From assembly GCF_009193215.1 (NCBI RefSeq), contig NZ_VYVA01000007.1:62001-126000 (forward strand): a stretch of DNA of 64,000 nt. The letters are read 5' to 3'. Below, piece after piece: positions 1 through 64,000 of this stretch (position 1 is the first letter of the stretch; every line of letters starts with the position of its first letter). Origin of the DNA: Flavicella marina. GTDB taxonomy: Bacteria; Bacteroidota; Bacteroidia; Flavobacteriales; Flavobacteriaceae. The position numbers were made by a program, and so were the translations under genes. Below the pieces are notes generated by a model, which saw only the letters and a list, made by a program, of their open reading frames with translations, ran no database searches and was not told the origin of the DNA.

Positions 1-186
1 CAACAAATTAAGACTAAAAGTTTACGTGTCTTTGTAACTGGTCAAAACCTATTTACTTGGACGAATTATTCAGGATATGACCCTGATGTTTCGGTAGGTA
101 GATACGGTGCTTTAACACCAAACTTAGATTATTCTGCATATCCGCAAAGCACCACGATAATGACAGGAATTGATATTATTTTTTAA
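1..186 (+). CDS. SusC-type TonB-dependent outer-membrane receptor, C-terminal end only
   Basis: Frame 1 is open from the first base to a TAA at 184-186 and encodes 61 residues. They contain the VFVTGQNLFTWTNYSGYDPD block typical of the last beta-strands of SusC receptors, where NLFTWT.Y.GYDPE is a family hallmark, and end in an aromatic residue (GIDIIF) as outer-membrane barrels do. SusC forms the TonB-powered pore that imports oligosaccharides captured by its SusD lid, and a susD gene follows 32 bases downstream. The rest of the gene lies outside the window, so the substrate class can only be inferred from the neighbours. Confidence 0.9.
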   Translation, partial: QQIKTKSLRVFVTGQNLFTWTNYSGYDPDVSVGRYGALTPNLDYSAYPQSTTIMTGIDIIF

Positions 187-218
187 TGAAACTTTCAGAA
201 ACCTTAAAAATCAAAAAA

Positions 219-1943
219 ATGAAAAAAATATATAAAATACTTATATGCGCATTCGCTATATCAGCGATAAGCACTGGTTGTTCTGATTTTCTAAATGAAG
301 AACCTCAATCAACTTGGGGTATCAACGACTTTTACAGTACACCAACAGAAGCAGACATTGCACTGGCGGGGATTTATTCTGTTTTTGCAAGTGATCAAAT
401 CTACGGACAAGGATTGTCGGTAATCATGGAATCAGGTACAGATGAAGGTTATTACAATAGAAGATTCAATGAAAATTGGACCGTCGGATTATATAGACAT
501 ACCTCAGCAGATAATTATGTGAAAGATTTGTGGTCATCACTTTATCAAATCATCAATCTAAGTAATATTTTTATTGAAAAACTGGATCAATCTGGTTTTG
601 AGGAAGATGAATTCAACGCATATATCGGAGAAGCAAAATTCTTACGTGCCCATGCTTATTCGTTACTAGTATCATGGTATGAAGAAGTCCCTATGACATT
701 GTCTTCGACCTTAGATCAATCAGCAAACCATCTAAAACCTTCAAGTCTAGAAGAACTATATGCACAAATCATAAGTGATTACACATTTGCTTCAGAACAC
801 CTTCCATTAATCAGTGATCCTAATTACATTCCTGGAAGAGCAAATAAAATGGCAGCACATGGTTTAATGGCGCGTGTATATTTGAAAATGGCGGGGTATC
901 CTTTAAAGGATAACACGAAATACGCTAAAGCAATGGAACAATGTGAAATTGTTATCAACTCAAATGAACATAGTCTTACCCCTTCCATTGTTACAACAAA
1001 TATTGTTGATGGAGAAGAAGTTGTGACGATAGTAACTGATAATTACAGAAAACATTTTTTAAGTTATTTAGAAAACGTTTACGACACTCAAGAAACCCTT
1101 TTCGAAATATCGTTTAAATATTTACGAGAATCTGGAATTGATGCGCATGGAAGAATTGGAGGAATAAATGGTCTAGCGTTTAATTATGGTGGTGGTGATG
1201 ACGGCTATCCAGGTGCTTATGCTATGTTCAATACAACACCGGTAGTAAGAGATTTATTCGTTTCAAACGACGAAATCCTTAGAAAGGCTTGGAATGTTCC
1301 TGCCATGCAATATACAGGAAGTGGAGATGCTAAAGCAGTTACAAGTACCTTAGCTTCAAATTATTGTCCAGGTAAATTTCGTAGATGGGAACCTGCAGAT
1401 TTTGATGATTTAAATGACTCTCCTCCAGCTGGGGAAATAGATCCGTATATAGTATTAGAAGCCAACCCTAATCCGAACAGAAATTTCACAGGAATAAACA
1501 TTCCAGTTTTAAGATATGCAGATATTTTATTGATGCATGCTGAAGCAGACAATGCTTTAAATGGCCCTACTACTTCTGCTATCGGATATTTGGATGAAGT
1601 TAGAAGAAGAGCTGGATTAGATTTTATTGAAAACACAAGTAGAGCTGCCGCAGTTTCTACTCAGGAATTATTTTTTGAAGAAATTGTAGATGAAAGACTA
1701 AGAGAATTCTGTTTTGAAGGTAGAAGAAAACACGACTTAATTCGATGGGAATTATTGGGAACAAAACTTGAAGAATTAAATGCGGCTATCATCGCTTCGC
1801 CTGATTTCAAACCAACAGACGAAAATCACAAAGCATTCTTAAGATCTGGTGAATTTTTCGACGAATCGAAACACATGTCATTACCATACCCGTTACAAGA
1901 AGTAAACCTCAATAATTTATTAGACCAAAAGCCCGGTTGGTAA
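219..1943 (+). CDS. SusD/RagB-family nutrient-binding outer-membrane lipoprotein
   Basis: This 574-aa protein is the surface lid of the SusCD importer. The start chosen at 219 gives a clean lipoprotein signal (MKKIYKILICAF...STGC, then SDFLNEEP, the usual SusD N-terminus). An in-frame ATG at 186 overlaps the susC stop codon but would put eleven polar residues before the signal. The N-terminal half has SusD TPR-like helices (for example GEAKFLRAHAYSLL), and the C-terminal RagB/SusD domain carries LRYADILLMHAEA and DERLREFCFEGRRKHDLIRW. The protein ends in DQKPGW, close to the usual family ending. Together with the preceding receptor it defines a polysaccharide utilisation locus. A strong hairpin follows the gene, so SusCD and the downstream enzymes are probably separate transcripts. 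Confidence 0.95.
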   Translation: MKKIYKILICAFAISAISTGCSDFLNEEPQSTWGINDFYSTPTEADIALAGIYSVFASDQIYGQGLSVIMESGTDEGYYNRRFNENWTVGLYRHTSADNYVKDLWSSLYQIINLSNIFIEKLDQSGFEEDEFNAYIGEAKFLRAHAYSLLVSWYEEVPMTLSSTLDQSANHLKPSSLEELYAQIISDYTFASEHLPLISDPNYIPGRANKMAAHGLMARVYLKMAGYPLKDNTKYAKAMEQCEIVINSNEHSLTPSIVTTNIVDGEEVVTIVTDNYRKHFLSYLENVYDTQETLFEISFKYLRESGIDAHGRIGGINGLAFNYGGGDDGYPGAYAMFNTTPVVRDLFVSNDEILRKAWNVPAMQYTGSGDAKAVTSTLASNYCPGKFRRWEPADFDDLNDSPPAGEIDPYIVLEANPNPNRNFTGINIPVLRYADILLMHAEADNALNGPTTSAIGYLDEVRRRAGLDFIENTSRAAAVSTQELFFEEIVDERLREFCFEGRRKHDLIRWELLGTKLEELNAAIIASPDFKPTDENHKAFLRSGEFFDESKHMSLPYPLQEVNLNNLLDQKPGW

Positions 1944-1960
1944 AATAAAAAGACAACAAA

Positions 1961-2002
1961 AAAACCTAGAATTTCAACTTTAAAACTGAAGTTCTAGGTT
2001 TT
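1961..2002 (+). terminator. Rho-independent terminator after susCD
   Basis: The arms at 1961-1976 and 1987-2002 pair over 16 positions with one mismatch or wobble around a 10-base loop. The left arm starts AAAACCTAGAA and the right arm ends TTCTAGGTTTT, so the stem itself supplies the T-tract. It lies between susD and the first sulfatase gene. Confidence 0.75.
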
Positions 2003-2023
2003 CTCTATTCAAATGATACAATC

Positions 2024-3433
2024 ATGAAACGCAACATTACCTACATACTATTTTTTATTCCGTTATTATTTAGTGCTCAAACAAACAAACAACCCAATAT
2101 CGTGTTAATACTTACCGATCAACACAATGCTCAAGCGCTTAGCTATATGGGAAACAAAAATGTAAGCACACCTAATTTAGATCAATTGGCACGTACAGGA
2201 ATGTACTTTGATAATGCTTATGTAACTTTTCCGTTATGTACTCCTTCCAGATCTAGTATGTTTACCGGAAAAATGCCGCATTCCATAGGTGTCAATTCGA
2301 ACAAAGACGGCGACAATCGAATCATCTCTAACGAAAAACAAAATGTTTTAGGTTCAGTGTTGACAAATGCTGGATATGACTGTGCTTACGGAGGAAAATG
2401 GCATGCTCATGAAGCAAGTATGTCAGCCGGTAATGGTTTTGAATTTATTGCCCCAATGGGAGATATCGGATTAGCTGAAAAAAGTGTTGCCTATATAGAA
2501 TCTAAGAAAAAATCAAAGAAACCGTTTTTTCTCGTTGTATCTTTTGACAATCCACATAATATTTGTGAATGGGCCAGAAATGAACCTTTACCCTATGGGA
2601 ATGTTTCAATACCCGATATCGATAAAACCCCCAATCTCCCAAAAAATTTTAAAAAATCAAGCTCTTTTCCTGAAGTAGTACAATTAGAACAAAATGCAAA
2701 TAAAAAAGTTTATCCAACTTCGAACTACACAGAAAATGATTGGAGAAATTACTTGTACGCCTATTACCGTCTCGTAGAAAAAGTTGATTTTGAAATTGGT
2801 AAGATTATAAATGCGATTGATCAAAATAAATTAAGAGAAGAAACTATAATTATTTTCACATCAGATCACGGAGATGGAAACGCCGCACATGGTTGGAATC
2901 AAAAGACAATTTTATTTCAAGAAAGTGTAAAAGTGCCTTTTATCGCAAACTACAAAGGAGTGATTAAACCGGAAAAGACCACAAACAACACGCTCGTTTC
3001 AAACGGACTAGACCTCTACCCTACTATTTGTGCATTTGCCGGAATTAACAAAAAAAAATTACCAGGAAAAAACTTAAAAGACATCTTTCTATCAAAGAAA
3101 AAACAACTTGATCGTGAATATGTCATTGTAGAAACAAAATTCGAAGGAAAACAAGCCCTTGGAACAACTGGTCGTACGGTTATTACCAACAAATATAAAT
3201 ACATCCTTTACAATTGGGGTAAAAACAGAGAGCAATTGTTTGATTTAGAAAAAGACCCTTACGAAATGAACAATTTGGTGAATTCTACATATCATAATGA
3301 AATTTTAGACAATATGAGGAATACTTTACACAAGTGGTGTATAGAAAACAAAGATTATAAGTTCTTAAAAAAAGTAATCCTTCCTTCAAAAAGTGATGTT
3401 TCTAGCAGTACTCTTTTTATGACTCCTTATTAA
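2024..3433 (+). CDS. Secreted S1-family sulfatase (CTPSR type)
   Basis: This 469-aa arylsulfatase-fold enzyme would remove sulfate esters from the glycan or its fragments. A Sec signal (MKRNITYILFFIPLLFSAQ) points to the periplasm or surface. The N-terminal metal-binding block NIVLILTDQHN is followed by CTPSR with the nucleophile Cys72, which is the C-x-P-S-R code for conversion to formylglycine by a formylglycine-generating enzyme. GKWHAH near residue 125 and FTSDHGDGNAAHGW near 280 are the usual downstream Ca-binding and active-site blocks. The C-terminal EQLFDLEKDPYEMNNL motif is standard for S1 enzymes. The gene starts just after a terminator and is followed 6 bases later by a lipoprotein gene. 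The sulfatase subfamily and regiospecificity cannot be assigned from sequence reading. Confidence 0.93.
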   Translation: MKRNITYILFFIPLLFSAQTNKQPNIVLILTDQHNAQALSYMGNKNVSTPNLDQLARTGMYFDNAYVTFPLCTPSRSSMFTGKMPHSIGVNSNKDGDNRIISNEKQNVLGSVLTNAGYDCAYGGKWHAHEASMSAGNGFEFIAPMGDIGLAEKSVAYIESKKKSKKPFFLVVSFDNPHNICEWARNEPLPYGNVSIPDIDKTPNLPKNFKKSSSFPEVVQLEQNANKKVYPTSNYTENDWRNYLYAYYRLVEKVDFEIGKIINAIDQNKLREETIIIFTSDHGDGNAAHGWNQKTILFQESVKVPFIANYKGVIKPEKTTNNTLVSNGLDLYPTICAFAGINKKKLPGKNLKDIFLSKKKQLDREYVIVETKFEGKQALGTTGRTVITNKYKYILYNWGKNREQLFDLEKDPYEMNNLVNSTYHNEILDNMRNTLHKWCIENKDYKFLKKVILPSKSDVSSSTLFMTPY

Positions 3434-3439
3434 GCCGAT

Positions 3440-4108
3440 ATGAAAATCTCAAGCATTTATTCCATACTTCTATTACTGGTTGCATGTAACCTTGATTCTA
3501 ATAAGGATACAGTAGCCTTTACACAAAAAAACTGGGTAATAGAACAACAAGAAGGAGGTACTGTTTTTCTAAACAATACAAATATGGAAATCATAGATGC
3601 AAAAGGATGCACGATATGGTATCGAAATAAAATCAAAGAACCTCTGCAGATTGATTATATCGTTGAAGTAATAGATCAAGGTGGTCCGCACGATCGCGTT
3701 TCCGACTTAAATTGTTTTTGGATGGCAAATGATCCAAATGAACCAAATAACTTTTTTATAAACTCTGAATCAAGAAAAGGAAAATTCAATAATTATCATA
3801 GTCTTACACAATACTACGTTGGCTTCGGAGGTCATAATAACACAAAAACCAGATTTAGAAGGTACAATGGCGAACAGAACAGGCCACTACTACCTGAACA
3901 TGATTTAAGTGGTGATAACTATAAAATATTTGCGAATAAAGACATTCACATAACAATAACCGTTGAAAACAACACCACTGTATATAAAAAAGATGGTGAA
4001 ATAATATTTAAATATCAAGACAATGCTCCATATCGTACTGGATATTTCGGATTTCGAACAGTTAACAATCATATGGTTATAAAATCATTTAAAATCATCA
4101 ATTTATAG
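3440..4108 (+). CDS. DUF6250-like beta-sandwich lipoprotein of the PUL
   Basis: This 222-aa protein has a lipobox (LLLLVAC, Cys16), so it is membrane-anchored and possibly surface-exposed. The rest reads as one all-beta domain of the concanavalin-like (laminin-G) type, with alternating strands, DLNCFWMANDPNEP, YYVGFGGHNNTKTRFRRYNG and a closing GYFGFRTVNNHMVIKSFKI. The last motif, GYFGFRT...M.I..F.I, is the usual end of DUF6250 and 3-keto-disaccharide-hydrolase-like sandwich domains. It sits 6 bases after the sulfatase gene and is surely co-transcribed with it. Glycan binding or hydrolysis of a PUL oligosaccharide are both possible. I assign the fold with moderate confidence and leave the activity open. 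Confidence 0.7.
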   Translation: MKISSIYSILLLLVACNLDSNKDTVAFTQKNWVIEQQEGGTVFLNNTNMEIIDAKGCTIWYRNKIKEPLQIDYIVEVIDQGGPHDRVSDLNCFWMANDPNEPNNFFINSESRKGKFNNYHSLTQYYVGFGGHNNTKTRFRRYNGEQNRPLLPEHDLSGDNYKIFANKDIHITITVENNTTVYKKDGEIIFKYQDNAPYRTGYFGFRTVNNHMVIKSFKIINL

Positions 4109-4121
4109 AAAAACACCACAG

Positions 4122-4182
4122 CCCCCTATGTTTATTGGGTTTCACACGATATCCCCCCTCTTGTTGAACACTAAATCCCCCT
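4122..4182 (+). promoter_or_regulatory. C-rich direct-repeat element upstream of the GH88 gene
   Basis: CCCCCT occurs at 4122-4127, 4153-4159 (with an extra C) and 4177-4182. The last two are exactly 23 bp apart, and the final T lies 70 bp before the GH88 ATG. The same 23-bp pitch and similar distance recur before three other genes of this PUL. Unlike the others, no convincing TAnnTTTG box lies 22 bp downstream here. The regulator is unknown; an AraC-type or hybrid two-component activator is an inference. Confidence 0.55.
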
Positions 4183-4251
4183 AAATCACCTTAAGTATTT
4201 AAGAACTTGCAATCAGATAACAAAACAAAAATATCACACAATCAATACTAT

Positions 4252-5451
4252 ATGAAATATCTAAAATTATCTTTATTGCTAGTCATACCAATTATTATCG
4301 CATCTTGTATGGCGACTTCAAAGCAAAGTGAGGCACCACAGATTGAAGCACAAATAGAATTTGCCAACAAGCAATTGTCATTATTATTGAAAGTTGCCGA
4401 AGAAGAAAACAACATTCCAAGAACTTTAGACGCCGAAGGAAATATGCATTGGATCCATGAAAACTTTGATTGGACGGAAGGATTTTACCCTGGAACTAAT
4501 TGGTATTTATATGAGTTGACAAAAGATGAAAAATGGAAAATTGCTGCTGAGCAATTCCAAGCAATTTTTGAGAGTCATAAGAATTATACGACAAATCACG
4601 ACCTTGGTTTCGTGTTTAATTGTTCCTATGGAAATGGGTACCGTCTAACTGGTAATGAAGAGTTTAAAAATGTATTGATAACCGCTGGAAATTCTCTTAT
4701 TACACGTTTTGATCCTAAAGTAGGTTGTATCAAAAGTTGGGATGTTGAAAAAGGTTGGCAATCTACCAGAGGGTGGAAATTCCCTGTGATTATCGATAAT
4801 ATGATGAATTTGGAATTGCTTTTTGAATTGTCAAAACTCACTGGGGATTCTAAATACGAACAAGTTGCAATTTCACACGCAGATACCACATTAAAAAATC
4901 ATTTTAGAAACGACAACAGTTCATACCATGTAATCGATTACGATCCTGAAACTGGTGGCGTAAGAAATCGACATACTGCTCAAGGGTATGCACATGAAAG
5001 TTCATGGGCAAGAGGTCAGGCTTGGGGAATATATGGATATACTGTTTGCTATAGATATACTAAAAACCCTATCTACTTAAAACAAGCAGAAAAAATTGCA
5101 GATTTCATTATCAACTACCCTGGAACGCCAGAAGATGGAATTCCATATTGGGACTATAACGCTCCAAATATCCCTAACGAACCAAGAGATGTTTCAGCAG
5201 CTGCAGTGACAGTTTCTGCTCTAATTGAACTTCAAGCTTATTCAAAAGAATCATATCTTCCGGCAATAAATAAAATTATGAATTCACTGGCAAGTCCAGA
5301 ATACACAGCAAAACTTGGTGAAAACAAAAATTTTCTATTGAAGCATTCAGTAGGAAGTATCCCTCACAACAATGAGATTGACGTACCATTAAATTATGCC
5401 GATTATTATTATTTAGAAGCCCTAGGCAGATACAAAAAATTATCAAAATAA
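4252..5451 (+). CDS. GH88 unsaturated glucuronyl hydrolase, lipoprotein
   Basis: The 399-aa enzyme removes the 4,5-unsaturated uronic acid that lyases leave at the non-reducing end of oligosaccharides. The start at ATG 4252 gives a lipoprotein signal ending IIIASC; a TTG-initiated extension to 4207 was rejected. The (alpha/alpha)6-barrel motifs are clear: NWTEGFYPG-like W.EGFYPG, TNHDLGF with Asp117, VIIDNMMNLELL with Asp182, and HESSWARGQAWGIYG. Asp117 and Asp182 match the two catalytic aspartates (Asp88 and Asp149) of the characterised Bacillus enzyme. GH88 members act mainly on unsaturated chondroitin, hyaluronan or heparin disaccharides, which fits the two PL8 lyases downstream. It begins a run of genes reaching 7627 and has its own C-rich promoter element. 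Confidence 0.93.
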   Translation: MKYLKLSLLLVIPIIIASCMATSKQSEAPQIEAQIEFANKQLSLLLKVAEEENNIPRTLDAEGNMHWIHENFDWTEGFYPGTNWYLYELTKDEKWKIAAEQFQAIFESHKNYTTNHDLGFVFNCSYGNGYRLTGNEEFKNVLITAGNSLITRFDPKVGCIKSWDVEKGWQSTRGWKFPVIIDNMMNLELLFELSKLTGDSKYEQVAISHADTTLKNHFRNDNSSYHVIDYDPETGGVRNRHTAQGYAHESSWARGQAWGIYGYTVCYRYTKNPIYLKQAEKIADFIINYPGTPEDGIPYWDYNAPNIPNEPRDVSAAAVTVSALIELQAYSKESYLPAINKIMNSLASPEYTAKLGENKNFLLKHSVGSIPHNNEIDVPLNYADYYYLEALGRYKKLSK

Positions 5452-5456
5452 AACTC

Positions 5457-7013
5457 ATGACTATAAAAAACATCTATATCTTAGTTCTTGCATTTTTAAG
5501 TTCGACCGCACATTATTCTCAAACATCAGAAACTTGGGAAAATTATGTTCAAGCAAAAAAAAAGGGAAAAGAGCCCATACTACCTGATTTTTCTTACGCT
5601 GGTTACAAATACAGTGAAGAACAAATACCTAATGTGAATTTTAAAATTTTTGATGTTACAGAATATGGAGCAATACCTTCTGATTCAAAATCAGATAAAA
5701 ATGCCATCAAGAAAGCAATCGCCGCAGCAATAAAAAACAAGGAAGGAATCATATTTTTCCCTAAAGGTACTTATCATGTCAATACAGATAAAGATGATAG
5801 CAGCCCAATCATTATAAACTCATCAAATATAGTCTTTAGAGGTGAAGGCGAAGGAGAAAATGGTTCAATACTCCATTTCATGAATGATTTGCCCCCAGCA
5901 GATCCTAAAAAACTGTACAGTTGTCCCGCTGCAATTCAGACGAGTGCAGGTGGTTCTGATAAGTTTTTAACCAACGTAACTTCAAATGCAACTAGAGAAA
6001 CGTTTGAAATAAAAGTACAAGATGCTTCAAAACTAAAAAAAGGAGATTGGGTAATTCTAAAACTGATAAACAATGATAAAAAGTTGGTTCAAGAAGATAT
6101 CTCACCCCTGGAACTTGAAGATGATTGGAAAAAAATAATCAACACAGGTGTTCAAGTTAATGAACGACATCAAATTGCCTCTATTAAAGGAAAAACCGTT
6201 GTTTTCTGTGAACCTATTCACTACAACGTTCGAAAAAAACATGGATGGAAATTGTATAGCTTTGCACATTCTGAAGGACTAGGTTTTGAAAACCTTAGAT
6301 TCGAAGGAAATTGGAAGAAAGAATTTGTACATCATAGATCAGCTGAAGATGACAGCGGATGGGGCATTTTAAAAGTGTCGCGTGCAGTAAACTCTTGGGT
6401 TAGAAATTGTACATTTAAAAACGTTACGAATCCTTTAGGCTTTTCACAGGCGGCTTACAGTACAGCTATCGATATTACTATTGAAGGAAATATAGGTCAC
6501 AGTTCTGTTCATGCAGGAGGAGGATCAACAGGAATATTAATTGCAAATGTGAATGATTTGGTTGGTATGCATCATGCAGTTGGCGTTGGTGGAGGAAGCA
6601 CCTCGGCAACCGTTATCTGGAGAAGTAAATATCCTTCTCACACATCTTTTGAATCACATGCATCACAACCTAGATGCACTTTGTTCGACAACATTGAAGG
6701 TGGTTTTTTTACAGGTAGAGCTGGAGGTGCACGTCAGAGTCTTCCAAATCATAGTAAATACTTAGTATTATGGAATTATAAACAGACTAGTGCGGCTATC
6801 AAAGATTTTAGATTTGTCGCAACTGATTCTTGGTACTGGAGAATCGTACCCCCTATCATTGTGGGTTTCCACGGAGCAGAGACTACTTTCAAAAATGATG
6901 AAGTTCAAATCGCTGAAAGTATCGGGACTCCTGTACAACCTGAATCATTATTTGAAGAACAATTAAAATTAAGATTGGGAGAATTACCCAATTGGATACT
7001 TACATATAAATAA
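5457..7013 (+). CDS. Secreted right-handed beta-helix protein, putative polysaccharide lyase (DUF4955-like)
   Basis: This 518-aa protein has a Sec signal ending near AHYSQ. It opens with an N-terminal LPDFSYAGYKY segment, followed by a pectate-lyase-3 type start (FDVTEYGAIPSDSKSD, then IIFFPKGTYHV). The middle is a long beta-helix with ladder-like repeats, and the C-terminal part resembles DUF4955 (residues about 370-518). It is a paralogue of the protein at 9268-10941, sharing the LPD(F/Y)SYAGY(K/E)Y start and the SGWGI / YGWGA block. Its place between GH88 and a carbohydrate-binding protein makes lyase activity on the same glycan likely, since several glycosaminoglycan lyase families use this fold. 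No catalytic residues can be pointed out with confidence. It starts 5 bases after the GH88 stop. Confidence 0.8.
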   Translation: MTIKNIYILVLAFLSSTAHYSQTSETWENYVQAKKKGKEPILPDFSYAGYKYSEEQIPNVNFKIFDVTEYGAIPSDSKSDKNAIKKAIAAAIKNKEGIIFFPKGTYHVNTDKDDSSPIIINSSNIVFRGEGEGENGSILHFMNDLPPADPKKLYSCPAAIQTSAGGSDKFLTNVTSNATRETFEIKVQDASKLKKGDWVILKLINNDKKLVQEDISPLELEDDWKKIINTGVQVNERHQIASIKGKTVVFCEPIHYNVRKKHGWKLYSFAHSEGLGFENLRFEGNWKKEFVHHRSAEDDSGWGILKVSRAVNSWVRNCTFKNVTNPLGFSQAAYSTAIDITIEGNIGHSSVHAGGGSTGILIANVNDLVGMHHAVGVGGGSTSATVIWRSKYPSHTSFESHASQPRCTLFDNIEGGFFTGRAGGARQSLPNHSKYLVLWNYKQTSAAIKDFRFVATDSWYWRIVPPIIVGFHGAETTFKNDEVQIAESIGTPVQPESLFEEQLKLRLGELPNWILTYK

Positions 7014-7030
7014 ACTTAAATCTCAATAAA

Positions 7031-7627
7031 ATGAAAAAATTAATCGCATTACTTGTAATAGTTTCTATGACCTACACTGTAGAAGCTCAAACTCAAAAAT
7101 TAAAAGTGGTAGAAGATGCTTTTATTCAAGGTGGAAATACCTCGGACACCGCTTTTGGTGAAAGTTCACCGAAAAATCTACGAATTTTTAAATCCAACTC
7201 AGATACAAAATATTCACGTATTACTTATTTAAAATTCGAAACTCCAAAAAAACTAAAAAGCGTTGATAAAGTTACATTACATATACCGTTAAAAGTTTAT
7301 AAAAATGAAGACCAACCCGATGCCACATTTAATTTAGAAATCTATGCTGTAGAGAATGACAAGTGGAGAGAGTTATCCATAACATGGTCTGATGCATTAG
7401 AGCTGGGAGAACTTGTTGGAAGCATGGAAGTGCCTCAATCTTTAGATGGAAAGAATCAAAAACTAGCAATTGAGTTAGATGCCAAAATCGTAAGCGATTT
7501 ATTCAACGGAAAAAAAGATCGAAAAATCACGCTTGCATTGGTGAACTCTAATTTTAATAAAATAAGTGCAATGGCACCTTCAAAAGAACAATCAACAAAA
7601 GTTGCTTCTTATTTAATTATCGAATAA
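7031..7627 (+). CDS. Stand-alone DNRLRE / CBM96-like carbohydrate-binding protein
   Basis: The 198-aa protein has a Sec signal (MKKLIALLVIVSMTYTVEAQ) and then one domain of about 175 residues. Its pattern is that of the DNRLRE/CBM96 beta-sandwich: VVEDAFIQGGNTSDTAFGES, followed by SRITYLKFET, VTLHIPLKVY and a Trp-containing WRELSITWSDAL. CBM96 modules are usually fused to alginate or other uronate lyases; here the module is free. It sits 17 bases after the beta-helix gene, so it may bind the same acidic polysaccharide and bring the lyase or sulfatase to it. No C-terminal sorting tail or lipobox is present, so it is predicted to be soluble in the periplasm. Confidence 0.78.
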   Translation: MKKLIALLVIVSMTYTVEAQTQKLKVVEDAFIQGGNTSDTAFGESSPKNLRIFKSNSDTKYSRITYLKFETPKKLKSVDKVTLHIPLKVYKNEDQPDATFNLEIYAVENDKWRELSITWSDALELGELVGSMEVPQSLDGKNQKLAIELDAKIVSDLFNGKKDRKITLALVNSNFNKISAMAPSKEQSTKVASYLIIE

Positions 7628-7648
7628 CATAAAATTAAAAAGTTTTTT

Positions 7649-7670
7649 AAGGATGAGTTTACTCATCCTT
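7649..7670 (+). terminator. Hairpin between the CBM gene and the second sulfatase
   Basis: A perfect 9-bp stem (AAGGATGAG / CTCATCCTT) closes a 4-base loop. It is preceded by TTTTTT but followed by ATTAATT rather than a T-run, so it may be a weak terminator or an RNA-processing or stability hairpin inside the operon. Confidence 0.4.
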
Positions 7671-7690
7671 ATTAATTCAACTCAACTCCA

Positions 7691-9256
7691 ATGTATTTAA
7701 AATATTTTTCATTATTTGTCCTCTCAACAATTTGTATATCCTGTAGTTCACAGAAAACAACAAAGAAAGTAGACACAAGTAAAAAACCCAATGTTCTGAT
7801 CATCTTTCCTGATCAATTACGTCGGTACTCAGCCGGATTTTGGTCAGAAGCTCCTTACAATGTACACGTCAAAGGAAAACCTGACCCTGTAGTTACCCCG
7901 AATATCGATGGTTTGGCAAAAAACGGGATTGTTTTTACCAGTGCAATTAGCAATTTCCCCTTATGCAGTCCTTATCGAGGAATGCTAATGTCTGGTCGTT
8001 ACCCTGAGCAAAACGGAATTTGGAACAACTGCAAGGTAGGTAGAAATCATAGTCTGAAAGATGACATCACTACAATTCCTGATTTATTTTTAGCTGCTGG
8101 ATACAATACTTCATATTTTGGAAAATGTCATTGGTTGAAGAATGAACCATTATTTGATAAAAACGGGAATTATGTAGGTACTAAGAAAGCTCCTGGCGGG
8201 CATCATGTCAACAAATATGACACTTATGTACCAAGTGACAAAAGACATGGAATCGAATATTTTTATCAAGCCTTAAAAGACGAACATTTCAATCCGAGAA
8301 TATACTCGAATGACCCTGATGCTATTGAAGGTAAAAAGGATGGAGAGCTCCATCTTCCAAAAATGTTTTCTGCAAAAAACGAAGCTGAAAAAATAATTTC
8401 GTATTTACATAACAAAAAATTCCGAGATCCCAACAAACCATTTTGTATGATTTGGTCGATGAACCCTCCTCACAACCCATGGGATGATGAAAATACTGAT
8501 ATGGAATCGTTACATCAGCACTATGATACCGACAAATTCCCACAAATTGACAAACAATTAGTAGTTAGAAAAAATGCAGATATTGATGTGGCAAACTATG
8601 CAAGACATTATTATGCAAACGTAACTAGTGCTGACAAATATATCGGTCAAGTCTTAACGGAATTGAAAAAAACAGGTCAACTAGACAATACGATTGTCAT
8701 TTTTAGTTCAGACCACGGAGAAATGTTGGGTAGTCATGGTTTGACAGGTAAAAATGTAGTAGAGCTAGAATCTTTGGCTATTCCATTTATCGTGCATTGG
8801 CCCAAAGGAGTTCAAGCAGGAATTTCTGATATCTTGATGAGTGTTCCTGATGTATTACCAACAGTAATGGGCTTAGCGGGTCTTGAAAAAGAAATACCAA
8901 AAGACATCGAAGGTACCAACTATGCACCTTTATTGACAGAGCCTTTAAAAACAGATTTAAAAAAACCAGAGGCTGCATTAATCATGCTCGGTAATTCACG
9001 AGGTGTTCAAACGGATAGATACACTTTCTGTGTTCAAGAAAATAAAAGACCTTGGCATAAGAAAAAAGCAACTTCAGTGACTGCTGTTTTTTTCTATGAC
9101 AATGAAAAAGATCCATACCAACTCAACCAAATACTACCTGAAGAGCAACCTGAAGTAGCCGAAAAATTACTTCATACTCTTGGAGAGCTATTAAAGAAAA
9201 CTAATGACCCTTGGTACCAAAACAAAACGTATCAAGAAATAATTCCATATAAATAA
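7691..9256 (+). CDS. S1-family sulfatase, lipoprotein (CSPYR type)
   Basis: This 521-aa sulfatase has a lipobox (STICISC, Cys18). The metal-binding start NVLIIFPDQLRRY is followed by CSPYR with the nucleophile Cys92. This meets the minimal C-x-P-x-R code but has Tyr in place of the usual Ser or Ala. GKCHW (residues about 144-148) replaces the common GKWH, and FSSDHGEMLGSHG is the conserved metal-binding and active-site block. The C-terminus holds FYDNEKDPYQLNQ. It differs strongly from the sulfatase at 2024, so the two probably remove sulfate from different positions. It is followed 11 bases later by a second beta-helix gene, forming a two-gene unit. Confidence 0.92.
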   Translation: MYLKYFSLFVLSTICISCSSQKTTKKVDTSKKPNVLIIFPDQLRRYSAGFWSEAPYNVHVKGKPDPVVTPNIDGLAKNGIVFTSAISNFPLCSPYRGMLMSGRYPEQNGIWNNCKVGRNHSLKDDITTIPDLFLAAGYNTSYFGKCHWLKNEPLFDKNGNYVGTKKAPGGHHVNKYDTYVPSDKRHGIEYFYQALKDEHFNPRIYSNDPDAIEGKKDGELHLPKMFSAKNEAEKIISYLHNKKFRDPNKPFCMIWSMNPPHNPWDDENTDMESLHQHYDTDKFPQIDKQLVVRKNADIDVANYARHYYANVTSADKYIGQVLTELKKTGQLDNTIVIFSSDHGEMLGSHGLTGKNVVELESLAIPFIVHWPKGVQAGISDILMSVPDVLPTVMGLAGLEKEIPKDIEGTNYAPLLTEPLKTDLKKPEAALIMLGNSRGVQTDRYTFCVQENKRPWHKKKATSVTAVFFYDNEKDPYQLNQILPEEQPEVAEKLLHTLGELLKKTNDPWYQNKTYQEIIPYK

Positions 9257-9267
9257 TAATTATTCAA

Positions 9268-10941
9268 ATGAAAATCTGGGTCATTTCTATCTTAAGTTTG
9301 TTTCTATTTAGTTGTAAAGAATTTACAAGTGATAGTTTTGAACCCAGAATTTTAAAAAACTTCAAGAAAAATAAGGTTGATTCTAATCTACCAGACTACT
9401 CATATGCTGGTTACGAGTATGGTGAAAAAAGTATTTCAAACAAAAACGACCTCCATTCTTTCAATGTACTAGACTTTGGAGCCACTCCAAACGACTCTAT
9501 AGATGACACAGATGCAATTAATAAAACCATTGAAGCAGCCGGTAAGAATCATGGAGGCATTGTTATGTTTCCAAGGGGAACATTTTTAGTAAATTCATTA
9601 CCATCAAAAACGAACATCGTTAGAATCAATCACAGTAATATAATTTTAAGAGGGTCTGGTTCGGAAAACGACGGCACGATAATATTCAGTGGTTCTTCAA
9701 CAAACCAAAATGAAAACGATAGTCCTTGGTTATCTCCTTTTGTTTTTCATAGCGGACTAAATCTGCATGACACTCATAGTTTTTTTCATGTTGATTCAAT
9801 CCCTCCTACCTCCTCTATATCAAAAAGTGTTTCAAAAAACGAGACAATCATACACATAATTTCTACCGAAAAAATACGCAAGGGTGATTATATTATGATT
9901 TCTCTTCAAAACACAGATCAAAAAGGAAACCTAATTCATGAACTGATGCACCCCTTGGTTTTTGAAAAGTTTCAAAAAAGTTATGTCGATGCCGGCAAAC
10001 AAAAAGCAAGATCATTTCAGTGGTTGGTGGAAGTCGACAGTATTCTTGATTCAAAAACGATAAAAATCGCGCAACCCACGAGAAGAAAAATTGATCAAAA
10101 ATTCAATCCAATAATTACCATAATACCCATGTTAAAAAATATTGGTGTCGAACATTTTTATTTCAAATCTGCTTGGGATGGAAATTACAAACATCACGGA
10201 AATAGAGAAATGGATTATGGTTGGGGAGCAATCAATTTACACAGAGTTGCAAACGGTTGGATTAAAGACATTCATATTGATAACTACACTCAGACCACAC
10301 AACTCGTAAATAGTAAAAATATCACGATAGAAGATATTCTTATTACGGGTAAATCAGGACATTATGCACCTAAAATGTATCACTCTTCTGACAACCTAGT
10401 GCAAGATATTGACGTTCAAAGTAAAATGACGCATGGTCCTAGTTTAGAAGGTTGCTCTTTTGGAAATGTTTTTAGAAATATAAAATTCAAACATCCATCT
10501 ACTATCGATCTTCATGGAATTGGGAACCCTGGATTTTGTCCACCTATGTACAACTTGTTCGAAAATATTTCCAACATTGAAAAAATTGCAGGCGGAGGGG
10601 CTCCACAAAACTTACCTCATTCTGGAGAATATAATACATTTTGGGATATAGAAATTGAAGGGTGGAGAGATGGTGAGTTTAACGAACTGTTTTATTCTTG
10701 GATATGGAGAGATCCTAAACGCTTTAAAAACAAACTTCATATAGATTGTCACAAACAATACCTACGCAGCAATGTAGTTGCACTACGATCAAAAACACCT
10801 CATAAAAAACTTAGTATTGAACACCAATTTCAAGATAGAAATGACCCATACATTTACGTAGAAGGTTTAAATACTACTAAAAAAACTGTTCCATTATACA
10901 GTACGCAATTAGCGCTAAGACTAGATAATCAGAAGCATTGA
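9268..10941 (+). CDS. Beta-helix lipoprotein, putative polysaccharide lyase (DUF4955-like paralogue)
   Basis: The 557-aa protein has a lipobox (LFLFSC, Cys16) and the same architecture as the protein at 5457-7013: an LPDYSYAGYEYGEKS segment, a pectate-lyase-3-like start (FNVLDFGATPNDSIDD, VMFPRGTFLV), a beta-helix, and a DUF4955-like end. Shared blocks include YGWGAINLHRVANGW and GGGAPQNLPHSGEYNTFW, matching GGARQSLPNHSKYLVLW in the paralogue. Membrane anchoring here versus soluble secretion there suggests different locations for a related activity. It shares a unit with the CSPYR sulfatase. A lyase or a structurally related epimerase or hydrolase are the options; lyase is favoured by the GH88 and PL8 context. 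Confidence 0.78.
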   Translation: MKIWVISILSLFLFSCKEFTSDSFEPRILKNFKKNKVDSNLPDYSYAGYEYGEKSISNKNDLHSFNVLDFGATPNDSIDDTDAINKTIEAAGKNHGGIVMFPRGTFLVNSLPSKTNIVRINHSNIILRGSGSENDGTIIFSGSSTNQNENDSPWLSPFVFHSGLNLHDTHSFFHVDSIPPTSSISKSVSKNETIIHIISTEKIRKGDYIMISLQNTDQKGNLIHELMHPLVFEKFQKSYVDAGKQKARSFQWLVEVDSILDSKTIKIAQPTRRKIDQKFNPIITIIPMLKNIGVEHFYFKSAWDGNYKHHGNREMDYGWGAINLHRVANGWIKDIHIDNYTQTTQLVNSKNITIEDILITGKSGHYAPKMYHSSDNLVQDIDVQSKMTHGPSLEGCSFGNVFRNIKFKHPSTIDLHGIGNPGFCPPMYNLFENISNIEKIAGGGAPQNLPHSGEYNTFWDIEIEGWRDGEFNELFYSWIWRDPKRFKNKLHIDCHKQYLRSNVVALRSKTPHKKLSIEHQFQDRNDPYIYVEGLNTTKKTVPLYSTQLALRLDNQKH

Positions 10942-10950
10942 GCATTTTTA

Positions 10951-11006
10951 CCCTCTTCTTAAGCCAACCAGCCCCCTCTCAATTTCTTTTGTTATTTTTA
11001 ATTTTA
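10951..11006 (+). promoter_or_regulatory. C-rich 23-bp direct repeat plus -7 box upstream of the T9SS-tailed PL8 lyase
   Basis: ACCCT ends at 10954 and CCCCCT ends at 10977, so the T residues are 23 bp apart. A TAATTTTA box lies at 10999-11006, beginning 22 bp after the second T, and the ATG is at 11043. The second repeat occupies the place where the Bacteroidota -33 element is expected, as in activator-dependent promoters. Confidence 0.6.
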
Positions 11007-11042
11007 TGGATTCAACCAAAATCCAACTAATTAAAAAATCAA

Positions 11043-14000
11043 ATGAAAAAAATTAACATTAAACATTCTAAAAATATACTCCTCTATATAGTATTTGTAT
11101 TATGCAGTATAGATATTCAATCTCAAGACCAATCTTTTGAAACCAACAGTGTTCCAAGTAACTGGTCAGCATCTTTAGGTACATTGAGTATTTCAGATAA
11201 ACATACCAAACTTGGTGACAAGTCTTTGAAGTGGAATTGGAGTGCAAACGATGTTCTAACCGTTTCCGACCTAAACCTAAACGGTTTGATCAAAGATGAG
11301 GTTCAAGATTACTACAAAAACATGTTTAGAATGTGGATTTACTCAGAACAAGCCATTTCCGGTGATTCCTTTCAAATCGAATTTAAAGACAACAACAATG
11401 CTACGCAATTTTATTATGATTTCTTTATAAACTATACTGGCTGGAGAGCTGCTTCTGCTAGTTATAGATACGAAATGTCAGGTTTGAAATCAAATGATGA
11501 CCTAAGAACTCTAATAATAAAAGCTCCTTCAACAGGAAGTGGCACCATGTATTTTGACTATATCGATTATACTATGGATAGAAATACTTCACGTGCACCA
11601 GATTATCAACTTACCTTTATCAATGCAAACAACAATGAACATTGGGGAGATTTAGTTTATTTTCAATCTTTACCCAAAACTGTTGCTATTGATAACTCAC
11701 CTTCTAATCAAGAATTAACAGATCTTGCCAAAGTAAAACAAGAATACGATTCTTTTATATTGAGTTCGAAACCCGGTGCTTCCGTTTTAAATAAGGCTAT
11801 TACAGCATATCAAGACCAGGAGATTGAATATGAAAACGGAATTATCTCTGGTCTCCCATTGTATGGAACAGATTACTCCGACAGTCAATCAATAGCCGCA
11901 GTAGATGACTTCATCCATATATTTGCAAGAGAGTACAAGCATAACAACAGTAATACGGCCTGTCTAAACTATTTTCTTAACTCTGTCCGATATCTTCTTG
12001 ATCAAGGGTATGCAGATGGAAGTTTGGTAGAAACTATTCATCACATTGGGTATAGATTTAGAAACGTTGCCAAAGCCATTCATTTAATGAAGAATGAATT
12101 AGAAAACGCTGGCTTATGGGATCAAGCTCAAAAAATGGTAGAATGGTATGCTGCTATTGATATCATCTGGCATCCAACTGCACATGACAGCAACATGGAC
12201 GATGCACTTACAAGGTCACTTCCATTACTTGGCGCTTGCTTATACAAATCAACTCAACCAGAGCAAATCCAATATTTGAAAGGTTTTAGAAATTATGCGC
12301 AAACATGGTTGACCACCTATGCGAAAGAAAGAAATGGGGTGAAGGTTGATTATACAGGATTCCATCATCATGTTTATTACCCTCAATATGCATTCGGATC
12401 ATACAAAAGTCTAGCGCAAGCTGTAAACTACATATCTAGTAGTAGTTTCGGTATTTCTAGCGAAAAAAGGAATGTTTTTAAAAATATACTCTCAGTTGCT
12501 AGGGTTGTTATGTCTGATGACAATTTTAATAATTCTTTATCAGGTAGGTCTCCTTTAACCCCAATTTCAATTTCTAGTGCTTATAAAAACCTTGGCCTCA
12601 TTGCACCTGTTGACGAACAATTAATCGGAGCCTACAATTATATCGAAGGGGCTGATGGTGAAACGAACTCGTATCCTGCAGAAACCCCTCCAAATGGTTT
12701 TTGGCAAATCAATTTTTCAAATTTAGGCGTGTACCGTCAAGGAAATTGGGTGGCAGATATAAAAGGTTTTAACAAATATTTTTGGGGAACTGAGATTTAT
12801 ACTAAAGACAATCGATATGGAAGATATCAAAGTTACGGAGCAGTAGAAATCTTGTACCCTGGTGGACATGAAAATTCTGGCTTTAATATCAATGGTTGGA
12901 ACTGGAATATGCCTCCTGGAACTACAAGTATCCATTTGCCTTTTGAAGATTTAAAAGCTGCAATTAATAGACAAGATGAAAAAACCAACTCAAATTTTGC
13001 AGCTAGTTTAAGGTATGGAACTAAAGGTAGTTATTATGTTGATAGTAAATTAGAAGGAACTATCGGAATCTTTGGGATGGATTTTACTCAAAAAGACATT
13101 TTATCTGGGGAAGAAGGAGTTACATCAAGTTACAACCCAACATTTACATTTAAAAAATCAATGTTTTGTTTTGATGGAAAAATTATTTGTCTAGGGTCCA
13201 ATATTAATAACAATGACAACACCAACCTAACAGCAACGAACTTATTTCAAAATAAATTAAACAGTAAATCTACCCCTATTACTATCAATAATAGTAGTAC
13301 AACTACTTTTCCTTATACACCATCTCCATTATCTTCTTCGAACAATCATTGGATACTTGATGCTTACAATACGGGTTATTACATCAAAAGTGGCTCAGAG
13401 ATTGTTGTTACTAGAAAAAACCAAACATCACCTCACGAAAATGGTGTTGATGCTGCCACTACTGGAGATTTTTCCTCAGCGTATATCAATCATAATACAG
13501 CACCAAATAATGAAGCATATGAATATGTGATAATCCCTGGAACAACAGCTACCCAAATGCAAAGTTTATCGAATGACATGGAAAACGAAAACACTGCTTT
13601 TTACCAAGTCATTCAAAAAAATGCAACTGCCCATATTGTCAAATACAACTCGAAACATGGATTTGTATTATTTAACAGTGGATCCTACGGTGCTACTACC
13701 CCAATCAAAAGCAACGATACACCCTGTCTAGTTATTACCGAAACTGCCGGGAACAACTTGAAATTATCAATTATGCAACCCGATTTAAATTTTGCTTCTA
13801 ATTATGGTGCTAGTCAATCAATTACAACCACACTCGTGCTTAATGGAGATTGGTCACTGCAAACATCATCTGGAGGAAATGTTCAAATAACTGCTGGAAC
13901 CAATGAAACAACGCTACAAGTAGATCTCAAGGATGGTCTACCTGTAGATATTGAACTTTTTTCAGGAGTTTATAATCCATTCTACCCTACTTTCTTTTAT

Positions 14001-14885
14001 GAAGATTTTAGATACAATAACGGTACGAGAGGATATGATGTACAAATTGTTAAAAATACAGATGGTCAGTTAGAATCAAACTTGGGAAAAACGATTTCAA
14101 ATATCGTTGACAACACTGATTCTAATGATGAATTTAATGAATCTAGACCCAATGTAAGAATTCCCAACAATACTACAAGAGACCAAAAAGCGATTTCAGT
14201 AGTTGGAGCTACATCTGGACAAAATTATGAATTGGAAGTTTGGATTCCGCTAACTTCAATTGACTTATCTAGCAACAATCCCTATATTGATGATTCAGAC
14301 TCAAAAAAATACATTACATTTTGGACACAATCTAGATATGCCAATGGTGGTACTTCATCATTATCTGCACTTATATCTACTGATTATACAAATGACGTAA
14401 CTACAGCTAATTGGACCGACGTTACTTCTCAACTTGGAAATATTGCCAAAAACGATGATACTAACAACCTAATATATTTGAAATCTATTCTTGATATTAG
14501 TGACATTGATAGTGATAATTTTACGTTGGCATTTAAATACGAAAGTAATAACTCTGCTTATTCTTTAAGTAACAGGAATGGTACATTCTACATTTCAGAT
14601 GTGCATTATTTTACGAGTTCTGAAATCCTAAGTACACAAACTGTAGCTAAAGAGAACCCTTTAATCATTTATCCAAATCCAACCAACTCCAAAATCAATT
14701 TCAAATTAAATATTGAGGCTACAGAAAATATTATGGTTAAATTATATAATAGTTTAGGGCAAGTTGTGCATATACAGAACACGAGAAACCCCATTCCAGT
14801 TTCAGAGTTTAAGAAAGGAGTATATTTTTTAACAATTCAGCTTTCAAATGGATCTATTTTTACTAAGAAAATAATGATTAATTAA
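11043..14885 (+). CDS. PL8 chondroitinase-ABC-type lyase with T9SS C-terminal tail
   Basis: This 1280-aa secreted enzyme has a signal peptide (about residues 1-28) and an N-terminal Lyase_N beta-sandwich (residues 30-180, with TGWRA and MYFDYIDYTMD). The PL8 alpha/alpha toroid and beta-sandwich catalytic region follows, to about residue 980. A C-terminal domain (about 985-1200, ending FTLAFKYE...YISDVHYF) is shared with the next gene product. A T9SS type A sorting domain ends the protein (IIYPNPTNSKINF ... KKGVYFLTIQ). The catalytic set of Proteus chondroitinase ABC I (His501, Tyr508, Arg560, Glu653) aligns to His442, Tyr449, Arg502 and Glu584, so it is expected to be active on glucuronate- or iduronate-containing glycans. 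The tail predicts export through T9SS to the cell surface or medium. Confidence 0.92.
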   Translation: MKKINIKHSKNILLYIVFVLCSIDIQSQDQSFETNSVPSNWSASLGTLSISDKHTKLGDKSLKWNWSANDVLTVSDLNLNGLIKDEVQDYYKNMFRMWIYSEQAISGDSFQIEFKDNNNATQFYYDFFINYTGWRAASASYRYEMSGLKSNDDLRTLIIKAPSTGSGTMYFDYIDYTMDRNTSRAPDYQLTFINANNNEHWGDLVYFQSLPKTVAIDNSPSNQELTDLAKVKQEYDSFILSSKPGASVLNKAITAYQDQEIEYENGIISGLPLYGTDYSDSQSIAAVDDFIHIFAREYKHNNSNTACLNYFLNSVRYLLDQGYADGSLVETIHHIGYRFRNVAKAIHLMKNELENAGLWDQAQKMVEWYAAIDIIWHPTAHDSNMDDALTRSLPLLGACLYKSTQPEQIQYLKGFRNYAQTWLTTYAKERNGVKVDYTGFHHHVYYPQYAFGSYKSLAQAVNYISSSSFGISSEKRNVFKNILSVARVVMSDDNFNNSLSGRSPLTPISISSAYKNLGLIAPVDEQLIGAYNYIEGADGETNSYPAETPPNGFWQINFSNLGVYRQGNWVADIKGFNKYFWGTEIYTKDNRYGRYQSYGAVEILYPGGHENSGFNINGWNWNMPPGTTSIHLPFEDLKAAINRQDEKTNSNFAASLRYGTKGSYYVDSKLEGTIGIFGMDFTQKDILSGEEGVTSSYNPTFTFKKSMFCFDGKIICLGSNINNNDNTNLTATNLFQNKLNSKSTPITINNSSTTTFPYTPSPLSSSNNHWILDAYNTGYYIKSGSEIVVTRKNQTSPHENGVDAATTGDFSSAYINHNTAPNNEAYEYVIIPGTTATQMQSLSNDMENENTAFYQVIQKNATAHIVKYNSKHGFVLFNSGSYGATTPIKSNDTPCLVITETAGNNLKLSIMQPDLNFASNYGASQSITTTLVLNGDWSLQTSSGGNVQITAGTNETTLQVDLKDGLPVDIELFSGVYNPFYPTFFYEDFRYNNGTRGYDVQIVKNTDGQLESNLGKTISNIVDNTDSNDEFNESRPNVRIPNNTTRDQKAISVVGATSGQNYELEVWIPLTSIDLSSNNPYIDDSDSKKYITFWTQSRYANGGTSSLSALISTDYTNDVTTANWTDVTSQLGNIAKNDDTNNLIYLKSILDISDIDSDNFTLAFKYESNNSAYSLSNRNGTFYISDVHYFTSSEILSTQTVAKENPLIIYPNPTNSKINFKLNIEATENIMVKLYNSLGQVVHIQNTRNPIPVSEFKKGVYFLTIQLSNGSIFTKKIMIN

Positions 14886-14892
14886 TCACTTG

Positions 14893-14931
14893 ACAACCTC
14901 ATAGATTTTTGCTAATTTTCTATGAGGTTGT
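14893..14931 (+). terminator. Terminator after the first PL8 gene
   Basis: A 13-bp perfect stem (arms 14893-14905 and 14919-14931, ACAACCTCATAGA and its complement) closes a 13-base loop and is followed by ATTAAAAAA. The rest of the 14886-15168 gap holds the next promoter element and no gene. Confidence 0.65.
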
Positions 14932-15078
14932 ATTAAAAAAATATTATTACACTTTTTAAACAACGCAAATTTTGAATTTACAATTGATGAAACCTGAATA
15001 ACATCCTCTTTTCAATTCAAACAAGAAACAACCACAAAACACTTACAATCAACAAAATAAAAAAACAACGAACATTTC

Positions 15079-15136
15079 ACCCCTCAAAATAGACACGCTA
15101 CCCCCCTACTGAGAATGCAATAACCTAATAATTTTG
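15079..15136 (+). promoter_or_regulatory. C-rich 23-bp direct repeat plus -7 box upstream of the T9SS binding protein
   Basis: ACCCCT (15079-15084) and CCCCCCT (15101-15107) end exactly 23 bp apart. A perfect TAnnTTTG box (TAATTTTG, 15129-15136) begins 22 bp after the second T, and the ATG is at 15169. This is the cleanest of the four copies in the locus. Confidence 0.65.
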
Positions 15137-15168
15137 TACAGACATTAACCATATAAAGCTTATTAATT

Positions 15169-16674
15169 ATGCGAAAAATTACATTATTTAAATTCTTTTT
15201 TATCACAAGCTTCCTGATAAGTTCGACAGTATTCGCTCAGAACGTGATTTATTATCAAGATTTTCAATATTTCACTAACTCTGGATTTAGATCATTTGCT
15301 ACAAGCAATCCTGATGGAGAAACTTTGGAGGCTTCATCTGGAAACGCCCTTGTTACAAGAAAAACTGGATCAGGAGATATTGCACCTGAAACAACTTTAG
15401 GTTATACTCGACCTAGTACAACTATTCCAGATGGAGGAAGCAGAACAACAACAAGTGTTAAAATCGCGGGAAACTATGGTAGTAACAATTTAAATGCAAC
15501 TGTTTGGGTTGTAACAGATGAAGTAGATATTTCGAATTACGAGAATATGACTGTTTCTTTCGCTACTAAAAATGCCTTCAAAGAGGGGACTAGTTCAAAT
15601 ACATTCAAAGTAATGATAGCAAAAAACTACACAGATGGAACTTCACCTGATGATGTATCATTAACTTGGATAGATGTCACATCCGACATTGTAGATTCAA
15701 ACAATGATGGCAAAGTATTTGGAAATGATGGTAGTTTCGCCTACACTTATATTGATCTATCCGATTATATTGATGACGCAGGTTCAGACAAATTTGCACT
15801 TGCTTTTAAATATGAATTCACAGATCCAGGAGATTATGATAGTCCTACACAACCAATAAGAAACGGTGTTTGGTGGGTTTCGGATGTTCGTTATTATTCT
15901 ACCCCTGTCGATGTTGCAATAGGAGCATTCTCAGCATTAAACACAAGTGCAAGCGGACAAACAAATATTTTTAAGGCTCCAACTGCAGCTATTTCAAATG
16001 CTAATTTTTCTAACAGCGGTACTGCTAAATGGGACGCTATTTTTGTAGATGATAACAGTGTTCCTAGATTAGCCGATGGTGTTGAGGCTCCAGTCAACGA
16101 AGGGTATTTATTCGAAGTTGCAGGAGAATACAATCCTATTTTAGTAAGCGAGGTAAGACATAAACTTGCAAATGCAACTTCTTCTAAAGGAGCAACTGGA
16201 GATTCTGAATGGATAGTTCAAGCTAGTAACGACGCAAGTAGTTGGACAACAGTGAGTACAGTAATAACTGTAGGATCTAATTCTGCTGACGAACGTACAA
16301 CAATACTTTCTACTGCTGAAGCATATAGATATTATAGGTTTGTTTTGAATGGACCATGGACACCTAACCAAGCATATACAGCCCTACAACAGTTAGATTT
16401 CACAACTGCAGATGAAACGGCTTCAACAAATAATACTATTGATACTTTCAATTTATCAGTTTACCCGAATCCTTCAAATTCACAAATAAACATCGATGTA
16501 AAAAACAACGATGCGATTACAAGGGTTAATTTGATCGATTTAACAGGTAAAACAGTTTATTCAAATAACTCAACACAAACTATTGATGTCAGTAACTATG
16601 CGAAAGGAATTTATATTTTACAAATTTCAACAAAAATCGGTGAGTCTTCTAGTACCAAAATAGTTGTAAAATAA
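15169..16674 (+). CDS. T9SS-exported two-module putative glycan-binding protein
   Basis: This 501-aa protein has a Sec signal (ending STVFAQ). Residues about 24-245 form a beta-sandwich that resembles the C-terminal region of the preceding PL8 lyase (VIYYQDFQYF ... WIDVTSDI ... FALAFKYEF ... WWVSDVRYYS), of the DUF5017 or choice-of-anchor type. Residues about 250-405 resemble an F5/8-type-C (discoidin) module: VDDNSVPRLADG, EWIVQASNDASSWTTVS, YRYYRFVLNG. The protein ends in a T9SS type A tail (LSVYPNPSNSQINID ... AKGIYILQIST). No catalytic signature is seen. It probably binds the target glycan at the surface and may act with the lyase with which it shares a module. It has its own promoter and terminator. 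Confidence 0.82.
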   Translation: MRKITLFKFFFITSFLISSTVFAQNVIYYQDFQYFTNSGFRSFATSNPDGETLEASSGNALVTRKTGSGDIAPETTLGYTRPSTTIPDGGSRTTTSVKIAGNYGSNNLNATVWVVTDEVDISNYENMTVSFATKNAFKEGTSSNTFKVMIAKNYTDGTSPDDVSLTWIDVTSDIVDSNNDGKVFGNDGSFAYTYIDLSDYIDDAGSDKFALAFKYEFTDPGDYDSPTQPIRNGVWWVSDVRYYSTPVDVAIGAFSALNTSASGQTNIFKAPTAAISNANFSNSGTAKWDAIFVDDNSVPRLADGVEAPVNEGYLFEVAGEYNPILVSEVRHKLANATSSKGATGDSEWIVQASNDASSWTTVSTVITVGSNSADERTTILSTAEAYRYYRFVLNGPWTPNQAYTALQQLDFTTADETASTNNTIDTFNLSVYPNPSNSQINIDVKNNDAITRVNLIDLTGKTVYSNNSTQTIDVSNYAKGIYILQISTKIGESSSTKIVVK

Positions 16675-16691
16675 TAGTCAAATGTTTAAGC

Positions 16692-16724
16692 AAAAAAGCC
16701 TCTATAATTTATAGGGGCTTTTTT
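16692..16724 (+). terminator. Strong intrinsic terminator after the T9SS binding protein gene
   Basis: The stem GCCTCTATA / TATAGGGGC (core 16698-16718, one G-T pair) is extended by A6 on the left and T8 on the right, so it could act in both directions. Confidence 0.85.
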
Positions 16725-16737
16725 TTATGAGTATTCT

Positions 16738-16795
16738 ACCCCTTCTTGAAGAACAATATTCCCCACGGTAAAAATTTTAAACTGTGTTAATTTTA
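16738..16795 (+). promoter_or_regulatory. C-rich direct repeat plus -7 box upstream of the second PL8 lyase
   Basis: ACCCCT ends at 16743. A weaker second repeat, TCCCCAC, occupies 16760-16766, at the 23-bp pitch. TAATTTTA lies at 16788-16795, again 22 bp after the expected second-repeat end, and the ATG is at 16827. The second repeat lacks the final T, so this is the weakest repeat pair, but the spacing is exact. Confidence 0.5.
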
Positions 16796-16826
16796 ACATC
16801 TATTCATTTAACATTAACTTAGAATT

Positions 16827-19800
16827 ATGAATCATTCGATATTCCAAATAAATAAATTTCTTTTTGCCTTTGCATTTATTGCACAAACAATTATAGCTCA
16901 GAATTCGTATACACCTGCGATAGAATCTTTTGAATACGACACTTCTTTAGATTATTATTCTAATACAAATGGCTCTACCCTATCTACAAGTAAAGAACAC
17001 CATAAATTTGGAAAACAATCATTAAAATGGTCATGGACCGCTCCAGGAGCAATTTCTACCAAAAATTTCAGAATTTTAAATATAGATGAGAGTCCACTTA
17101 AATACGGAGATCATTTTCCTGCTAGTCCTACCTTGTCATTATCTATATACAACGAGGTTGCTCAAAATGAAAAAATAAAAGTATCCGCAACAAACAATTC
17201 CAAAAAAGAAATTTATTTCGAATTTGAAATAAACTTTACGGGTTGGAGAACCATTTGGGTTCCCTATTATGAAATGCAAGGTGCAGCTCCTGCGAAAGGT
17301 GAAGATTTGCAAATAGATAATTTTTCTATTAGCACTAATGCAACAAACGGAACTCTATATTTTGATGATATAGTTTTCTCTCAATATCAAGATGATCGTC
17401 ATTCATACCCAGATAAAACGGTACCTTTTATAAAATCAGACAAAGAACCAGGTTCCGATCATTGGATGCCTTTGTTAAAATACATAGATTTTATCAACTC
17501 TGTTCAACAATTAGAAATATCAAAACAAAAAATATCTGATTTAAACTCAATTGAAAAAAAATTAGATAATTCTATAGGAACCCATAAAAAAACTCGCGTC
17601 AACATAGGAAAAATCAGAGCTGAATTTGAAAAATTAAAGCTTGTAGATAATGGTAAAACCGTTTTAGGTCCGCCAATGAATTTCAAACAAGAACAAGTAT
17701 ATTATAATAGCAAACAACAAGGAACTATCAAAGGAAATGAAATAAATGATTTAGGTAAATTGATAAAAAACATTGGTAAATGTTATCATTCTGCCTCCAC
17801 AGCAGAAAAAGAAGAACTTAAAGACATGTTTTTAATGGCTACCAATTATTATTTAGATCAAGGTTGGCAAGAAGGAGCTTCTGGAGGAACAAGACATCAT
17901 ATTGGATATAATGTAAGAGAATTGGCAGAAGGTTTCTTTATGTTGCGTAAAACACTGCAAGAGTCAAACCTTTTAAAAGAAGTTGGAGGAAGTCTACAAT
18001 GGCTATTCAATGTTGGTATGGTTTTGGACGATGAAACCAAATTTCACGTAAATCTCGACTATTTAAATACACAAGCCTATTATCATTTACTACTGATATT
18101 TATGGTTGAAGACTTGAACAAACAGGCAACCATACTAAGTGCATATGCAAATTACATAGGTATTACTCTTGGGCAACAAGATCAAGAATGGGGCTTTAAA
18201 ATCGATGGTACTGCTTGGCATCATAACGGTCATTATCCGGCCTACGGAATGGGAGCATTTAGAAATGTACCAAGAATCATTCAAACTTTATCAGGCACCG
18301 AATTTAGAATTTCTGAAAAAGGACATGCGAATTTTAAAAATGCATTTTTAGCGACAAGAACATACAGCCAAAAAATGGATTATGGTTTTGGAAATGCTGG
18401 TAGACATCCTTTAGAAGATAATAGTATCAAATCTCTGAAAACGCCCTATCTACAGATGGCTTATTCTGGAAACCCTGAAGGAACGGAGAAAATCGATAGA
18501 GAAGTTGCCAGTGCTTACCTGAGACTCTGGGGCAGAAGTGATGCTTTAAACCGAAAAACTTTTACAAGTCTAAACAATATACAAGAAGAAAATTTAGATG
18601 GATATAAAACATTTCCATATGCTGCAACAGCCGTCCATAGAAGAAATAATTGGGCAGCCATCATAAAAGGATATAGCAAATATGTTTGGTCGTCAGAGAT
18701 TTATGTTGGTTCGAATCGCTATGGTAGATATCCTGCAAACGGAACCATACAACTTTTGAATGAAAAAGGAGAGGCTGCAAGTGGATTCAAACAAAAAGGT
18801 TGGGACTGGAATAGATATCCTGGTGCAACCATTATTTATCTTCCTTTTGATGAATTAGAGCCTAACACTCCCCTATTAATGTTCCGATCAGCAGAAACAT
18901 TTGCAGGAGCAGTTACTTTAGATGATAATGGTGTTTTCGGTATGGTTTTAAATGAATCAAAAGGATCTAATGCCGATGGAAACGAAGTTAATGTTGGTTT
19001 CCCAGGCAAGCTGAAGGCTAAAAAATCTGTATTTTCTTTTGGTGATAAATTAATTTGTATCGGTACAGGTATCTCGAGCATTGATAATGAAAATCCCACA
19101 CAAACAAACTTGTTTCAAACTTCAATTACGAAAGCTAATCCTCCTACTTATACCAAAAAAGATAAAAGTATCACAAAGTCATCTTACGAAAAAGAGTGTG
19201 GCAATTGGGTAATTGACACCTATGGTAATGGTTATCATATCTTGTCTGACTCCAAAGTAATGACCGCTAGAAAAGAGCAATTTTCATATCATAATAAATA
19301 TTCCGTTAAAACAGGCAAAATGGATCCTAAAGGAAAAGGACAAAAAGAAACAAAAGGAAAATTTGCAACTGCTTGGATAGAACATGGAATGAACCCGAGC
19401 AATGCATCTTATCAATATGTAATCTACCCTTTTCTAAAACAAGAAGAAGTCAAAAATTTTGGAAAAAAAATAAAAAAAGACAATTCATACGATATACTAC
19501 AAGCGGATGATTTTGCACATATTGTGAAAGATAAAGAGACCAATACTGATGCTTATGTCATTTTCAACGCCTCGGAACCTATTAAACATGGTTTAATCAC
19601 AGAAGTTTCTGAACCAGCTTTAATTATGTCTAAACAACTAACCGAGAAATCGTACGAAATTTCAATAGTACAACCAGATTTAAATTTTGAACAAATAAAG
19701 TCCAATCGATATATTAATAACAGTAGATTGGTTAACCTCAAAATTACGTTGAAAGGAATATGGTCGCTTAAGTCGGATCCAGCTGTTAAAAATATTTCTA

Positions 19801-19877
19801 CTGAAAATGGAAATACAGTTATCGAAATGGTTTTTCAACATGGATTAAAATCTGCCTTAAAGTTAGCCATTAATTAG
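16827..19877 (+). CDS. PL8 chondroitinase-ABC-type lyase without sorting tail
   Basis: This 1016-aa enzyme has a signal peptide ending near IIAQ, a Lyase_N sandwich (residues about 30-190) and a complete PL8 catalytic and C-terminal region. It is strikingly close to Proteus chondroitinase ABC I at the active site. DGTAWHHNGHYPAY gives His466 and Tyr473, NAGRHPL gives Arg526, and VWSSEIY...NRYGRY gives Glu624, matching His501, Tyr508, Arg560 and Glu653. Its length is that of the family (about 1000 aa) and it has no T9SS tail, so it is predicted to be periplasmic. It would convert imported oligosaccharides to unsaturated disaccharides for GH88. Chondroitin or dermatan sulfate, or a similar algal or animal uronan, is the likely substrate. 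Confidence 0.94.
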   Translation: MNHSIFQINKFLFAFAFIAQTIIAQNSYTPAIESFEYDTSLDYYSNTNGSTLSTSKEHHKFGKQSLKWSWTAPGAISTKNFRILNIDESPLKYGDHFPASPTLSLSIYNEVAQNEKIKVSATNNSKKEIYFEFEINFTGWRTIWVPYYEMQGAAPAKGEDLQIDNFSISTNATNGTLYFDDIVFSQYQDDRHSYPDKTVPFIKSDKEPGSDHWMPLLKYIDFINSVQQLEISKQKISDLNSIEKKLDNSIGTHKKTRVNIGKIRAEFEKLKLVDNGKTVLGPPMNFKQEQVYYNSKQQGTIKGNEINDLGKLIKNIGKCYHSASTAEKEELKDMFLMATNYYLDQGWQEGASGGTRHHIGYNVRELAEGFFMLRKTLQESNLLKEVGGSLQWLFNVGMVLDDETKFHVNLDYLNTQAYYHLLLIFMVEDLNKQATILSAYANYIGITLGQQDQEWGFKIDGTAWHHNGHYPAYGMGAFRNVPRIIQTLSGTEFRISEKGHANFKNAFLATRTYSQKMDYGFGNAGRHPLEDNSIKSLKTPYLQMAYSGNPEGTEKIDREVASAYLRLWGRSDALNRKTFTSLNNIQEENLDGYKTFPYAATAVHRRNNWAAIIKGYSKYVWSSEIYVGSNRYGRYPANGTIQLLNEKGEAASGFKQKGWDWNRYPGATIIYLPFDELEPNTPLLMFRSAETFAGAVTLDDNGVFGMVLNESKGSNADGNEVNVGFPGKLKAKKSVFSFGDKLICIGTGISSIDNENPTQTNLFQTSITKANPPTYTKKDKSITKSSYEKECGNWVIDTYGNGYHILSDSKVMTARKEQFSYHNKYSVKTGKMDPKGKGQKETKGKFATAWIEHGMNPSNASYQYVIYPFLKQEEVKNFGKKIKKDNSYDILQADDFAHIVKDKETNTDAYVIFNASEPIKHGLITEVSEPALIMSKQLTEKSYEISIVQPDLNFEQIKSNRYINNSRLVNLKITLKGIWSLKSDPAVKNISTENGNTVIEMVFQHGLKSALKLAIN

Positions 19878-19899
19878 ATTTACTGCATTCAAAAAAACA

Positions 19900-19940
19900 A
19901 ATACAATCGATTGTATTCTTGATTTCGTTTACTATATTTA
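19900..19940 (+). promoter_or_regulatory. Perfect 18-bp palindrome overlapping a putative dctPQM promoter
   Basis: AATACAATCGATTGTATT (19900-19917) is a perfect palindrome. TTG at 19911-19913 lies in its right half and is 19 bp before TATATTTA (19933-19940), together resembling the Bacteroidota TTTG-N19-TAnnTTTG promoter. The TTG start of dctP follows at 19964. An operator overlapping a -33 element suggests a dimeric repressor; which one is unknown. The absence of a GC-rich stem and T-run argues against a terminator. Confidence 0.55.
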
Positions 19941-19963
19941 CAAAATATTTAAAACTAAAAACT

Positions 19964-20962
19964 TTGAAGCCAAAATATAAACATTTCAAGATTACAAATC
20001 TTCTGTCTGCAGTATTGCTTGTTGTTTTCACATACTCATGTGATTCTATACAACAAACAAAAACTATCAAATTAGCCCATGGGCTAGACATGAACCATCC
20101 CGTTCATAAAGCGATGGAATTTATGGCCACAGACCTAGAGAAAAGATCTAAGGGTACATTGAGCATAAAAATATATCCAAACCAACAATTAGGTAACGAA
20201 AGACAAACCGTCGAGCTTTTGCAAATCGGGAGTTTAGGAATGACAAAAGTTTCTGCTGCCGTTATGGAGAACTTTGCACCAAACATGAAAATATTTGGGC
20301 TTCCGTTTTTATTTAGAGACCGAGCTCATGCTTTTTCTGTTTTGGATGGGGAAATCGGACAAGAACTTTTAGATGGAGGTAAAAAATATTGGCTAAAAGG
20401 TTTAGGATACTACGACTCAGGGAGTAGAAGTTTTTACACGAAAGAAAGACCTATTGAAAAGCCAGAAGACTTAAAAGGATTAAAAATTAGAGTTATGGAA
20501 AGTGTCACTGCAATGAATATGGTGAACAGTTTAGGTGGCTCTCCTACTCCTATTTCTTGGGGTGAATTGTATACCTCTTTGCAACAAGGTGTTGTAGATG
20601 GTGCAGAAAACAATCCTCCTAGTTTTTATTTATCAAGACATTATGAAGTTTGTAAATACTATTCGTTGGACGAGCACACCACTGTACCTGATGTTCTAAT
20701 AATGGGAACTCACCTATGGGATAGTTTAAATGAACAAGAAAAAAAATGGGTGCAAGAGTCGTCTACGTCTTCTGTCGTATATCAAAGAGAACTTTGGTCG
20801 AAAGCTGAAACCGAAGCTTTAGAAGAAGTTCAAAAAGCAGGAGTTAAAATCTTTAGACCAGACAAAAGTAAATTTCAAGAAAAAGTAACTTCTATGTATG
20901 AAGACTACATAGATGACAAAGAGATATACAGTTTAATACAAAGAATTCAAGCAGTTAAATAA
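19964..20962 (+). CDS. dctP: TRAP transporter solute-binding protein, DctP family
   Basis: The protein captures a carboxylate-bearing ligand for the DctQM permease. No ATG precedes the signal. TTG 19964 is chosen because it lies 24 bp after a putative -7 box and gives a 332-residue product starting KPKYKHFKITN, with a lipobox (VFTYSC); TTG 19919 is the alternative. Family motifs are clear: IKLAHGLDMNHPVHKAMEF, GNERQTVELLQIGSLGM, LKGLKIRVMES and GELYTSLQQGVVDGAENNPPS. The Arg of RVMES is the residue that binds the ligand carboxylate in DctP proteins. A lipoprotein binding protein is common in this phylum. It lies directly after the PL8 gene and belongs with dctQ and dctM; uronates or unsaturated uronate-containing disaccharides are the plausible ligands. 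Confidence 0.9.
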   Translation: MKPKYKHFKITNLLSAVLLVVFTYSCDSIQQTKTIKLAHGLDMNHPVHKAMEFMATDLEKRSKGTLSIKIYPNQQLGNERQTVELLQIGSLGMTKVSAAVMENFAPNMKIFGLPFLFRDRAHAFSVLDGEIGQELLDGGKKYWLKGLGYYDSGSRSFYTKERPIEKPEDLKGLKIRVMESVTAMNMVNSLGGSPTPISWGELYTSLQQGVVDGAENNPPSFYLSRHYEVCKYYSLDEHTTVPDVLIMGTHLWDSLNEQEKKWVQESSTSSVVYQRELWSKAETEALEEVQKAGVKIFRPDKSKFQEKVTSMYEDYIDDKEIYSLIQRIQAVK

Positions 20963-20970
20963 AAAACATA

Positions 20971-21432
20971 ATGAGAAAAAAAGTAGATAAATTTTTAGGT
21001 TCTTGTTTGTCTATAATTATGGCTATTATGGTTGTAAATGTATTGTGGCAAGTATTCACGAGATTCATTATTGGTACGCCAAGTTCTTTTACAGATGAAC
21101 TTGCTCGATATTTAATGATTTGGGTTGGAGTTTTAGGTGCTGCCTATATTTCTGGTCGAAAAATGCATGTTGCAATTGATATAATTCCATCAAAACAAAA
21201 AAAATCAAATCAAATCAAGATAAAAGTATTTGTAAATATTTTGATCATATTGTTTTGCTTTGGAGCGCTAATCATTGGTGGAATCAGGTTGGTTTATATA
21301 ACTTATATATTAGACCAACACTCTGCAGCACTGCAAATTCCTCTTGCTCTCGTATATTTAGTGATTCCAATCAGTGGAGCACTAATTATTTTTTACAAAA
21401 TTTCTGACATCATCAATAAACAAATATTATAA
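20971..21432 (+). CDS. dctQ: TRAP transporter small permease, DctQ family
   Basis: This 153-aa inner-membrane protein has four predicted membrane segments and the DctQ signature around residues 20-60 (VLWQVFTRFIIGTPSSFTDELARYLMIWVGVLGAAY). It is the small subunit that pairs with DctM in sodium-driven uptake of organic acids. It starts 8 bases after dctP, and its stop overlaps the dctM start by one base, so expression of the three genes is coupled. Confidence 0.9.
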   Translation: MRKKVDKFLGSCLSIIMAIMVVNVLWQVFTRFIIGTPSSFTDELARYLMIWVGVLGAAYISGRKMHVAIDIIPSKQKKSNQIKIKVFVNILIILFCFGALIIGGIRLVYITYILDQHSAALQIPLALVYLVIPISGALIIFYKISDIINKQIL

Positions 21433-22727
21433 TGGAATACATACCAATAGTTATTTTAGTCTTAAGTTTCATCAGCTTTTTATTGATCGGTGTACCCGTA
21501 GCTTGGAGTATCGCTATTTCTTCACTATTAACCATGTTCGCAAGTATTCCGGTGTTACCTGCCCTAACTACTGTTTCACAAAGAATCGGTACTGGATTAG
21601 ATAGCTTTGCGCTACTCGCAATCCCATTTTTCGTTTTATCAGGCCAACTTATGAACAAAGGAGGTATCGCTCATCGACTCATCAATTTCGCAAAAACATT
21701 GGTTGGTGCTCTTCCCGGAGGATTGGCATTAATTAATGTTATCGCAGCAATGTTGATGGGCTCTATTGCTGGTTCAGCAATGGCTTCTGCATCGGCGATG
21801 GGAAGTATTCTCGGACCTGAAATGGAAAAAGAAGGGTATTCAAAAGAATTTGGTGCAGCGGTAAACATTACCTCTTCTACCATCGGATTGATCATCCCTC
21901 CAAGTAATGTATTGATCGTTTACTCATTAGCTAGTGGAGGCGTTTCGATTGCTGCTTTATTTGTTGCTGGTTATATCCCTGGTATATTAACAGGTCTCTT
22001 TTTAATGCTTGTTGCCTCTTTTTGGGCGAAGAAAAAAGGTTATAAACTTGGAGAAAGAAGCACTTTTAAATCAGTAATCAAAACTTTTTCAGGAGCATTT
22101 CCAAGTTTAATGTTATTGGTTGTTGTTATTGGAGGAATTGTAATCGGAATATTCACAGCTACAGAAGCTTCTGCAATAGCCGTTTTATACACACTAGTTC
22201 TAGGTTTCTGGTACAAAGAAATTAGCCTTAAAGATTTACCTCAGATATTATTAGATTCGTGTGGTACTACCGCAATTGTAATGTTGTTAATTGGTGCTTC
22301 AATGAGTATGTCATGGGTAATGTCGTACGAAAATATTCCTCAAAATATTTCTGAAGTTCTTTTGGGAATCAGCGATAATAAAATTGTCATCTTATTAATT
22401 ATAAATTTCCTATTACTCTTTGTTGGAATTTTTATGGATATGACACCTGCCGTATTAATCTTTACCCCTATTTTTTTACCAATTATCACAAAATTAGGCA
22501 TGGATCCTGTTCAATTCGGAATCATCATGGTTCTTAATCTTTGTGTTGGTCTTTGTACTCCACCCGTTGGTTCTGTATTATTTGTGGGAGTTGGAATAGC
22601 GAATACAACTATAGAGAAAGTAGTGAAACCATTGCTTCCATTATTCTTTGCTATGATTATTTCTTTATTATTAATTACATACATCCCAGCATTAAGTCTT
22701 TGGTTACCAAGTCTATTTGGTTTGTAG
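21432..22727 (+). CDS. dctM: TRAP transporter large permease, DctM family
   Basis: The 431-aa protein has about a dozen hydrophobic helices and standard DctM motifs: FFVLSGQLMNKGGIAHRLI, GSIAGSAMASASAMGSILGPEM, IIPPSNVLIVYSLASGGVS, and a C-terminal LCTPPVGSVLFVG. It is the transport subunit that uses the sodium gradient to move the DctP ligand inward. It is full length and is followed by a strong terminator, which marks the 3' end of the PUL as visible here. No hexuronate-catabolism genes lie next to it, so downstream metabolism must be encoded elsewhere. Confidence 0.93.
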   Translation: MEYIPIVILVLSFISFLLIGVPVAWSIAISSLLTMFASIPVLPALTTVSQRIGTGLDSFALLAIPFFVLSGQLMNKGGIAHRLINFAKTLVGALPGGLALINVIAAMLMGSIAGSAMASASAMGSILGPEMEKEGYSKEFGAAVNITSSTIGLIIPPSNVLIVYSLASGGVSIAALFVAGYIPGILTGLFLMLVASFWAKKKGYKLGERSTFKSVIKTFSGAFPSLMLLVVVIGGIVIGIFTATEASAIAVLYTLVLGFWYKEISLKDLPQILLDSCGTTAIVMLLIGASMSMSWVMSYENIPQNISEVLLGISDNKIVILLIINFLLLFVGIFMDMTPAVLIFTPIFLPIITKLGMDPVQFGIIMVLNLCVGLCTPPVGSVLFVGVGIANTTIEKVVKPLLPLFFAMIISLLLITYIPALSLWLPSLFGL

Positions 22728-22743
22728 ATTTAACTACAACAAA

Positions 22744-22777
22744 CAAAAAAAGCTTTTCTTAATCGGAAAGCTTTTTT
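22744..22777 (+). terminator. Intrinsic terminator after dctPQM
   Basis: The arms 22744-22757 and 22764-22777 (AAAAAAAGCTTTTC and complement, with one G-T pair) close a 6-base loop, and the right arm ends in T7. It marks the end of the PUL. Confidence 0.85.
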
Positions 22778-22910
22778 TGTTTTGCACTTATCTCAAAATA
22801 CTATAAACAAAAACAATACATAAATAAACAAATATCATTCAAGAATAGTACCTATAAATGATCGTATTTTGTATTTTTGTTTAACATTATTTAAATTGTA
22901 CTAAACATTT

Positions 22911-25316
22911 ATGAAAAAATATACACTGAATTTTGTTTTTTTACTGCTTACAACATTTATGTACGCACAAAAAACTTACACATTAAGTGGTGTAATTTCT
23001 GAGAAAAGTAGTGGTGAAACACTTATAGGAGTAAATGTAATTTTCACAGAACTACAACGAGGAACCGTTACCAATGGTTATGGGTTTTACTCTATCACTC
23101 TTCCCGAAGGAACATATAAAATCGATATTAGCTATCTAGGTTATAAAAACATCAGTAAAACGATTGTTTTAAATTCTAATGTCAAAGAAAATTTTAATCT
23201 AGAAATTGCAAGCGAGCAAATAGATGAAGTCATCGTAAAAAGTAATAGCCCTACTTTCAGTTTAAAAAAACCTGAAATGAGTGTACACAAAATAGGTGTA
23301 CAAACCATCAAGGAAATGCCAGTAGTATTAGGAGAAGTAGATATAATCAAGTCTATTCAACTCTTACCTGGTGTAACTAGTGTTGGTGAAGGTGCTTCTG
23401 GGTTTAACGTACGTGGAGGTGCTGAAGATCAAAATCTAGTTTTGTTAGACGAGGCAACCCTATATAGCTCTTCTCACTTGTTTGGGTTTTTCTCAATATT
23501 TAATGCCGATGCCGTTAAAGACATTAAGTTATATAAAGGAGGTATCCCTGCTAAATATGGAGGACGTGTCGCATCTGTATTAGATGTACATCAAAAAAAC
23601 GGAAACAAACAAGAGCACCACTTCACTGGAGGACTCGGATTAATTTCAAGTCGTTTAATGGCAGAAGGACCGTTGCAAAAAGGAAAAAGTTCATATTTGG
23701 TTGCTGGTAGAGGATCGTATGCACACATATTTTTAAAATTCAACCCTGAAACAAAAGACAATACGGTTTACTTTTATGACTTAAATACGAAATTGAACTT
23801 CGATATTGATGATAATAATAAATTATATGCCTCTGGATATTTTGGAAGAGATGTTTTCACTATCAATAATTTTTTCACAAACTCTTACGGAAATCAAACA
23901 TTTAATGTAAGATGGAATCACTTATTCTCAGACAAACTATTTTCAAATCTAACGTTGATTTATAGTGAATACAAATACTTTTTAAATTTAGATTTTATTG
24001 GTTTTGATTGGGACTCAGGTATACAGAACTTTCACCTGAAGTACGACTTTAAAAATTACATTTCAGACAATTTTACACTCTCTTATGGATTGAGTGGAAT
24101 TCATTATCATTTCAATCCTGGAGAAATTACACCAAGTAAACCTGAATCACCTATCAACCCTGATAAACTGGATCAAAAATATGCTATTGAGCCAGCTATC
24201 TATGCAGAAGTTGAGCAATCACTATCTGAAAAATTCTCAATGAATTATGGTTTGCGAATCAGTTCATTTTTTAGAATGGGTGGTCAGAGTATCTATACAT
24301 ATGAAAATGACGAACCTATATCCTTCAACCAAGAAATCGGTGTCTATGAGGAAGGTGTAGTAAATGGAGCAAATGAGTATGCAAGAGGTGAGGTAATTCG
24401 TACGTTTTACGGTTTTGAACCCCGATTTTCAGCATCTTACAAGCCCAATGACAACAATGCTTTCAAAGCGAGTTATAACAGAATGTTTCAATACATTCAC
24501 TTAGTCTCAAATACAGTTTCTGCTGCCCCATTAGATGTATGGACACCAAGTGGTACTTATATTGAGCCACAGATTTTAGATCAGTATGCTATAGGATATT
24601 TTAGAAATCTTAAAGATGGAGATTATTCTATTGAAACCGAATTATATTATAAAGACGTTCAAAATCGTTTGGATTATAGAGATGGTGCAGATTTGATTGC
24701 TCAAAACCAAATTGAAACTATTGTCTTAAGTGGTAAATCTAGGGCCTATGGTTTAGAACTTTCATTAAAGAAAAATGTCGGTAAATTTAAAGGGTGGATT
24801 AGTTATACTTTGTCAAATACTGAGCAAAAAGTTGAAGGTACTCAACCTGGTGCAACAGGTATCAACAACGGAAATTGGTACAAATCACCTTACCACAAAT
24901 TACATGACATCTCAATTACAACAAGCTATAGCAACTCATTAAAGTGGCGATTTGGAGCGAACTTTGTATATCAATCAGGTAGGCCCGTTACCTATCCTAA
25001 TGGACAATATACTTCTGCTATTAATGGAGATTACAACAACCCAAGTTCAAATCTTAGTGTTCCAATCTATAGCGACCGAAATCAATTTCGATTGCCAAGT
25101 TATCATCATTTAGACATTTCTGCTACGTACACCCCGAAGCCAAATAGCACCAAGAGATGGAAAGGTGAATGGGTATTTAGTATTTACAATTTATATGGTA
25201 GAAGGAATGCTGCCTCGATAGATTTTAGAACAAACCAAGAAACGGGTAGAAATGAAGCTGTACGAACATCAATTTTTGGTTTCACTCCTTCGTTTACTTA
25301 TAATTTTAAATTTTAG
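22911..25316 (+). CDS. TonB-dependent receptor with CarboxypepD_reg-like N-terminal domain
   Basis: This 801-aa outer-membrane receptor has a signal peptide (to YAQ) and a carboxypeptidase-regulatory-like beta-sandwich (about 21-105: LSGVISEKSSGETLIGVNVIF, GFYSITLPEGTY). A plug domain (about 115-225: LLPGVTSVGEGASGFNVRGGAEDQNLVLLDEAT) and a 22-strand-type barrel ending in the aromatic TYNFKF follow. It lacks the SusC hallmark sequence and is followed by a DUF4249 lipoprotein instead of SusD, a pairing common in this phylum. The ligand is unknown and not necessarily a glycan. A TATTTTTG box at 22872-22879 may be its -7 element, but no clear -33 element was seen. Its position after the PUL terminator suggests an independent unit. 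Confidence 0.9.
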   Translation: MKKYTLNFVFLLLTTFMYAQKTYTLSGVISEKSSGETLIGVNVIFTELQRGTVTNGYGFYSITLPEGTYKIDISYLGYKNISKTIVLNSNVKENFNLEIASEQIDEVIVKSNSPTFSLKKPEMSVHKIGVQTIKEMPVVLGEVDIIKSIQLLPGVTSVGEGASGFNVRGGAEDQNLVLLDEATLYSSSHLFGFFSIFNADAVKDIKLYKGGIPAKYGGRVASVLDVHQKNGNKQEHHFTGGLGLISSRLMAEGPLQKGKSSYLVAGRGSYAHIFLKFNPETKDNTVYFYDLNTKLNFDIDDNNKLYASGYFGRDVFTINNFFTNSYGNQTFNVRWNHLFSDKLFSNLTLIYSEYKYFLNLDFIGFDWDSGIQNFHLKYDFKNYISDNFTLSYGLSGIHYHFNPGEITPSKPESPINPDKLDQKYAIEPAIYAEVEQSLSEKFSMNYGLRISSFFRMGGQSIYTYENDEPISFNQEIGVYEEGVVNGANEYARGEVIRTFYGFEPRFSASYKPNDNNAFKASYNRMFQYIHLVSNTVSAAPLDVWTPSGTYIEPQILDQYAIGYFRNLKDGDYSIETELYYKDVQNRLDYRDGADLIAQNQIETIVLSGKSRAYGLELSLKKNVGKFKGWISYTLSNTEQKVEGTQPGATGINNGNWYKSPYHKLHDISITTSYSNSLKWRFGANFVYQSGRPVTYPNGQYTSAINGDYNNPSSNLSVPIYSDRNQFRLPSYHHLDISATYTPKPNSTKRWKGEWVFSIYNLYGRRNAASIDFRTNQETGRNEAVRTSIFGFTPSFTYNFKF

Positions 25317-25321
25317 TCGTG

Positions 25322-26137
25322 ATGAAATATATATACATATTTATAACAATATTACTTTTTACATCATGTGAAGATGTTATTGATTTGCCTTTAGAAGAAG
25401 GTCCTAAACGTTTGGTGATTGATGCAAATATAAACTGGCAAAAAGGAACTTCTGGGGCAAATCAAAAAATTAGGCTAACCGAAACAGCAGGTTTTTACGA
25501 TCTAACTGTACCTGTGGCAACTGGTGCAACTGTTACCGTGACTAGTGGAGCTGGTACCGTTTTTCCATTTACTGAAGAAGGAAACACAGGTATTTATTCA
25601 ACAACTACTTTTTTACCTGAGATTGAAGAAACTTATACACTTTCAGTTAATTACAACGGAGAAACATTTACCGCAGAAGAAACTTTAAAGTCCGTTTCGG
25701 AAATAGTTTCTATAGAACAATCTATTCAACCAATTTTTGGAACCGATTTAATTAAAGTAGAATTCTTCTTTCAAGACCCAGAAGGAGAAGAGAATTATTA
25801 TATAAATCAATTCAACTACCCTGGTTTTTTAATTGATACTTACGGAGCCAGAAGTGATGAATTTACAGATGGACAATTAAATAGTGTCTTTATTCAAGAT
25901 GAAGATTTAGTACCTGGACAAAAACTTACATTATATTTTTATGGTGGTTCCAAAACATATTTCAATTATTTCAATTTATTGTTAGATCAAATTGAAGCTG
26001 GAGGTCCTTTTGCAACACCTCCAGCTGAAGTAAAAGGTAATGGAATTAACATAACAAATCCTGACAAAAAGCCTTTAGGTTATTTTAGGTTGTCTGAAAT
26101 GGTGGTTGAAGAATATGTAATCCAAGAAATTGAATAA
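25322..26137 (+). CDS. DUF4249-family lipoprotein paired with the TonB receptor
   Basis: The 271-aa protein starts at ATG 25322 (a GTG at 25319 is in frame but unneeded) and has the lipobox LLFTSC followed by EDVIDLPLEEGPKRLVIDANINW, the standard DUF4249 opening (C.. .I.. ....LVV.g.i). Beta-strands such as IRLTETAGFYDL and GATVTVTSGAG follow, and the end is GYFRLSEMVVEEYVI. It lies 5 bases after its receptor gene. DUF4249 proteins accompany TonB receptors and are thought to act as surface partners, but their ligands are not established. Confidence 0.85.
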   Translation: MKYIYIFITILLFTSCEDVIDLPLEEGPKRLVIDANINWQKGTSGANQKIRLTETAGFYDLTVPVATGATVTVTSGAGTVFPFTEEGNTGIYSTTTFLPEIEETYTLSVNYNGETFTAEETLKSVSEIVSIEQSIQPIFGTDLIKVEFFFQDPEGEENYYINQFNYPGFLIDTYGARSDEFTDGQLNSVFIQDEDLVPGQKLTLYFYGGSKTYFNYFNLLLDQIEAGGPFATPPAEVKGNGINITNPDKKPLGYFRLSEMVVEEYVIQEIE

Positions 26138-26161
26138 GAATCAAGAGATTTAGTACTTTTG
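26130..26161 (+). promoter_or_regulatory. Putative promoter of murQ
   Basis: TTG at 26130-26132 is 21 bp before TACTTTTG (26154-26161), a full match to TAnnTTTG. The box overlaps a TTG codon at 26159, which therefore cannot be the start if this promoter is used; TTG 26177 then becomes the best start. Confidence 0.45.
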
Positions 26162-26176
26162 ATAAAAACATCAAAT

Positions 26177-26989
26177 TTGGATTTTTTAAAAACTACGGAG
26201 CAAAGTTCTCATTACAATAACTTAGAAAACATGTCGGCAAGTGAATTGCTGACACACATCAATAATGAAGATAAAACAGTGGCAGTCGCAGTGGAAAAAG
26301 CCATTCCACAGATTGAAGCCATTGTAAAAGAAATCGTTTCAAAATTAAAAACTGGTGGTAGATTGTTCTATATCGGAGCTGGAACTAGTGGAAGATTAGG
26401 AATTTTGGACGCCTCGGAATGTCCTCCTACTTTCGGAGTAACTCACGAACTTGTGATGGGCTTGATTGCAGGTGGAGACACAGCAATAAGAAAAGCTGTT
26501 GAAAACGCCGAAGACGACACGAATCAAGGTTGGAAAGACTTGCTTGCCTATAATATCAACTCAAATGATGTTGTGATTGGAATCGCTGCTTCCGGAACCA
26601 CACCTTATGTGATAGGTGCTTTAAAAGAAGCAAATAAATCAGGAGTAACTACCGGCTGCATTACGATGAATGAAAACAGTCCTTTACATTTAACTGCAAA
26701 ATATCCTATTGTTGCAGTAGTCGGGCCAGAATTTGTGACAGGAAGTTCTCGTATGAAAGCAGGTACTGCTCAAAAACTAATTTTAAACATGATTAGTACT
26801 TCTACCATGGTATTATTAGGAAAGGTAAAAGGGAATAAAATGGTAGATATGAAACTTTCTAATGACAAACTTGTTGACCGGGCCAAAAGAATGGTCATGG
26901 AAAACCTAAACGTATCACTCGAAGAAGCCACTATACTTATAGAAAAACATGGCAACGTTAGAAATGTTCTTGAAAAATATAAAGCATGA
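26177..26989 (+). CDS. murQ: N-acetylmuramic acid 6-phosphate etherase
   Basis: This SIS-domain enzyme cleaves the lactyl ether of MurNAc-6-phosphate to GlcNAc-6-phosphate and lactate in cell-wall recycling. The sequence follows Escherichia coli MurQ almost motif by motif: INNEDKTVAVAVEKAIPQI, FYIGAGTSGRLGILDASECPPTFGV (with the catalytic Glu), GIAASGTTPYVIGAL and VTGSSRMKAGTAQKLILNM. The start is uncertain. TTG 26177 gives LDFLKTTEQSSHYNNLENMS with 270 aa, which fits the family N-terminus; TTG 26159 overlaps the putative -7 box, and the first ATG would remove conserved residues. It overlaps the next gene by ATGA. PUL involvement is not indicated. Confidence 0.93.
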   Translation: MDFLKTTEQSSHYNNLENMSASELLTHINNEDKTVAVAVEKAIPQIEAIVKEIVSKLKTGGRLFYIGAGTSGRLGILDASECPPTFGVTHELVMGLIAGGDTAIRKAVENAEDDTNQGWKDLLAYNINSNDVVIGIAASGTTPYVIGALKEANKSGVTTGCITMNENSPLHLTAKYPIVAVVGPEFVTGSSRMKAGTAQKLILNMISTSTMVLLGKVKGNKMVDMKLSNDKLVDRAKRMVMENLNVSLEEATILIEKHGNVRNVLEKYKA

Positions 26990-27204
26990 GTACTAACCCA
27001 CCAAATATAAAAAAAGGATTGAAGTTTGTTTTCGGATCGATTCCTTTTATCATCTTAGCTCCTATTTTAATGAATATTGGTTTTTCTGCTATTAAAAAGG
27101 ATGAAAATTATATAATAATTACTATTGCCTTTGTGATCGCAATTATTGCAATAGGGTTTGTAATGAATGGGATTAGACTTGTTTTGAAGGCCTTATTTCA
27201 CTAA
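26986..27204 (+). CDS. Small DUF6095-family membrane protein
   Basis: The 72-aa protein has two membrane segments (FGSIPFIILAPILMNIGFSAI and IIITIAFVIAIIAIGFVMNGIRLVL) with a short charged linker. It matches my recollection of the flavobacterial DUF6095 family that often follows murQ. Its ATG overlaps the murQ stop (ATGA), so it is translationally coupled. Its 3' end overlaps the convergent DinB gene by 4 bases. Its function is unknown. Confidence 0.75.
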   Translation: MSTNPPNIKKGLKFVFGSIPFIILAPILMNIGFSAIKKDENYIIITIAFVIAIIAIGFVMNGIRLVLKALFH

Positions 27205-27698
27205 GAAATTACCGGAACTTTTTTTGGTGTGGTAGGGTTAAAACCAAACATATCATCTGGCAATTCAATACCCAATTGATGAATGATATAACCAATACTC
27301 GCATAATGATGGATTGCATGACTATGCGCCTGTATTAAAGCAGCAGATAAAGTATATCGTGCTCTAATTTTCCCATTCCCTAAATCGTCTATTACAAAAA
27401 TCGTTTGTTCCAAATCAACGTGTGTTAAGTATTTTAACTTTTCTATAGTAGAAACTATATATTTTTCACCAACTTCAATAATCTCCTCGGCTTCCTTGTT
27501 TCTTTTTCTTGCTGTTAAATCTATTTCACCACTTTCTACACCGTCAAACACACAATTAAACATATCTAAAATATGTCGTATATGTCCACCAATACTTGAA
27601 TTATAGGGTTGTACAGAAGTGTCTTTGTATTGTCCTTCAGAGATAGTATTTAATAAATGGATTCCCTTTTCTAGATTACTTTCTATAGCTTTGATCAT
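27201..27698 (-). CDS. DinB-family four-helix metal-binding protein
   Basis: The 165-aa protein has the DinB/YfiT layout: an N-terminal helix, GGHIRHILDMFNCVFDG with a His metal ligand, and HSHAIHHYASIGYIIHQLG with the remaining His ligands near residues 124-130. Members are often thiol-dependent transferases or stress proteins; the substrate is unknown here. It is convergent with the DUF6095 gene and is probably a single-gene unit. Confidence 0.85.
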   Translation of the reverse strand: MIKAIESNLEKGIHLLNTISEGQYKDTSVQPYNSSIGGHIRHILDMFNCVFDGVESGEIDLTARKRNKEAEEIIEVGEKYIVSTIEKLKYLTHVDLEQTIFVIDDLGNGKIRARYTLSAALIQAHSHAIHHYASIGYIIHQLGIELPDDMFGFNPTTPKKVPVIS

Positions 27699-27779
27699 GC
27701 AATTATATCTTTACGAGGCTTTGACGTAAATATACAAATTCAATTACACAAAATTTAACAATAATATTTAGGTCAATTG

Positions 27780-29234
27780 TTACTTTTTAACAATTTTCGA
27801 TAAAGCCATGTTTATATCTACTGATATAGAGAACTTTATCAGTAAAAACAAGTAAGGAACAGCAATACAAATACTCTTTAAAAGAATATTTATGAGTGGA
27901 TGAAACGGAAAATCCCAAAATATAAATACAAAATAAAAAATGACAATCTGAAGTAAAAGCAACCCCGTTTTATTCGTAAAAGGCAGCAATTTAAACTTTT
28001 TATGAACGTAGTAAATCTTAAGGCTATTGAATACAAGTACTACTAGTAAAGTTGACAAAGCAGCCCCTACAATACTCAATAAATCGATCAAATAATGATT
28101 CAATAGAATCACAGTTATTGCCATAGCAACACCATAAGGCAATAAAATCTTATAGTATTTTGAATTAGAAATTATTGCACCGTTACCACCTAAAAACATA
28201 TGGTAAAGTTTCGCTATAGAAATTGTCAAAACGACCCAAAATCCGCCTCTAAATTTTTCAGGAAGCAACTCGTACATTTCTGTAACATTCAAATTTATTA
28301 ACAAAAACACAAGTCCAGAAACAGCCAATAAATTGATGGAACTTTTTTTATACAAGCTCGCTACCTCAGTCATATTGTTTTCATTTATATTTTTCGAAAT
28401 TAGTGGCTGTAAAATATGTGCCATAGCTCTTCCGGGTGTCTCTACTACAGAACCAATATATACTCCAACAGAATAATAAGCTGTTAAGGCAATTGCCTCC
28501 TTTTGAGGTATCATAAATTTATCAATATCAATCAAGATAGTTCCAGCAGCTCCGGCCAGAATTATGTACAACGAATATTTTAAAATATCAATACTATTTT
28601 CTGGCAGTTCAAAGACAAATTTCGGAGGGTAAAGATAAAATGCATAGAGCATCATCAATAGCATTCTAATAAAATATGCACCCGACAAATACCATACAAA
28701 CTCTTCTACTGAAATCCATTCAAAATAAACAGAAAACAGTAACACCATAGCAGCCACTCTAGAAAAAAGTTCTTTCAACAAATTACCATAAACCGATTGC
28801 ATTTGTACCTTAGACCAAGCATAGAAAATTTCGAAATAAGCTGTTGCAATCGCTACGAAATAGATCACCCAAACATACTCTTTGACAATTGGATTTTCCA
28901 ACGAGAGATAATTTGAAATCGATTCGTAAAACACCACTCCAACAAACCCTGAAGGAATTGCAATTAACAACGGGAGAAAAAGAGCTGTCGATAAAAAACG
29001 ATCCTTTTCTAGTTTGGTTTTATAAGAAGAATAAAACTTCAGTATAGTATACTGAACTCCAAACGCTACAAAAGGCATTAATAAATTTGCTGTAGACAAC
29101 AAAAAAGTTACCAATCCGTAGTAAGTATCTTCTAAAAAAGATGTGTATAAAAACAATGCATTCACTCCACCTATGGCAAAAGCTCCATAGATAGTAAGTG
29201 TATTTTTAAACGATTGTTTTAATACAATTCCCAT
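27780..29234 (-). CDS. Wzx-like polysaccharide flippase (MOP superfamily)
   Basis: This 484-aa integral membrane protein has about 12-14 hydrophobic helices and the opening KQSFKNTLTIYGAFAIGGVNALFLY typical of oligosaccharide flippases. It would move lipid-linked oligosaccharide across the inner membrane. It starts 1 base after wecB and ends a run of envelope genes (methyltransferase, two glycosyltransferases, wecB, flippase), so it probably serves the same surface glycan. MurJ-like function is less likely because of this context. Confidence 0.88.
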   Translation of the reverse strand: MGIVLKQSFKNTLTIYGAFAIGGVNALFLYTSFLEDTYYGLVTFLLSTANLLMPFVAFGVQYTILKFYSSYKTKLEKDRFLSTALFLPLLIAIPSGFVGVVFYESISNYLSLENPIVKEYVWVIYFVAIATAYFEIFYAWSKVQMQSVYGNLLKELFSRVAAMVLLFSVYFEWISVEEFVWYLSGAYFIRMLLMMLYAFYLYPPKFVFELPENSIDILKYSLYIILAGAAGTILIDIDKFMIPQKEAIALTAYYSVGVYIGSVVETPGRAMAHILQPLISKNINENNMTEVASLYKKSSINLLAVSGLVFLLINLNVTEMYELLPEKFRGGFWVVLTISIAKLYHMFLGGNGAIISNSKYYKILLPYGVAMAITVILLNHYLIDLLSIVGAALSTLLVVLVFNSLKIYYVHKKFKLLPFTNKTGLLLLQIVIFYFVFIFWDFPFHPLINILLKSICIAVPYLFLLIKFSISVDINMALSKIVKK

Positions 29235-29235
29235 T

Positions 29236-30318
29236 TTAATTGATCAACATTTTTATTGCCTCATGAATTTTTTCTCCTACTTGATTTCCAAATAAATCAA
29301 TTGAAAAATCACCTTTCATTGCCAATAACTCTTGGTAGGCTAGTTTCATTTTCTTTGCGTCTGCACCTACTATTTTTGCAAAACTATTTTCAACCAACTC
29401 CACCCATTCTGTTTGTTCACGTGCAACGATGCAATACTTCTTATTGAAAAAAGCTTCTTTTTGCAGTCCTCCACTATCGGTAATAACCATAGCACAGTTT
29501 TTCAATAACTCCAACATATCGAAATATCCCACAGGAGTAATAAATCGAATTGGATACTCTAAACCATGTTGTTCTAAAATTCGTTTTGTTCTTGGATGTA
29601 ATGGCATCACAACTTGCTTCTCTAAATGTATTTCAGAAAGGCCTTCAAAAATAGCTGTTAATTGTTCTAAAGAATCTGTGTTCTCTTGACGATGTATTGT
29701 TGCCAATACGAAATCATTATTTTTTAAATCAAGGTTACTTATGATCGAAGACTTTCTTTGCGAAAACTGACTGTAATAGGCAACGGCATCTTTCATTATA
29801 TCACCACATTTATCCACTTTTATAGGCAATTGATCATATCCTTCTGCGGACAAATTTTTCAATGCTGTATCTGTTGGACACAGTAACAAATTCGCTATTC
29901 TATCCGTTAATATCCTATTCACTTCCTCCGGCATTTGCATATTAAAAGAACGCAATCCAGCCTCGATATGTACAATTTTCACTTGTAATTTCTGTGCTGC
30001 CAAAGCACCTGCTAAAGTCGAGTTTGTATCACCATAAACAACCACCAAGTCTGGTTTTTCATCAAGCAAAACTTCTTCAATTTTTTCAAGCATTTGCCCG
30101 GTCATAGCACCATGTCCTACCCCATTTACATTTAAATTGTATTTAGGATGAGGAATATCCATTTCTTTAAAAAACACTGCACTCATATTGGCATCATAGT
30201 GTTGTCCCGTATGCACTATTACCTCTTCAAAAAAGGCATGTTTATTTATGATACGACTTAACACTGCGGCTTTTACAAACTGGGGTCTTGCCCCTAAAAT
30301 AGTAACAATTTTTTTCAT
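29236..30318 (-). CDS. wecB: UDP-N-acetylglucosamine 2-epimerase (non-hydrolysing)
   Basis: The 360-aa enzyme interconverts UDP-GlcNAc and UDP-ManNAc, giving precursors for surface polysaccharide. Family motifs are present throughout: ILGARPQFVKAAVLSR, HTGQHYDANMS, VYGDTNSTLAGALAA, HIEAGLRSFNMQMPEEVNR, TIHRQENTD and TDSGGLQKEAFF. Its length is standard. It directly abuts the upstream glycosyltransferase stop, and the flippase follows 1 base later, so it lies inside a single operon. Confidence 0.95.
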   Translation of the reverse strand: MKKIVTILGARPQFVKAAVLSRIINKHAFFEEVIVHTGQHYDANMSAVFFKEMDIPHPKYNLNVNGVGHGAMTGQMLEKIEEVLLDEKPDLVVVYGDTNSTLAGALAAQKLQVKIVHIEAGLRSFNMQMPEEVNRILTDRIANLLLCPTDTALKNLSAEGYDQLPIKVDKCGDIMKDAVAYYSQFSQRKSSIISNLDLKNNDFVLATIHRQENTDSLEQLTAIFEGLSEIHLEKQVVMPLHPRTKRILEQHGLEYPIRFITPVGYFDMLELLKNCAMVITDSGGLQKEAFFNKKYCIVAREQTEWVELVENSFAKIVGADAKKMKLAYQELLAMKGDFSIDLFGNQVGEKIHEAIKMLIN

Positions 30319-31608
30319 CTATGCAACGGTTTGCTTAATCAGTTCTGCCAGTTTTTTCGTTATTTCTTTTCTGTGGTACTTTTCAATTCCGATAGAATTC
30401 ACAGACAATCTTGTTTCTTTAAATATTTGATACATTTTAATCAATTCTGATTTCAACTGCTCTTTATCATCGAATCCAACTATAGAACCTGCTTTAGTCG
30501 CTTCTAAAATATTCGCCAAATCGCCATCTATTGGCCCTATTGCTAAAATAGGTCTTTTTGCAACCAAATACTCAAATACTTTTCCGGTTACTATACCTTT
30601 TGCGCTAGGTACTCTATTTATTGACAATAACAATAGTTGCGATTTTTTTTGATAGTTCTGAACTTCTTCATGCGGAACATAAGAAATAAAGCTGGTATTT
30701 TTCTCTAATTGATTTTTCTCAATCTCATCAGTAACGCTAGCATCTATTTTACCGATCAATTGTATTTCAAGAGCAGCAGAAAAGCCATCAATTTCTTCAG
30801 TAAGTTCTGATAAAACTTCCCACAAAACACGAGGATTTCTGTCTTCGTTCATCATACCAATATGGGTAATTGAAAAGGCAGTATCTAAGACCACTTTGTC
30901 AGAAGTTACTTCAGTATCAAAACCGTTTGATAGTACAACAGTATTACTATTTAATGCTAAATAATTCTTTCGCATCGTCTCACCAACAACAACAACCGCA
31001 TCTGACTTAGAAACCACATTTTGCTCGTATAACTTGTGTTTTTCCAATGCTTTTTTTGTCAGTGGTAGTTGATGAAAATAATCTATATCTGTCCACGGAT
31101 CTCTAAAATCAGAAATCCATTTAAGATTCATTTTTTGTTTCAATTTCATAGCAATACAATGCAAACTATGAGGAGGTCCAGATGAAATAATTAAATCTAC
31201 CGGATTCTCTTTAAGGTATTTTTCTAAATACGAAACAGATGGTTTTATCCAAAACATTCGTGCGTCTGGAATAAAGTAATTTGCTCTAATGTAGCTACTC
31301 AATCGTCCAAACATACTTTTTTGCTGTGAAAGAAATCCAGCATTGGTCATATTTTTCTTGCCTTTAGATAAAAGGTTCACTAATTGATAAGGCTCCCATA
31401 TTGGTTGCTTAAGCACTTCAATATTTGAAGGTATCTCATTTAACAAGCCTTCATCTTGTATCGAAAAATCTGGATTTTCAACAGTATATACCACTGGCGT
31501 TATGCCAAATTCTTGTAAATATTTTACAAACTTTAGCCAACGTTGTACACCTGAGCCTCCTGCAGGTGGCCAATAATATGTAAGAATTAATACTTTCAAA
31601 TTTGCCAA
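30319..31608 (-). CDS. Glycosyltransferase, GT4-like
   Basis: This 429-aa GT-B-fold enzyme has an N-terminal YYWPPAGGSGVQRWLKFVKYL block, common in flavobacterial family 4 glycosyltransferases, and a WISDFRDPWTD motif. The C-terminal nucleotide-sugar domain contains GMMNEDRNP and KVFEYLVAKRPILAIGP. Donor and acceptor cannot be read from the sequence. Its start overlaps the upstream glycosyltransferase by 13 bases and its stop abuts wecB. UDP-ManNAc made by WecB, or a derivative of it, is a plausible donor. Confidence 0.88.
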   Translation of the reverse strand: MANLKVLILTYYWPPAGGSGVQRWLKFVKYLQEFGITPVVYTVENPDFSIQDEGLLNEIPSNIEVLKQPIWEPYQLVNLLSKGKKNMTNAGFLSQQKSMFGRLSSYIRANYFIPDARMFWIKPSVSYLEKYLKENPVDLIISSGPPHSLHCIAMKLKQKMNLKWISDFRDPWTDIDYFHQLPLTKKALEKHKLYEQNVVSKSDAVVVVGETMRKNYLALNSNTVVLSNGFDTEVTSDKVVLDTAFSITHIGMMNEDRNPRVLWEVLSELTEEIDGFSAALEIQLIGKIDASVTDEIEKNQLEKNTSFISYVPHEEVQNYQKKSQLLLLSINRVPSAKGIVTGKVFEYLVAKRPILAIGPIDGDLANILEATKAGSIVGFDDKEQLKSELIKMYQIFKETRLSVNSIGIEKYHRKEITKKLAELIKQTVA

Positions 31609-32846
31609 TTATTATATAAATCTAGCAATTTTTCGCTCTCTGATTCCCAATTTTCACCTTTTTTAGTAACGGCATCAAATGCATTTTGTATTTTCTGTTG
31701 ATACTCCTCTATATTTGAATGAATCTCGTGTACTTTATGTGAAAAATCAAGTGAATTACCAGCTTCGAACACGACTCCTGCATCGTAAGTACCAACAATC
31801 CTTTTCAAAGGTTTACATGAACTCACCAACAACAAACTCTTACTCAACATAATTTGAAACAACTTGTGCGGTATGGTATTGTTCGTATGTTCGTCTGCAT
31901 TATGTGGTATCATATTAATATTTGAAGCTTGCATGATTGCGGCTACTTCTTTGAAAGGTCTGTAACCAACAATTTCAACATGATTTTGCAATTTATTGGA
32001 TTCAATCAAACCAACTAATGTGTTTTGCACATCTTTACTTCCTTTGCCAATCAGATACATTTTTGCTTCAGGAATGTTTTCTGAAACTAGTTTCATTCCC
32101 TTAATAGCTGTGTCTAGACCTCTATGTGGACCAAAACCTCCTACATATGTAATAGAAAAACGTTCTGGATCAATACAATTCTGTATTTTATTATTTTCAA
32201 AATTTTCGACAAAATCAATCTTTTCATGATTAGAAATCACGAGCATCTTACTTGAATCAACTTGAAAATTATGAGCAAGTTTTGCTTTCATTTCCTCTAC
32301 AACACAAATAATCTTATCATACTTTTCACAGTATTTTTTTTCTTTTTTAGACCACTGCTTCGGATTAAAGAAAAGTGCATTTTTTAACTTGACTATCGAG
32401 CTCTTTCTCCATGCAAACCAAGTTTTCAATGCCTCTGGAAAGTTTTCATGTAGATCGAGTATCAAACCTTTTTTCACTTCTTCTTTAAACAAGTAACCCG
32501 TGCCTGCAATTGGCAAATCGTGTATATGTAAATAGTCTATTGCAAATTTTCGAAATACTTTTTTCAATCCAAAATAAAAGAAAATATTGATGTCGGTGAT
32601 ACTTTCTACAATGTCGTATATTCCTTTTTTTTTAAAGCTGTAATTATCACCTATTCTATAAACCAATACACCATTGATGGTTTCTTGTTTTGGCAACTCT
32701 TTTTTCGCTGGGCAAATAACTAAAATTTTCTTTCCTTTTTCAGCTAATGACTCTGCTTCTTTTCGAACTCGTATATCATTTGGATAATTTCCATCTACAA
32801 CCATACAGATGTATCCATATTCGTTATCTTTCTGCATATACGGCAT
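31596..32846 (-). CDS. Glycosyltransferase, GT4-like
   Basis: The 416-aa protein has an N-terminal VVDGNYPNDIRVRKEAESLAEKG block and LHIHDLPIAG in the acceptor-side domain. YVGGFGPHRGLDTAIKGMKLV and VEIVGYRPFKEVAAIMQASNINMIPH follow, standard for the GT4 C-terminal domain. It overlaps the 3' end of the methyltransferase gene by 23 bases; an alternative ATG three codons later would reduce the overlap. It is part of the envelope polysaccharide operon. The sugar specificity is unknown. Confidence 0.87.
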   Translation of the reverse strand: MPYMQKDNEYGYICMVVDGNYPNDIRVRKEAESLAEKGKKILVICPAKKELPKQETINGVLVYRIGDNYSFKKKGIYDIVESITDINIFFYFGLKKVFRKFAIDYLHIHDLPIAGTGYLFKEEVKKGLILDLHENFPEALKTWFAWRKSSIVKLKNALFFNPKQWSKKEKKYCEKYDKIICVVEEMKAKLAHNFQVDSSKMLVISNHEKIDFVENFENNKIQNCIDPERFSITYVGGFGPHRGLDTAIKGMKLVSENIPEAKMYLIGKGSKDVQNTLVGLIESNKLQNHVEIVGYRPFKEVAAIMQASNINMIPHNADEHTNNTIPHKLFQIMLSKSLLLVSSCKPLKRIVGTYDAGVVFEAGNSLDFSHKVHEIHSNIEEYQQKIQNAFDAVTKKGENWESESEKLLDLYNNWQI

Positions 32847-33327
32847 AGTATCTCGGTGTGAATGTTCTCAGTATCGGCCTAAAACCTATTTGTTTAATTG
32901 GACTGGTCCATTTCTTAGATGTCTTAGCATTCCAACCAGATTTTTCTAGCAACCAATCAAATTGCCAATCTTCAAATTCATGATAGTGACGATCCCACAT
33001 ATCGGTTTTGCTTCTATACGCACTAGCAAACCATAATTTCAAGGGTATTGTAGTAATCAACTTGTTTGCATTTATCAATTTTAAAACATTGTACGGAGCT
33101 AATAAATGCTCAAAAATCTCAAACGCTGTTACTGCATCAACCTCTTTATCATTCACAATTTCCGGCAATTCATCTAAATCTTCTCCATGCGTATTGTAAA
33201 CGGTATAACCATTCGCTTCCATAATTTCTGAAAAAGGATTTCTAACACCTAAATCGAGAATTACAGCCGGAGCAGGTAATACTTCTTTTAAAAAAGCTAA
33301 GGTATGCTCATACCTTTTGTTTGGCAT
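32824..33327 (-). CDS. Class I SAM-dependent methyltransferase-like protein
   Basis: The protein has about 167 aa from ATG 33327, four bases after the yfhO stop. An upstream start at 33363 would overlap yfhO by 32 bases and add KTENVYKT-type residues. VILDLGVRNPFSEIMEANGY resembles SAM motif I, although the glycine-rich loop is reduced to DLGVRNP, and AVTAFEIFEHLLAPYNVL is the motif II to III region. A WDRHYHEFEDWQFDWLLEKSGW segment is typical of SAM methyltransferases near glycosyltransferases. The weak motif I leaves room for a non-catalytic role. Confidence 0.75.
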   Translation of the reverse strand: MPNKRYEHTLAFLKEVLPAPAVILDLGVRNPFSEIMEANGYTVYNTHGEDLDELPEIVNDKEVDAVTAFEIFEHLLAPYNVLKLINANKLITTIPLKLWFASAYRSKTDMWDRHYHEFEDWQFDWLLEKSGWNAKTSKKWTSPIKQIGFRPILRTFTPRYYAVYAER

Positions 33328-33331
33328 TGTT

Positions 33332-35746
33332 TTATACACGTTTTCTGTTTTTAAAATAACCAAAAGCCAATATCCCTAAAAAGAAAATCAAAGCTCCTAA
33401 ATTAATTATATTTCCTTTTGCGATTACTGTTGGCTCAAACTTAAATACTATTTTATGTTCACCAGCAGGTACTTGCAAAGCACGTAGAACATAATTTGCT
33501 CTGATATATGGTACTTGTTTACCATCTATATAAGCATTCCAACCATCTTTATAATAAATCTCAGAAAACACCAATAATTGATCTAAATCACTTTGAACTG
33601 AATAACTGAATTCATTGGTTTTAAATGCATCTAAAGCAACACTATTCGAGGCTATAGTTTCTGTTTTTTTGTACGCTTCATAAAACTTAGGAAATTCATT
33701 TTTATTGACAATTGCAGTCGACTTCGAATTGAAACTCGCCAATGATAAAATTTCTTCATTTGCATTCGAAACAAATTTTACATCATTTACAAACCAAGCA
33801 TTTCCGTTGGCATCTGAATTTACTTGTAGCGCTTCATTTCCTTCCTCATCGGGTAAAATAAAGTATTTCGTATTCAACATATTCAAGACCTGTAAATTGT
33901 TTTTCGCAATATGAAAATCAACTAGCTCTTGATAACGTCCTAATTTCGCAGCATGATACCCCCCTATAGAATTATGAAAGTAAGATGTCGCTCCATCATT
34001 CATAAAATTCAATGTAAAATTAGCCACTCTATAGTGACTTTTATCTTTCAATATCGCTTTGTCTATAGATGATTTCACAAATGGTTTTTCAATACGTATC
34101 GCCTTGTGAAAATCACTTTCATCAACATATCTTCTTGCTACGCCTACCATATCAAACAATAAAAGCAAGGCCAAACCACCAAATAAAATAGTTTTCTTTA
34201 AAGATCCTTTTATATAACCAAACAACAATACTGCAGTAAATAGCACTAACAAAAATGATCGCAAACTATCGTCAAAAAATATAGCTTTTCGATCGGCCTC
34301 AATTGCTCCAGAAAAACCTTTGATCATATTGTCATAGGGAGTAGCTCGGTAAAAATCTAATATTGAAGTTCCGAATACAGTAAAAAACAACGCCAAACCA
34401 CCTACTATATAAAAACTCTTTTTTAAGATGGCTAACTTTTCACTAGTAGACTTTTCTCCAAATAATAATTCTTTCAACCCTAGCATCCCCAAAAGAGGAG
34501 CCGCAATTTCAGCTAAAATCTGAATGGATGAAACCGCTCTAAATTTATTGTACAAAGGAATGTAGTTTATAAAGAAATCTGTTACCAATGAAAAATTATG
34601 TCCCCAGCTCAGTACAATCGACAAAACAACAGTACCAACTAACCATTTTTTCAACCTTGCTTCCACAAGAAAAATCCCTAGAACAAATAAGAAAACAAAT
34701 ACAGCTCCAATATAAGGGGGACCTGAAACACCTGGTTGACTTCCCCAATAAGTAGGTAAGCTTTTCGAGAAGTCTTTCGCTTGGCGACTGTCAATTCTAG
34801 AATTTAATAATGCATAGGTATGAGAGTCTTCTCCGAGATTTTCAACACTAGCACCTCCCATAAACCTTGGAATAAACACATTCAAAGTTTCTAAGACTCC
34901 AACACTATACGCGGTAATATAGTCCTTAGACAAGCCCGAAGTTTGCTCTTTTTGCTTACCCTCGGGTGTTATAGTTAATTCACTTTTACCACGAGTACTG
35001 TAATCTGCGTATTCTTTTGTTGCTAACAAACTACTCGCATTCATTGCCAAAGCAAGAAACCCAGCGAGAAATAAAACTCCCACTTGTCTAATAAACACTT
35101 GCAATTGCTTTTCTTTTACACTTTCAATAAGAACTACTAAGCCCAAAATCAATAATGAAAACAACATATAATAAGTCATTTGTGGATGACTTGTATTTAA
35201 CTCCAAAGCCAAGGCAATTGTTGTTAAGAAAAACCCAGTCAAATATCTCTTCTGAAAAACTAACAGCACTCCAGCAAAAACCATTGAAATATAACCAATC
35301 GCATGTGCCTTTGCATTATGTCCTGCGCCAAAAATTATAATAAAATAGGTTGAAAATCCAAAAGCCAAAGAACCGATAATAGCAAGTTTCCAATCAAATT
35401 TCAATACCATTAAGAGTACGAAAAAGCCTAAGAAATATAAAAACAAATAATCTGCAGGTCGCGGTAAAAACCGAATCAAACTGTCTATTTTTTTGATATA
35501 ATCATTCGGATAATAGGTACTCAGTTGGTACGATGGCATTCCAGAAAAAGCAGCATTAGTCCAATACGGTTCTTCTCCATAAGCCTCACGATAATCAACT
35601 ATTTCTTTAGACATTCCACGAAATTGCTGGATATCGCTTTGAAATAATTTCTCACCTTTTAATACCGGTGAAAAATACAACAAGGCTACCACTGCAAATA
35701 CAACTATTGCTATTAAATACGGTGCTATTTTTTTAATTTTCATCAT
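33332..35746 (-). CDS. YfhO-family polytopic membrane protein
   Basis: This protein of about 804 aa has a dozen or more membrane helices followed by a soluble C-terminal domain (LVFSEIYYKDGWNAYIDGKQVPYIRANYVLRAL ... HKIVFKFEP, described here in parts) and a last transmembrane helix before KNRKRV. The DGWNAYIDG and RANYVLRA patterns are typical of YfhO, a GT-C-like family that in Gram-positive bacteria helps glycosylate lipoteichoic acid. The two adjacent ATGs at 35746 and 35743 are preferred to a TTG extension overlapping the recN end. It sits between recN and the envelope glycan genes, which fits a role in surface glycan assembly. Confidence 0.85.
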   Translation of the reverse strand: MMKIKKIAPYLIAIVVFAVVALLYFSPVLKGEKLFQSDIQQFRGMSKEIVDYREAYGEEPYWTNAAFSGMPSYQLSTYYPNDYIKKIDSLIRFLPRPADYLFLYFLGFFVLLMVLKFDWKLAIIGSLAFGFSTYFIIIFGAGHNAKAHAIGYISMVFAGVLLVFQKRYLTGFFLTTIALALELNTSHPQMTYYMLFSLLILGLVVLIESVKEKQLQVFIRQVGVLFLAGFLALAMNASSLLATKEYADYSTRGKSELTITPEGKQKEQTSGLSKDYITAYSVGVLETLNVFIPRFMGGASVENLGEDSHTYALLNSRIDSRQAKDFSKSLPTYWGSQPGVSGPPYIGAVFVFLFVLGIFLVEARLKKWLVGTVVLSIVLSWGHNFSLVTDFFINYIPLYNKFRAVSSIQILAEIAAPLLGMLGLKELLFGEKSTSEKLAILKKSFYIVGGLALFFTVFGTSILDFYRATPYDNMIKGFSGAIEADRKAIFFDDSLRSFLLVLFTAVLLFGYIKGSLKKTILFGGLALLLLFDMVGVARRYVDESDFHKAIRIEKPFVKSSIDKAILKDKSHYRVANFTLNFMNDGATSYFHNSIGGYHAAKLGRYQELVDFHIAKNNLQVLNMLNTKYFILPDEEGNEALQVNSDANGNAWFVNDVKFVSNANEEILSLASFNSKSTAIVNKNEFPKFYEAYKKTETIASNSVALDAFKTNEFSYSVQSDLDQLLVFSEIYYKDGWNAYIDGKQVPYIRANYVLRALQVPAGEHKIVFKFEPTVIAKGNIINLGALIFFLGILAFGYFKNRKRV

Positions 35747-35761
35747 GTTATGTTTTCTCAA

Positions 35762-37417
35762 TTAAGCCTTTAACAGCTCTTTTGCATGCTCTAATGCTGA
35801 TTCGCTTATGTTTTTACCACCTAAAATCTCTGCCACTTCAATAATTCGTTCTTCTTCATTTAAAGGGCTCAAGAATGTCGTTGTAACACCATCGATGTCT
35901 TTTTTATAAACTTTGAAATGATTGTCTCCTTTTGCAGCTATTTGAGGCAAATGGGTTATCGTAATCACTTGCATGTATTGACTCATTTCTTGCATAACCT
36001 CTGCAATTTTATTGGAAACTTCTCCGGATACTCCAGTATCAATTTCATCAAAAATAATGGTAGGTAATTTTGTGTATTTTGACAAAATCAATTTCACCCC
36101 AAGCATAATTCTCGACAATTCTCCACCAGAGGCAACTTTTTTCAGCTCATCGTAATTTCCACCTTTGTTTGCGGAAAACAAAAATCTTAAATCATCTTTT
36201 CCATTCGTATAAAATGAAGTTGCCGGATCAATCGTTATTTGAAAACTTGCATTCTCCATGCCCAACTTAGACAATACTTCTTCCAATTGCTTTGTCAATG
36301 TTGGAATCGCAGATTTCCTATTTTTAGAAATTTTATTACAAGTTGCATTCAATTTCATCTCAACAGCAGCAATAGCCGCTTCTTTCTCTTGAATCAATTC
36401 AGATGCGTTTTCAACCTGTGAAACCTTAAGTTCGAGTATATCCCTAATTTTCAATAATTCTTCAACAGAAGCCACCATATGCTTTTTCTGCAAGGTATAA
36501 ATCAACTGCAAACGATCATTCAATCGCTCTAATTCTTCTGGGTTGATTTCAACGTTTTCTATAGATTTCTCTAATTCAAAAACAACATCATCCAATTCTA
36601 TTTTCAAACTTTCGATACGCTGTTCGTAATTAGCATATTCTTCTGAAAACGAAGCTATTTTAGAAAGAGCTGCTTTTATTTGGTACAATAAATTCTGCAC
36701 TCCTACTTGCTCATCTGTGGCCAATTGCACACTTTCTGCAAGTGAGCTACTTATCGACTCACTATTGTTTAACTTCTCTAAAGTTTGCTCGAGTTCTTCT
36801 TGTTCGTCTGGACTCAAATTTGCTTCAACCAATTCATGGTATAAATGCGAATTGTATGCATACTCTTGTTTTGCTGCTTCTTGACTCTCTAACAAAACCG
36901 TGAACTCTTTTTTAAGTTTTTTGTATTTTATCAATTCATCTGAATACGCTTCTAATAGCGTATTATTGTTTGCAAGTGCATCCAGTATTTGAAATTGATA
37001 ACTCAACTCTGAAAGTTGTGCCGTTTTATGTTGCGAATGAACATCAATTAACTTTTCTTTTAAAGCATGTAGTACAGACAAGGTAACCGGAGTATCATTT
37101 ACGAAAGCTCTTGATTTACCGCTTGGTAGAATTTCTCTACGAATAATTGTCTCTTCTTCGTAATCCAAATCTTCTTCTTCAAAAAAAGTTTTAAGATCAT
37201 AAGCTTCAATTGAAAACACACCTTCTATAATACATTTCTTAGAGGTATCTTTTAAACTATTTAAGTCAGCACGGTTTCCCATAACCAAACCTAAAGCACC
37301 TAAGACAATAGATTTACCAGCCCCAGTTTCACCGGTTATTATTGATAATCCGTTAGAAAACTCAGTTTTTAACTCTTTAATTAATGCGTAATTTGATATT
37401 GATAACGTACTTAACAA
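35762..37417 (-). CDS. recN: DNA repair protein RecN
   Basis: This 551-aa SMC-like ATPase acts in double-strand break repair. It has Walker A GETGAGKS at residues 29-36, a long coiled coil (about 155-365), the ABC signature KVASGGELSRIMLG, and Walker B TIIFDEIDTGVSGEV followed by ITHLPQIAA. Length and motifs are complete. It starts downstream of a terminator that follows DUF4835 and is close to yfhO (15 bases), so the envelope genes may be expressed from its promoter. Confidence 0.97.
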   Translation of the reverse strand: MLSTLSISNYALIKELKTEFSNGLSIITGETGAGKSIVLGALGLVMGNRADLNSLKDTSKKCIIEGVFSIEAYDLKTFFEEEDLDYEEETIIRREILPSGKSRAFVNDTPVTLSVLHALKEKLIDVHSQHKTAQLSELSYQFQILDALANNNTLLEAYSDELIKYKKLKKEFTVLLESQEAAKQEYAYNSHLYHELVEANLSPDEQEELEQTLEKLNNSESISSSLAESVQLATDEQVGVQNLLYQIKAALSKIASFSEEYANYEQRIESLKIELDDVVFELEKSIENVEINPEELERLNDRLQLIYTLQKKHMVASVEELLKIRDILELKVSQVENASELIQEKEAAIAAVEMKLNATCNKISKNRKSAIPTLTKQLEEVLSKLGMENASFQITIDPATSFYTNGKDDLRFLFSANKGGNYDELKKVASGGELSRIMLGVKLILSKYTKLPTIIFDEIDTGVSGEVSNKIAEVMQEMSQYMQVITITHLPQIAAKGDNHFKVYKKDIDGVTTTFLSPLNEEERIIEVAEILGGKNISESALEHAKELLKA

Positions 37418-37510
37418 TGCTTCTTAATTTGTAAGATTTGAATTCTTGAAAGCCGTAAATTTAACGATTCTTTTTGTGAAAATTTGAGTAATGAGACGAA
37501 TAATAAGCAT

Positions 37511-37535
37511 AAAAAAAGCCTGAATAATATCAGAC
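37511..37535 (-). terminator. Terminator between DUF4835 and recN (minus strand)
   Basis: On the minus strand AGTCTGA (37535-37529) pairs with TCAGGCT (37522-37516, one G-T pair), followed by a T-run opposite 37511-37516. It separates the coaBC-DUF4835 unit from recN. Confidence 0.65.
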
Positions 37536-37558
37536 TGATGATTTATTGAAAATAGCTA

Positions 37559-38449
37559 TTACTTCATTTTTTTCCATTTGCTATTATTGGTCGCAGAAAC
37601 CCTACTAAGCAAATCTCTTAAATCTTTAGTCTCTAATTTCGGACCTGACTTAAACACCTCAACTACTTCATCCGACTTAGCATCAAAAAAGATACGGAAC
37701 AAGAATGAGTTTTGACTTCTTTTGTACAAATCTCCAAACGTCATCAGCTGCTCTTTTATCTCTACTTTCGCGCCCAACGGTTCAGATGAAAACACATCCA
37801 TACCGTACCTGTGATAGCGATACATCACTTGTCGATACTCTCTATGCGCATTGGACATGATTAGATCTACTAAGGAAAAACGGTTCAAAGAGTTTCTTTT
37901 TGCCTCCCACCCCGAATAATTTCCTTGTTGCGCTAAATTAACAATATCTAAGGCCTGTTCGTAGTACACATCCCCTCCCTTATTCTGAAAAGTATCTGCA
38001 TCAATTGCGAGTATCATATACACGTAGTACGACATCAAAGACACCAAGTTTGACTCAAAGGTTGCTGGATTGTAAATCAACGGCTCAAACTCAACATAAT
38101 CAAAAGAAATAGCATCGTCTTTAAAGTTAAATATGGGGGTTTTATAAGTACTCCCAAACACCGGTCTTACCGCATTTACTTGCAAGGTACCCGAAAAGGT
38201 ATTGTTATTCCTCGAGTTGATGATCAACGTCATCCCACACTCGATCTTCTCATGATTTTTGTATGATTTATTTGTCCATTGTCTTTTATTCACAAAATCG
38301 GACAATGCCCTTTCTAAAGTCTGAAAAACTTGTTTATTACTGACCCCAATTTGATCTGAATTGATAGAAAAAGTACAATTTAATTCTTGTGCCATCGAAA
38401 TAGAGACACAACAAAAAAATAAAAATATAGTAATGTGTTTTTTAAACAT
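37559..38449 (-). CDS. DUF4835-family secreted protein
   Basis: The 296-aa protein has a signal peptide (to SMAQ) and then ELNCTFSINSDQI, the usual DUF4835 opening. Conserved stretches include FGSTYKTPIFNFKDD, SLMSYYVYMILAIDADTF and YYEQALDIVNLAQQ. It is conserved between coaBC and recN in Flavobacteriaceae and is predicted to be periplasmic or envelope-associated. The function is unknown. Its start overlaps the coaBC 3' end by 8 bases. Confidence 0.9.
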   Translation of the reverse strand: MFKKHITIFLFFCCVSISMAQELNCTFSINSDQIGVSNKQVFQTLERALSDFVNKRQWTNKSYKNHEKIECGMTLIINSRNNNTFSGTLQVNAVRPVFGSTYKTPIFNFKDDAISFDYVEFEPLIYNPATFESNLVSLMSYYVYMILAIDADTFQNKGGDVYYEQALDIVNLAQQGNYSGWEAKRNSLNRFSLVDLIMSNAHREYRQVMYRYHRYGMDVFSSEPLGAKVEIKEQLMTFGDLYKRSQNSFLFRIFFDAKSDEVVEVFKSGPKLETKDLRDLLSRVSATNNSKWKKMK

Positions 38450-39653
38450 CCGTTCTTTTTAGAATCTCAGAAAAAATATCAGAAGCAACCTCTTCTTTAG
38501 ACTTTAACGAATATTCAGCAATATTATTGGATGCATCAATCACACAAATTTTATTCGTATCACCACCAAATGCCGCACCTTTATCATTCAAAGAATTCAA
38601 AACAATCAAATCAAGATTTTTACGTGCCAATTTTCCTTTTGCATTCGCTACCTCATCATTAGTCTCTAATGCAAAACCAACCAAAAACTGTTCTTTCTTA
38701 GAGTTTCCCATAGCAGCCAAAATGTCTTTGGTTGCTTTCAACTCAATTGGCAGATTCCCTTCTTTCTTTTTTATTTTTTGCTTTGCCTTGTTTACTGGAG
38801 TGTAGTCTGCAACTGCTGCAGCAGCAATTGCGATATCAACGTTGTCATAATACGAAAACACGGCTTCGTACATCTCTTCTGCACTAACAACATCAACTCT
38901 CTTAACCAATGAATGCTTTATTGTCTGAGAAGTTGGTCCTGATACCAAAATAACCTCCGCTCCCAACTCAGCCGCTCTTGATGCGAGTTCGAAACCCATT
39001 TTCCCTGAAGAGTGATTCCCAATAAAACGAACTGGATCAATCGCCTCATAAGTAGGGCCGGCTGTAAGCAATACTTTTCTACCTTTTAAAGGTAGTTTTT
39101 CTAAAATATCGTTTTCCATAAACGAAACGATATCTTCTGGTTCTGCCATACGTCCTTCTCCAACTAACCCACTTGCAAGCTCTCCACTTGCAGCAGGGAT
39201 TAAAAGGTTTCCAAACTCTTGAAGTTTAGATATATTATCAGTTGTAGATTGATGTTTAAACATGTCCAAATCCATTGCTGGTGCAAAGTAAACCGGACAT
39301 TTGGCTGAAAGATAAACAGCTAATAACAAATTATCAACTGTTCCGTGTGTCATTTTCGACAGTGTATTTGCTGTAGCTGGCGCTATCAACATATAATTTG
39401 CCCATAAACCTAAATCTACATGATTGTTCCACAATTCATTCTCTTCATTTTTTTCATAAAACGTAGAATGAACTGGATTTTTCGAAAGCGTAGATAAGGT
39501 TAACGGAGTGACAAAATCCTTAGAAGCAGGAGTCATAACCACTTGGATTTCGGCTCCTGCTTTTATAAATAATCTAACTAGATGTGCTGTTTTATAGGCT
39601 GCAATTCCTGCGGTTACACCTAAAAGAATTTTTTTACCTTTTAAAACACTCAT
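38442..39653 (-). CDS. coaBC: Bifunctional phosphopantothenoylcysteine decarboxylase / phosphopantothenate-cysteine ligase
   Basis: This 403-aa enzyme catalyses two steps of coenzyme A synthesis. The N-terminal CoaC flavoprotein domain (about 1-185) has LGVTAGIAAYKTAHLVR, PASKDFVTPLTLSTLS and APAMDLDMFKH. The C-terminal CoaB domain has LLTAGPTYEAIDPVRFIGNHSSGKMG, AAAVADYTP and FALETND. It is in an operon with rpoZ (3-base gap) and bamD upstream and DUF4835 downstream, a common flavobacterial order. Confidence 0.97.
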   Translation of the reverse strand: MSVLKGKKILLGVTAGIAAYKTAHLVRLFIKAGAEIQVVMTPASKDFVTPLTLSTLSKNPVHSTFYEKNEENELWNNHVDLGLWANYMLIAPATANTLSKMTHGTVDNLLLAVYLSAKCPVYFAPAMDLDMFKHQSTTDNISKLQEFGNLLIPAASGELASGLVGEGRMAEPEDIVSFMENDILEKLPLKGRKVLLTAGPTYEAIDPVRFIGNHSSGKMGFELASRAAELGAEVILVSGPTSQTIKHSLVKRVDVVSAEEMYEAVFSYYDNVDIAIAAAAVADYTPVNKAKQKIKKKEGNLPIELKATKDILAAMGNSKKEQFLVGFALETNDEVANAKGKLARKNLDLIVLNSLNDKGAAFGGDTNKICVIDASNNIAEYSLKSKEEVASDIFSEILKRTDV

Positions 39654-39656
39654 CTA

Positions 39657-39983
39657 CTATTCTTTTTGGTCAGCTGAATTTCTAAAGTAAACTTTATCGT
39701 TTAACCACTCTTCAACAGCTAACGCATGCCCTTTTGGTAATTTTTCGTAGAATTTAGATACTTCGATTTGTTCTTTGTTTTCAAAAACCTCATCTAAACT
39801 ATCGCTATACGTAGCAAACTCATCTAACTTCTCAACCAACTCTTTTTTCAAATCTCCATTGATTTGATCAGCTCTTTTTGCAATGATAGATATTGCCTCA
39901 TAGATATTCTGTGTAGGCTCTTCTACTTTAGATCTATCATAAGTAACTGTAGTATCTGGTGCATTCGTGTTTTTGTGATCCAT
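39657..39983 (-). CDS. rpoZ: RNA polymerase omega subunit (Bacteroidota type)
   Basis: The 108-aa protein has the omega core NIYEAISIIAKRADQING (residues about 26-43), followed by a helical tail longer than the classic enterobacterial form. Omega assists RNA polymerase assembly. It lies between bamD (12-base gap) and coaBC (3-base gap), its usual flavobacterial location. Sequence similarity outside the core motif is low, so the call relies on the motif and on synteny. Confidence 0.85.
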   Translation of the reverse strand: MDHKNTNAPDTTVTYDRSKVEEPTQNIYEAISIIAKRADQINGDLKKELVEKLDEFATYSDSLDEVFENKEQIEVSKFYEKLPKGHALAVEEWLNDKVYFRNSADQKE

Positions 39984-39995
39984 TTTAAATATATA

Positions 39996-40796
39996 TTAAC
40001 TTAATATTAATGCTTTTTCTTCTAATACTTTATCCAATAAATCTTGAGATTCTTCGAGATATATTGAATTCGGATAATTTCTTTTTAATTTTTCAAATGC
40101 TTTTTCAGCAGCAACCAAACGTTTATATTTCTTAAGAAAAGTACTTCGCATACTTAATTCGTAAGCCGACTTAAATTTGTAGAAATACGCTTCTTCTCTA
40201 TATTCAGTTCCTAAAAATTCAGATGTTAGATTATCAAACGCTACAACTGCAGATGAGAAATACCCTATATCGAAATACTGCTTGGCTATTTTAAATGCTT
40301 TTGTTTCTAATTTGTATTGCAAAGCCTTCACCATTTCATTTGCCTCAGCCATACGAGGTGAATCTGGATACAAATTGATATACTTTTGAAATGCTACTAA
40401 AGCTTCTCTAGTTTCTGTTTGATCTACACTGTATTTCGGAGAAGCTAAAAAATGACATTTCGCTGCATAAAACAATGCCTCTTCTCGTTTTGAACTTTTT
40501 GGATAATTCGAGGCAAAACGCTCGAAATAATATGCAGCATTAGCATAATCTTTTGTGTTCATATAAGATTGAGAAACCATAAATTGAATACGTTCCATTT
40601 GAGGTTTCCCTTTATATGCAGGAGTAATCATCTCAAACAAACGCAGAGCTTTGTCGAACTTTTGATTTTCATACAACTCAGTCGCCATCTTATATTTCTC
40701 TCCTAGACTTCCTTTATTAAGCACTCTATTGTACTCACTACAAGAAGAAAGGATTACGACAAACAGTAAAAGAATTAGTTGTTTCAATTTAAGCAT
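39996..40796 (-). CDS. bamD: Outer-membrane assembly lipoprotein BamD
   Basis: This 266-aa TPR lipoprotein belongs to the BAM complex that inserts outer-membrane proteins. The lipobox is VILSSC, followed by SEYNRVLNKGSLGEKYKMA. Consecutive TPR helices follow (AAYYFERFASNYPKSSKREEA, ALVAFQKYINLYPDSPRMAEA, KAFEKLKRNYPNSIYLEES), which is the BamD pattern. It is the first gene of the bamD-rpoZ-coaBC-DUF4835 unit. Confidence 0.94.
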   Translation of the reverse strand: MLKLKQLILLLFVVILSSCSEYNRVLNKGSLGEKYKMATELYENQKFDKALRLFEMITPAYKGKPQMERIQFMVSQSYMNTKDYANAAYYFERFASNYPKSSKREEALFYAAKCHFLASPKYSVDQTETREALVAFQKYINLYPDSPRMAEANEMVKALQYKLETKAFKIAKQYFDIGYFSSAVVAFDNLTSEFLGTEYREEAYFYKFKSAYELSMRSTFLKKYKRLVAAEKAFEKLKRNYPNSIYLEESQDLLDKVLEEKALILS

Positions 40797-40916
40797 TTTG
40801 CAAAATTAATCATTATTTATGAATTAGTAAAGTCATTTTTTACAGAATAACAAACTCAAAAATAAGCTCAAACTGAGAAAATCAAAGGTTTTACCTCCTA
40901 AAAATATGTTAATTCA

Positions 40917-41804
40917 TTATTCGCAATAAGCCAGCGCGAACTTTCTTAATTTTTCTTGTAAAGTTTCTGTTGCAGAAACCAATGGCAAACGAACTTCATT
41001 TGAAGATCCAATTACATCCAACATAGACAATAATGCTTTAATACCTACTGGATTTCCCTCTTCAAAAATAAGATCTACAACTTCCATCATCTGATAATGC
41101 AGTTTGTAAGATTCAGAAACCGATTTATCCAAACCAAGTCGAATCATTTCAGAAAACTCTTTAGGATATGCTTGACCTAAAACAGAAATAACACCGCCAC
41201 CTCCTGCTAAAGTCATTGGTAATGCAATCATATCATCCCCAGATATTACTAAGAAATCACTAGGCACTAATTGAATCAATTTCATCGCTTGAACCAAATC
41301 ACCAGCAGCTTCTTTAACAGCGATAATATTCTCGCAATCAACAGCCAACCTAGCAACGGTTTCTGGAGCAATATTTGAACTAGTTCTACCAGGAACATTG
41401 TAAATAATCACCGGAACAGGACTCGCATTTGAAATCGCAAGATAATGCTGATATATACCTTCTTGCGATGGCTTGTTGTAATAAGGTGATACTGACAAGA
41501 TCGCTTGGAACCCAGAAAGATCAAGAGTTTTTAAATCATTGATCACAGTTGAAGTATTGTTTCCTCCAACTCCAAGCACCAAAGGCACGCGACCTGAATT
41601 TTTAGCGATGATCGTATTCTTCACAAGCTCTTTTTCTTCAGAAGTCAATGTTACTGATTCTGCCGTAGTACCTAGAACTACAATATACTCGACTCCATTT
41701 TCTATTTGAAAATCTACCAATTGCTCTAAAGCAGCGACATCAACACTTTTATCGTCCTTAAATGGAGTTATCAAAGCGGTACCAGTTCCTAAAAATGCTT
41801 GCAT
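40917..41804 (-). CDS. dapA: 4-hydroxy-tetrahydrodipicolinate synthase
   Basis: This 295-aa TIM-barrel aldolase condenses pyruvate with aspartate semialdehyde for lysine and diaminopimelate synthesis. The Schiff-base lysine is Lys164 ([10 protein letters not shown]), with Tyr135 ([10 protein letters not shown]) and the GTTAES loop at 45-50 completing the active site. Length and motifs are canonical, not those of the sialate-lyase relatives. It shares one base with the upstream DUF6913 gene. Confidence 0.95.
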
Positions 41805-42328
41805 TATACTTTCTTTAAAATCTTTAAATATTTGACCATCTCTTTGGTAAGAACATCTAAATTTCTTTCCTGATCAGAAATTGACAAATCGTAAAGCGCT
41901 TCTTCTTGTGAAGCAAACCCTACTTTAAAATTTGATTGAGAGTGCAAAGTTATTATATTCCAATATAAATTTTCTTCAAATCCGTAATTTATCAACAAGT
42001 CGTATTCATTTTTAACAAATTCCTGAAGCTTGTTTAATTTTAAACTTCCATACCAACCAAAGTCCTTTTCATTGATCTCAAAGTCAGCATATGTTTCTTT
42101 TTTTTCAAAAGGTTTAAAGACCAAAAGCTCAATATTTTCCATCGGAATTTTGAACTCTTGTGTTAAAACATTCAAAGTTTGGTTGCTTTTTAGTAACTGA
42201 GCTTCTTCCATCAAAACTCCAATACTCTTAATTACTTTGGTATTTCTATTGCGAGATACCTTAGAAAAAGCTAATTTCTCTTTTTGATATCTCTTAAGGG
42301 TATATTTTTTCTTGAGTTTTGAAAACAT
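41804..42328 (-). CDS. DUF6913-family protein
   Basis: The 174-aa protein is basic at the N-terminus ([18 protein letters not shown]), then has [52 protein letters not shown]. The pattern fits the flavobacterial DUF6913 family commonly found beside dapA. The alternating alpha/beta layout suggests a small cytoplasmic alpha/beta protein. Its function is unknown. It is translationally coupled to dapA by a one-base overlap. Confidence 0.75.
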
Positions 42329-42400
42329 AGGAAGCCTCTTTCGTTTCCAACAAAACTAGTTATTTTAATTTTTCTATCAATTGAAAAGTATAAAATTCAC

Positions 42401-42432
42401 AAAAAAAACAGCAACCAAATTCGGTCACTGTT
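42401..42432 (-). terminator. Terminator after clpS (minus strand)
   Basis: On the minus strand AACAGTGACC (42432-42423) pairs with GGTTGCTGTT (42416-42407, two G-T pairs), followed by eight T residues opposite 42401-42408. Confidence 0.7.
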
Positions 42433-42452
42433 TTGTATTCATTTTAATTTTC

Positions 42453-42728
42453 TTAAACAATCTCAGCCGAAAGCCCTAACTCTTGAAGTTTTGAGCATTT
42501 AGGCTCTAACTCCTTATACTCACCGGTTTTCACTGCACATTTTCCTTTGTAATGCACAAGTATAGTACATTGCTCTGCTTGCTCAAGGGTATGTTCACAA
42601 ACACTGATCAATGCATCAATAACAAAATCAAAAGTGTTCACATCGTCATTATGCAAAACAATTTCATGCTTCGGTGTCAACATCTCTAAGACATCAACTT
42701 CTTCTTGAATTTTTTCCTTTACACTCAT
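42453..42728 (-). CDS. clpS: ATP-dependent Clp protease adaptor ClpS
   Basis: This 91-aa adaptor delivers N-degron substrates to ClpAP/ClpCP. It has the ClpS core HNDDVNTFDFVIDALISVC, where the Asn and Asp residues line the N-end-rule pocket, followed by EQAEQCTILVHYKGKCAVKTG. Length is typical. It lies downstream of prmA with a 45-base gap and has its own terminator. Confidence 0.95.
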   Translation of the reverse strand: MSVKEKIQEEVDVLEMLTPKHEIVLHNDDVNTFDFVIDALISVCEHTLEQAEQCTILVHYKGKCAVKTGEYKELEPKCSKLQELGLSAEIV

Positions 42729-42773
42729 CTTCTATAGTTATACTAATTAACTTTTTTCTAGACTGTTACAAAA

Positions 42774-43613
42774 TTACGCATTTTTTAAATATCGCAAAGA
42801 AACCCATTTATTTCTTTCTAACTGATGCTGCAATCTCATGCCTAAAGCTGAAGCTTTTTCATCTAATAGCGGAATATCTTCAGCATAAAAACCACTCAAC
42901 AACAAGGTACCGCCATTATTCAAACAAGCTCCGTATGTTGCCAAATCATTTAACAGAATATTTCTATTGATGTTTGCAATTATCACATCGTATTGCTTTC
43001 CTTCCAACAAGCTAGCCTCTCCTTCATACGAAGTAATTTGCTTGCAATCATTTCTTTCTACGTTTTCTACTGTATTCAAATAACACCAATTATCAATATC
43101 AATGGCATCGATAGGCTGTGCTCCTTTCATCTCAGCAAATATTGCTAAAATTCCTGTTCCACATCCCATATCTAAGGTCTTCTTACCTTTTAAATCTAAA
43201 TCCAATAAATGCTGCACCATCATATGAGTTGTTTCATGATGTCCTGTACCAAAACTCATTTTCGGCTCGATTACAATATCATACTCGAGATTTGGGTTTT
43301 CGTGAAACGGTGCTCTAATCGAAACTTTTTCATCAACTTGAATTGGAGAAAAGTTCTTTTCCCATTCACTATTCCAGTTCACTTGCTCTATTTCTTCTTG
43401 CGTATACTGAATATCAAACTCTTCAGAATTCAACACATACACCTCTTTCAACAGTTCTTCGTTAAACTCTTCTTTTTGAATATATGCAATCACTCCTTCT
43501 TCATTTTCAACAAAACTTTCGAAACCTGCATAACCTAATTCAGCTATTAACATTTCTGTTGCTGGCTCTCTAGGCGTTACCACAAAAGTAAAACCATAAT
43601 AAATCGCATTCAT
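42774..43613 (-). CDS. prmA: Ribosomal protein L11 methyltransferase
   Basis: This 279-aa SAM-dependent enzyme trimethylates L11. The C-terminal Rossmann domain has motif I LDMGCGTGILAIFAEMKGA and NPPY-equivalent IIANINRNILL. The central EPKMSFGTGHHETTHMM block is diagnostic of PrmA. The N-terminal substrate-recognition domain is present (residues 1-90). It precedes clpS in the same direction. Confidence 0.94.
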   Translation of the reverse strand: MNAIYYGFTFVVTPREPATEMLIAELGYAGFESFVENEEGVIAYIQKEEFNEELLKEVYVLNSEEFDIQYTQEEIEQVNWNSEWEKNFSPIQVDEKVSIRAPFHENPNLEYDIVIEPKMSFGTGHHETTHMMVQHLLDLDLKGKKTLDMGCGTGILAIFAEMKGAQPIDAIDIDNWCYLNTVENVERNDCKQITSYEGEASLLEGKQYDVIIANINRNILLNDLATYGACLNNGGTLLLSGFYAEDIPLLDEKASALGMRLQHQLERNKWVSLRYLKNA

Positions 43614-43690
43614 ACCTTATAAATTTAGAACTGCAAAGATAGTTAGAACTTAGACTTTACACCACAATCTTTGCTTAAAAATATTGCATA

Positions 43691-43727
43691 AAAAAACACC
43701 GTTAACCAAAAGCTAACGGTGTTTTTT
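43691..43727 (-). terminator. Intrinsic terminator after tpiA
   Basis: The arms 43691-43704 and 43714-43727 (AAAAAACACCGTTA and complement) form a 14-bp perfect stem with A- and T-runs at the base, so it can act in both directions. It lies between tpiA and prmA. Confidence 0.85.
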
Positions 43728-43741
43728 ATCTTTATCTATAC

Positions 43742-44503
43742 TTATTGAATTGCTTCAATAATAGCAATAAAATCAGTAGCTTGCAATGCAGCACCACCAA
43801 TCAAACCACCATCTACATCTTCTTTAGAGAAAATTTCTTTCGCGTTACCAGGCTTACAAGAACCTCCATATAAAATAGAAACCTCTTCTGCCAAAGCAGC
43901 ATCATATTTATCAGCTACAATTTTTCTGATAAATGCATGCATTTCTTGTGCTTGATCAGCACTTGCAGTTTCACCTGTACCAATTGCCCAAACTGGCTCG
44001 TATGCCAAAACAATATTTTTCCAAGCTGCAGCTTCTAAACCAAACAATGCATTAGAAATTTGAGATTCTACTACAGCAAAGTGATTTCCTGATTTACGAT
44101 CTTCTAAGACCTCTCCAAAACAGAAAATTACTTCTAAGTTATTTGCCAAAGCAGCAGTTACTTTTTCTGCCAACAATGCATCAGACTCACCAAAATACTC
44201 TCTTCTTTCTGAATGCCCTAAAATCACAGATTTCAAACCAATAGAAGTCAACATCTCTCCAGAAATTTCACCTGTAAAAGCACCACTCTTTGCCTGGTGC
44301 ATATTTTGAGCAGCAACCTCTACAACAGAACCTTCTGTAACTTCTTTTACTGAAGTTAAGTTTACAAACGTTGGAGCTACAACAACTCTTGTGTTAGTTA
44401 AGTTTTTATCTTTTAAACCTTCTACCAATCCATTAGCTAACGCCTTTGAAGCTGCTAAGTCGTTGTTCATTTTCCAGTTACCTGCTACAATTTTACTTCT
44501 CAT
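43742..44503 (-). CDS. tpiA: Triosephosphate isomerase
   Basis: This 253-aa TIM-barrel glycolytic enzyme has all three active-site markers: Lys11 (AGNWKMN), His97 (LGHSERR) and Glu169 (AYEPVWAIGTG), and the phosphate-binding end GGLIGGAAL. It lies 28 bases after the TlpA-like gene and is followed by a strong terminator. Confidence 0.98.
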   Translation of the reverse strand: MRSKIVAGNWKMNNDLAASKALANGLVEGLKDKNLTNTRVVVAPTFVNLTSVKEVTEGSVVEVAAQNMHQAKSGAFTGEISGEMLTSIGLKSVILGHSERREYFGESDALLAEKVTAALANNLEVIFCFGEVLEDRKSGNHFAVVESQISNALFGLEAAAWKNIVLAYEPVWAIGTGETASADQAQEMHAFIRKIVADKYDAALAEEVSILYGGSCKPGNAKEIFSKEDVDGGLIGGAALQATDFIAIIEAIQ

Positions 44504-44531
44504 TTTATTTATTTTAATCGTTTATTTTAAT

Positions 44532-45029
44532 TTATACTTTTTCCTTTATTGACTCTTCGAGGTTCGGATCTATGGCTTTCGTAGCTTTAAATAAACTAAT
44601 TTCACCTGATGGGTTTACCACAATATATCTTGGTATCCAATCCAAATCTATCGATTTATTAAAATCACTTCTCCATCCATTCGGAATAAAGTAGTGTTCT
44701 CCTGCTACTTTGTATTTTTTAATTCCTTTTTTCCAAGAAGCTATATCTTTATCTAAGGAAAGAAATAAATAAATAGCATCCGGATATGTTTCTTGAAGTT
44801 CTTTTACCCTAGGCATTCCTGCGATACAATCTCCACACCAAGACGCCCAAATATCAATAATTACCTTTTTGCCTTTATAACTATTGATAATCTTTGCAAA
44901 CGTGAACTCATTCCCTTCTGTATCTAGCATTACATCACCTAAAGCCTTTTTAGAAAAATGGGTTTTATCTTGTGCTTTGGTACAAGCCACTAGCACTATT
45001 AACAAAAGAAAAACTATATGTTTTCTCAT
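44532..45029 (-). CDS. TlpA-like thioredoxin-fold lipoprotein
   Basis: The 165-aa protein has the lipobox LIVLVAC (Cys16) and a thioredoxin domain with the redox motif WCGDC (Cys65 and Cys68) and the cis-Pro region DWIPRYIVVNPSGEI. IIDIWASWCGDCIAGMPRV is typical of TlpA/ResA proteins, which reduce disulfides in the periplasm. It is probably co-transcribed with tpiA. Confidence 0.9.
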   Translation of the reverse strand: MRKHIVFLLLIVLVACTKAQDKTHFSKKALGDVMLDTEGNEFTFAKIINSYKGKKVIIDIWASWCGDCIAGMPRVKELQETYPDAIYLFLSLDKDIASWKKGIKKYKVAGEHYFIPNGWRSDFNKSIDLDWIPRYIVVNPSGEISLFKATKAIDPNLEESIKEKV

Positions 45030-45152
45030 CTTTTTTTACGTTTTTAACGTTATAAGATTTCACCTATAACAAGACCACAAACTTACAGCTAAATCCTTAG
45101 ATAAAAAAGCTTTATGAATACAGGAATACTTAAACGTTTTCGACCAAAACAT

Positions 45153-46229
45153 TTAGTCAATTCTAACCTTTGGATCTAACCAACTATAAACAATATCTAC
45201 AAAAATATTTATCAAAATAAACAAACTTGCGATTACCAACACTGCCCCCATGATTACAGGCTGATCCAATGTATTCAAAGCCTCTACAATTTCTTTCCCT
45301 AGTCCGTTCCAATTAAAAATATACTCTACGAAAACGGCCCCTGCCAACATAGAAGCAAACCAACCAGAGATGGCGGTAATTACTGGATTTAATGAATTTT
45401 TAAAAGCATGGTTTTTAATGATTTGAAATCCAGTCAATCCTTTTGCCTTAGCAGTTCGAATATAGTCTTGATTCAAAACTTCTAACAATGAATTTCGCAT
45501 CAATTGAACAACAACAGCCAAAGGACGAATACCCAAAACTATCGCAGGCAGGATCAGATTTTTTAACTGCAACACGACTCCTTCTCCAAAATCATCAACT
45601 TCATACAAACTTCCTGTCATATTCAAATGGGTATATTCTTTCAATACAAAACCAAAGAACCAAGCAAATAATATCGCAGATAAAAACGAGGGTAAACTCA
45701 TACCCAACGTACTAACAACAGCTATAAAACGATCAAAAAAAGAATCTTTGTACAAAGCAGAGAAAATCCCAAGTAAAATTCCAATAAACAAAGCAATCCC
45801 AATGGAAGCTATTGCCAAAATTGCCGTATTGGGTAATGTTTCTAAAATTATTTTCCCAACAGATTTCCCATTTTTCTGAAAAGAATTACGCAAATATGGT
45901 GTTTTAAGAGCTATAACAAACGTTCCCATGGAAAATTGAGTCATAACATTGTATTTGTCGACATCTAAAAATGTAAAATCATCTTGATTTTTACTATGAA
46001 ATGAAACCAATGAAATATCATTAATATAATATAAGTACTGCGTAGAAAGTGATTTATCAAAACCGTATTTTTTCTTCACACTCAACAGCTGTTCACTATC
46101 TTGTCGCTGATCCAAAAGCATTCGAGCAGGATCGCCTGGTAATACATTGAACAATAAAAACACGACAGTTGCCACTCCAAACAAAGTGAAAACACCATAC
46201 CCTAATTTTTGAAAAACGTGCTGAATCAT
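45153..46229 (-). CDS. DppB-type ABC transporter permease
   Basis: This 358-aa inner-membrane permease begins at ATG 46229 with KLGYGVFTLFGVATVVFLLFNVLPGDPARMLL. This is the DppB/OppB opening; a GTG extension to 46268 was rejected. After a periplasmic loop of about 100 residues the BPD_transp_1 domain has AKGLTGFQIIKNHAFKNSLNPVITAISGW, which contains the EAA loop, and ends VDIVYSWLDPKVRID. The partner permease, ATPases and binding protein are not adjacent, so the genes must be elsewhere. Peptide or nickel transport is the family role. It is divergent from uvrA. Confidence 0.88.
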   Translation of the reverse strand: MIQHVFQKLGYGVFTLFGVATVVFLLFNVLPGDPARMLLDQRQDSEQLLSVKKKYGFDKSLSTQYLYYINDISLVSFHSKNQDDFTFLDVDKYNVMTQFSMGTFVIALKTPYLRNSFQKNGKSVGKIILETLPNTAILAIASIGIALFIGILLGIFSALYKDSFFDRFIAVVSTLGMSLPSFLSAILFAWFFGFVLKEYTHLNMTGSLYEVDDFGEGVVLQLKNLILPAIVLGIRPLAVVVQLMRNSLLEVLNQDYIRTAKAKGLTGFQIIKNHAFKNSLNPVITAISGWFASMLAGAVFVEYIFNWNGLGKEIVEALNTLDQPVIMGAVLVIASLFILINIFVDIVYSWLDPKVRID

Positions 46230-46322
46230 ACTCAAACAAATGTATGAAATATATTCACTAACAAACACGAAAAACTATTTCGGAATCTCATCAAACAGAT
46301 AAGTTATTTTTACTTTTTAAGT

Positions 46323-46330
46323 TATCTTTG
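46323..46330 (+). promoter_or_regulatory. Putative -7 box of uvrA
   Basis: TATCTTTG fully matches TAnnTTTG and ends 17 bases before the uvrA ATG. No clear TTTG -33 element was seen 19-21 bp upstream. Confidence 0.4.
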
Positions 46331-46347
46331 TGTTTTTTTGAAAAAAT

Positions 46348-49179
46348 ATGGAGCAGACGCAAGAATATATTGAAGTTCTAGGAGCTAGAGCACACAACCT
46401 TAAAAACATTGACATAAAAATTCCACGTGAAAAACTAGTAGTTATTACTGGTTTAAGTGGTAGTGGAAAATCTTCCTTAGCTTTTGATACCATTTATGCG
46501 GAAGGGCAAAGAAGATATATAGAAACATTCTCTGCCTATGCTCGTCAATTTTTAGGAGGACTAGAAAGACCTGATGTTGACAAAATTGATGGATTGTCTC
46601 CTGTAATTTCTATCGAGCAAAAAACTACGAACAAAAATCCTCGCTCTACAGTTGGAACCATCACAGAAATTTATGATTTTCTGCGATTATTATTTGCAAG
46701 AGCTGCCGATGCTTATTCTTACGAGACTGAAGAAAAAATGGTGAGTTACACCAACGAGCAAATTCAAGAACTTATCTTAAATGATTACTACGACAAAAAA
46801 ACAATTATACTTGCTCCTGTTGTTAAATCAAGAAAAGGGCACTACCGTGAGTTATTTGAGCAGATTTCGAAGCAAGGATTTGTGAAAGTAAGAGTTGACG
46901 GTGAAATTAGAGATATTGAAAAAGGAATGCGTCTAGACCGATACAAAACACATGATATAGAAATCGTGGTGGATAGATTGGTTGTAAACAAAGAAAACAT
47001 AAAACGCTTGGAAGAGAGCATTAAAACTGCCCTCTATGCTGGAGAAAATATTTTGATGGTAATCGAACATCGAGGTGAAAAACCAAGATATTTCAGTAAA
47101 AATTTAATGTGCCCTACTACAGGAATTGCTTACCCGAATCCCGAACCGAATTCCTTTTCTTTCAACTCTCCTAAAGGTGCATGCGACACTTGTAACGGAT
47201 TAGGTGTTGTAAAGCACACAACATTTCAAAAATTAGTTCCGGATGATTCTATTTCAATTGCCGCAGGTGGATTTGCTCCCTTAGGCGAACAAAAAAACAG
47301 TTGGATCTTCAAACAATTACAAGTAATCGCTGATCGCTTCAACTTCAAACTCACAGACCCAATTAAAAAAATTCCAAGTGAAGCTTTAGAAGTAATTTTA
47401 AATGGAGGAAAAGAAAAATTTGAAATCAATTCGAAAACCTTAGGAGTCACAAGAAAATACGAAATTGATTTTGAAGGTATCAATGCCTTTATCAGTGATC
47501 AATACCACAACAGTGAATCTTCATCAATAAAGCGTTGGGCAAAAGGCTTTATGGACGAAAGCAATTGTGCTACTTGCAACGGAAATCGTTTGAAAAAAGA
47601 ATCGTTACATTTTAAAGTTTTAGGTAAAAACATCTCTGAGCTTTCTAAAATGGATGTCAATGAATTAGCTACATGGTTTGCAGAACTAGAGCCTCAACTA
47701 AGCGATAATCAAAAAATAATTGGTGCAGAAATCATCAAGGAAATAAAAACAAGAATTCAGTTTTTGTTAGATGTTGGTCTCGATTATTTAACACTCGACA
47801 GAACCTCTAAATCTCTATCAGGGGGTGAAGCACAAAGAATAAGACTTGCAACTCAGATTGGTTCGCAATTGGTTGGGGTATTGTATATTTTAGATGAACC
47901 AAGTATTGGATTACACCAAAGAGACAACGAACGGTTGATTCAATCATTAGTAAAACTTAGAGACCTTGGAAATTCTGTATTGGTTGTTGAACACGATCAA
48001 GATATGATGGAATGCGCCGACTACGTACTTGATATTGGACCTGGAGCAGGCAGACATGGTGGAGAAATCGTAAGCAAAGGTACCTTTGAAGAAATGAAAA
48101 AAGAAAGTACACTTACGGCAGATTATTTAACGAAAAGAAAAGAAATCACTGTACCAAAAACTAGACGTAAAGGCAATGGTAAAGAACTGATATTAAAAGG
48201 AGCCAGTGGCAACAATTTAAAGAACGTTACTGCCAAGTTTCCTTTAGGAAAAATGATTTGTGTAACCGGAGTTTCAGGAAGTGGAAAATCTTCACTTATA
48301 AACGGGACATTATATCCTATTTTAAACAAACATATATATCGAGGTGTCAAAGAACCGATGCCATACACTTCTATAAAAGGACTAGAACATATCGACAAAA
48401 TTATTGATATTGACCAGAGTCCGATTGGAAGAACTCCTCGTTCGAATCCAGCAACATATACAGGTGTTTTTAGTGAAATAAGAAGCTTATTCGCTAAAAC
48501 CCCAGAAGCCATGATTCGTGGTTACAAAGCAGGTAGATTCTCTTTCAATGTGAAAGGTGGCCGTTGTGAAACATGTCAAGGTGGTGGCCTGAGAGTTATC
48601 GAGATGAACTTCTTACCTGATGTTCATGTAGAATGTGAAACTTGTCAAGGCAAACGTTTTAACAGAGAAACGCTAGAAGTTCGATACAAAGGAAAATCTA
48701 TTTCTGATGTTCTAAACATGACCATTAACGAAGCTGTGGTGTTCTTCGAATCGATTCCAAAAATCTACAAAAAAATTAAAACCATTCAAGATGTTGGATT
48801 GGGATACATCACCTTAGGACAACAGTCAACAACCTTATCTGGTGGTGAAGCACAACGTATCAAACTTGCATCTGAATTATCTAAAAAAGACACTGGAAAC
48901 ACTTTTTACATACTCGACGAACCAACTACAGGTCTGCATTTTGAAGACATCAATGTGTTGATGAAAGTTTTAAACACGCTTACAGACAAAGGAAATACGG
49001 TATTGATAATTGAACACAATATGGACGTAATCAAACTTGCAGATCATATCATTGATGTAGGATTAGAAGGTGGAAAAAAAGGAGGTACAATTCTTTGCAC
49101 AGGAACCCCTGAAAGCATTGTCAAAAACAAAAAAAGTTATACCGCAAAATTTTTACAAAAAGAACTCTTGCGAGCTTGA
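46348..49179 (+). CDS. uvrA: Excinuclease ABC subunit A
   Basis: This 943-aa damage-recognition ATPase of nucleotide excision repair is full length. It has two ABC ATPase modules: Walker A GLSGSGKSS near residue 35, ABC signatures SLSGGEAQRIRLA and TLSGGEAQRIKLA, and a second Walker A GVSGSGKSS. Zinc-binding Cys clusters occur at CDTCNGLG and in the C-terminal CETCQGGG ... CETCQGKRF. It stands alone between a divergent permease and the LOG gene, with its own -7 box and a terminator. Confidence 0.98.
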   Translation: MEQTQEYIEVLGARAHNLKNIDIKIPREKLVVITGLSGSGKSSLAFDTIYAEGQRRYIETFSAYARQFLGGLERPDVDKIDGLSPVISIEQKTTNKNPRSTVGTITEIYDFLRLLFARAADAYSYETEEKMVSYTNEQIQELILNDYYDKKTIILAPVVKSRKGHYRELFEQISKQGFVKVRVDGEIRDIEKGMRLDRYKTHDIEIVVDRLVVNKENIKRLEESIKTALYAGENILMVIEHRGEKPRYFSKNLMCPTTGIAYPNPEPNSFSFNSPKGACDTCNGLGVVKHTTFQKLVPDDSISIAAGGFAPLGEQKNSWIFKQLQVIADRFNFKLTDPIKKIPSEALEVILNGGKEKFEINSKTLGVTRKYEIDFEGINAFISDQYHNSESSSIKRWAKGFMDESNCATCNGNRLKKESLHFKVLGKNISELSKMDVNELATWFAELEPQLSDNQKIIGAEIIKEIKTRIQFLLDVGLDYLTLDRTSKSLSGGEAQRIRLATQIGSQLVGVLYILDEPSIGLHQRDNERLIQSLVKLRDLGNSVLVVEHDQDMMECADYVLDIGPGAGRHGGEIVSKGTFEEMKKESTLTADYLTKRKEITVPKTRRKGNGKELILKGASGNNLKNVTAKFPLGKMICVTGVSGSGKSSLINGTLYPILNKHIYRGVKEPMPYTSIKGLEHIDKIIDIDQSPIGRTPRSNPATYTGVFSEIRSLFAKTPEAMIRGYKAGRFSFNVKGGRCETCQGGGLRVIEMNFLPDVHVECETCQGKRFNRETLEVRYKGKSISDVLNMTINEAVVFFESIPKIYKKIKTIQDVGLGYITLGQQSTTLSGGEAQRIKLASELSKKDTGNTFYILDEPTTGLHFEDINVLMKVLNTLTDKGNTVLIIEHNMDVIKLADHIIDVGLEGGKKGGTILCTGTPESIVKNKKSYTAKFLQKELLRA

Positions 49180-49209
49180 TGTAAAAACTGTATCATTAAG
49201 CTATAGAAG

Positions 49210-49236
49210 AATCTAGGTTTGCTAACCTCGATTTTT
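49210..49236 (+). terminator. Terminator after uvrA
   Basis: AATCTAGGTT (49210-49219) pairs with AACCTCGATT (49224-49233) with one mismatch around a 4-base loop, followed by T residues. Confidence 0.6.
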
Positions 49237-49265
49237 CTAAGTTTTAAACACAAAAACACTGAAAT

Positions 49266-49979
49266 ATGACACCAAACGACGATAGAAAAATACGAGAAAA
49301 ATTCACTCCAAAAACCTGGAATGAAACCAAGACAAATGATTCTTGGGCCATCTTTAAAATTATGTCTGAATTCGTAGAAGGTTATGAAAGACTTAGTAAA
49401 ATTGGACCTTCGGTAAGTATTTTTGGTTCAGCAAGAACAAAACCTGAAGACAAATATTACAAACTTGCCGAAGAAATCGGATACAAGCTTTGTAAAAACG
49501 GATATGGTGTTATCACTGGTGGAGGACCTGGAATTATGGAAGCTGGAAACAAAGGTGCACACCGTGCAAACGGAACCTCTGTGGGACTAAACATAGAATT
49601 GCCCTTTGAACAAAACGACAACCCATACATCTCTAACGGAATGAGTTTAGATTTCGATTATTTTTTCGTTAGAAAAGTAATGTTTGTTAAATACTCTCAA
49701 GGATTTATTGTGATGCCTGGAGGATTTGGTACACTAGACGAATTATTCGAAGCTATTACACTGATTCAAACAAAAAAAATCGGTCGTTTCCCTATCGTTT
49801 TGGTTAGTTGTGATTTCTGGTGCGGAATCATCGACTGGATTAAAAAAGTACTGCTAGAAGAAAACGCCACAATCAGTGAAGAAGACTTGAATTTATTTAG
49901 AATTGTAGACACGGCAGATGAAGCCATAGACCATTTAAATAAATTCTATGCTAAATATAGTTTAAAACCTAACTTTTAA
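49266..49979 (+). CDS. LOG-family Rossmann-fold protein (TIGR00730)
   Basis: This 237-aa protein has the nucleotide-binding GGGPGIMEAGNKGA (from residue 85) and the hallmark PGGFGTLDE (residues 151-159). LOG proteins hydrolyse nucleoside 5'-monophosphates at the N-glycosidic bond and are often misannotated as lysine decarboxylases. All motif residues are present. It starts 33 bases after the uvrA terminator and is followed 14 bases later by a beta-barrel protein gene. Confidence 0.9.
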   Translation: MTPNDDRKIREKFTPKTWNETKTNDSWAIFKIMSEFVEGYERLSKIGPSVSIFGSARTKPEDKYYKLAEEIGYKLCKNGYGVITGGGPGIMEAGNKGAHRANGTSVGLNIELPFEQNDNPYISNGMSLDFDYFFVRKVMFVKYSQGFIVMPGGFGTLDELFEAITLIQTKKIGRFPIVLVSCDFWCGIIDWIKKVLLEENATISEEDLNLFRIVDTADEAIDHLNKFYAKYSLKPNF

Positions 49980-49993
49980 GCCATATTTCAACT

Positions 49994-52819
49994 GTGAAAA
50001 AATTAGAACTTTTACTTATTTTTTTATCAGTTATTGCCTCTGTTGGAAACGCGCAAAAATCAAAAATCGACATCAAAGCTTTACTGCTCGCCGATTACGA
50101 TCAATTAGCTATTCAACAGAGAATTACTTATGTGAATACAAGTAGTGACAGCTTAGAAAATGTTGTTCTTCACAACTGGCCAAATAGTTTCAAAGACAAT
50201 AACACCACGCTAACAACGAGAATGTTAGAAAACTTTAAAAAATCACTTTATTTTGCCGATTCAATTGACAGGGGGAACACTAACTTACACAGAATTCGAG
50301 TGAACTCAAAGCCAGTGGCATATAGCGAATTCGAAAACAAATCAGATATTCTTGAGATTGTTTTAAATGAAAAATTAGCTCCAAAAGATAGCGTCAGTAT
50401 CTCCCTAAATTACCGCACAAAAATCCCAAATAGTAAATTCACGAGCTACGGAAAAAACGGCAACGAAGACTATATCCTACGTTATTGGTATCTTGTGCCC
50501 GCGGTTAGAGAAGGCAATCAATGGAAAGCTTATAGCAATCAAGACATCGATCATATGTATATGGAAGTAATGGATTATGACCTACAAATCCACGTTCCAA
50601 TAAACTATCATGTCAATTCTGACTTAAAAAGCTTAAAAACTTATTCGAAAAATTTAGCAAATTATAAATTAACGGGTAAAAACAGGGTTGACATTCAACT
50701 AAACATCACTAAAGAAAAGAGCTATCCTCATTACAAAACCGACCATGTACTTGTCGTTTCTGACTTAAACGATGAAAAACTACCTAAAGTCTTAAAAAAA
50801 TCTGTTATCAATCGAGAAATTGCCTTTATTGAAAAACACCTAGGCTCGTTTCCTCACAATAAAATTATGGTCGATCAAACGACTGCAAATAAAAACAGGG
50901 TTTATGGATTGGATGTTCCTGAGTTCTTGAGTGATTTTTCTGATGTATTTAAATGGGATATTCGTTTTTTCAAAGCCTTATCGAAACGAATAGTAGAAGA
51001 AATGGTTATTGTTAATAAAAACGAAGACTACTGGCTTCCAGAAGGTATAGAAATATATTTATTGATGGAATATTGTAAAGAATTTTATCCAGAAGCGAAA
51101 ATACTCGGTAATCTATCTGATATATGGGGATTGAGAACCTTAAACCTTACTCAAATGGATTTCAATGCCAAATATCCGTTTATGTATCAATTCACTGCCA
51201 GAAAAAACTTAGACCAACCATTGACCACTAGAATAGATTCGCTCTCTAATTTTAATAGAAAAATAGTCAATAGTTATAAAGCGGGTCTTGGATTGCGTTA
51301 TCTAGAAAACTATCTTGAAGAAAACGTTTTAAAAAACAGTTTAAAAGAATATGTTGTAGTCGATAAATTTAAAACCAACTCAACTCAACTATTCGAAGAA
51401 ATACTAACTTCTAACACCTCCAAAGACTTAGCATGGTTTTTTGGTGATTATCTGCATTCAAAGAAAAAAATAGATTACACCATAAAAAAAGTAAAAACCG
51501 TAAAAGATTCAGTCTACGTCACCATTAAAAATAAAAGAAATTTTTCTGCTCCAGTCGCTTTATATGGAGTAAAAAACAAAAAAATTGAATGGAAAAAATG
51601 GATACCCAATATAGATTCTACAGAAACTATCGCAATCGAAAAAGGTGATTATAATAAGGTTTCTCTTAATTATGAATATTTGTACCCTGAATTCAACCAA
51701 CGTGACAATTGGAAAAATGTAAAAACAAAACTATTTGAAAGACCCTTACAATTAAAACCTATCAAAGACCTTGATGACCCCTATTATACACAAGTTTTTT
51801 ACAGACCGAGAGTTGGTTACAATTATTATGACGGACTAATTTTAGGGATTCAATTTCACAATAAAGCAATCCTAGAAAAAACCTTTGAATACAAAATTGT
51901 ACCTACGTATAGTTTCAAAAGTAACAACGCTTCAGGTGGCTTTTCTTTTGCCTATAATGTCCACCCAGAAGAAACATCAATTTACAAACTTTCTTTCGCT
52001 TTAGGTGGGTCTAGTTTTCACTACGACAGAGACTTTCGGTACAGTACATTAACCCCGAGTGCTACTTTATATTTCAAAAGGAAAAATTTACGTACTCCAG
52101 GAAATAATTTTATTCGATTAAAGTACCATATCGTTGATAAAGAAATTGCTCCAGGAATTGAAAAATCAAACGAAGACAAATACAATCTCTGGAAACTTAC
52201 CTATAGTTATTCAAAACCAGAATTGATTAACGATTTTAGATTTATGACTAATTTAGAAACTGGGTCATTTTTTAGCAAGGTTAGTGCTGATTTTAGGTAT
52301 CGAAAATTAACTAAACACAACAAACAATTAGATTTTAGGTTATATGGTGGAGCATTCATAGGCAACCAAACCGACCCTGATTCTGACTACTTTAGTTACG
52401 GATTGAGTAAACCACAAGACTATTTATTCGAATACAACCTTTATGGGCGCGAAGAAGATGCTGGTTTTTTATACCAACAGTATATAATTGCCGAAGGTGG
52501 TTTCAAGTCATTTTTTAACGAACCACACAAACGATTTGCTAATCGTTGGATCACTACACTAAACACTAGTTTTAGCATTTGGAACTGGATAGAAATATAC
52601 AATGACATAGGATTGTTAAAAAGTGCAAATTCACCGGTTTTTTTTGGATACGAAACAGGAATTCGCTTCAATTTTATGCACGAAATCTTTGAACTATACA
52701 TCCCTGTCTATTCTAATAACGGGTGGGAAATGAATAATAATTATTTCGATAAAATAAGATTTACATTCGTTTTAGAACCACTAAAAATATTTAATTCTGC
52801 CAGAAGAGGATTTCTTTAG
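49994..52819 (+). CDS. M1-peptidase-like (degenerate) domain fused to an outer-membrane beta-barrel
   Basis: The 941-aa protein starts at GTG 49994, giving a signal peptide MKKLELLLIFLSVIASVGNAQ described by position. Residues about 25-550 resemble a gluzincin (M1) peptidase: an N-terminal beta domain (QQRITYVNTSSDSLENVVLHNW), then a helical part with DYWLPEGIEIYLLMEY, which matches the WLNEGFA region. No HEXXH zinc motif is present where it should precede this (KALSKRIVEEMV, residues 327-338), so it is probably not a peptidase. Residues about 600-941 form beta-strand-rich repeats (RPRVGYNYYDGLILGIQF onward) of an outer-membrane barrel. Its role is unknown. It follows the LOG gene by 14 bases. 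Confidence 0.78.
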   Translation: MKKLELLLIFLSVIASVGNAQKSKIDIKALLLADYDQLAIQQRITYVNTSSDSLENVVLHNWPNSFKDNNTTLTTRMLENFKKSLYFADSIDRGNTNLHRIRVNSKPVAYSEFENKSDILEIVLNEKLAPKDSVSISLNYRTKIPNSKFTSYGKNGNEDYILRYWYLVPAVREGNQWKAYSNQDIDHMYMEVMDYDLQIHVPINYHVNSDLKSLKTYSKNLANYKLTGKNRVDIQLNITKEKSYPHYKTDHVLVVSDLNDEKLPKVLKKSVINREIAFIEKHLGSFPHNKIMVDQTTANKNRVYGLDVPEFLSDFSDVFKWDIRFFKALSKRIVEEMVIVNKNEDYWLPEGIEIYLLMEYCKEFYPEAKILGNLSDIWGLRTLNLTQMDFNAKYPFMYQFTARKNLDQPLTTRIDSLSNFNRKIVNSYKAGLGLRYLENYLEENVLKNSLKEYVVVDKFKTNSTQLFEEILTSNTSKDLAWFFGDYLHSKKKIDYTIKKVKTVKDSVYVTIKNKRNFSAPVALYGVKNKKIEWKKWIPNIDSTETIAIEKGDYNKVSLNYEYLYPEFNQRDNWKNVKTKLFERPLQLKPIKDLDDPYYTQVFYRPRVGYNYYDGLILGIQFHNKAILEKTFEYKIVPTYSFKSNNASGGFSFAYNVHPEETSIYKLSFALGGSSFHYDRDFRYSTLTPSATLYFKRKNLRTPGNNFIRLKYHIVDKEIAPGIEKSNEDKYNLWKLTYSYSKPELINDFRFMTNLETGSFFSKVSADFRYRKLTKHNKQLDFRLYGGAFIGNQTDPDSDYFSYGLSKPQDYLFEYNLYGREEDAGFLYQQYIIAEGGFKSFFNEPHKRFANRWITTLNTSFSIWNWIEIYNDIGLLKSANSPVFFGYETGIRFNFMHEIFELYIPVYSNNGWEMNNNYFDKIRFTFVLEPLKIFNSARRGFL

Positions 52820-52913
52820 TCAAGAAATATTTTTATGTAAACAATCACTCCAAAACAGCTTATTCACTTAGTATCAGTCAATAAACCTCTTTTTAATTTC
52901 CATTAAAAAGCAG

Positions 52914-52921
52914 TAGCTTTG
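52914..52921 (+). promoter_or_regulatory. Putative -7 box of the E1 dehydrogenase gene
   Basis: TAGCTTTG is a full TAnnTTTG match, 24 bases before the ATG at 52946. A T-rich stretch lies at the -33 position but there is no exact TTTG. Confidence 0.4.
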
Positions 52922-52945
52922 CATCTTGTAAACAGCTATTTTTTT

Positions 52946-55402
52946 ATGACGTCAACCACATCTAAAACCGAGAAAGAAAACCTCTCATTCCAACAGTTTA
53001 AAGAAGAAATCTTACAAGATTACTATATTGCTGTTTTGAGTAGAGAATGTAGCTTACTAGGTAGAAAAGAGGTACTGACCGGTAAAGCCAAATTTGGAAT
53101 CTTTGGTGATGGAAAAGAACTTCCACAAATAGCCATGGCCAAAGCCTTTAAAAAGGGAGATTGGAGATCAGGTTACTATCGTGATCAAACCTTTATGATG
53201 GCACTTGGTGAATTTACACCTCAACAGTTTTTTGCCGGATTGTACGCTCATACCGACATCGAAGCTGAACCTTTTTCTGCTGGACGTCAAATGGGAGGTC
53301 ATTTTGCCACTCATATCGTAGACGAAGAAGGTAATTGGAAAGACCAAACAAAACAATACAACACGAGTTCTGATGTTTCATGTACTGCCGCACAAATGCC
53401 TAGATTAGTAGGATTGGCATATGCATCAAAACTTTATCGAAATGTTGAATGTTTGAAAATTGGCTATGAAAAATTCTCCTCTAACGGCAACGAAATAGGC
53501 TGGGGAACGATTGGAAATGCAAGTACGAGTGAAGGTCATTTTTTCGAAGCTATCAACGCATCTGGAGTACTTCAAATACCAATGATTACGAGTGTTTGGG
53601 ATGATGAGTATGGTATTTCTGTTCATGCAAAATACCAAACCACAAAAGAAAATATTTCTGAAGTACTGAAAGGGTTTCAGAGAGATAAAAAAAATAAGGG
53701 ATTAGAAATTATGCGTGTGAATGGTTGGGACTATGTTCAACTAATTGACACCTATAGCAAAGCAGCAGAAACATCAAGAAAAGAACATGTACCCGTGTTA
53801 ATTCACGTACAAGAACTTACCCAACCACAAGGACATTCTTCTTCAGGTTCACATGAACGATACAAGAGTAAAGAACGCTTGCAATGGGAAGAAGATTTTG
53901 ACTGCAATAAAAAATTCAAAGAGTGGATACTAGAATTTGAATTGGAAAATCAAGATGGAAGCATTTTAAAAATTGCTGACAATGAAGCTATTCTTAAAGA
54001 ATTAGAAACGAAAGCTCGAAAAGAAGTTTTACAAGCGAAAAAAGATGCTTGGAAAGCTTTCTTGGCACCACTACAAAAAGAGCAACAAGAGTTGCTCGTA
54101 TTGCTAGATCAAGTTTCTGTAGTAAGCAGCAACAAAAATTTCATCATTAAGATGAGAAATGAACTGGCTGCAATCAAAGAACCTTCACGCAAAGAAATAT
54201 ATTCTACAGCAAGAAAAGCCGCACAGTTTTTAAGAAAAGAACAATCTCCTGAAAAGAAAGCTTTTCAAAATTGGCTTGTAGAAAATAAAAAAATCACTCA
54301 AGATAGGTACAGCACCAAATTATACAACGACACTGGAAACGGCGTAAGTACAATTGACGAAATTCTACCTACTTACGCAGAGGACATTCCAGAAGTAGAT
54401 GCAAGAATTATCATAAGAGATAATTTTGACGCTCTCCTACAAAAACATCCTGATCTGTTTATATTCGGTGAAGATTCTGGAAAAATTGGAGACGTTAACC
54501 AAGGTCTAGAAAGCTTACAAGATAAATTCGGAGAAGATCGTGTCACTGATACAGGAATTCGAGAATCTACTATTATTGGTCAAGGTATCGGTATGGCATT
54601 AAGAGGTTTGCGCCCTATTGCCGAAATACAATATTTAGATTATTTGATATACACTATTCAAACTTTAAGTGATGACTTAGCTTGTTTGAGGTACAGAACT
54701 TTCGGAAAACAAAAAGCCCCATTGATCATTCGAACGAGAGGACATCGTTTGGAAGGAATTTGGCATTCTGGTTCACCGATGGGTATGATATTAAGCACCC
54801 TTAGAGGTGTACATTTATTGGTTCCTAGAAACATGACAAAAGCAGCTGGATTTTACAATACATTACTAAAATGTGATGAACCTGCTGTTGTTATTGAAAA
54901 TTTAAATGGATACCGTTTAAAAGAAAACCTTCCTAACAATTTAGGTGAATATACAACGCCTATTGGTTATGTAGAAACCATTAAAGAAGGAGCAGACATC
55001 ACTATTGTTTCTTATGGTTCTACATTACGTATTGTTGAAGAAACTGCTTTAGATTTATTACAAGCAGGCATTGATATTGAAATAATCGATGCTCAAAGTC
55101 TGATGCCGTTTGACATCAATAATGACATTTCCAAAAGTGTACAAAAAACGAACCGCTTGTTAATTGTTGATGAAGATGTACCAGGTGGTGCATCGGCATA
55201 CATTCTTCAAAAAGTATTAGACGAGCAAGATGCATACAAATATCTCGACAGCAAACCTGCAACTTTAAGTGCTAAGGCGCATAGACCCGCATATGGAAGT
55301 GATGGTGATTATTTCTCTAAACCTTCGAAAGAAGATATTTTCGAAGCTGCTTATGCGATTATGCATGAAGTCAATCCAACTGAATATCCTCAACTATATT
55401 AA
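52946..55402 (+). CDS. 2-oxoacid dehydrogenase E1 component, fused alpha and beta subunits
   Basis: The 818-aa thiamine-diphosphate enzyme begins at ATG 52946; a TTG extension to 52919 would overlap the -7 box and was rejected. Residues about 1-440 are the alpha half (LSRECSLLGRKEVLTGKAKFG, a GNASTSEGHFFEAIN block and ENLNGYR in the beta half later). Residues about 475-818 are the beta half (FIFGEDSGKIGDVNQGLE, DTGIRESTIIGQGIGMALRG, VPGGASAYIL). In most bacteria these are separate proteins; single-chain forms are known in Bacteroidota. The substrate is probably branched-chain 2-oxoacids or pyruvate; no E2 or E3 gene adjoins it. Confidence 0.92.
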   Translation: MTSTTSKTEKENLSFQQFKEEILQDYYIAVLSRECSLLGRKEVLTGKAKFGIFGDGKELPQIAMAKAFKKGDWRSGYYRDQTFMMALGEFTPQQFFAGLYAHTDIEAEPFSAGRQMGGHFATHIVDEEGNWKDQTKQYNTSSDVSCTAAQMPRLVGLAYASKLYRNVECLKIGYEKFSSNGNEIGWGTIGNASTSEGHFFEAINASGVLQIPMITSVWDDEYGISVHAKYQTTKENISEVLKGFQRDKKNKGLEIMRVNGWDYVQLIDTYSKAAETSRKEHVPVLIHVQELTQPQGHSSSGSHERYKSKERLQWEEDFDCNKKFKEWILEFELENQDGSILKIADNEAILKELETKARKEVLQAKKDAWKAFLAPLQKEQQELLVLLDQVSVVSSNKNFIIKMRNELAAIKEPSRKEIYSTARKAAQFLRKEQSPEKKAFQNWLVENKKITQDRYSTKLYNDTGNGVSTIDEILPTYAEDIPEVDARIIIRDNFDALLQKHPDLFIFGEDSGKIGDVNQGLESLQDKFGEDRVTDTGIRESTIIGQGIGMALRGLRPIAEIQYLDYLIYTIQTLSDDLACLRYRTFGKQKAPLIIRTRGHRLEGIWHSGSPMGMILSTLRGVHLLVPRNMTKAAGFYNTLLKCDEPAVVIENLNGYRLKENLPNNLGEYTTPIGYVETIKEGADITIVSYGSTLRIVEETALDLLQAGIDIEIIDAQSLMPFDINNDISKSVQKTNRLLIVDEDVPGGASAYILQKVLDEQDAYKYLDSKPATLSAKAHRPAYGSDGDYFSKPSKEDIFEAAYAIMHEVNPTEYPQLY

Positions 55403-55413
55403 GTTTAATATAT

Positions 55414-55445
55414 AAAAAAGCCGAAGCAAAATGCTTCGGCTTTTT
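55414..55445 (+). terminator. Bidirectional terminator between the E1 gene and the lipoprotein array
   Basis: AGCCGAAGCA / TGCTTCGGCT stem with flanking A6 and T5 and a 3-base loop. Convergent genes end on both sides (55402 on plus, 55469 on minus), so it can serve both. Confidence 0.85.
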
Positions 55446-55468
55446 ATTTATATTCTATTGCGTCTTTT

Positions 55469-56191
55469 TTAATATGAATATCTATTTATATTAAAATACA
55501 AATCTTCAAACTTGATGTTTTTTTGTGATTGAGAACCTCCAATAGCATCAGAAAATGTTACCTCATACACTACGCCTTCTCCGATTACATTTTGATGTTC
55601 CCCTTTAATTTCATTATCAAAGACATCAACCTCTACCTTAATGTCTTTTTTTGTTTCATCGGTATAATAAATGGTATTCAACTCCACTTCGTCTTTACCA
55701 ATTTTCACCTTCTCGATAAACAATTCCATAAAATCATTCGCTTCAACAGCAACATATCCTTGAATCAACTCCAAGGGAACAGAAATAACTCCAGCTCCAG
55801 GCGATGTTGCTACATCATATTTATCCAATCCATAATAAGCTACTGTTCCTAGTTTTTTCTTTTTAAAATCTGGATGTTTAACTGTTACTTCAATTTCACC
55901 AGTAACTTCTAACAAAATAGGTTGGTTTAAATCTACATCAGTCAATTCCATATCTCCATCAACCAAACCACCTTTAATTGTTACTTTATACCCAGTTTTT
56001 TCGTAGTTATGTTCGATATCCATATCTCTACCAGGTTGCAATGCCAAACTAAATCCGATACTTACCTCGTAAGGATCTACTATTTCTTGTGGCATCTCTT
56101 CTTCTATATTTGTATCATTACAAGAAATAAGTCCAATTGCAAAAATTGAAAAAACAAATCCCCTTACTATAATTTTAGTTAGTGTTTTCAT
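55469..56191 (-). CDS. Array lipoprotein 1 (unknown family)
   Basis: This 240-aa lipoprotein starts at ATG 56191, giving signal MKTLTKIIVRGFVFSIFAIG ending LISC; a start at 56218 would put ten residues before it. After an acidic stretch (NDTNIEEEMPQ) it has the array's shared core: IGFSLALQP, EHNYEKTGYKVTIKGG, VTVKHPDF, AYYGLDKY, LELIQGYVAV, ELNTIYYTDETK, IGEGVVYEVTF. The six array members are clearly paralogous. I do not recognise the family. Acidic residues after the lipobox could act as a surface-export signal. No AAGTGAAG element or clear -7 box was seen in the 147-base gap, so it may be read from the upstream gene. Confidence 0.85.
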   Translation of the reverse strand: MKTLTKIIVRGFVFSIFAIGLISCNDTNIEEEMPQEIVDPYEVSIGFSLALQPGRDMDIEHNYEKTGYKVTIKGGLVDGDMELTDVDLNQPILLEVTGEIEVTVKHPDFKKKKLGTVAYYGLDKYDVATSPGAGVISVPLELIQGYVAVEANDFMELFIEKVKIGKDEVELNTIYYTDETKKDIKVEVDVFDNEIKGEHQNVIGEGVVYEVTFSDAIGGSQSQKNIKFEDLYFNINRYSY

Positions 56192-56338
56192 AATCTTTAT
56201 TTTTAAAAATACCATCAATTTTAAAACTTGAAAATATTTTATGGTTCAAATGGTTCACTCAAATTGATGAAAATTAGATTTTTTAAAATCCAATTCATCA
56301 AAAAACTCTTATGTTTTATAAAACTGTTTATCTATACC

Positions 56339-57085
56339 CTACGATTGAATCCTTGATTGCTCTAAGATGAAATCATCCCCGTTTATTTGGTCTACCTTTT
56401 TACTACCGCTCCCAATGATATCTTGAATTGTTACATTATAAACAACGCCTTCTCCTAAAACATTCTCATGCTTTCCTTTCAAAGTACGACCGAAAACATT
56501 TACTTCAATCAACAAATCTTCATTTCGTTTACCCGAATAGTAAACGGCATTCATATCAACTATTTCACGATCAATGGTTGCTCTCTCAACAAATCCTTCT
56601 AAAAAACTTGATGTGGTAATTGAAACATATCCCTGAACAAGCTCTAACATCACTTTACTTTGCAAACCTTCAACCGGTATTACCTCTTGCTTCTCTGTTC
56701 CAAAATAAGCAACCTCTTGTAGCTCATCCTCTTTAAAACCTAAATGAACAACGGTTACTTGAATCGGCCCTGTGGTTTCAACCTCTAATCTTGTTGTTAA
56801 ATCAACATGCTTAAATACTCGATTACCTCCAACGATATTGCCTTCAACGGTTACTTTATATCCCTGCTTTTCATAATTATGTGAAATTGTGTTTTTCGCT
56901 TGACTACCTGTTCCTTTTTCTACAGGTTGTAAATCTAAACCAAAACCTAGAGACACTGTGATAACTTTATCTTCAGGATCTGTACTCCCCTCATCTAAAT
57001 CATTAGTCTGAGAGCAAGAAGCCAAAGATATTCCCAGAATACTTATCATCCAGAAATACAAACTATATTTTACTAATTGTTTCAT
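56339..57085 (-). CDS. Array lipoprotein 2 (unknown family)
   Basis: This 248-aa lipoprotein (lipobox ISLASC, then SQTNDLDEGSTDPED) shares the array core: LGFGLDLQP, SHNYEKQGYKVTVEGN, VTVVHLGFKEDEL, AYFGTEKQ, LELVQGYVSI, DMNAVYYSGK, LGEGVVYNVT. It is closest to array lipoprotein 1 in the MVLELVQGYV and NYEK.GYKV segments. Its promoter has the AACTAAGTGAAG element and a TAGTTTTA -7 box 27 bp below it. Function unknown. Confidence 0.85.
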   Translation of the reverse strand: MKQLVKYSLYFWMISILGISLASCSQTNDLDEGSTDPEDKVITVSLGFGLDLQPVEKGTGSQAKNTISHNYEKQGYKVTVEGNIVGGNRVFKHVDLTTRLEVETTGPIQVTVVHLGFKEDELQEVAYFGTEKQEVIPVEGLQSKVMLELVQGYVSITTSSFLEGFVERATIDREIVDMNAVYYSGKRNEDLLIEVNVFGRTLKGKHENVLGEGVVYNVTIQDIIGSGSKKVDQINGDDFILEQSRIQS

Positions 57086-57160
57086 TTTTTTAATCTTTGG
57101 AGGCGCTTAATCATAAACACTATTCTGAGCACCTAAATGTTAGTTTCATTGATTATACTA

Positions 57161-57211
57161 TAAAACTACATCTACTTTAACAGTTTATACAGTTAAACTA
57201 AGTGAAGTGGC
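57161..57211 (-). promoter_or_regulatory. Array promoter: AAGTGAAG element plus -7 box upstream of lipoprotein 2
   Basis: On the plus strand AACTAAGTGAAGTGGC is at 57196-57211. Twenty-seven bases separate it from TAAAACTA (57161-57168), which reads TAGTTTTA on the minus strand (7 of 8 to TAnnTTTG). The start codon is 75 bases further, so the leader is long. Confidence 0.5.
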
Positions 57212-57252
57212 AGAAAGCTTTTGTGAAACAACTTTGGTACAACTTTAAAAAA

Positions 57253-57900
57253 TCACATAAAATATAAATTACCGTCCTCGTCTTGATGTACGTAATAAGT
57301 AACACCTGAACCGATGATATTTACAGAAGATCTATCTATTTGCATTTGTCCTGAAGTTACAGCAACAATTACCTCTGGTGAGGTCAAATAATAGGTTGTT
57401 TTAAACTCAGCTGTTTTTTCGTTTATTTCTACTAAACAAGAAGATTCTAAACCATCTTCTGAATTGACATAAACATACCCCTGTATTAATGCCACGTCTA
57501 TAGAATGTTCATCTACTGTTGAAGTGTTTAAATAAACTTCATCGACACCATAATACGCTTCTGTCATCATTTGATCTATTTCAAAATCTGGATGCGAGAT
57601 TGAGATTGTTACATCTTCATTCGTTTCAAATGTAAAAGTCCCCAAAAGGTTTACATTATCATAAACCAACTCCTCTGATGTTTGGTTATTGAGAATAGTA
57701 ATTGTGTAACCTTTAGTTATATAACTATGAATACTTTTTGCACTCAAACCGTCATTAGTCTCCAAATAATCTAGTTCAAAACTGAGCTGTACATACCTAT
57801 CATCAACAGGTTCTTGCGGTTCTTGTGTCTCACTATCTTGACAGCCAACCATCCCTATTACCATAAATAGGAATATTATATATTTTAGTATCGTTTTCAT
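57253..57900 (-). CDS. Array lipoprotein 3 (unknown family, divergent C-terminus)
   Basis: This 215-aa lipoprotein (lipobox MVGC, then QDSETQEPQEPVDD) keeps the array core: LSFELDYLETND, HSYITKGYTITILNN, ISISHPDF, AYYGVDEVY, VALIQGYVYV, EFKTTYYLTSPEV, IGSGVTYYV. It is shorter and ends DEDGNLYFM. It follows array lipoprotein 4 by 40 bases with no promoter element between them, so the two form an operon. Function unknown. Confidence 0.83.
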   Translation of the reverse strand: MKTILKYIIFLFMVIGMVGCQDSETQEPQEPVDDRYVQLSFELDYLETNDGLSAKSIHSYITKGYTITILNNQTSEELVYDNVNLLGTFTFETNEDVTISISHPDFEIDQMMTEAYYGVDEVYLNTSTVDEHSIDVALIQGYVYVNSEDGLESSCLVEINEKTAEFKTTYYLTSPEVIVAVTSGQMQIDRSSVNIIGSGVTYYVHQDEDGNLYFM

Positions 57901-57940
57901 AAATTAAGGTTTTAAAAATTACACGAATTTTCGTTCATTT

Positions 57941-58666
57941 TTACGGATTCCAAATACCATCACCTGGATCTCCGAATTCAGGAAAAGTAAATTCTATTCC
58001 ATCACCTAAATATGTAACATTGTATTGAACCCCTTCACCTAATTCGGTTGCATGATTCCCTTGTAAACTCCCATAACCATCAGTTCTTACAATAACATCA
58101 ACATTTGAAGCATCGGTATAATAAATGGTATTCAACTCTTTTTCTAAACCGAGTATCCTTACTTCCGTAATTACAGGCTCAATAAGCTCATCAGATGTCA
58201 CCATTACGAATCCTTGAACTAATTCCAAAGGCACTATATTCACATCTGAACTACCTGTTGGGACTGGATAATCTTCAATACCATAAAATGCCTCAGTTAA
58301 AACATTATTGCTATAAAAATTTGGGTGTTTCACAGTTATTTGAATATCACCTGACACCTCAACGGTTAACCCTTGTGTTAAATCCATATCTGTATGATAC
58401 GCATCACCTGGATCAACTGCTCCGGAAATTTCAATAATATATCCATCTGTAATATAATTATGGTCGATAGATTTGACTCCTACCTTTGACATCATTCCAC
58501 CCTCTTCTGGAACCAACACCAAACCGTCAAAACCTAATTGAATCTCTCTAGGCTCTTGTGGTTCAACCGGAGTACTATCCGATGTACTGTCACTACATGA
58601 AAACAAAACTCCAAAAACCAACACTGAGAGCAAACCTCTTACTGTATTTTTAAAAATTGTATTCAT
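57941..58666 (-). CDS. Array lipoprotein 4 (unknown family)
   Basis: This 241-aa lipoprotein (lipobox VLFSC, then SDSTSDSTPVEPQEP) has the core LGFDGLVLVPEEG, DHNYITDGYIIEISG, VTVKHPNF, AFYGIEDY, LELVQGFVMV, ELNTIYYTDASN and LGEGVQYNVT, and ends FPEFGDPGDGIWNP. This end is shared with the identical pair upstream (LPEFGDPDDGN). Its promoter has the AAGTGAAG element and a perfect TAACTTTG -7 box. Function unknown. Confidence 0.85.
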   Translation of the reverse strand: MNTIFKNTVRGLLSVLVFGVLFSCSDSTSDSTPVEPQEPREIQLGFDGLVLVPEEGGMMSKVGVKSIDHNYITDGYIIEISGAVDPGDAYHTDMDLTQGLTVEVSGDIQITVKHPNFYSNNVLTEAFYGIEDYPVPTGSSDVNIVPLELVQGFVMVTSDELIEPVITEVRILGLEKELNTIYYTDASNVDVIVRTDGYGSLQGNHATELGEGVQYNVTYLGDGIEFTFPEFGDPGDGIWNP

Positions 58667-58691
58667 AATAAATTCTTTTTGATTAGTAACT

Positions 58692-58742
58692 CAAAGTTAA
58701 GATGTAGTATTTTTGAAAATCAAAAAAACAAAGTGAAGCGAC
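58692..58742 (-). promoter_or_regulatory. Array promoter: AAGTGAAG element plus -7 box upstream of lipoprotein 4
   Basis: AACAAAGTGAAGCGAC is at 58727-58742 on the plus strand. Twenty-seven bases below it, CAAAGTTA (58692-58699) reads TAACTTTG on the minus strand, a full TAnnTTTG match, 25 bases before the ATG. Confidence 0.55.
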
Positions 58743-58811
58743 TAAAAGTAAACTCCAAACATCTTAAGGCCTGTTTTGGTTAAAAACAAACTGTTTTCTA
58801 TGACTGAAACA

Positions 58812-58840
58812 AAAGAGCAGCCATATAACTGCTGCCCTTT
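58812..58840 (-). terminator. Terminator after lipoprotein 5 (copy A)
   Basis: On the minus strand AAAGGGCAGC (58840-58831) pairs with GCTGCTCTTT (58821-58812, one G-T pair), followed by TGTTTC. It lies just outside the duplicated segment. Confidence 0.65.
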
Positions 58841-58856
58841 GTTATATAAATTTTGT

Positions 58857-59600
58857 TTAAAGTGTGGGAACTAAGTTTCCATCATCAGGATCACCAAACT
58901 CTGGCAATTCAAACTGAATCAATTCTCCAGATGAGGTTACAGTAAACTTTACTCCTCTACCAATGTTATTTGTAGCATCACCTCGTAAATCATTACCTAC
59001 GGTTGTAATATCAACCCAAATGTTCGGATCTGCTGTGTAATATGGTTTGTTTTTGTCTTTTCCAATATTATCGTTAATATCTAAATTTGTAATTACTCCT
59101 TGAGCTCCATCACCTTCTGTTACGAACACAAAACCTTGAACCAATTCTGTGGTAATCAAATAGCTTTCTGAAGCATAAGGAATCGAAATATCTGTAGCTC
59201 CATAATAAGCGCCTTCTACAACTGCTGTTTCCACAAAATCAGGATGTGAAACTGTTACCGTAATATCTCCTACTACTTCAATTGGAATTCCTGCCGGATC
59301 TGCCAAATCTACATCAGTAAACAATGAATAATCTGGTGATACACCTCCTGAAACTCTTACAGTATAGCCCTTTGTGATATACGTATGGTTGATTGTAGAA
59401 TCTGCTGAACTAGCCGATTTTCTTTGCAACTGTGATTCTGGAGTTAAAATATATCCTTCAAAACCTAAGTTGATCATTTTTGGCTCTTGTGGTTCGATTG
59501 GAGCCGTTTCACTCGTGTCATCACTACTACATGATGCTAACATTCCTACTGTTAATATGGCTAACAAAACCGTCTTGGTACTTTTTACTAAATTTTTCAT
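58857..59600 (-). CDS. Array lipoprotein 5 (copy A of identical pair)
   Basis: This 247-aa lipoprotein (lipobox GMLASC, then SSDDTSETAPIEPQEP) has the array core: LGFEGYILTPESQLQ, NHTYITKGYTVRVSGG, VTVSHPDF, AYYGATDIS, TELVQGFVFVTEG, and NKPYYTADPNIWVD in place of ELNTIYYTD, then GRGVKFTVT and LPEFGDPDDGNLVPTL. The SDD after the lipobox resembles the acidic signals that send lipoproteins to the surface in flavobacteria. The protein is identical to that at 60114-60857, with only two silent base differences. Function unknown. Confidence 0.87.
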   Translation of the reverse strand: MKNLVKSTKTVLLAILTVGMLASCSSDDTSETAPIEPQEPKMINLGFEGYILTPESQLQRKSASSADSTINHTYITKGYTVRVSGGVSPDYSLFTDVDLADPAGIPIEVVGDITVTVSHPDFVETAVVEGAYYGATDISIPYASESYLITTELVQGFVFVTEGDGAQGVITNLDINDNIGKDKNKPYYTADPNIWVDITTVGNDLRGDATNNIGRGVKFTVTSSGELIQFELPEFGDPDDGNLVPTL

Positions 59601-59629
59601 CTTATTAACTTTTTACGATTAGTATACCC

Positions 59630-59680
59630 CAAATGTAGAGCGATACTAAAAGCTAAAATGAAAGAACTAAGTGAAGCTGC
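59630..59680 (-). promoter_or_regulatory. Array promoter: AAGTGAAG element plus -7 box upstream of lipoprotein 5 (copy A)
   Basis: AACTAAGTGAAGCTGC is at 59665-59680 on the plus strand, and CAAATGTA (59630-59637) reads TACATTTG on the minus strand, a full match to TAnnTTTG. The gap is again 27 bases, and the ATG is 29 bases downstream. Confidence 0.55.
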
Positions 59681-59748
59681 TCTTTTGAAAACTGAAACGT
59701 CTTTTTACTAAAATGAACTTTTCTTCTAAAAATAAATCACCCTGTAAA

Positions 59749-59982
59749 TCACGAACTCCTTTGTAACAAACTCATACCTATTGCACATTGCAAACAGCGT
59801 TTTTTATTACTGTAATTCGACTTTAATTGTAATAGTGCTTGACTTCCTAATGCATTTTCTACATTTACACCTCGTTTACCAAAAGCTGTAATAATAGCAT
59901 TTTTCTCTGGATTTATAGAAGTTATCAAGGTCTCTAAACTTTCAAAATCAATGTTTTTGAATTTATGAAATGCATACTTCAT
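59749..59982 (-). pseudogene. C-terminal remnant of a DUF2851 gene
   Basis: About 77 codons, from MKYAFHKFKNIDFESLETL to the end SLLQRSS, match the C-terminal part of the DUF2851 protein encoded at 61006-62337 with roughly 80% identity by eye. The frame and stop are intact. The open frame continues to 60078, but that part (ILLPFFCLILAKLSRY) comes from the terminator and spacer and is not homologous to DUF2851. It is the truncated end of a gene carried in the 1257-bp duplication and is unlikely to be functional. Confidence 0.85.
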
Positions 59983-60061
59983 TCGGATGAATGTGATCAC
60001 ACCAAAACAAACAAACACATCCAAAAGATATCTAGATAGCTTCGCCAATATTAAACAGAAA

Positions 60062-60088
60062 AAAGGCAACAATATCATTGTTGCCTTT
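60062..60088 (-). terminator. Terminator after lipoprotein 6 (copy B)
   Basis: A perfect 12-bp stem, AAAGGCAACAAT / ATTGTTGCCTTT (arms 60062-60073 and 60077-60088), closes a 3-base loop, with a T-run on the minus strand. Its sequence differs from the copy A terminator, so the duplication does not include it. Confidence 0.8.
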
Positions 60089-60113
60089 ACTGAATAATCT
60101 AATTCAATTTTGT

Positions 60114-60857
60114 TTAAAGTGTGGGAACTAAGTTTCCATCATCAGGATCACCAAACTCTGGCAATTCAAATTGAATCAATTCTCCGGATGAGGTTACAGT
60201 AAACTTTACTCCTCTACCAATGTTATTTGTAGCATCACCTCGTAAATCATTACCTACGGTTGTAATATCAACCCAAATGTTCGGATCTGCTGTGTAATAT
60301 GGTTTGTTTTTGTCTTTTCCAATATTATCGTTAATATCTAAATTTGTAATTACTCCTTGAGCTCCATCACCTTCTGTTACGAACACAAAACCTTGAACCA
60401 ATTCTGTGGTAATCAAATAGCTTTCTGAAGCATAAGGAATCGAAATATCTGTAGCTCCATAATAAGCGCCTTCTACAACTGCTGTTTCCACAAAATCAGG
60501 ATGTGAAACTGTTACCGTAATATCTCCTACTACTTCAATTGGAATTCCTGCCGGATCTGCCAAATCTACATCAGTAAACAATGAATAATCTGGTGATACA
60601 CCTCCTGAAACTCTTACAGTATAGCCCTTTGTGATATACGTATGGTTGATTGTAGAATCTGCTGAACTAGCCGATTTTCTTTGCAACTGTGATTCTGGAG
60701 TTAAAATATATCCTTCAAAACCTAAGTTGATCATTTTTGGCTCTTGTGGTTCGATTGGAGCCGTTTCACTCGTGTCATCACTACTACATGATGCTAACAT
60801 TCCTACTGTTAATATGGCTAACAAAACCGTCTTGGTACTTTTTACTAAATTTTTCAT
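60114..60857 (-). CDS. Array lipoprotein 6 (copy B of identical pair)
   Basis: The 247-aa product is identical in sequence to that at 58857-59600, with the same lipobox (GMLASC), SDD acidic stretch and array core. The gene and its 5' region also match, including the promoter. It lies directly downstream of the complete DUF2851 gene. Two identical copies would raise the dose of one lipoprotein variant; whether both are expressed cannot be told. The family is unknown. Confidence 0.87.
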   Translation of the reverse strand: MKNLVKSTKTVLLAILTVGMLASCSSDDTSETAPIEPQEPKMINLGFEGYILTPESQLQRKSASSADSTINHTYITKGYTVRVSGGVSPDYSLFTDVDLADPAGIPIEVVGDITVTVSHPDFVETAVVEGAYYGATDISIPYASESYLITTELVQGFVFVTEGDGAQGVITNLDINDNIGKDKNKPYYTADPNIWVDITTVGNDLRGDATNNIGRGVKFTVTSSGELIQFELPEFGDPDDGNLVPTL

Positions 60858-60886
60858 CTTATTAACTTTTTACGATTAGTATACCC

Positions 60887-60937
60887 CAAATGTAGAGCGA
60901 TACTAAAAGCTAAAATGAAAGAACTAAGTGAAGCTGC
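60887..60937 (-). promoter_or_regulatory. Array promoter: AAGTGAAG element plus -7 box upstream of lipoprotein 6 (copy B)
   Basis: The AACTAAGTGAAGCTGC element is at 60922-60937 and TACATTTG (minus strand) at 60894-60887, identical to copy A and within the near-perfect part of the repeat. Confidence 0.55.
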
Positions 60938-61005
60938 TCTTTTGAAAACTGAAACGTCTTTTTACTAAAATGAACTTTTCTTCTAAAAATAAAACACCCC
61001 GTAAA

Positions 61006-62337
61006 TCACGAACTCCTTTGTAACAAACTCATACCTATTGCACATTGCAAACAGCGTTTTTTATTACAGTAATTCGACTTTAATTGCAATAATGCTTGAC
61101 TTTCTAATGCACTTTCCGCCTTTACACCTCGTTTACCAAAAGCTGTAATAACTGCATTTCTCTCTGGATCTATGTTAGTTATCAAAGTCTCTAAAGTTTC
61201 AAAATCAATACTTTTGAATTTATAAAATGCATACTTCATTGGTATAATTGCGTTGATCAGTAACACATTTACAAAAGATTTTGAAACCTGTTTCGAAGTT
61301 TTTTTAGTTTCTTTTCCAAATGTATAATGCGTATCCCAATAACGCGACGTTCCTACTTGAAAAATGGTATAAAACTCTCTTATGTGATTCGCCGCGACAA
61401 TAACAGCAAACAGTTTTTTTCTTTGTTCGTATAGCTGTCCCAATTGAGCTAAGCGGATGGTTGGAAAATTTGTTGGTCTGGTTCTAAAAAACTGAAACTG
61501 ACCTTTAAACAACGGTAAAAGCTTGTGCTTTTTCTTTAGGTACCGATATTCTTTTTGCAATTTCAAAAAATAAACATCTTCGATCGTTTCTTCTAAAAAA
61601 CCTGCCTGGCCCATCAGTAATACTTCCATTTGCCCTTTTTGATTCAAATATTTTCTAACCAATGAAAAATCAAGAGAGGTTGCTAAATTCAAAAATGATT
61701 CACCGTTCAAACGCATTCCAAATGCTTTGGCCAAAACAATAAAAAAAGTAGCTTCCCAATCGTTATTATTCTCGCTGAGAATTTTAGTAATGGCTGCTGT
61801 TTTCTCCTCCAATCGTTCAACATACAAACGACTCATCCATGATTTTATAATTACACTAGGCATCTGAATCAATTCGGATTCACATGCGATCCATTTTTCA
61901 TTTGTAGTTATGAGCTTTGCATATTGATTCAATCGTTCTTCTGACACCAAGCTTTTTAATTCTACCGTCTCTATTTCTTTGCTATTGGCATAAAAAACAG
62001 GTACGTCATACTCCCAAACTACATGTAATATAACAGCATCGTAATTAGGATCTATTTCATGTTTATGCGCATACCAATCAGAAGATTTTCGATGGATTTC
62101 TATATTGCCTGCCCACTCTTGCTCACCTATCAAAATTCGAGCATTGAAAAAATCTGGTCCGGATTGTTGATTGTAATAACCTGGTTTTAATACTTGAACA
62201 AAGACTCCATCTGTTGTTTGCAACCTATTTTTATCGAACAACTGATAACGCCATATATAATGTAAAAAATCTTCAGTAAACAAACTATTGAACAAGGCAA
62301 AGCCACCTTCTCCATATTGTGGATGGTTAGTTTTCAT
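61006..62337 (-). CDS. DUF2851-family protein (full-length)
   Basis: The 443-aa protein starts at ATG 62337 (KTNHPQYGEGGFALFNSL); an upstream ATG at 62373 would add twelve residues. Conserved segments include QQSGPDFFNARILIGEQEWAGNIEIHRKSSDWYAHKH, taken in parts, and HVVWEYDVPVFYANSKEIETVEL. The C-terminus has Cys residues (NKKRCLQCAIG) that suggest metal binding. DUF2851 is common in this phylum and its function is not known. Its 3' end has been copied into the repeat unit at 59749-59982. Confidence 0.88.
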   Translation of the reverse strand: MKTNHPQYGEGGFALFNSLFTEDFLHYIWRYQLFDKNRLQTTDGVFVQVLKPGYYNQQSGPDFFNARILIGEQEWAGNIEIHRKSSDWYAHKHEIDPNYDAVILHVVWEYDVPVFYANSKEIETVELKSLVSEERLNQYAKLITTNEKWIACESELIQMPSVIIKSWMSRLYVERLEEKTAAITKILSENNNDWEATFFIVLAKAFGMRLNGESFLNLATSLDFSLVRKYLNQKGQMEVLLMGQAGFLEETIEDVYFLKLQKEYRYLKKKHKLLPLFKGQFQFFRTRPTNFPTIRLAQLGQLYEQRKKLFAVIVAANHIREFYTIFQVGTSRYWDTHYTFGKETKKTSKQVSKSFVNVLLINAIIPMKYAFYKFKSIDFETLETLITNIDPERNAVITAFGKRGVKAESALESQALLQLKSNYCNKKRCLQCAIGMSLLQRSS

Positions 62338-62475
62338 AGCTTTTTCTTTACAAGTTAACGATTTTGGTAACAAAAATCAATTTAAAGTCACTTAGTCATC
62401 AATCGTATTTATCGTTCAATCAATTATTAAAATCAAATGAATATTTAAAAAATCAAACAAACCATTGGAAACTCT

Positions 62476-62483
62476 TATTTTTG
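62476..62483 (+). promoter_or_regulatory. Putative -7 box of the nitroreductase gene
   Basis: TATTTTTG is a full TAnnTTTG match that ends 19 bases before the ATG at 62503. No TTTG lies at the expected -33 position. Confidence 0.35.
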
Positions 62484-62502
62484 CATCATAAAATAGAAGT
62501 AC

Positions 62503-63132
62503 ATGGATATTATCAAAAGTTTACAGTGGCGATATGCAACAAAAAAATTTGACGCATCAGAAAAACTAAATGCTGATCAAATAAACACACTAAAAGAAGC
62601 CTTTAATTTAACGGCAACTTCATTTGGCTTACAGCCTATAAAACTAATCGTTATTGAAAATAAAGAACTTAGAGAAACTCTGGTTCCACATGCATATGAC
62701 CAGCGACAAATTGCAGATGCTTCGCACTTATTGATACTTTGTATTCAAAAAAATATTTCTGTGGAAGATGTGGAAAACTATTTTCATTTGGTGAAAAATA
62801 TTAGAAATACGCCTGACGAAATTTTAAATCCTTTTAAAGCCTATCTTATAGATACCGTTTCAAAAAACACAAAAGAAGAATTACAACAAGCTGCAAAATC
62901 ACAAGCTTATATTGCTTTAGGTAATTTACTTACAGTTTGCGCTACTCTGCAAATTGATAGTTGCCCAATGGAAGGTTTTATGCCTGAAAAATTTGATGAA
63001 GTGCTAGAACTTGAAAAACTAAATTTACAATCTGTATTATTACTACCAGTTGGTAAAAGAGCTGAAGATGACTATATGGCATCGTTGAAAAAAGTAAGAA
63101 AACCCATCGAAAATATGGTAATTGAACTCTAA
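62503..63132 (+). CDS. NAD(P)H-dependent FMN nitroreductase-family oxidoreductase
   Basis: This 209-aa flavoprotein starts with IIKSLQWRYATKKFDAS, where RYA.KKFD is the FMN phosphate-binding start of NfsB-type nitroreductases. Conserved parts include FGLQPIKLIVIENKELRE, SQAYIALGNLLTVCATLQID and PMEGFMPEKFDEVLEL. Such enzymes reduce nitroaromatics or quinones with NAD(P)H; the natural substrate is unknown. It lies 11 bases before pepD. Confidence 0.92.
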   Translation: MDIIKSLQWRYATKKFDASEKLNADQINTLKEAFNLTATSFGLQPIKLIVIENKELRETLVPHAYDQRQIADASHLLILCIQKNISVEDVENYFHLVKNIRNTPDEILNPFKAYLIDTVSKNTKEELQQAAKSQAYIALGNLLTVCATLQIDSCPMEGFMPEKFDEVLELEKLNLQSVLLLPVGKRAEDDYMASLKKVRKPIENMVIEL

Positions 63133-63143
63133 AGAATCTCTCT

Positions 63144-64000
63144 ATGCATTCAGAAATTAGAAATCTTGAACCCAAAACTCTTTGGAATCATTTTTGCAAT
63201 ATCAACGCTATACCTCGCGCTTCAAAAAAAGAAGAAAAAATTGTAGCATTCATGGTAGCTTTTGGTAAAAAATTAAAACTAGAAACGACTACTGATGCTG
63301 TACAAAACGTAATCATCAGAAAACCTGCCACGAAGGGATTAGAAAATTGTAAAACTGTCGTTCTTCAATCTCATTTAGATATGGTGCACCAAAAAAACGA
63401 AACCACCGTTTTTGATTTTGCTACTCAAGGGATTGAGATGGAAGTGAATGATGGATGGGTACAAGCTAAAGGTACAACCTTGGGAGCAGACAATGGAATT
63501 GGTGTTGCTGCAATTATGAGCATTCTTTCCTCTACAGACATTCCACATCCACCAATCGAGGCACTTTTTACCATCGATGAAGAGACTGGCATGACAGGTG
63601 CCATGGAACTTCAACCAAACACTTTAACTGGAGCTATTTTATTAAATCTAGACACTGAAGATGATGATGAGATTTCAATTGGATGTGCTGGTGGAGTTGA
63701 TGTCACCGCAGCTTCTACTTTTAAAGAAGTTCTTCCAGTCTCTAATTCAACAGGGATTCATATTACCGTAAAAGGTTTACAAGGTGGGCATTCTGGTATG
63801 GATATACATAAAGGGTTAGGAAATGCAAACAAAATATTAAATAGAATTCTTTTACATCTCAACCAAAACATCGATTTCCAAATCGAAAAAATATCCGGTG
63901 GTAATCTTAGAAATGCCATCCCAAGAGAAAGTGAAACAACCCTTGCTATCCCGAATAGCACACTCTCTCTTTTCGCAAAAGAATTTTCAAAAATTCAAAC
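63144..64000 (+). CDS. pepD: Xaa-His dipeptidase (M20C family), N-terminal part
   Basis: The frame is open from ATG 63144 to the window edge (285 residues visible). It opens with NLEPKTLWNHFCNINAIPRASKKEEKI, the PepD start. The zinc-binding motifs of the M20 di-zinc peptidases are present: QSHLDMVHQK with the His and Asp, TTLGADNGIGVA with the bridging Asp, and FTIDEETGMTGAM with the catalytic Glu pair, then LDTEDDDEISIGCAGG. The lid domain starts near GIHITVKGLQGGHSGMDI. The enzyme hydrolyses dipeptides with C-terminal His, such as carnosine. The rest of the gene is outside the window. Confidence 0.95.
   Translation, partial: MHSEIRNLEPKTLWNHFCNINAIPRASKKEEKIVAFMVAFGKKLKLETTTDAVQNVIIRKPATKGLENCKTVVLQSHLDMVHQKNETTVFDFATQGIEMEVNDGWVQAKGTTLGADNGIGVAAIMSILSSTDIPHPPIEALFTIDEETGMTGAMELQPNTLTGAILLNLDTEDDDEISIGCAGGVDVTAASTFKEVLPVSNSTGIHITVKGLQGGHSGMDIHKGLGNANKILNRILLHLNQNIDFQIEKISGGNLRNAIPRESETTLAIPNSTLSLFAKEFSKIQ

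Follow-up and report, generated by a model that had tools for sequence, protein, structure and literature searches.

Activators of the AraC/XylS family bind tandem sites adjoining the promoter, and the operators of LacI-type regulators are palindromes. For hybrid two-component regulators (HTCS), direct-repeat operators averaging 21 bp have been described in Bacteroides thetaiotaomicron and its relatives, according to the accessible part of the source (Ravcheev et al. 2013, PMC3878776). It is well supported that the operator presented here joins this kind of operator, known since 2013. It was encountered as a set of C-rich repeats before the genes of a PUL within a stretch of 64,000 nucleotides, which as a whole is referred to as the window. 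The first-pass annotation had read the repeats as an activator site serving a whole regulon, with a regulator of hybrid two-component or AraC type encoded outside the window. The HTCS gene found upstream as well as the occurrence of the operator near its orthologues in other genera support this proposal at the level of sequence. The repeats are very probably the operator of this HTCS.

The HTCS gene (L003:10198-14274, 1358 aa) stops 4.7 kb short of the upstream edge of the window, and the first operator of the PUL comes immediately after it. Pfam domains of the product are a Reg_prop propeller, Y_Y_Y, HisKA, HATPase_c, Response_reg and HTH_18 (AraC-type), so that a single chain unites a predicted periplasmic sensor, histidine kinase, receiver and AraC-type HTH, the combination that defines the class. 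Among solved structures, the sensor half is best matched by 4a2l, which we take to be BT4663, the heparin HTCS. The DNA-binding domain is 59-82% identical in 12 orthologues and at most 53% identical in the next 22 loci listed.

The operator is composed of two direct half-sites of about 14 bp, GAACAATTtaCCCC, 22 bp apart, followed by a -7 box about 37 bp past the start of half-site B (Table 1). Such a direct repeat of two conserved sites, with a pitch of about two helical turns, is the arrangement of HTCS operators. The conserved unit exceeds the C-run, and the C-runs noted earlier are the ends of the half-sites. Half-site B is degenerate, with a C-run that shifts by a base or two; in all five aligned promoters of the PUL, half-site A starts 58-59 bp ahead of the -7 box. 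The four promoters recognized at first were confirmed, and a fifth lies outside the window, between the HTCS gene and the SusC/SusD operon; the SusC gene of this first operon also lies upstream of the window. Between the HTCS gene and the TRAP genes, these included, the operator is present in five of the five gaps longer than 100 bp between listed ORFs and in none of the shorter ones. Perhaps operator-promoter 4 also serves the TRAP genes behind PL8 lyase b.

Table 1. Operators, genes and palindrome of the PUL (window positions unless marked L003 or G000)
Feature	Position	Strand	Details
Operator-promoter 1, GH88 operon	4144..4210	+	half-sites A 4144-4157, B 4166-4179; -7-like box AGAACTTGC 4202-4210; profile E 2.3e-8
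Operator-promoter 2, PL8 lyase a	10940..11006	+	half-sites 10940-10953, 10962-10975; -7 TAATTTTA 10999-11006; E 2.2e-6
Operator-promoter 3, T9SS-tail protein	15070..15136	+	half-sites 15070-15083, 15092-15105; -7 TAATTTTG 15129-15136; E 1.6e-6
Operator-promoter 4, PL8 lyase b	16729..16795	+	half-sites 16729-16742, 16751-16764; -7 TAATTTTA 16788-16795; E 1.8e-7
Operator 5, first operon	L003:14377 = G000:C17:57377		upstream of window; profile E 2.1e-6
End of first operon	186..4108	+	SusD 186-1943, sulfatase 2024-3433, DUF6250 protein 3440-4108
Operon 2	4252..10941	+	GH88, DUF4955/pectate-lyase-like, CBM96, sulfatase, pectate-lyase-like; ORF gaps 5-63 bp
PL8 lyase with T9SS sorting tail	11043..14885	+	
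Protein with T9SS sorting tail (Por_Secre_tail)	15169..16674	+	
Second PL8 lyase	16827..19877	+	
TRAP transporter DctPQM	listed 19919-22727		likelier dctP start TTG 19964
Perfect palindrome TACAATCGATTGTA	19902..19915	.	putative LacI operator before TRAP transporter DctPQM

The C-rich repeats had been described as ending in T and as spaced by exactly 23 bp in every pair. At the GH88 promoter both are CCCCCT (4154-4159 and 4177-4182). The second promoter has CCCT with three Cs only (10951-10954), then CCCCCT (10972-10977), and the third CCCCT (15080-15084) and CCCCCT (15102-15107). At the fourth, CCCCT was recovered at 16739-16743 but position 16766 carries a C instead of a T; the second repeat before 16827, flagged as weak, is present as CCCC (16761-16764) with A as the next base. 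By its C-run ends this fourth pair is 22 bp apart. The 23-bp pitch was dropped as the true period, the alignment in the GAACA register giving 22 bp in the five own promoters and, among the sites of relatives, 22 bp in 16 of 18 and 21 bp in two. The box starts at 10999, 15129 and 16788 proved correct, as did start codons 61-70 bp past the ends of the second repeats. The -7 box of the GH88 promoter had been named a weak point, and there is indeed no TAATTTTR; TAAGAACTTGCA stands at 4200-4211 instead. Since the counterparts, whose downstream genes were confirmed as GH88, have like boxes at about the same place (GAACTTGCA in G003 and G005, GAAATTGCA in G001), the unusual box is regarded as a real variant.

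The genome-wide search suggested as a check by the first-pass annotation showed the pattern to be rare, with the five promoters of the PUL as the best matches in the 3.16-Mb genome. In the window, CCCC-N17-19-CCCC has four matches at three places against 0.40 expected, and none of 100 shuffles reaches four. When extended to MCCCY-N17-18-CCCC-N19-24-TANNTTTR, the pattern occurs at three places only in the whole genome, all of them within the window, and its reversed form has no match there. For a matrix, 18 training sites were picked by eye from PUL promoters; because the matrix was then refined on these sites, their own scores are circular. It was repeated without G003, this genome being close to the present one. 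Built on 13 sites taken from the genomes G001 and G005, with registers still taken from the 18-site alignment, the matrix placed the five own promoters on top in 83 kb on both strands (25.3-36.9), the next-best match scoring 14.8 and the reversed decoy 11.5. A profile search of the genome, in which 150 of 3861 first-look candidates were scored, likewise returned the five PUL promoters at the top (E 2e-8 to 2e-6). Two distant sites follow, one before a gene for a DUF4955/T9SS protein and one before a sulfatase gene, and score 28.9 and 35.2 by the 13-site matrix; counterparts of the sulfatase are 83% identical in G003 and 76% in G005, with an operator at both. A minus-strand match inside the CBM96 gene was weak in the profile search (E 0.026) and was set aside.

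The operator was found near HTCSs of 48-56% identity in nine genomes of other genera as well as in Wenyingzhuangia, and it is rare near other HTCSs. Conservation beside PL8 genes in related genomes, which had been named as supporting evidence, was found, with PL8 confirmed by Pfam. A survey of the family, scoring 16 candidates per genome under stricter filters than in the own-genome search, gave 13 positives among 299 genomes at E<=1e-3, ten of them outside the genus. Eight of these ten possess a full-length HTCS of at least 48% identity that has a site no more than about 10 kb away, compared with one of 20 other genomes checked (Fisher p 6e-5 for the association, with the 48% threshold picked after the table was seen). 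Beside orthologues, 15 stretches (295 kb) contain 19 sites scoring at least 20, against two for the reversed decoy; all 19 are followed by an ATG, 29-138 bp past the first base of the -7 box, and ORFs of at least 120 aa contain none of them.

The operator thus stands before PUL operons and follows the orthologues of the regulator between genomes, with exceptions in both directions. G058 is positive without a close HTCS orthologue, its site, before an HlyD-like gene, probably being due to chance, and G158, also lacking a close orthologue, has its own 30% identical HTCS divergent to the site. Conversely, there is no match at E<=1e-3 in G217 (DNA-binding piece 68% identical) or G006 (61%, full protein 42%), where the 600 bp behind the HTCS offer nothing better than sites scoring 12.7 and 4.8, respectively. 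Since one more site in G001 adjoins a 27% identical HTCS paralogue, the operator is not exclusive to the orthologue group. Distant HTCSs were rejected as carriers of the same site: 79 loci other than L073, that of a Wenyingzhuangia sp., hold four sites above 20 (best 24.4) with a wider gap range, and two reaching 20 with the gap range used for the decoy counts.

Chance C-runs, or an artefact of shared ancestry among duplicated promoters, would agree with the observation that CCCCCT by itself is not enriched in the window (10 against 8.3 expected). The spacers between the elements, however, vary freely while elements and distances hold, the arrangement is rare genome-wide and found in other genera, and decoys are empty or nearly so; an equal density at random genome positions was looked for and not found. 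Such an origin therefore has a practically negligible probability. As noted at first, the second repeat occupies the -33 place: in the aligned promoters the C-run lies at about this position. With the fixed distance to the -7 box, it might accordingly be taken for the -33 element of an alternative (ECF) sigma factor, which would leave the upstream copy as decoration. This is very unlikely, considering that half-site A is conserved as well as half-site B in the alignment of own and relatives' promoters and that the -7 boxes, apart from that of GH88, are mostly of the standard TAnnTTTG type. Moreover, Pfam recognized no sigma factor in the PUL genes submitted to it, and operator occurrence tracks the HTCS in most genomes checked.

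Another candidate for binding the C-rich repeats is a LacI-type regulator, whose gene (L003:9170-10195) adjoins the HTCS gene. In Wenyingzhuangia a LacI gene precedes the HTCS too, and G001, G003 and G005 have ORFs of equal size there, of unscanned family. The C-rich element, however, is a direct repeat of AraC-type geometry and not an inverted repeat, and a separate perfect palindrome, TACAATCGATTGTA, sits where LacI should act, which makes binding of the repeats by LacI most improbable. The palindrome recurs in the lacI/kduI intergenic region and before a distant GH88 gene, and would, as a putative LacI operator, represent a second regulatory layer.

For the HTCS itself, it is possible, if on the whole rather doubtful, that the second recognition helix (D-x-K-Y/H-F-R) reads the C-run via the guanines of the other strand, and that HTCSs with this helix across the Bacteroidota share the GAACA-N5-CCCC repeat, the rigid -7 register and the replacement of the -33 element. 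If true, this would amount to a readable protein-DNA code by which PUL regulons could be predicted from genome sequence alone. A D-x-K-x-F-R helix tends to accompany the C-run operator, which is suggestive only. Among 96 HTCSs read out of 111 loci, a site scoring at least 15 lies beside the gene in 15 of 18 whose two positions are K and R versus 3 of 78 others, a biased comparison in that the present HTCS and its orthologues make up 13 of the 18 and L230 and L232 had been chosen for having a site; the remaining three comprise one with a site (L102, 21.7) and two without (0.5 and -5.7). A second set of 30 loci was selected solely for the similarity of their DNA-binding piece; 23 of them were read and seven, in which no HTCS frame was recognised, were dropped. 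Here, the five non-own loci with KR, QR or KK helices score 12.7, 11.1, 4.8, 1.2 and -2.7 versus 17 others (one-sided p 0.01), and two others with KS helices reach 12.8 and 11.1. The top scorers of this set may be orthologues.

Concerning binding, activation, sugar ligand and sigma contact, we infer the following course of events. An oligosaccharide from a uronate-containing, probably sulfated glycosaminoglycan-like polysaccharide would be bound by the periplasmic propeller sensor, and a phosphorelay would free the AraC-type domain. Two protomers would then occupy neighbouring positions on one face of the DNA, each touching GAACA and, one helical turn on, the C-run. The second protomer would cover the would-be -33 region and recruit the sigma factor to the -7 box, which lies about 37 bp past the start of this protomer's half-site, so that the operator-headed operons of the PUL and the two distant genes would be switched on together. 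These operons, the distant sulfatase and the distant DUF4955 gene, which neighbourhood alone could not link, constitute a likely complete regulon, defined from sequence, for the breakdown of a glycosaminoglycan-like polysaccharide in presumably marine Flavobacteriaceae. The rigid -7 register offers a concrete picture of how HTCSs may act at promoters without a -33 element.

Within the accessible text of the open-licence literature, we found neither the present operator nor any constant spacing of HTCS sites and the -7 box described. As far as the accessible part of PMC3878776 describes the Bacteroides operators, they share with the present one the direct repetition of a conserved site after about two turns of the helix, a comparison of architecture and not of motif letters, as well as the location upstream of SusC/SusD and enzyme operons with an adjoining AraC-type HTCS and some distant targets. 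They differ from it in lineage within the Bacteroidota, the operator described here having a 22-bp pitch and standing at a fixed distance from the -7 box. In gene content, the locus resembles the chondroitin sulfate/hyaluronan PUL of B. thetaiotaomicron with HTCS_Hya (BT3334), where the accessible parts of the sources likewise place an HTCS beside PL8, GH88, sulfatase and SusC/D genes (PMC3878776, PMC12877422). With AraC/XylS activators it has in common the direct repeat about two turns apart and the site adjoining the core promoter, and a domain with two HTHs suits the two boxes about 10 bp apart within each half-site. Unlike these activators, the present regulator is a membrane-bound hybrid kinase and faces a Bacteroidota -7 promoter.

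The window opens inside a PUL, and in the adjoining 19.2 kb to its left are encoded DUF4861, SDR and KduI proteins, a divergent LacI, a 1358-aa HTCS, a 512-aa protein with no Pfam match, and a SusC-type receptor; SusD follows at the window start. We infer the substrate of this PUL from gene content and relatives. The HTCS gene supports the proposal of the first-pass annotation that the C-rich repeats are a regulon-wide site for a hybrid two-component or AraC-type regulator encoded outside the window. The repeats had been described as pairs 23 bp apart. Read directly from the sequence, this holds for three of the four pairs, measured at the C-run ends; the fourth (16739/16761) has a spacing of 22 bp, and the base at 16766, read before as a terminal T, is a C. 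The C-rich repeat at 10951, the first of its pair, is present but has three Cs only. The TAATTTTA/G boxes lie at the positions reported earlier, and the GH88 promoter has TAAGAACTTGCA in place of such a box. A third CCCCCT at 4122-4127, 32 bp upstream of the GH88 operator and also found in the related genome G003, is perhaps an extra half-site.

The pattern CCCC-N17-19-CCCC occurs four times (at three places) in the window versus 0.40 expected, a number reached in 0 of 100 shuffles. The genome-wide search suggested by the first-pass annotation (3,155,273 bases, 19 contigs) found the composite pattern including the -7 box at three places only, all within the window, and its reversed form nowhere. 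With the looser CCCCT-N17-18-CCCC, six genomic places match, of which three are in the window, against four for its reversed form.

Orthologous PULs were found beside HTCSs 60% (G005) and 58% (G001) identical to the F. marina protein; that of G003 was reached via its PUL contig, at the end of which the HTCS is cut (82% over 110 residues). The PL8 and GH88 genes of these three genomes were confirmed by Pfam, and the operator lies upstream of PL8 in all three, so that the predicted conservation near PL8 genes was borne out. From the upstream regions of the relatives' PUL genes, the full half-site was defined as two copies of GAACAATTtaCCCC. Its GAACA and C-run are about 10 bp apart, equal to one helical turn; AraC-type domains comprise two HTH units, for which boxes separated by about 10 bp are expected. 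A matrix was refined on 18 sites from the relatives, with a pitch of 20-24 and a distance from the start of half-site B to the -7 box of 34-41 allowed. The pitch is 22 bp in 16 of these sites and 21 in two, and the distance to the -7 box is 37 bp in 15, the exceptions (36, 38 and 39) being the three GH88 promoters. The five F. marina promoters, which were outside the training set, score 31.6-39.2 (next site in 83 kb, 17.0; best of 400 shuffles, 18.2), all with a pitch of 22 and with a distance of 37 bp in four and 36 in the GH88 promoter. The fifth of them lies in the gap between the HTCS gene and that of the 512-aa protein and has CACC-type half-sites (GAACAATTAACACC-N8-GAACATTATACACC, -7 box CAATTTTAC). 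Because G003 is close to F. marina, the matrix was rebuilt from G001 and G005 alone (13 sites), retaining the registers of the 18-site alignment; the own promoters then score 25.3-36.9, the next site 14.8 and a reversed decoy 11.5.

A profile of the 18 sites based on sequence alone, for which 150 of 3861 first-look candidates in the genome were scored, ranks the five PUL promoters first, with rough E-values of 2.3e-8, 1.8e-7, 1.6e-6, 2.1e-6 and 2.2e-6, followed by C14:339012 (6.9e-4) and C7:772227 (2.0e-3); the remainder reach 0.026 or weaker. These two distant sites directly precede a gene for a DUF4955/T9SS protein of 1096 aa and a sulfatase gene, and score 28.9 and 35.2 with the G003-free matrix. 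The sulfatase counterparts in G003 (83% identical, on another contig) and G005 (76%, about 1 Mb from the PUL) carry the operator too (27.9 and 26.9). In G005 the PUL itself includes a gene, headed by the operator, for a DUF4955/T9SS protein of 997 aa (L040:5754-8747); in F. marina the similar protein of 1096 aa, also with the operator, is encoded at a distant place (L173:3106-6396). Between the HTCS and the TRAP genes, the operator is present in all five gaps longer than 100 bp between listed ORFs and in none shorter. The gap 22727-22911 before a TonB receptor gene contains no operator, and the HTCS regulon seems to end before it.

Of the 299 family genomes surveyed, 13 pass E<=1e-3: F. marina, G001, G005 and ten from other genera. 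Eight of these ten encode a full-length HTCS 48-56% identical and have a site no more than about 10 kb from it. The other two lack an orthologue: G158 has an HTCS of its own, overall 30% identical, that lies divergent to the site with a SusC-type receptor alongside, and in G058 the site precedes an HlyD-like gene. Two genomes of the same genus without an HTCS of this kind, G002 and G004, gave no profile match below E 0.05. In a set of 20 match-free genomes, two of the genus and the 18 first listed of the 286 family negatives, one, G023, has such an HTCS (49%; that of G006, 42%, was counted as none), and scanning its region revealed a site of 33.9 before a 1033-aa ORF of SusC size. An exception is G217, in which the DNA-binding piece is 68% identical with no profile match, and the site behind the HTCS scores only 12.7. 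In Wenyingzhuangia sp. 2_MG-2023 (HTCS 55% identical), sites precede the gene after the HTCS (31.3) and GH88 (20.2). The 15 stretches flanking orthologues, 295 kb in total, contain 19 sites scoring at least 20, of which 14 score at least 25, against 2 and 0 for the decoy. G249 has its site on the opposite side of the HTCS, and L223 and L224, two of these stretches, show none over 13. At 79 other HTCS loci (1.6 Mb), two sites reach 20 and none 25.

In the 12 orthologues the DNA-binding domain shares 59-82% identity; among 90 other loci, the 22 that rank next reach 53% at most. The second recognition helix of the orthologues has D-L-K-(Y/H/N)-F-R in common, and the non-orthologous HTCSs found only via the operator have D-T-K-Y-F-R (G158) and D-V-K-Y-F-R (a G001 paralogue). 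An operator-blind HTCS set shows a weaker trend with exceptions; we treat a link between recognition helix and operator as a lead. The operators beside these non-orthologous HTCSs, both on the minus strand, are at L232:8374-8439 (G001:C12:856374; HTCS 27% identical) and L230:9843-9906 (G158; 30%); the former precedes a gene for a 1316-aa protein with planctomycete-cytochrome-type (PSCyt/PSD) domains.

The perfect palindrome TACAATCGATTGTA has three exact sites in the genome.

Exact copies of the palindrome TACAATCGATTGTA
Setting	Position
Between lacI and kduI	L003:9096-9109
Before dctP	window 19902-19915
Before a distant GH88 gene adjoining a porphyranase-like gene	L225 1501-1514 (C7:1077332)

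Its 12-bp core recurs before confirmed dctP genes in G001 and G003, adjoins a confirmed LacI gene of Wenyingzhuangia and, in G001, G003 and G005, lies upstream of the HTCS between divergent ORFs that match LacI and KduI in size. We regard it as a candidate operator for the LacI encoded next to the HTCS; the targets would be kduI, the TRAP transporter and the distant GH88. As it lies in the gap before dctP, a separate promoter for the TRAP genes is possible; the dctP start is uncertain (TTG 19919 as listed, the signal peptide fitting TTG 19964 better, with a gap of 86 bp). A division of labour is thus likely, in which the HTCS controls breakdown and import across the outer membrane, and LacI controls import across the inner membrane and the metabolism of uronate.

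Elsewhere in the window, 55469-60857 on the minus strand contains a run of ORFs, most of them 215-249 aa long, four of which were scanned without a Pfam match; this is perhaps a lineage-specific paralogous cluster.

With these corrections the earlier observation holds, and its interpretation is supported. The repeats are most probably HTCS direct-repeat operators, a known kind. As far as the literature searched shows, four things are new: the sequence of the operator, a regulon that includes distant members, the -7 register in at least ten genera and the helix lead. PMC3878776 describes Bacteroides HTCS operators as direct repeats with an average of 21 bp between sites and lists HTCS_Hya for chondroitin/hyaluronan; PMC11253607 reports gel shifts of HTCS response-regulator parts on PUL promoters, and PMC12877422 and PMC12125979 provide context only.
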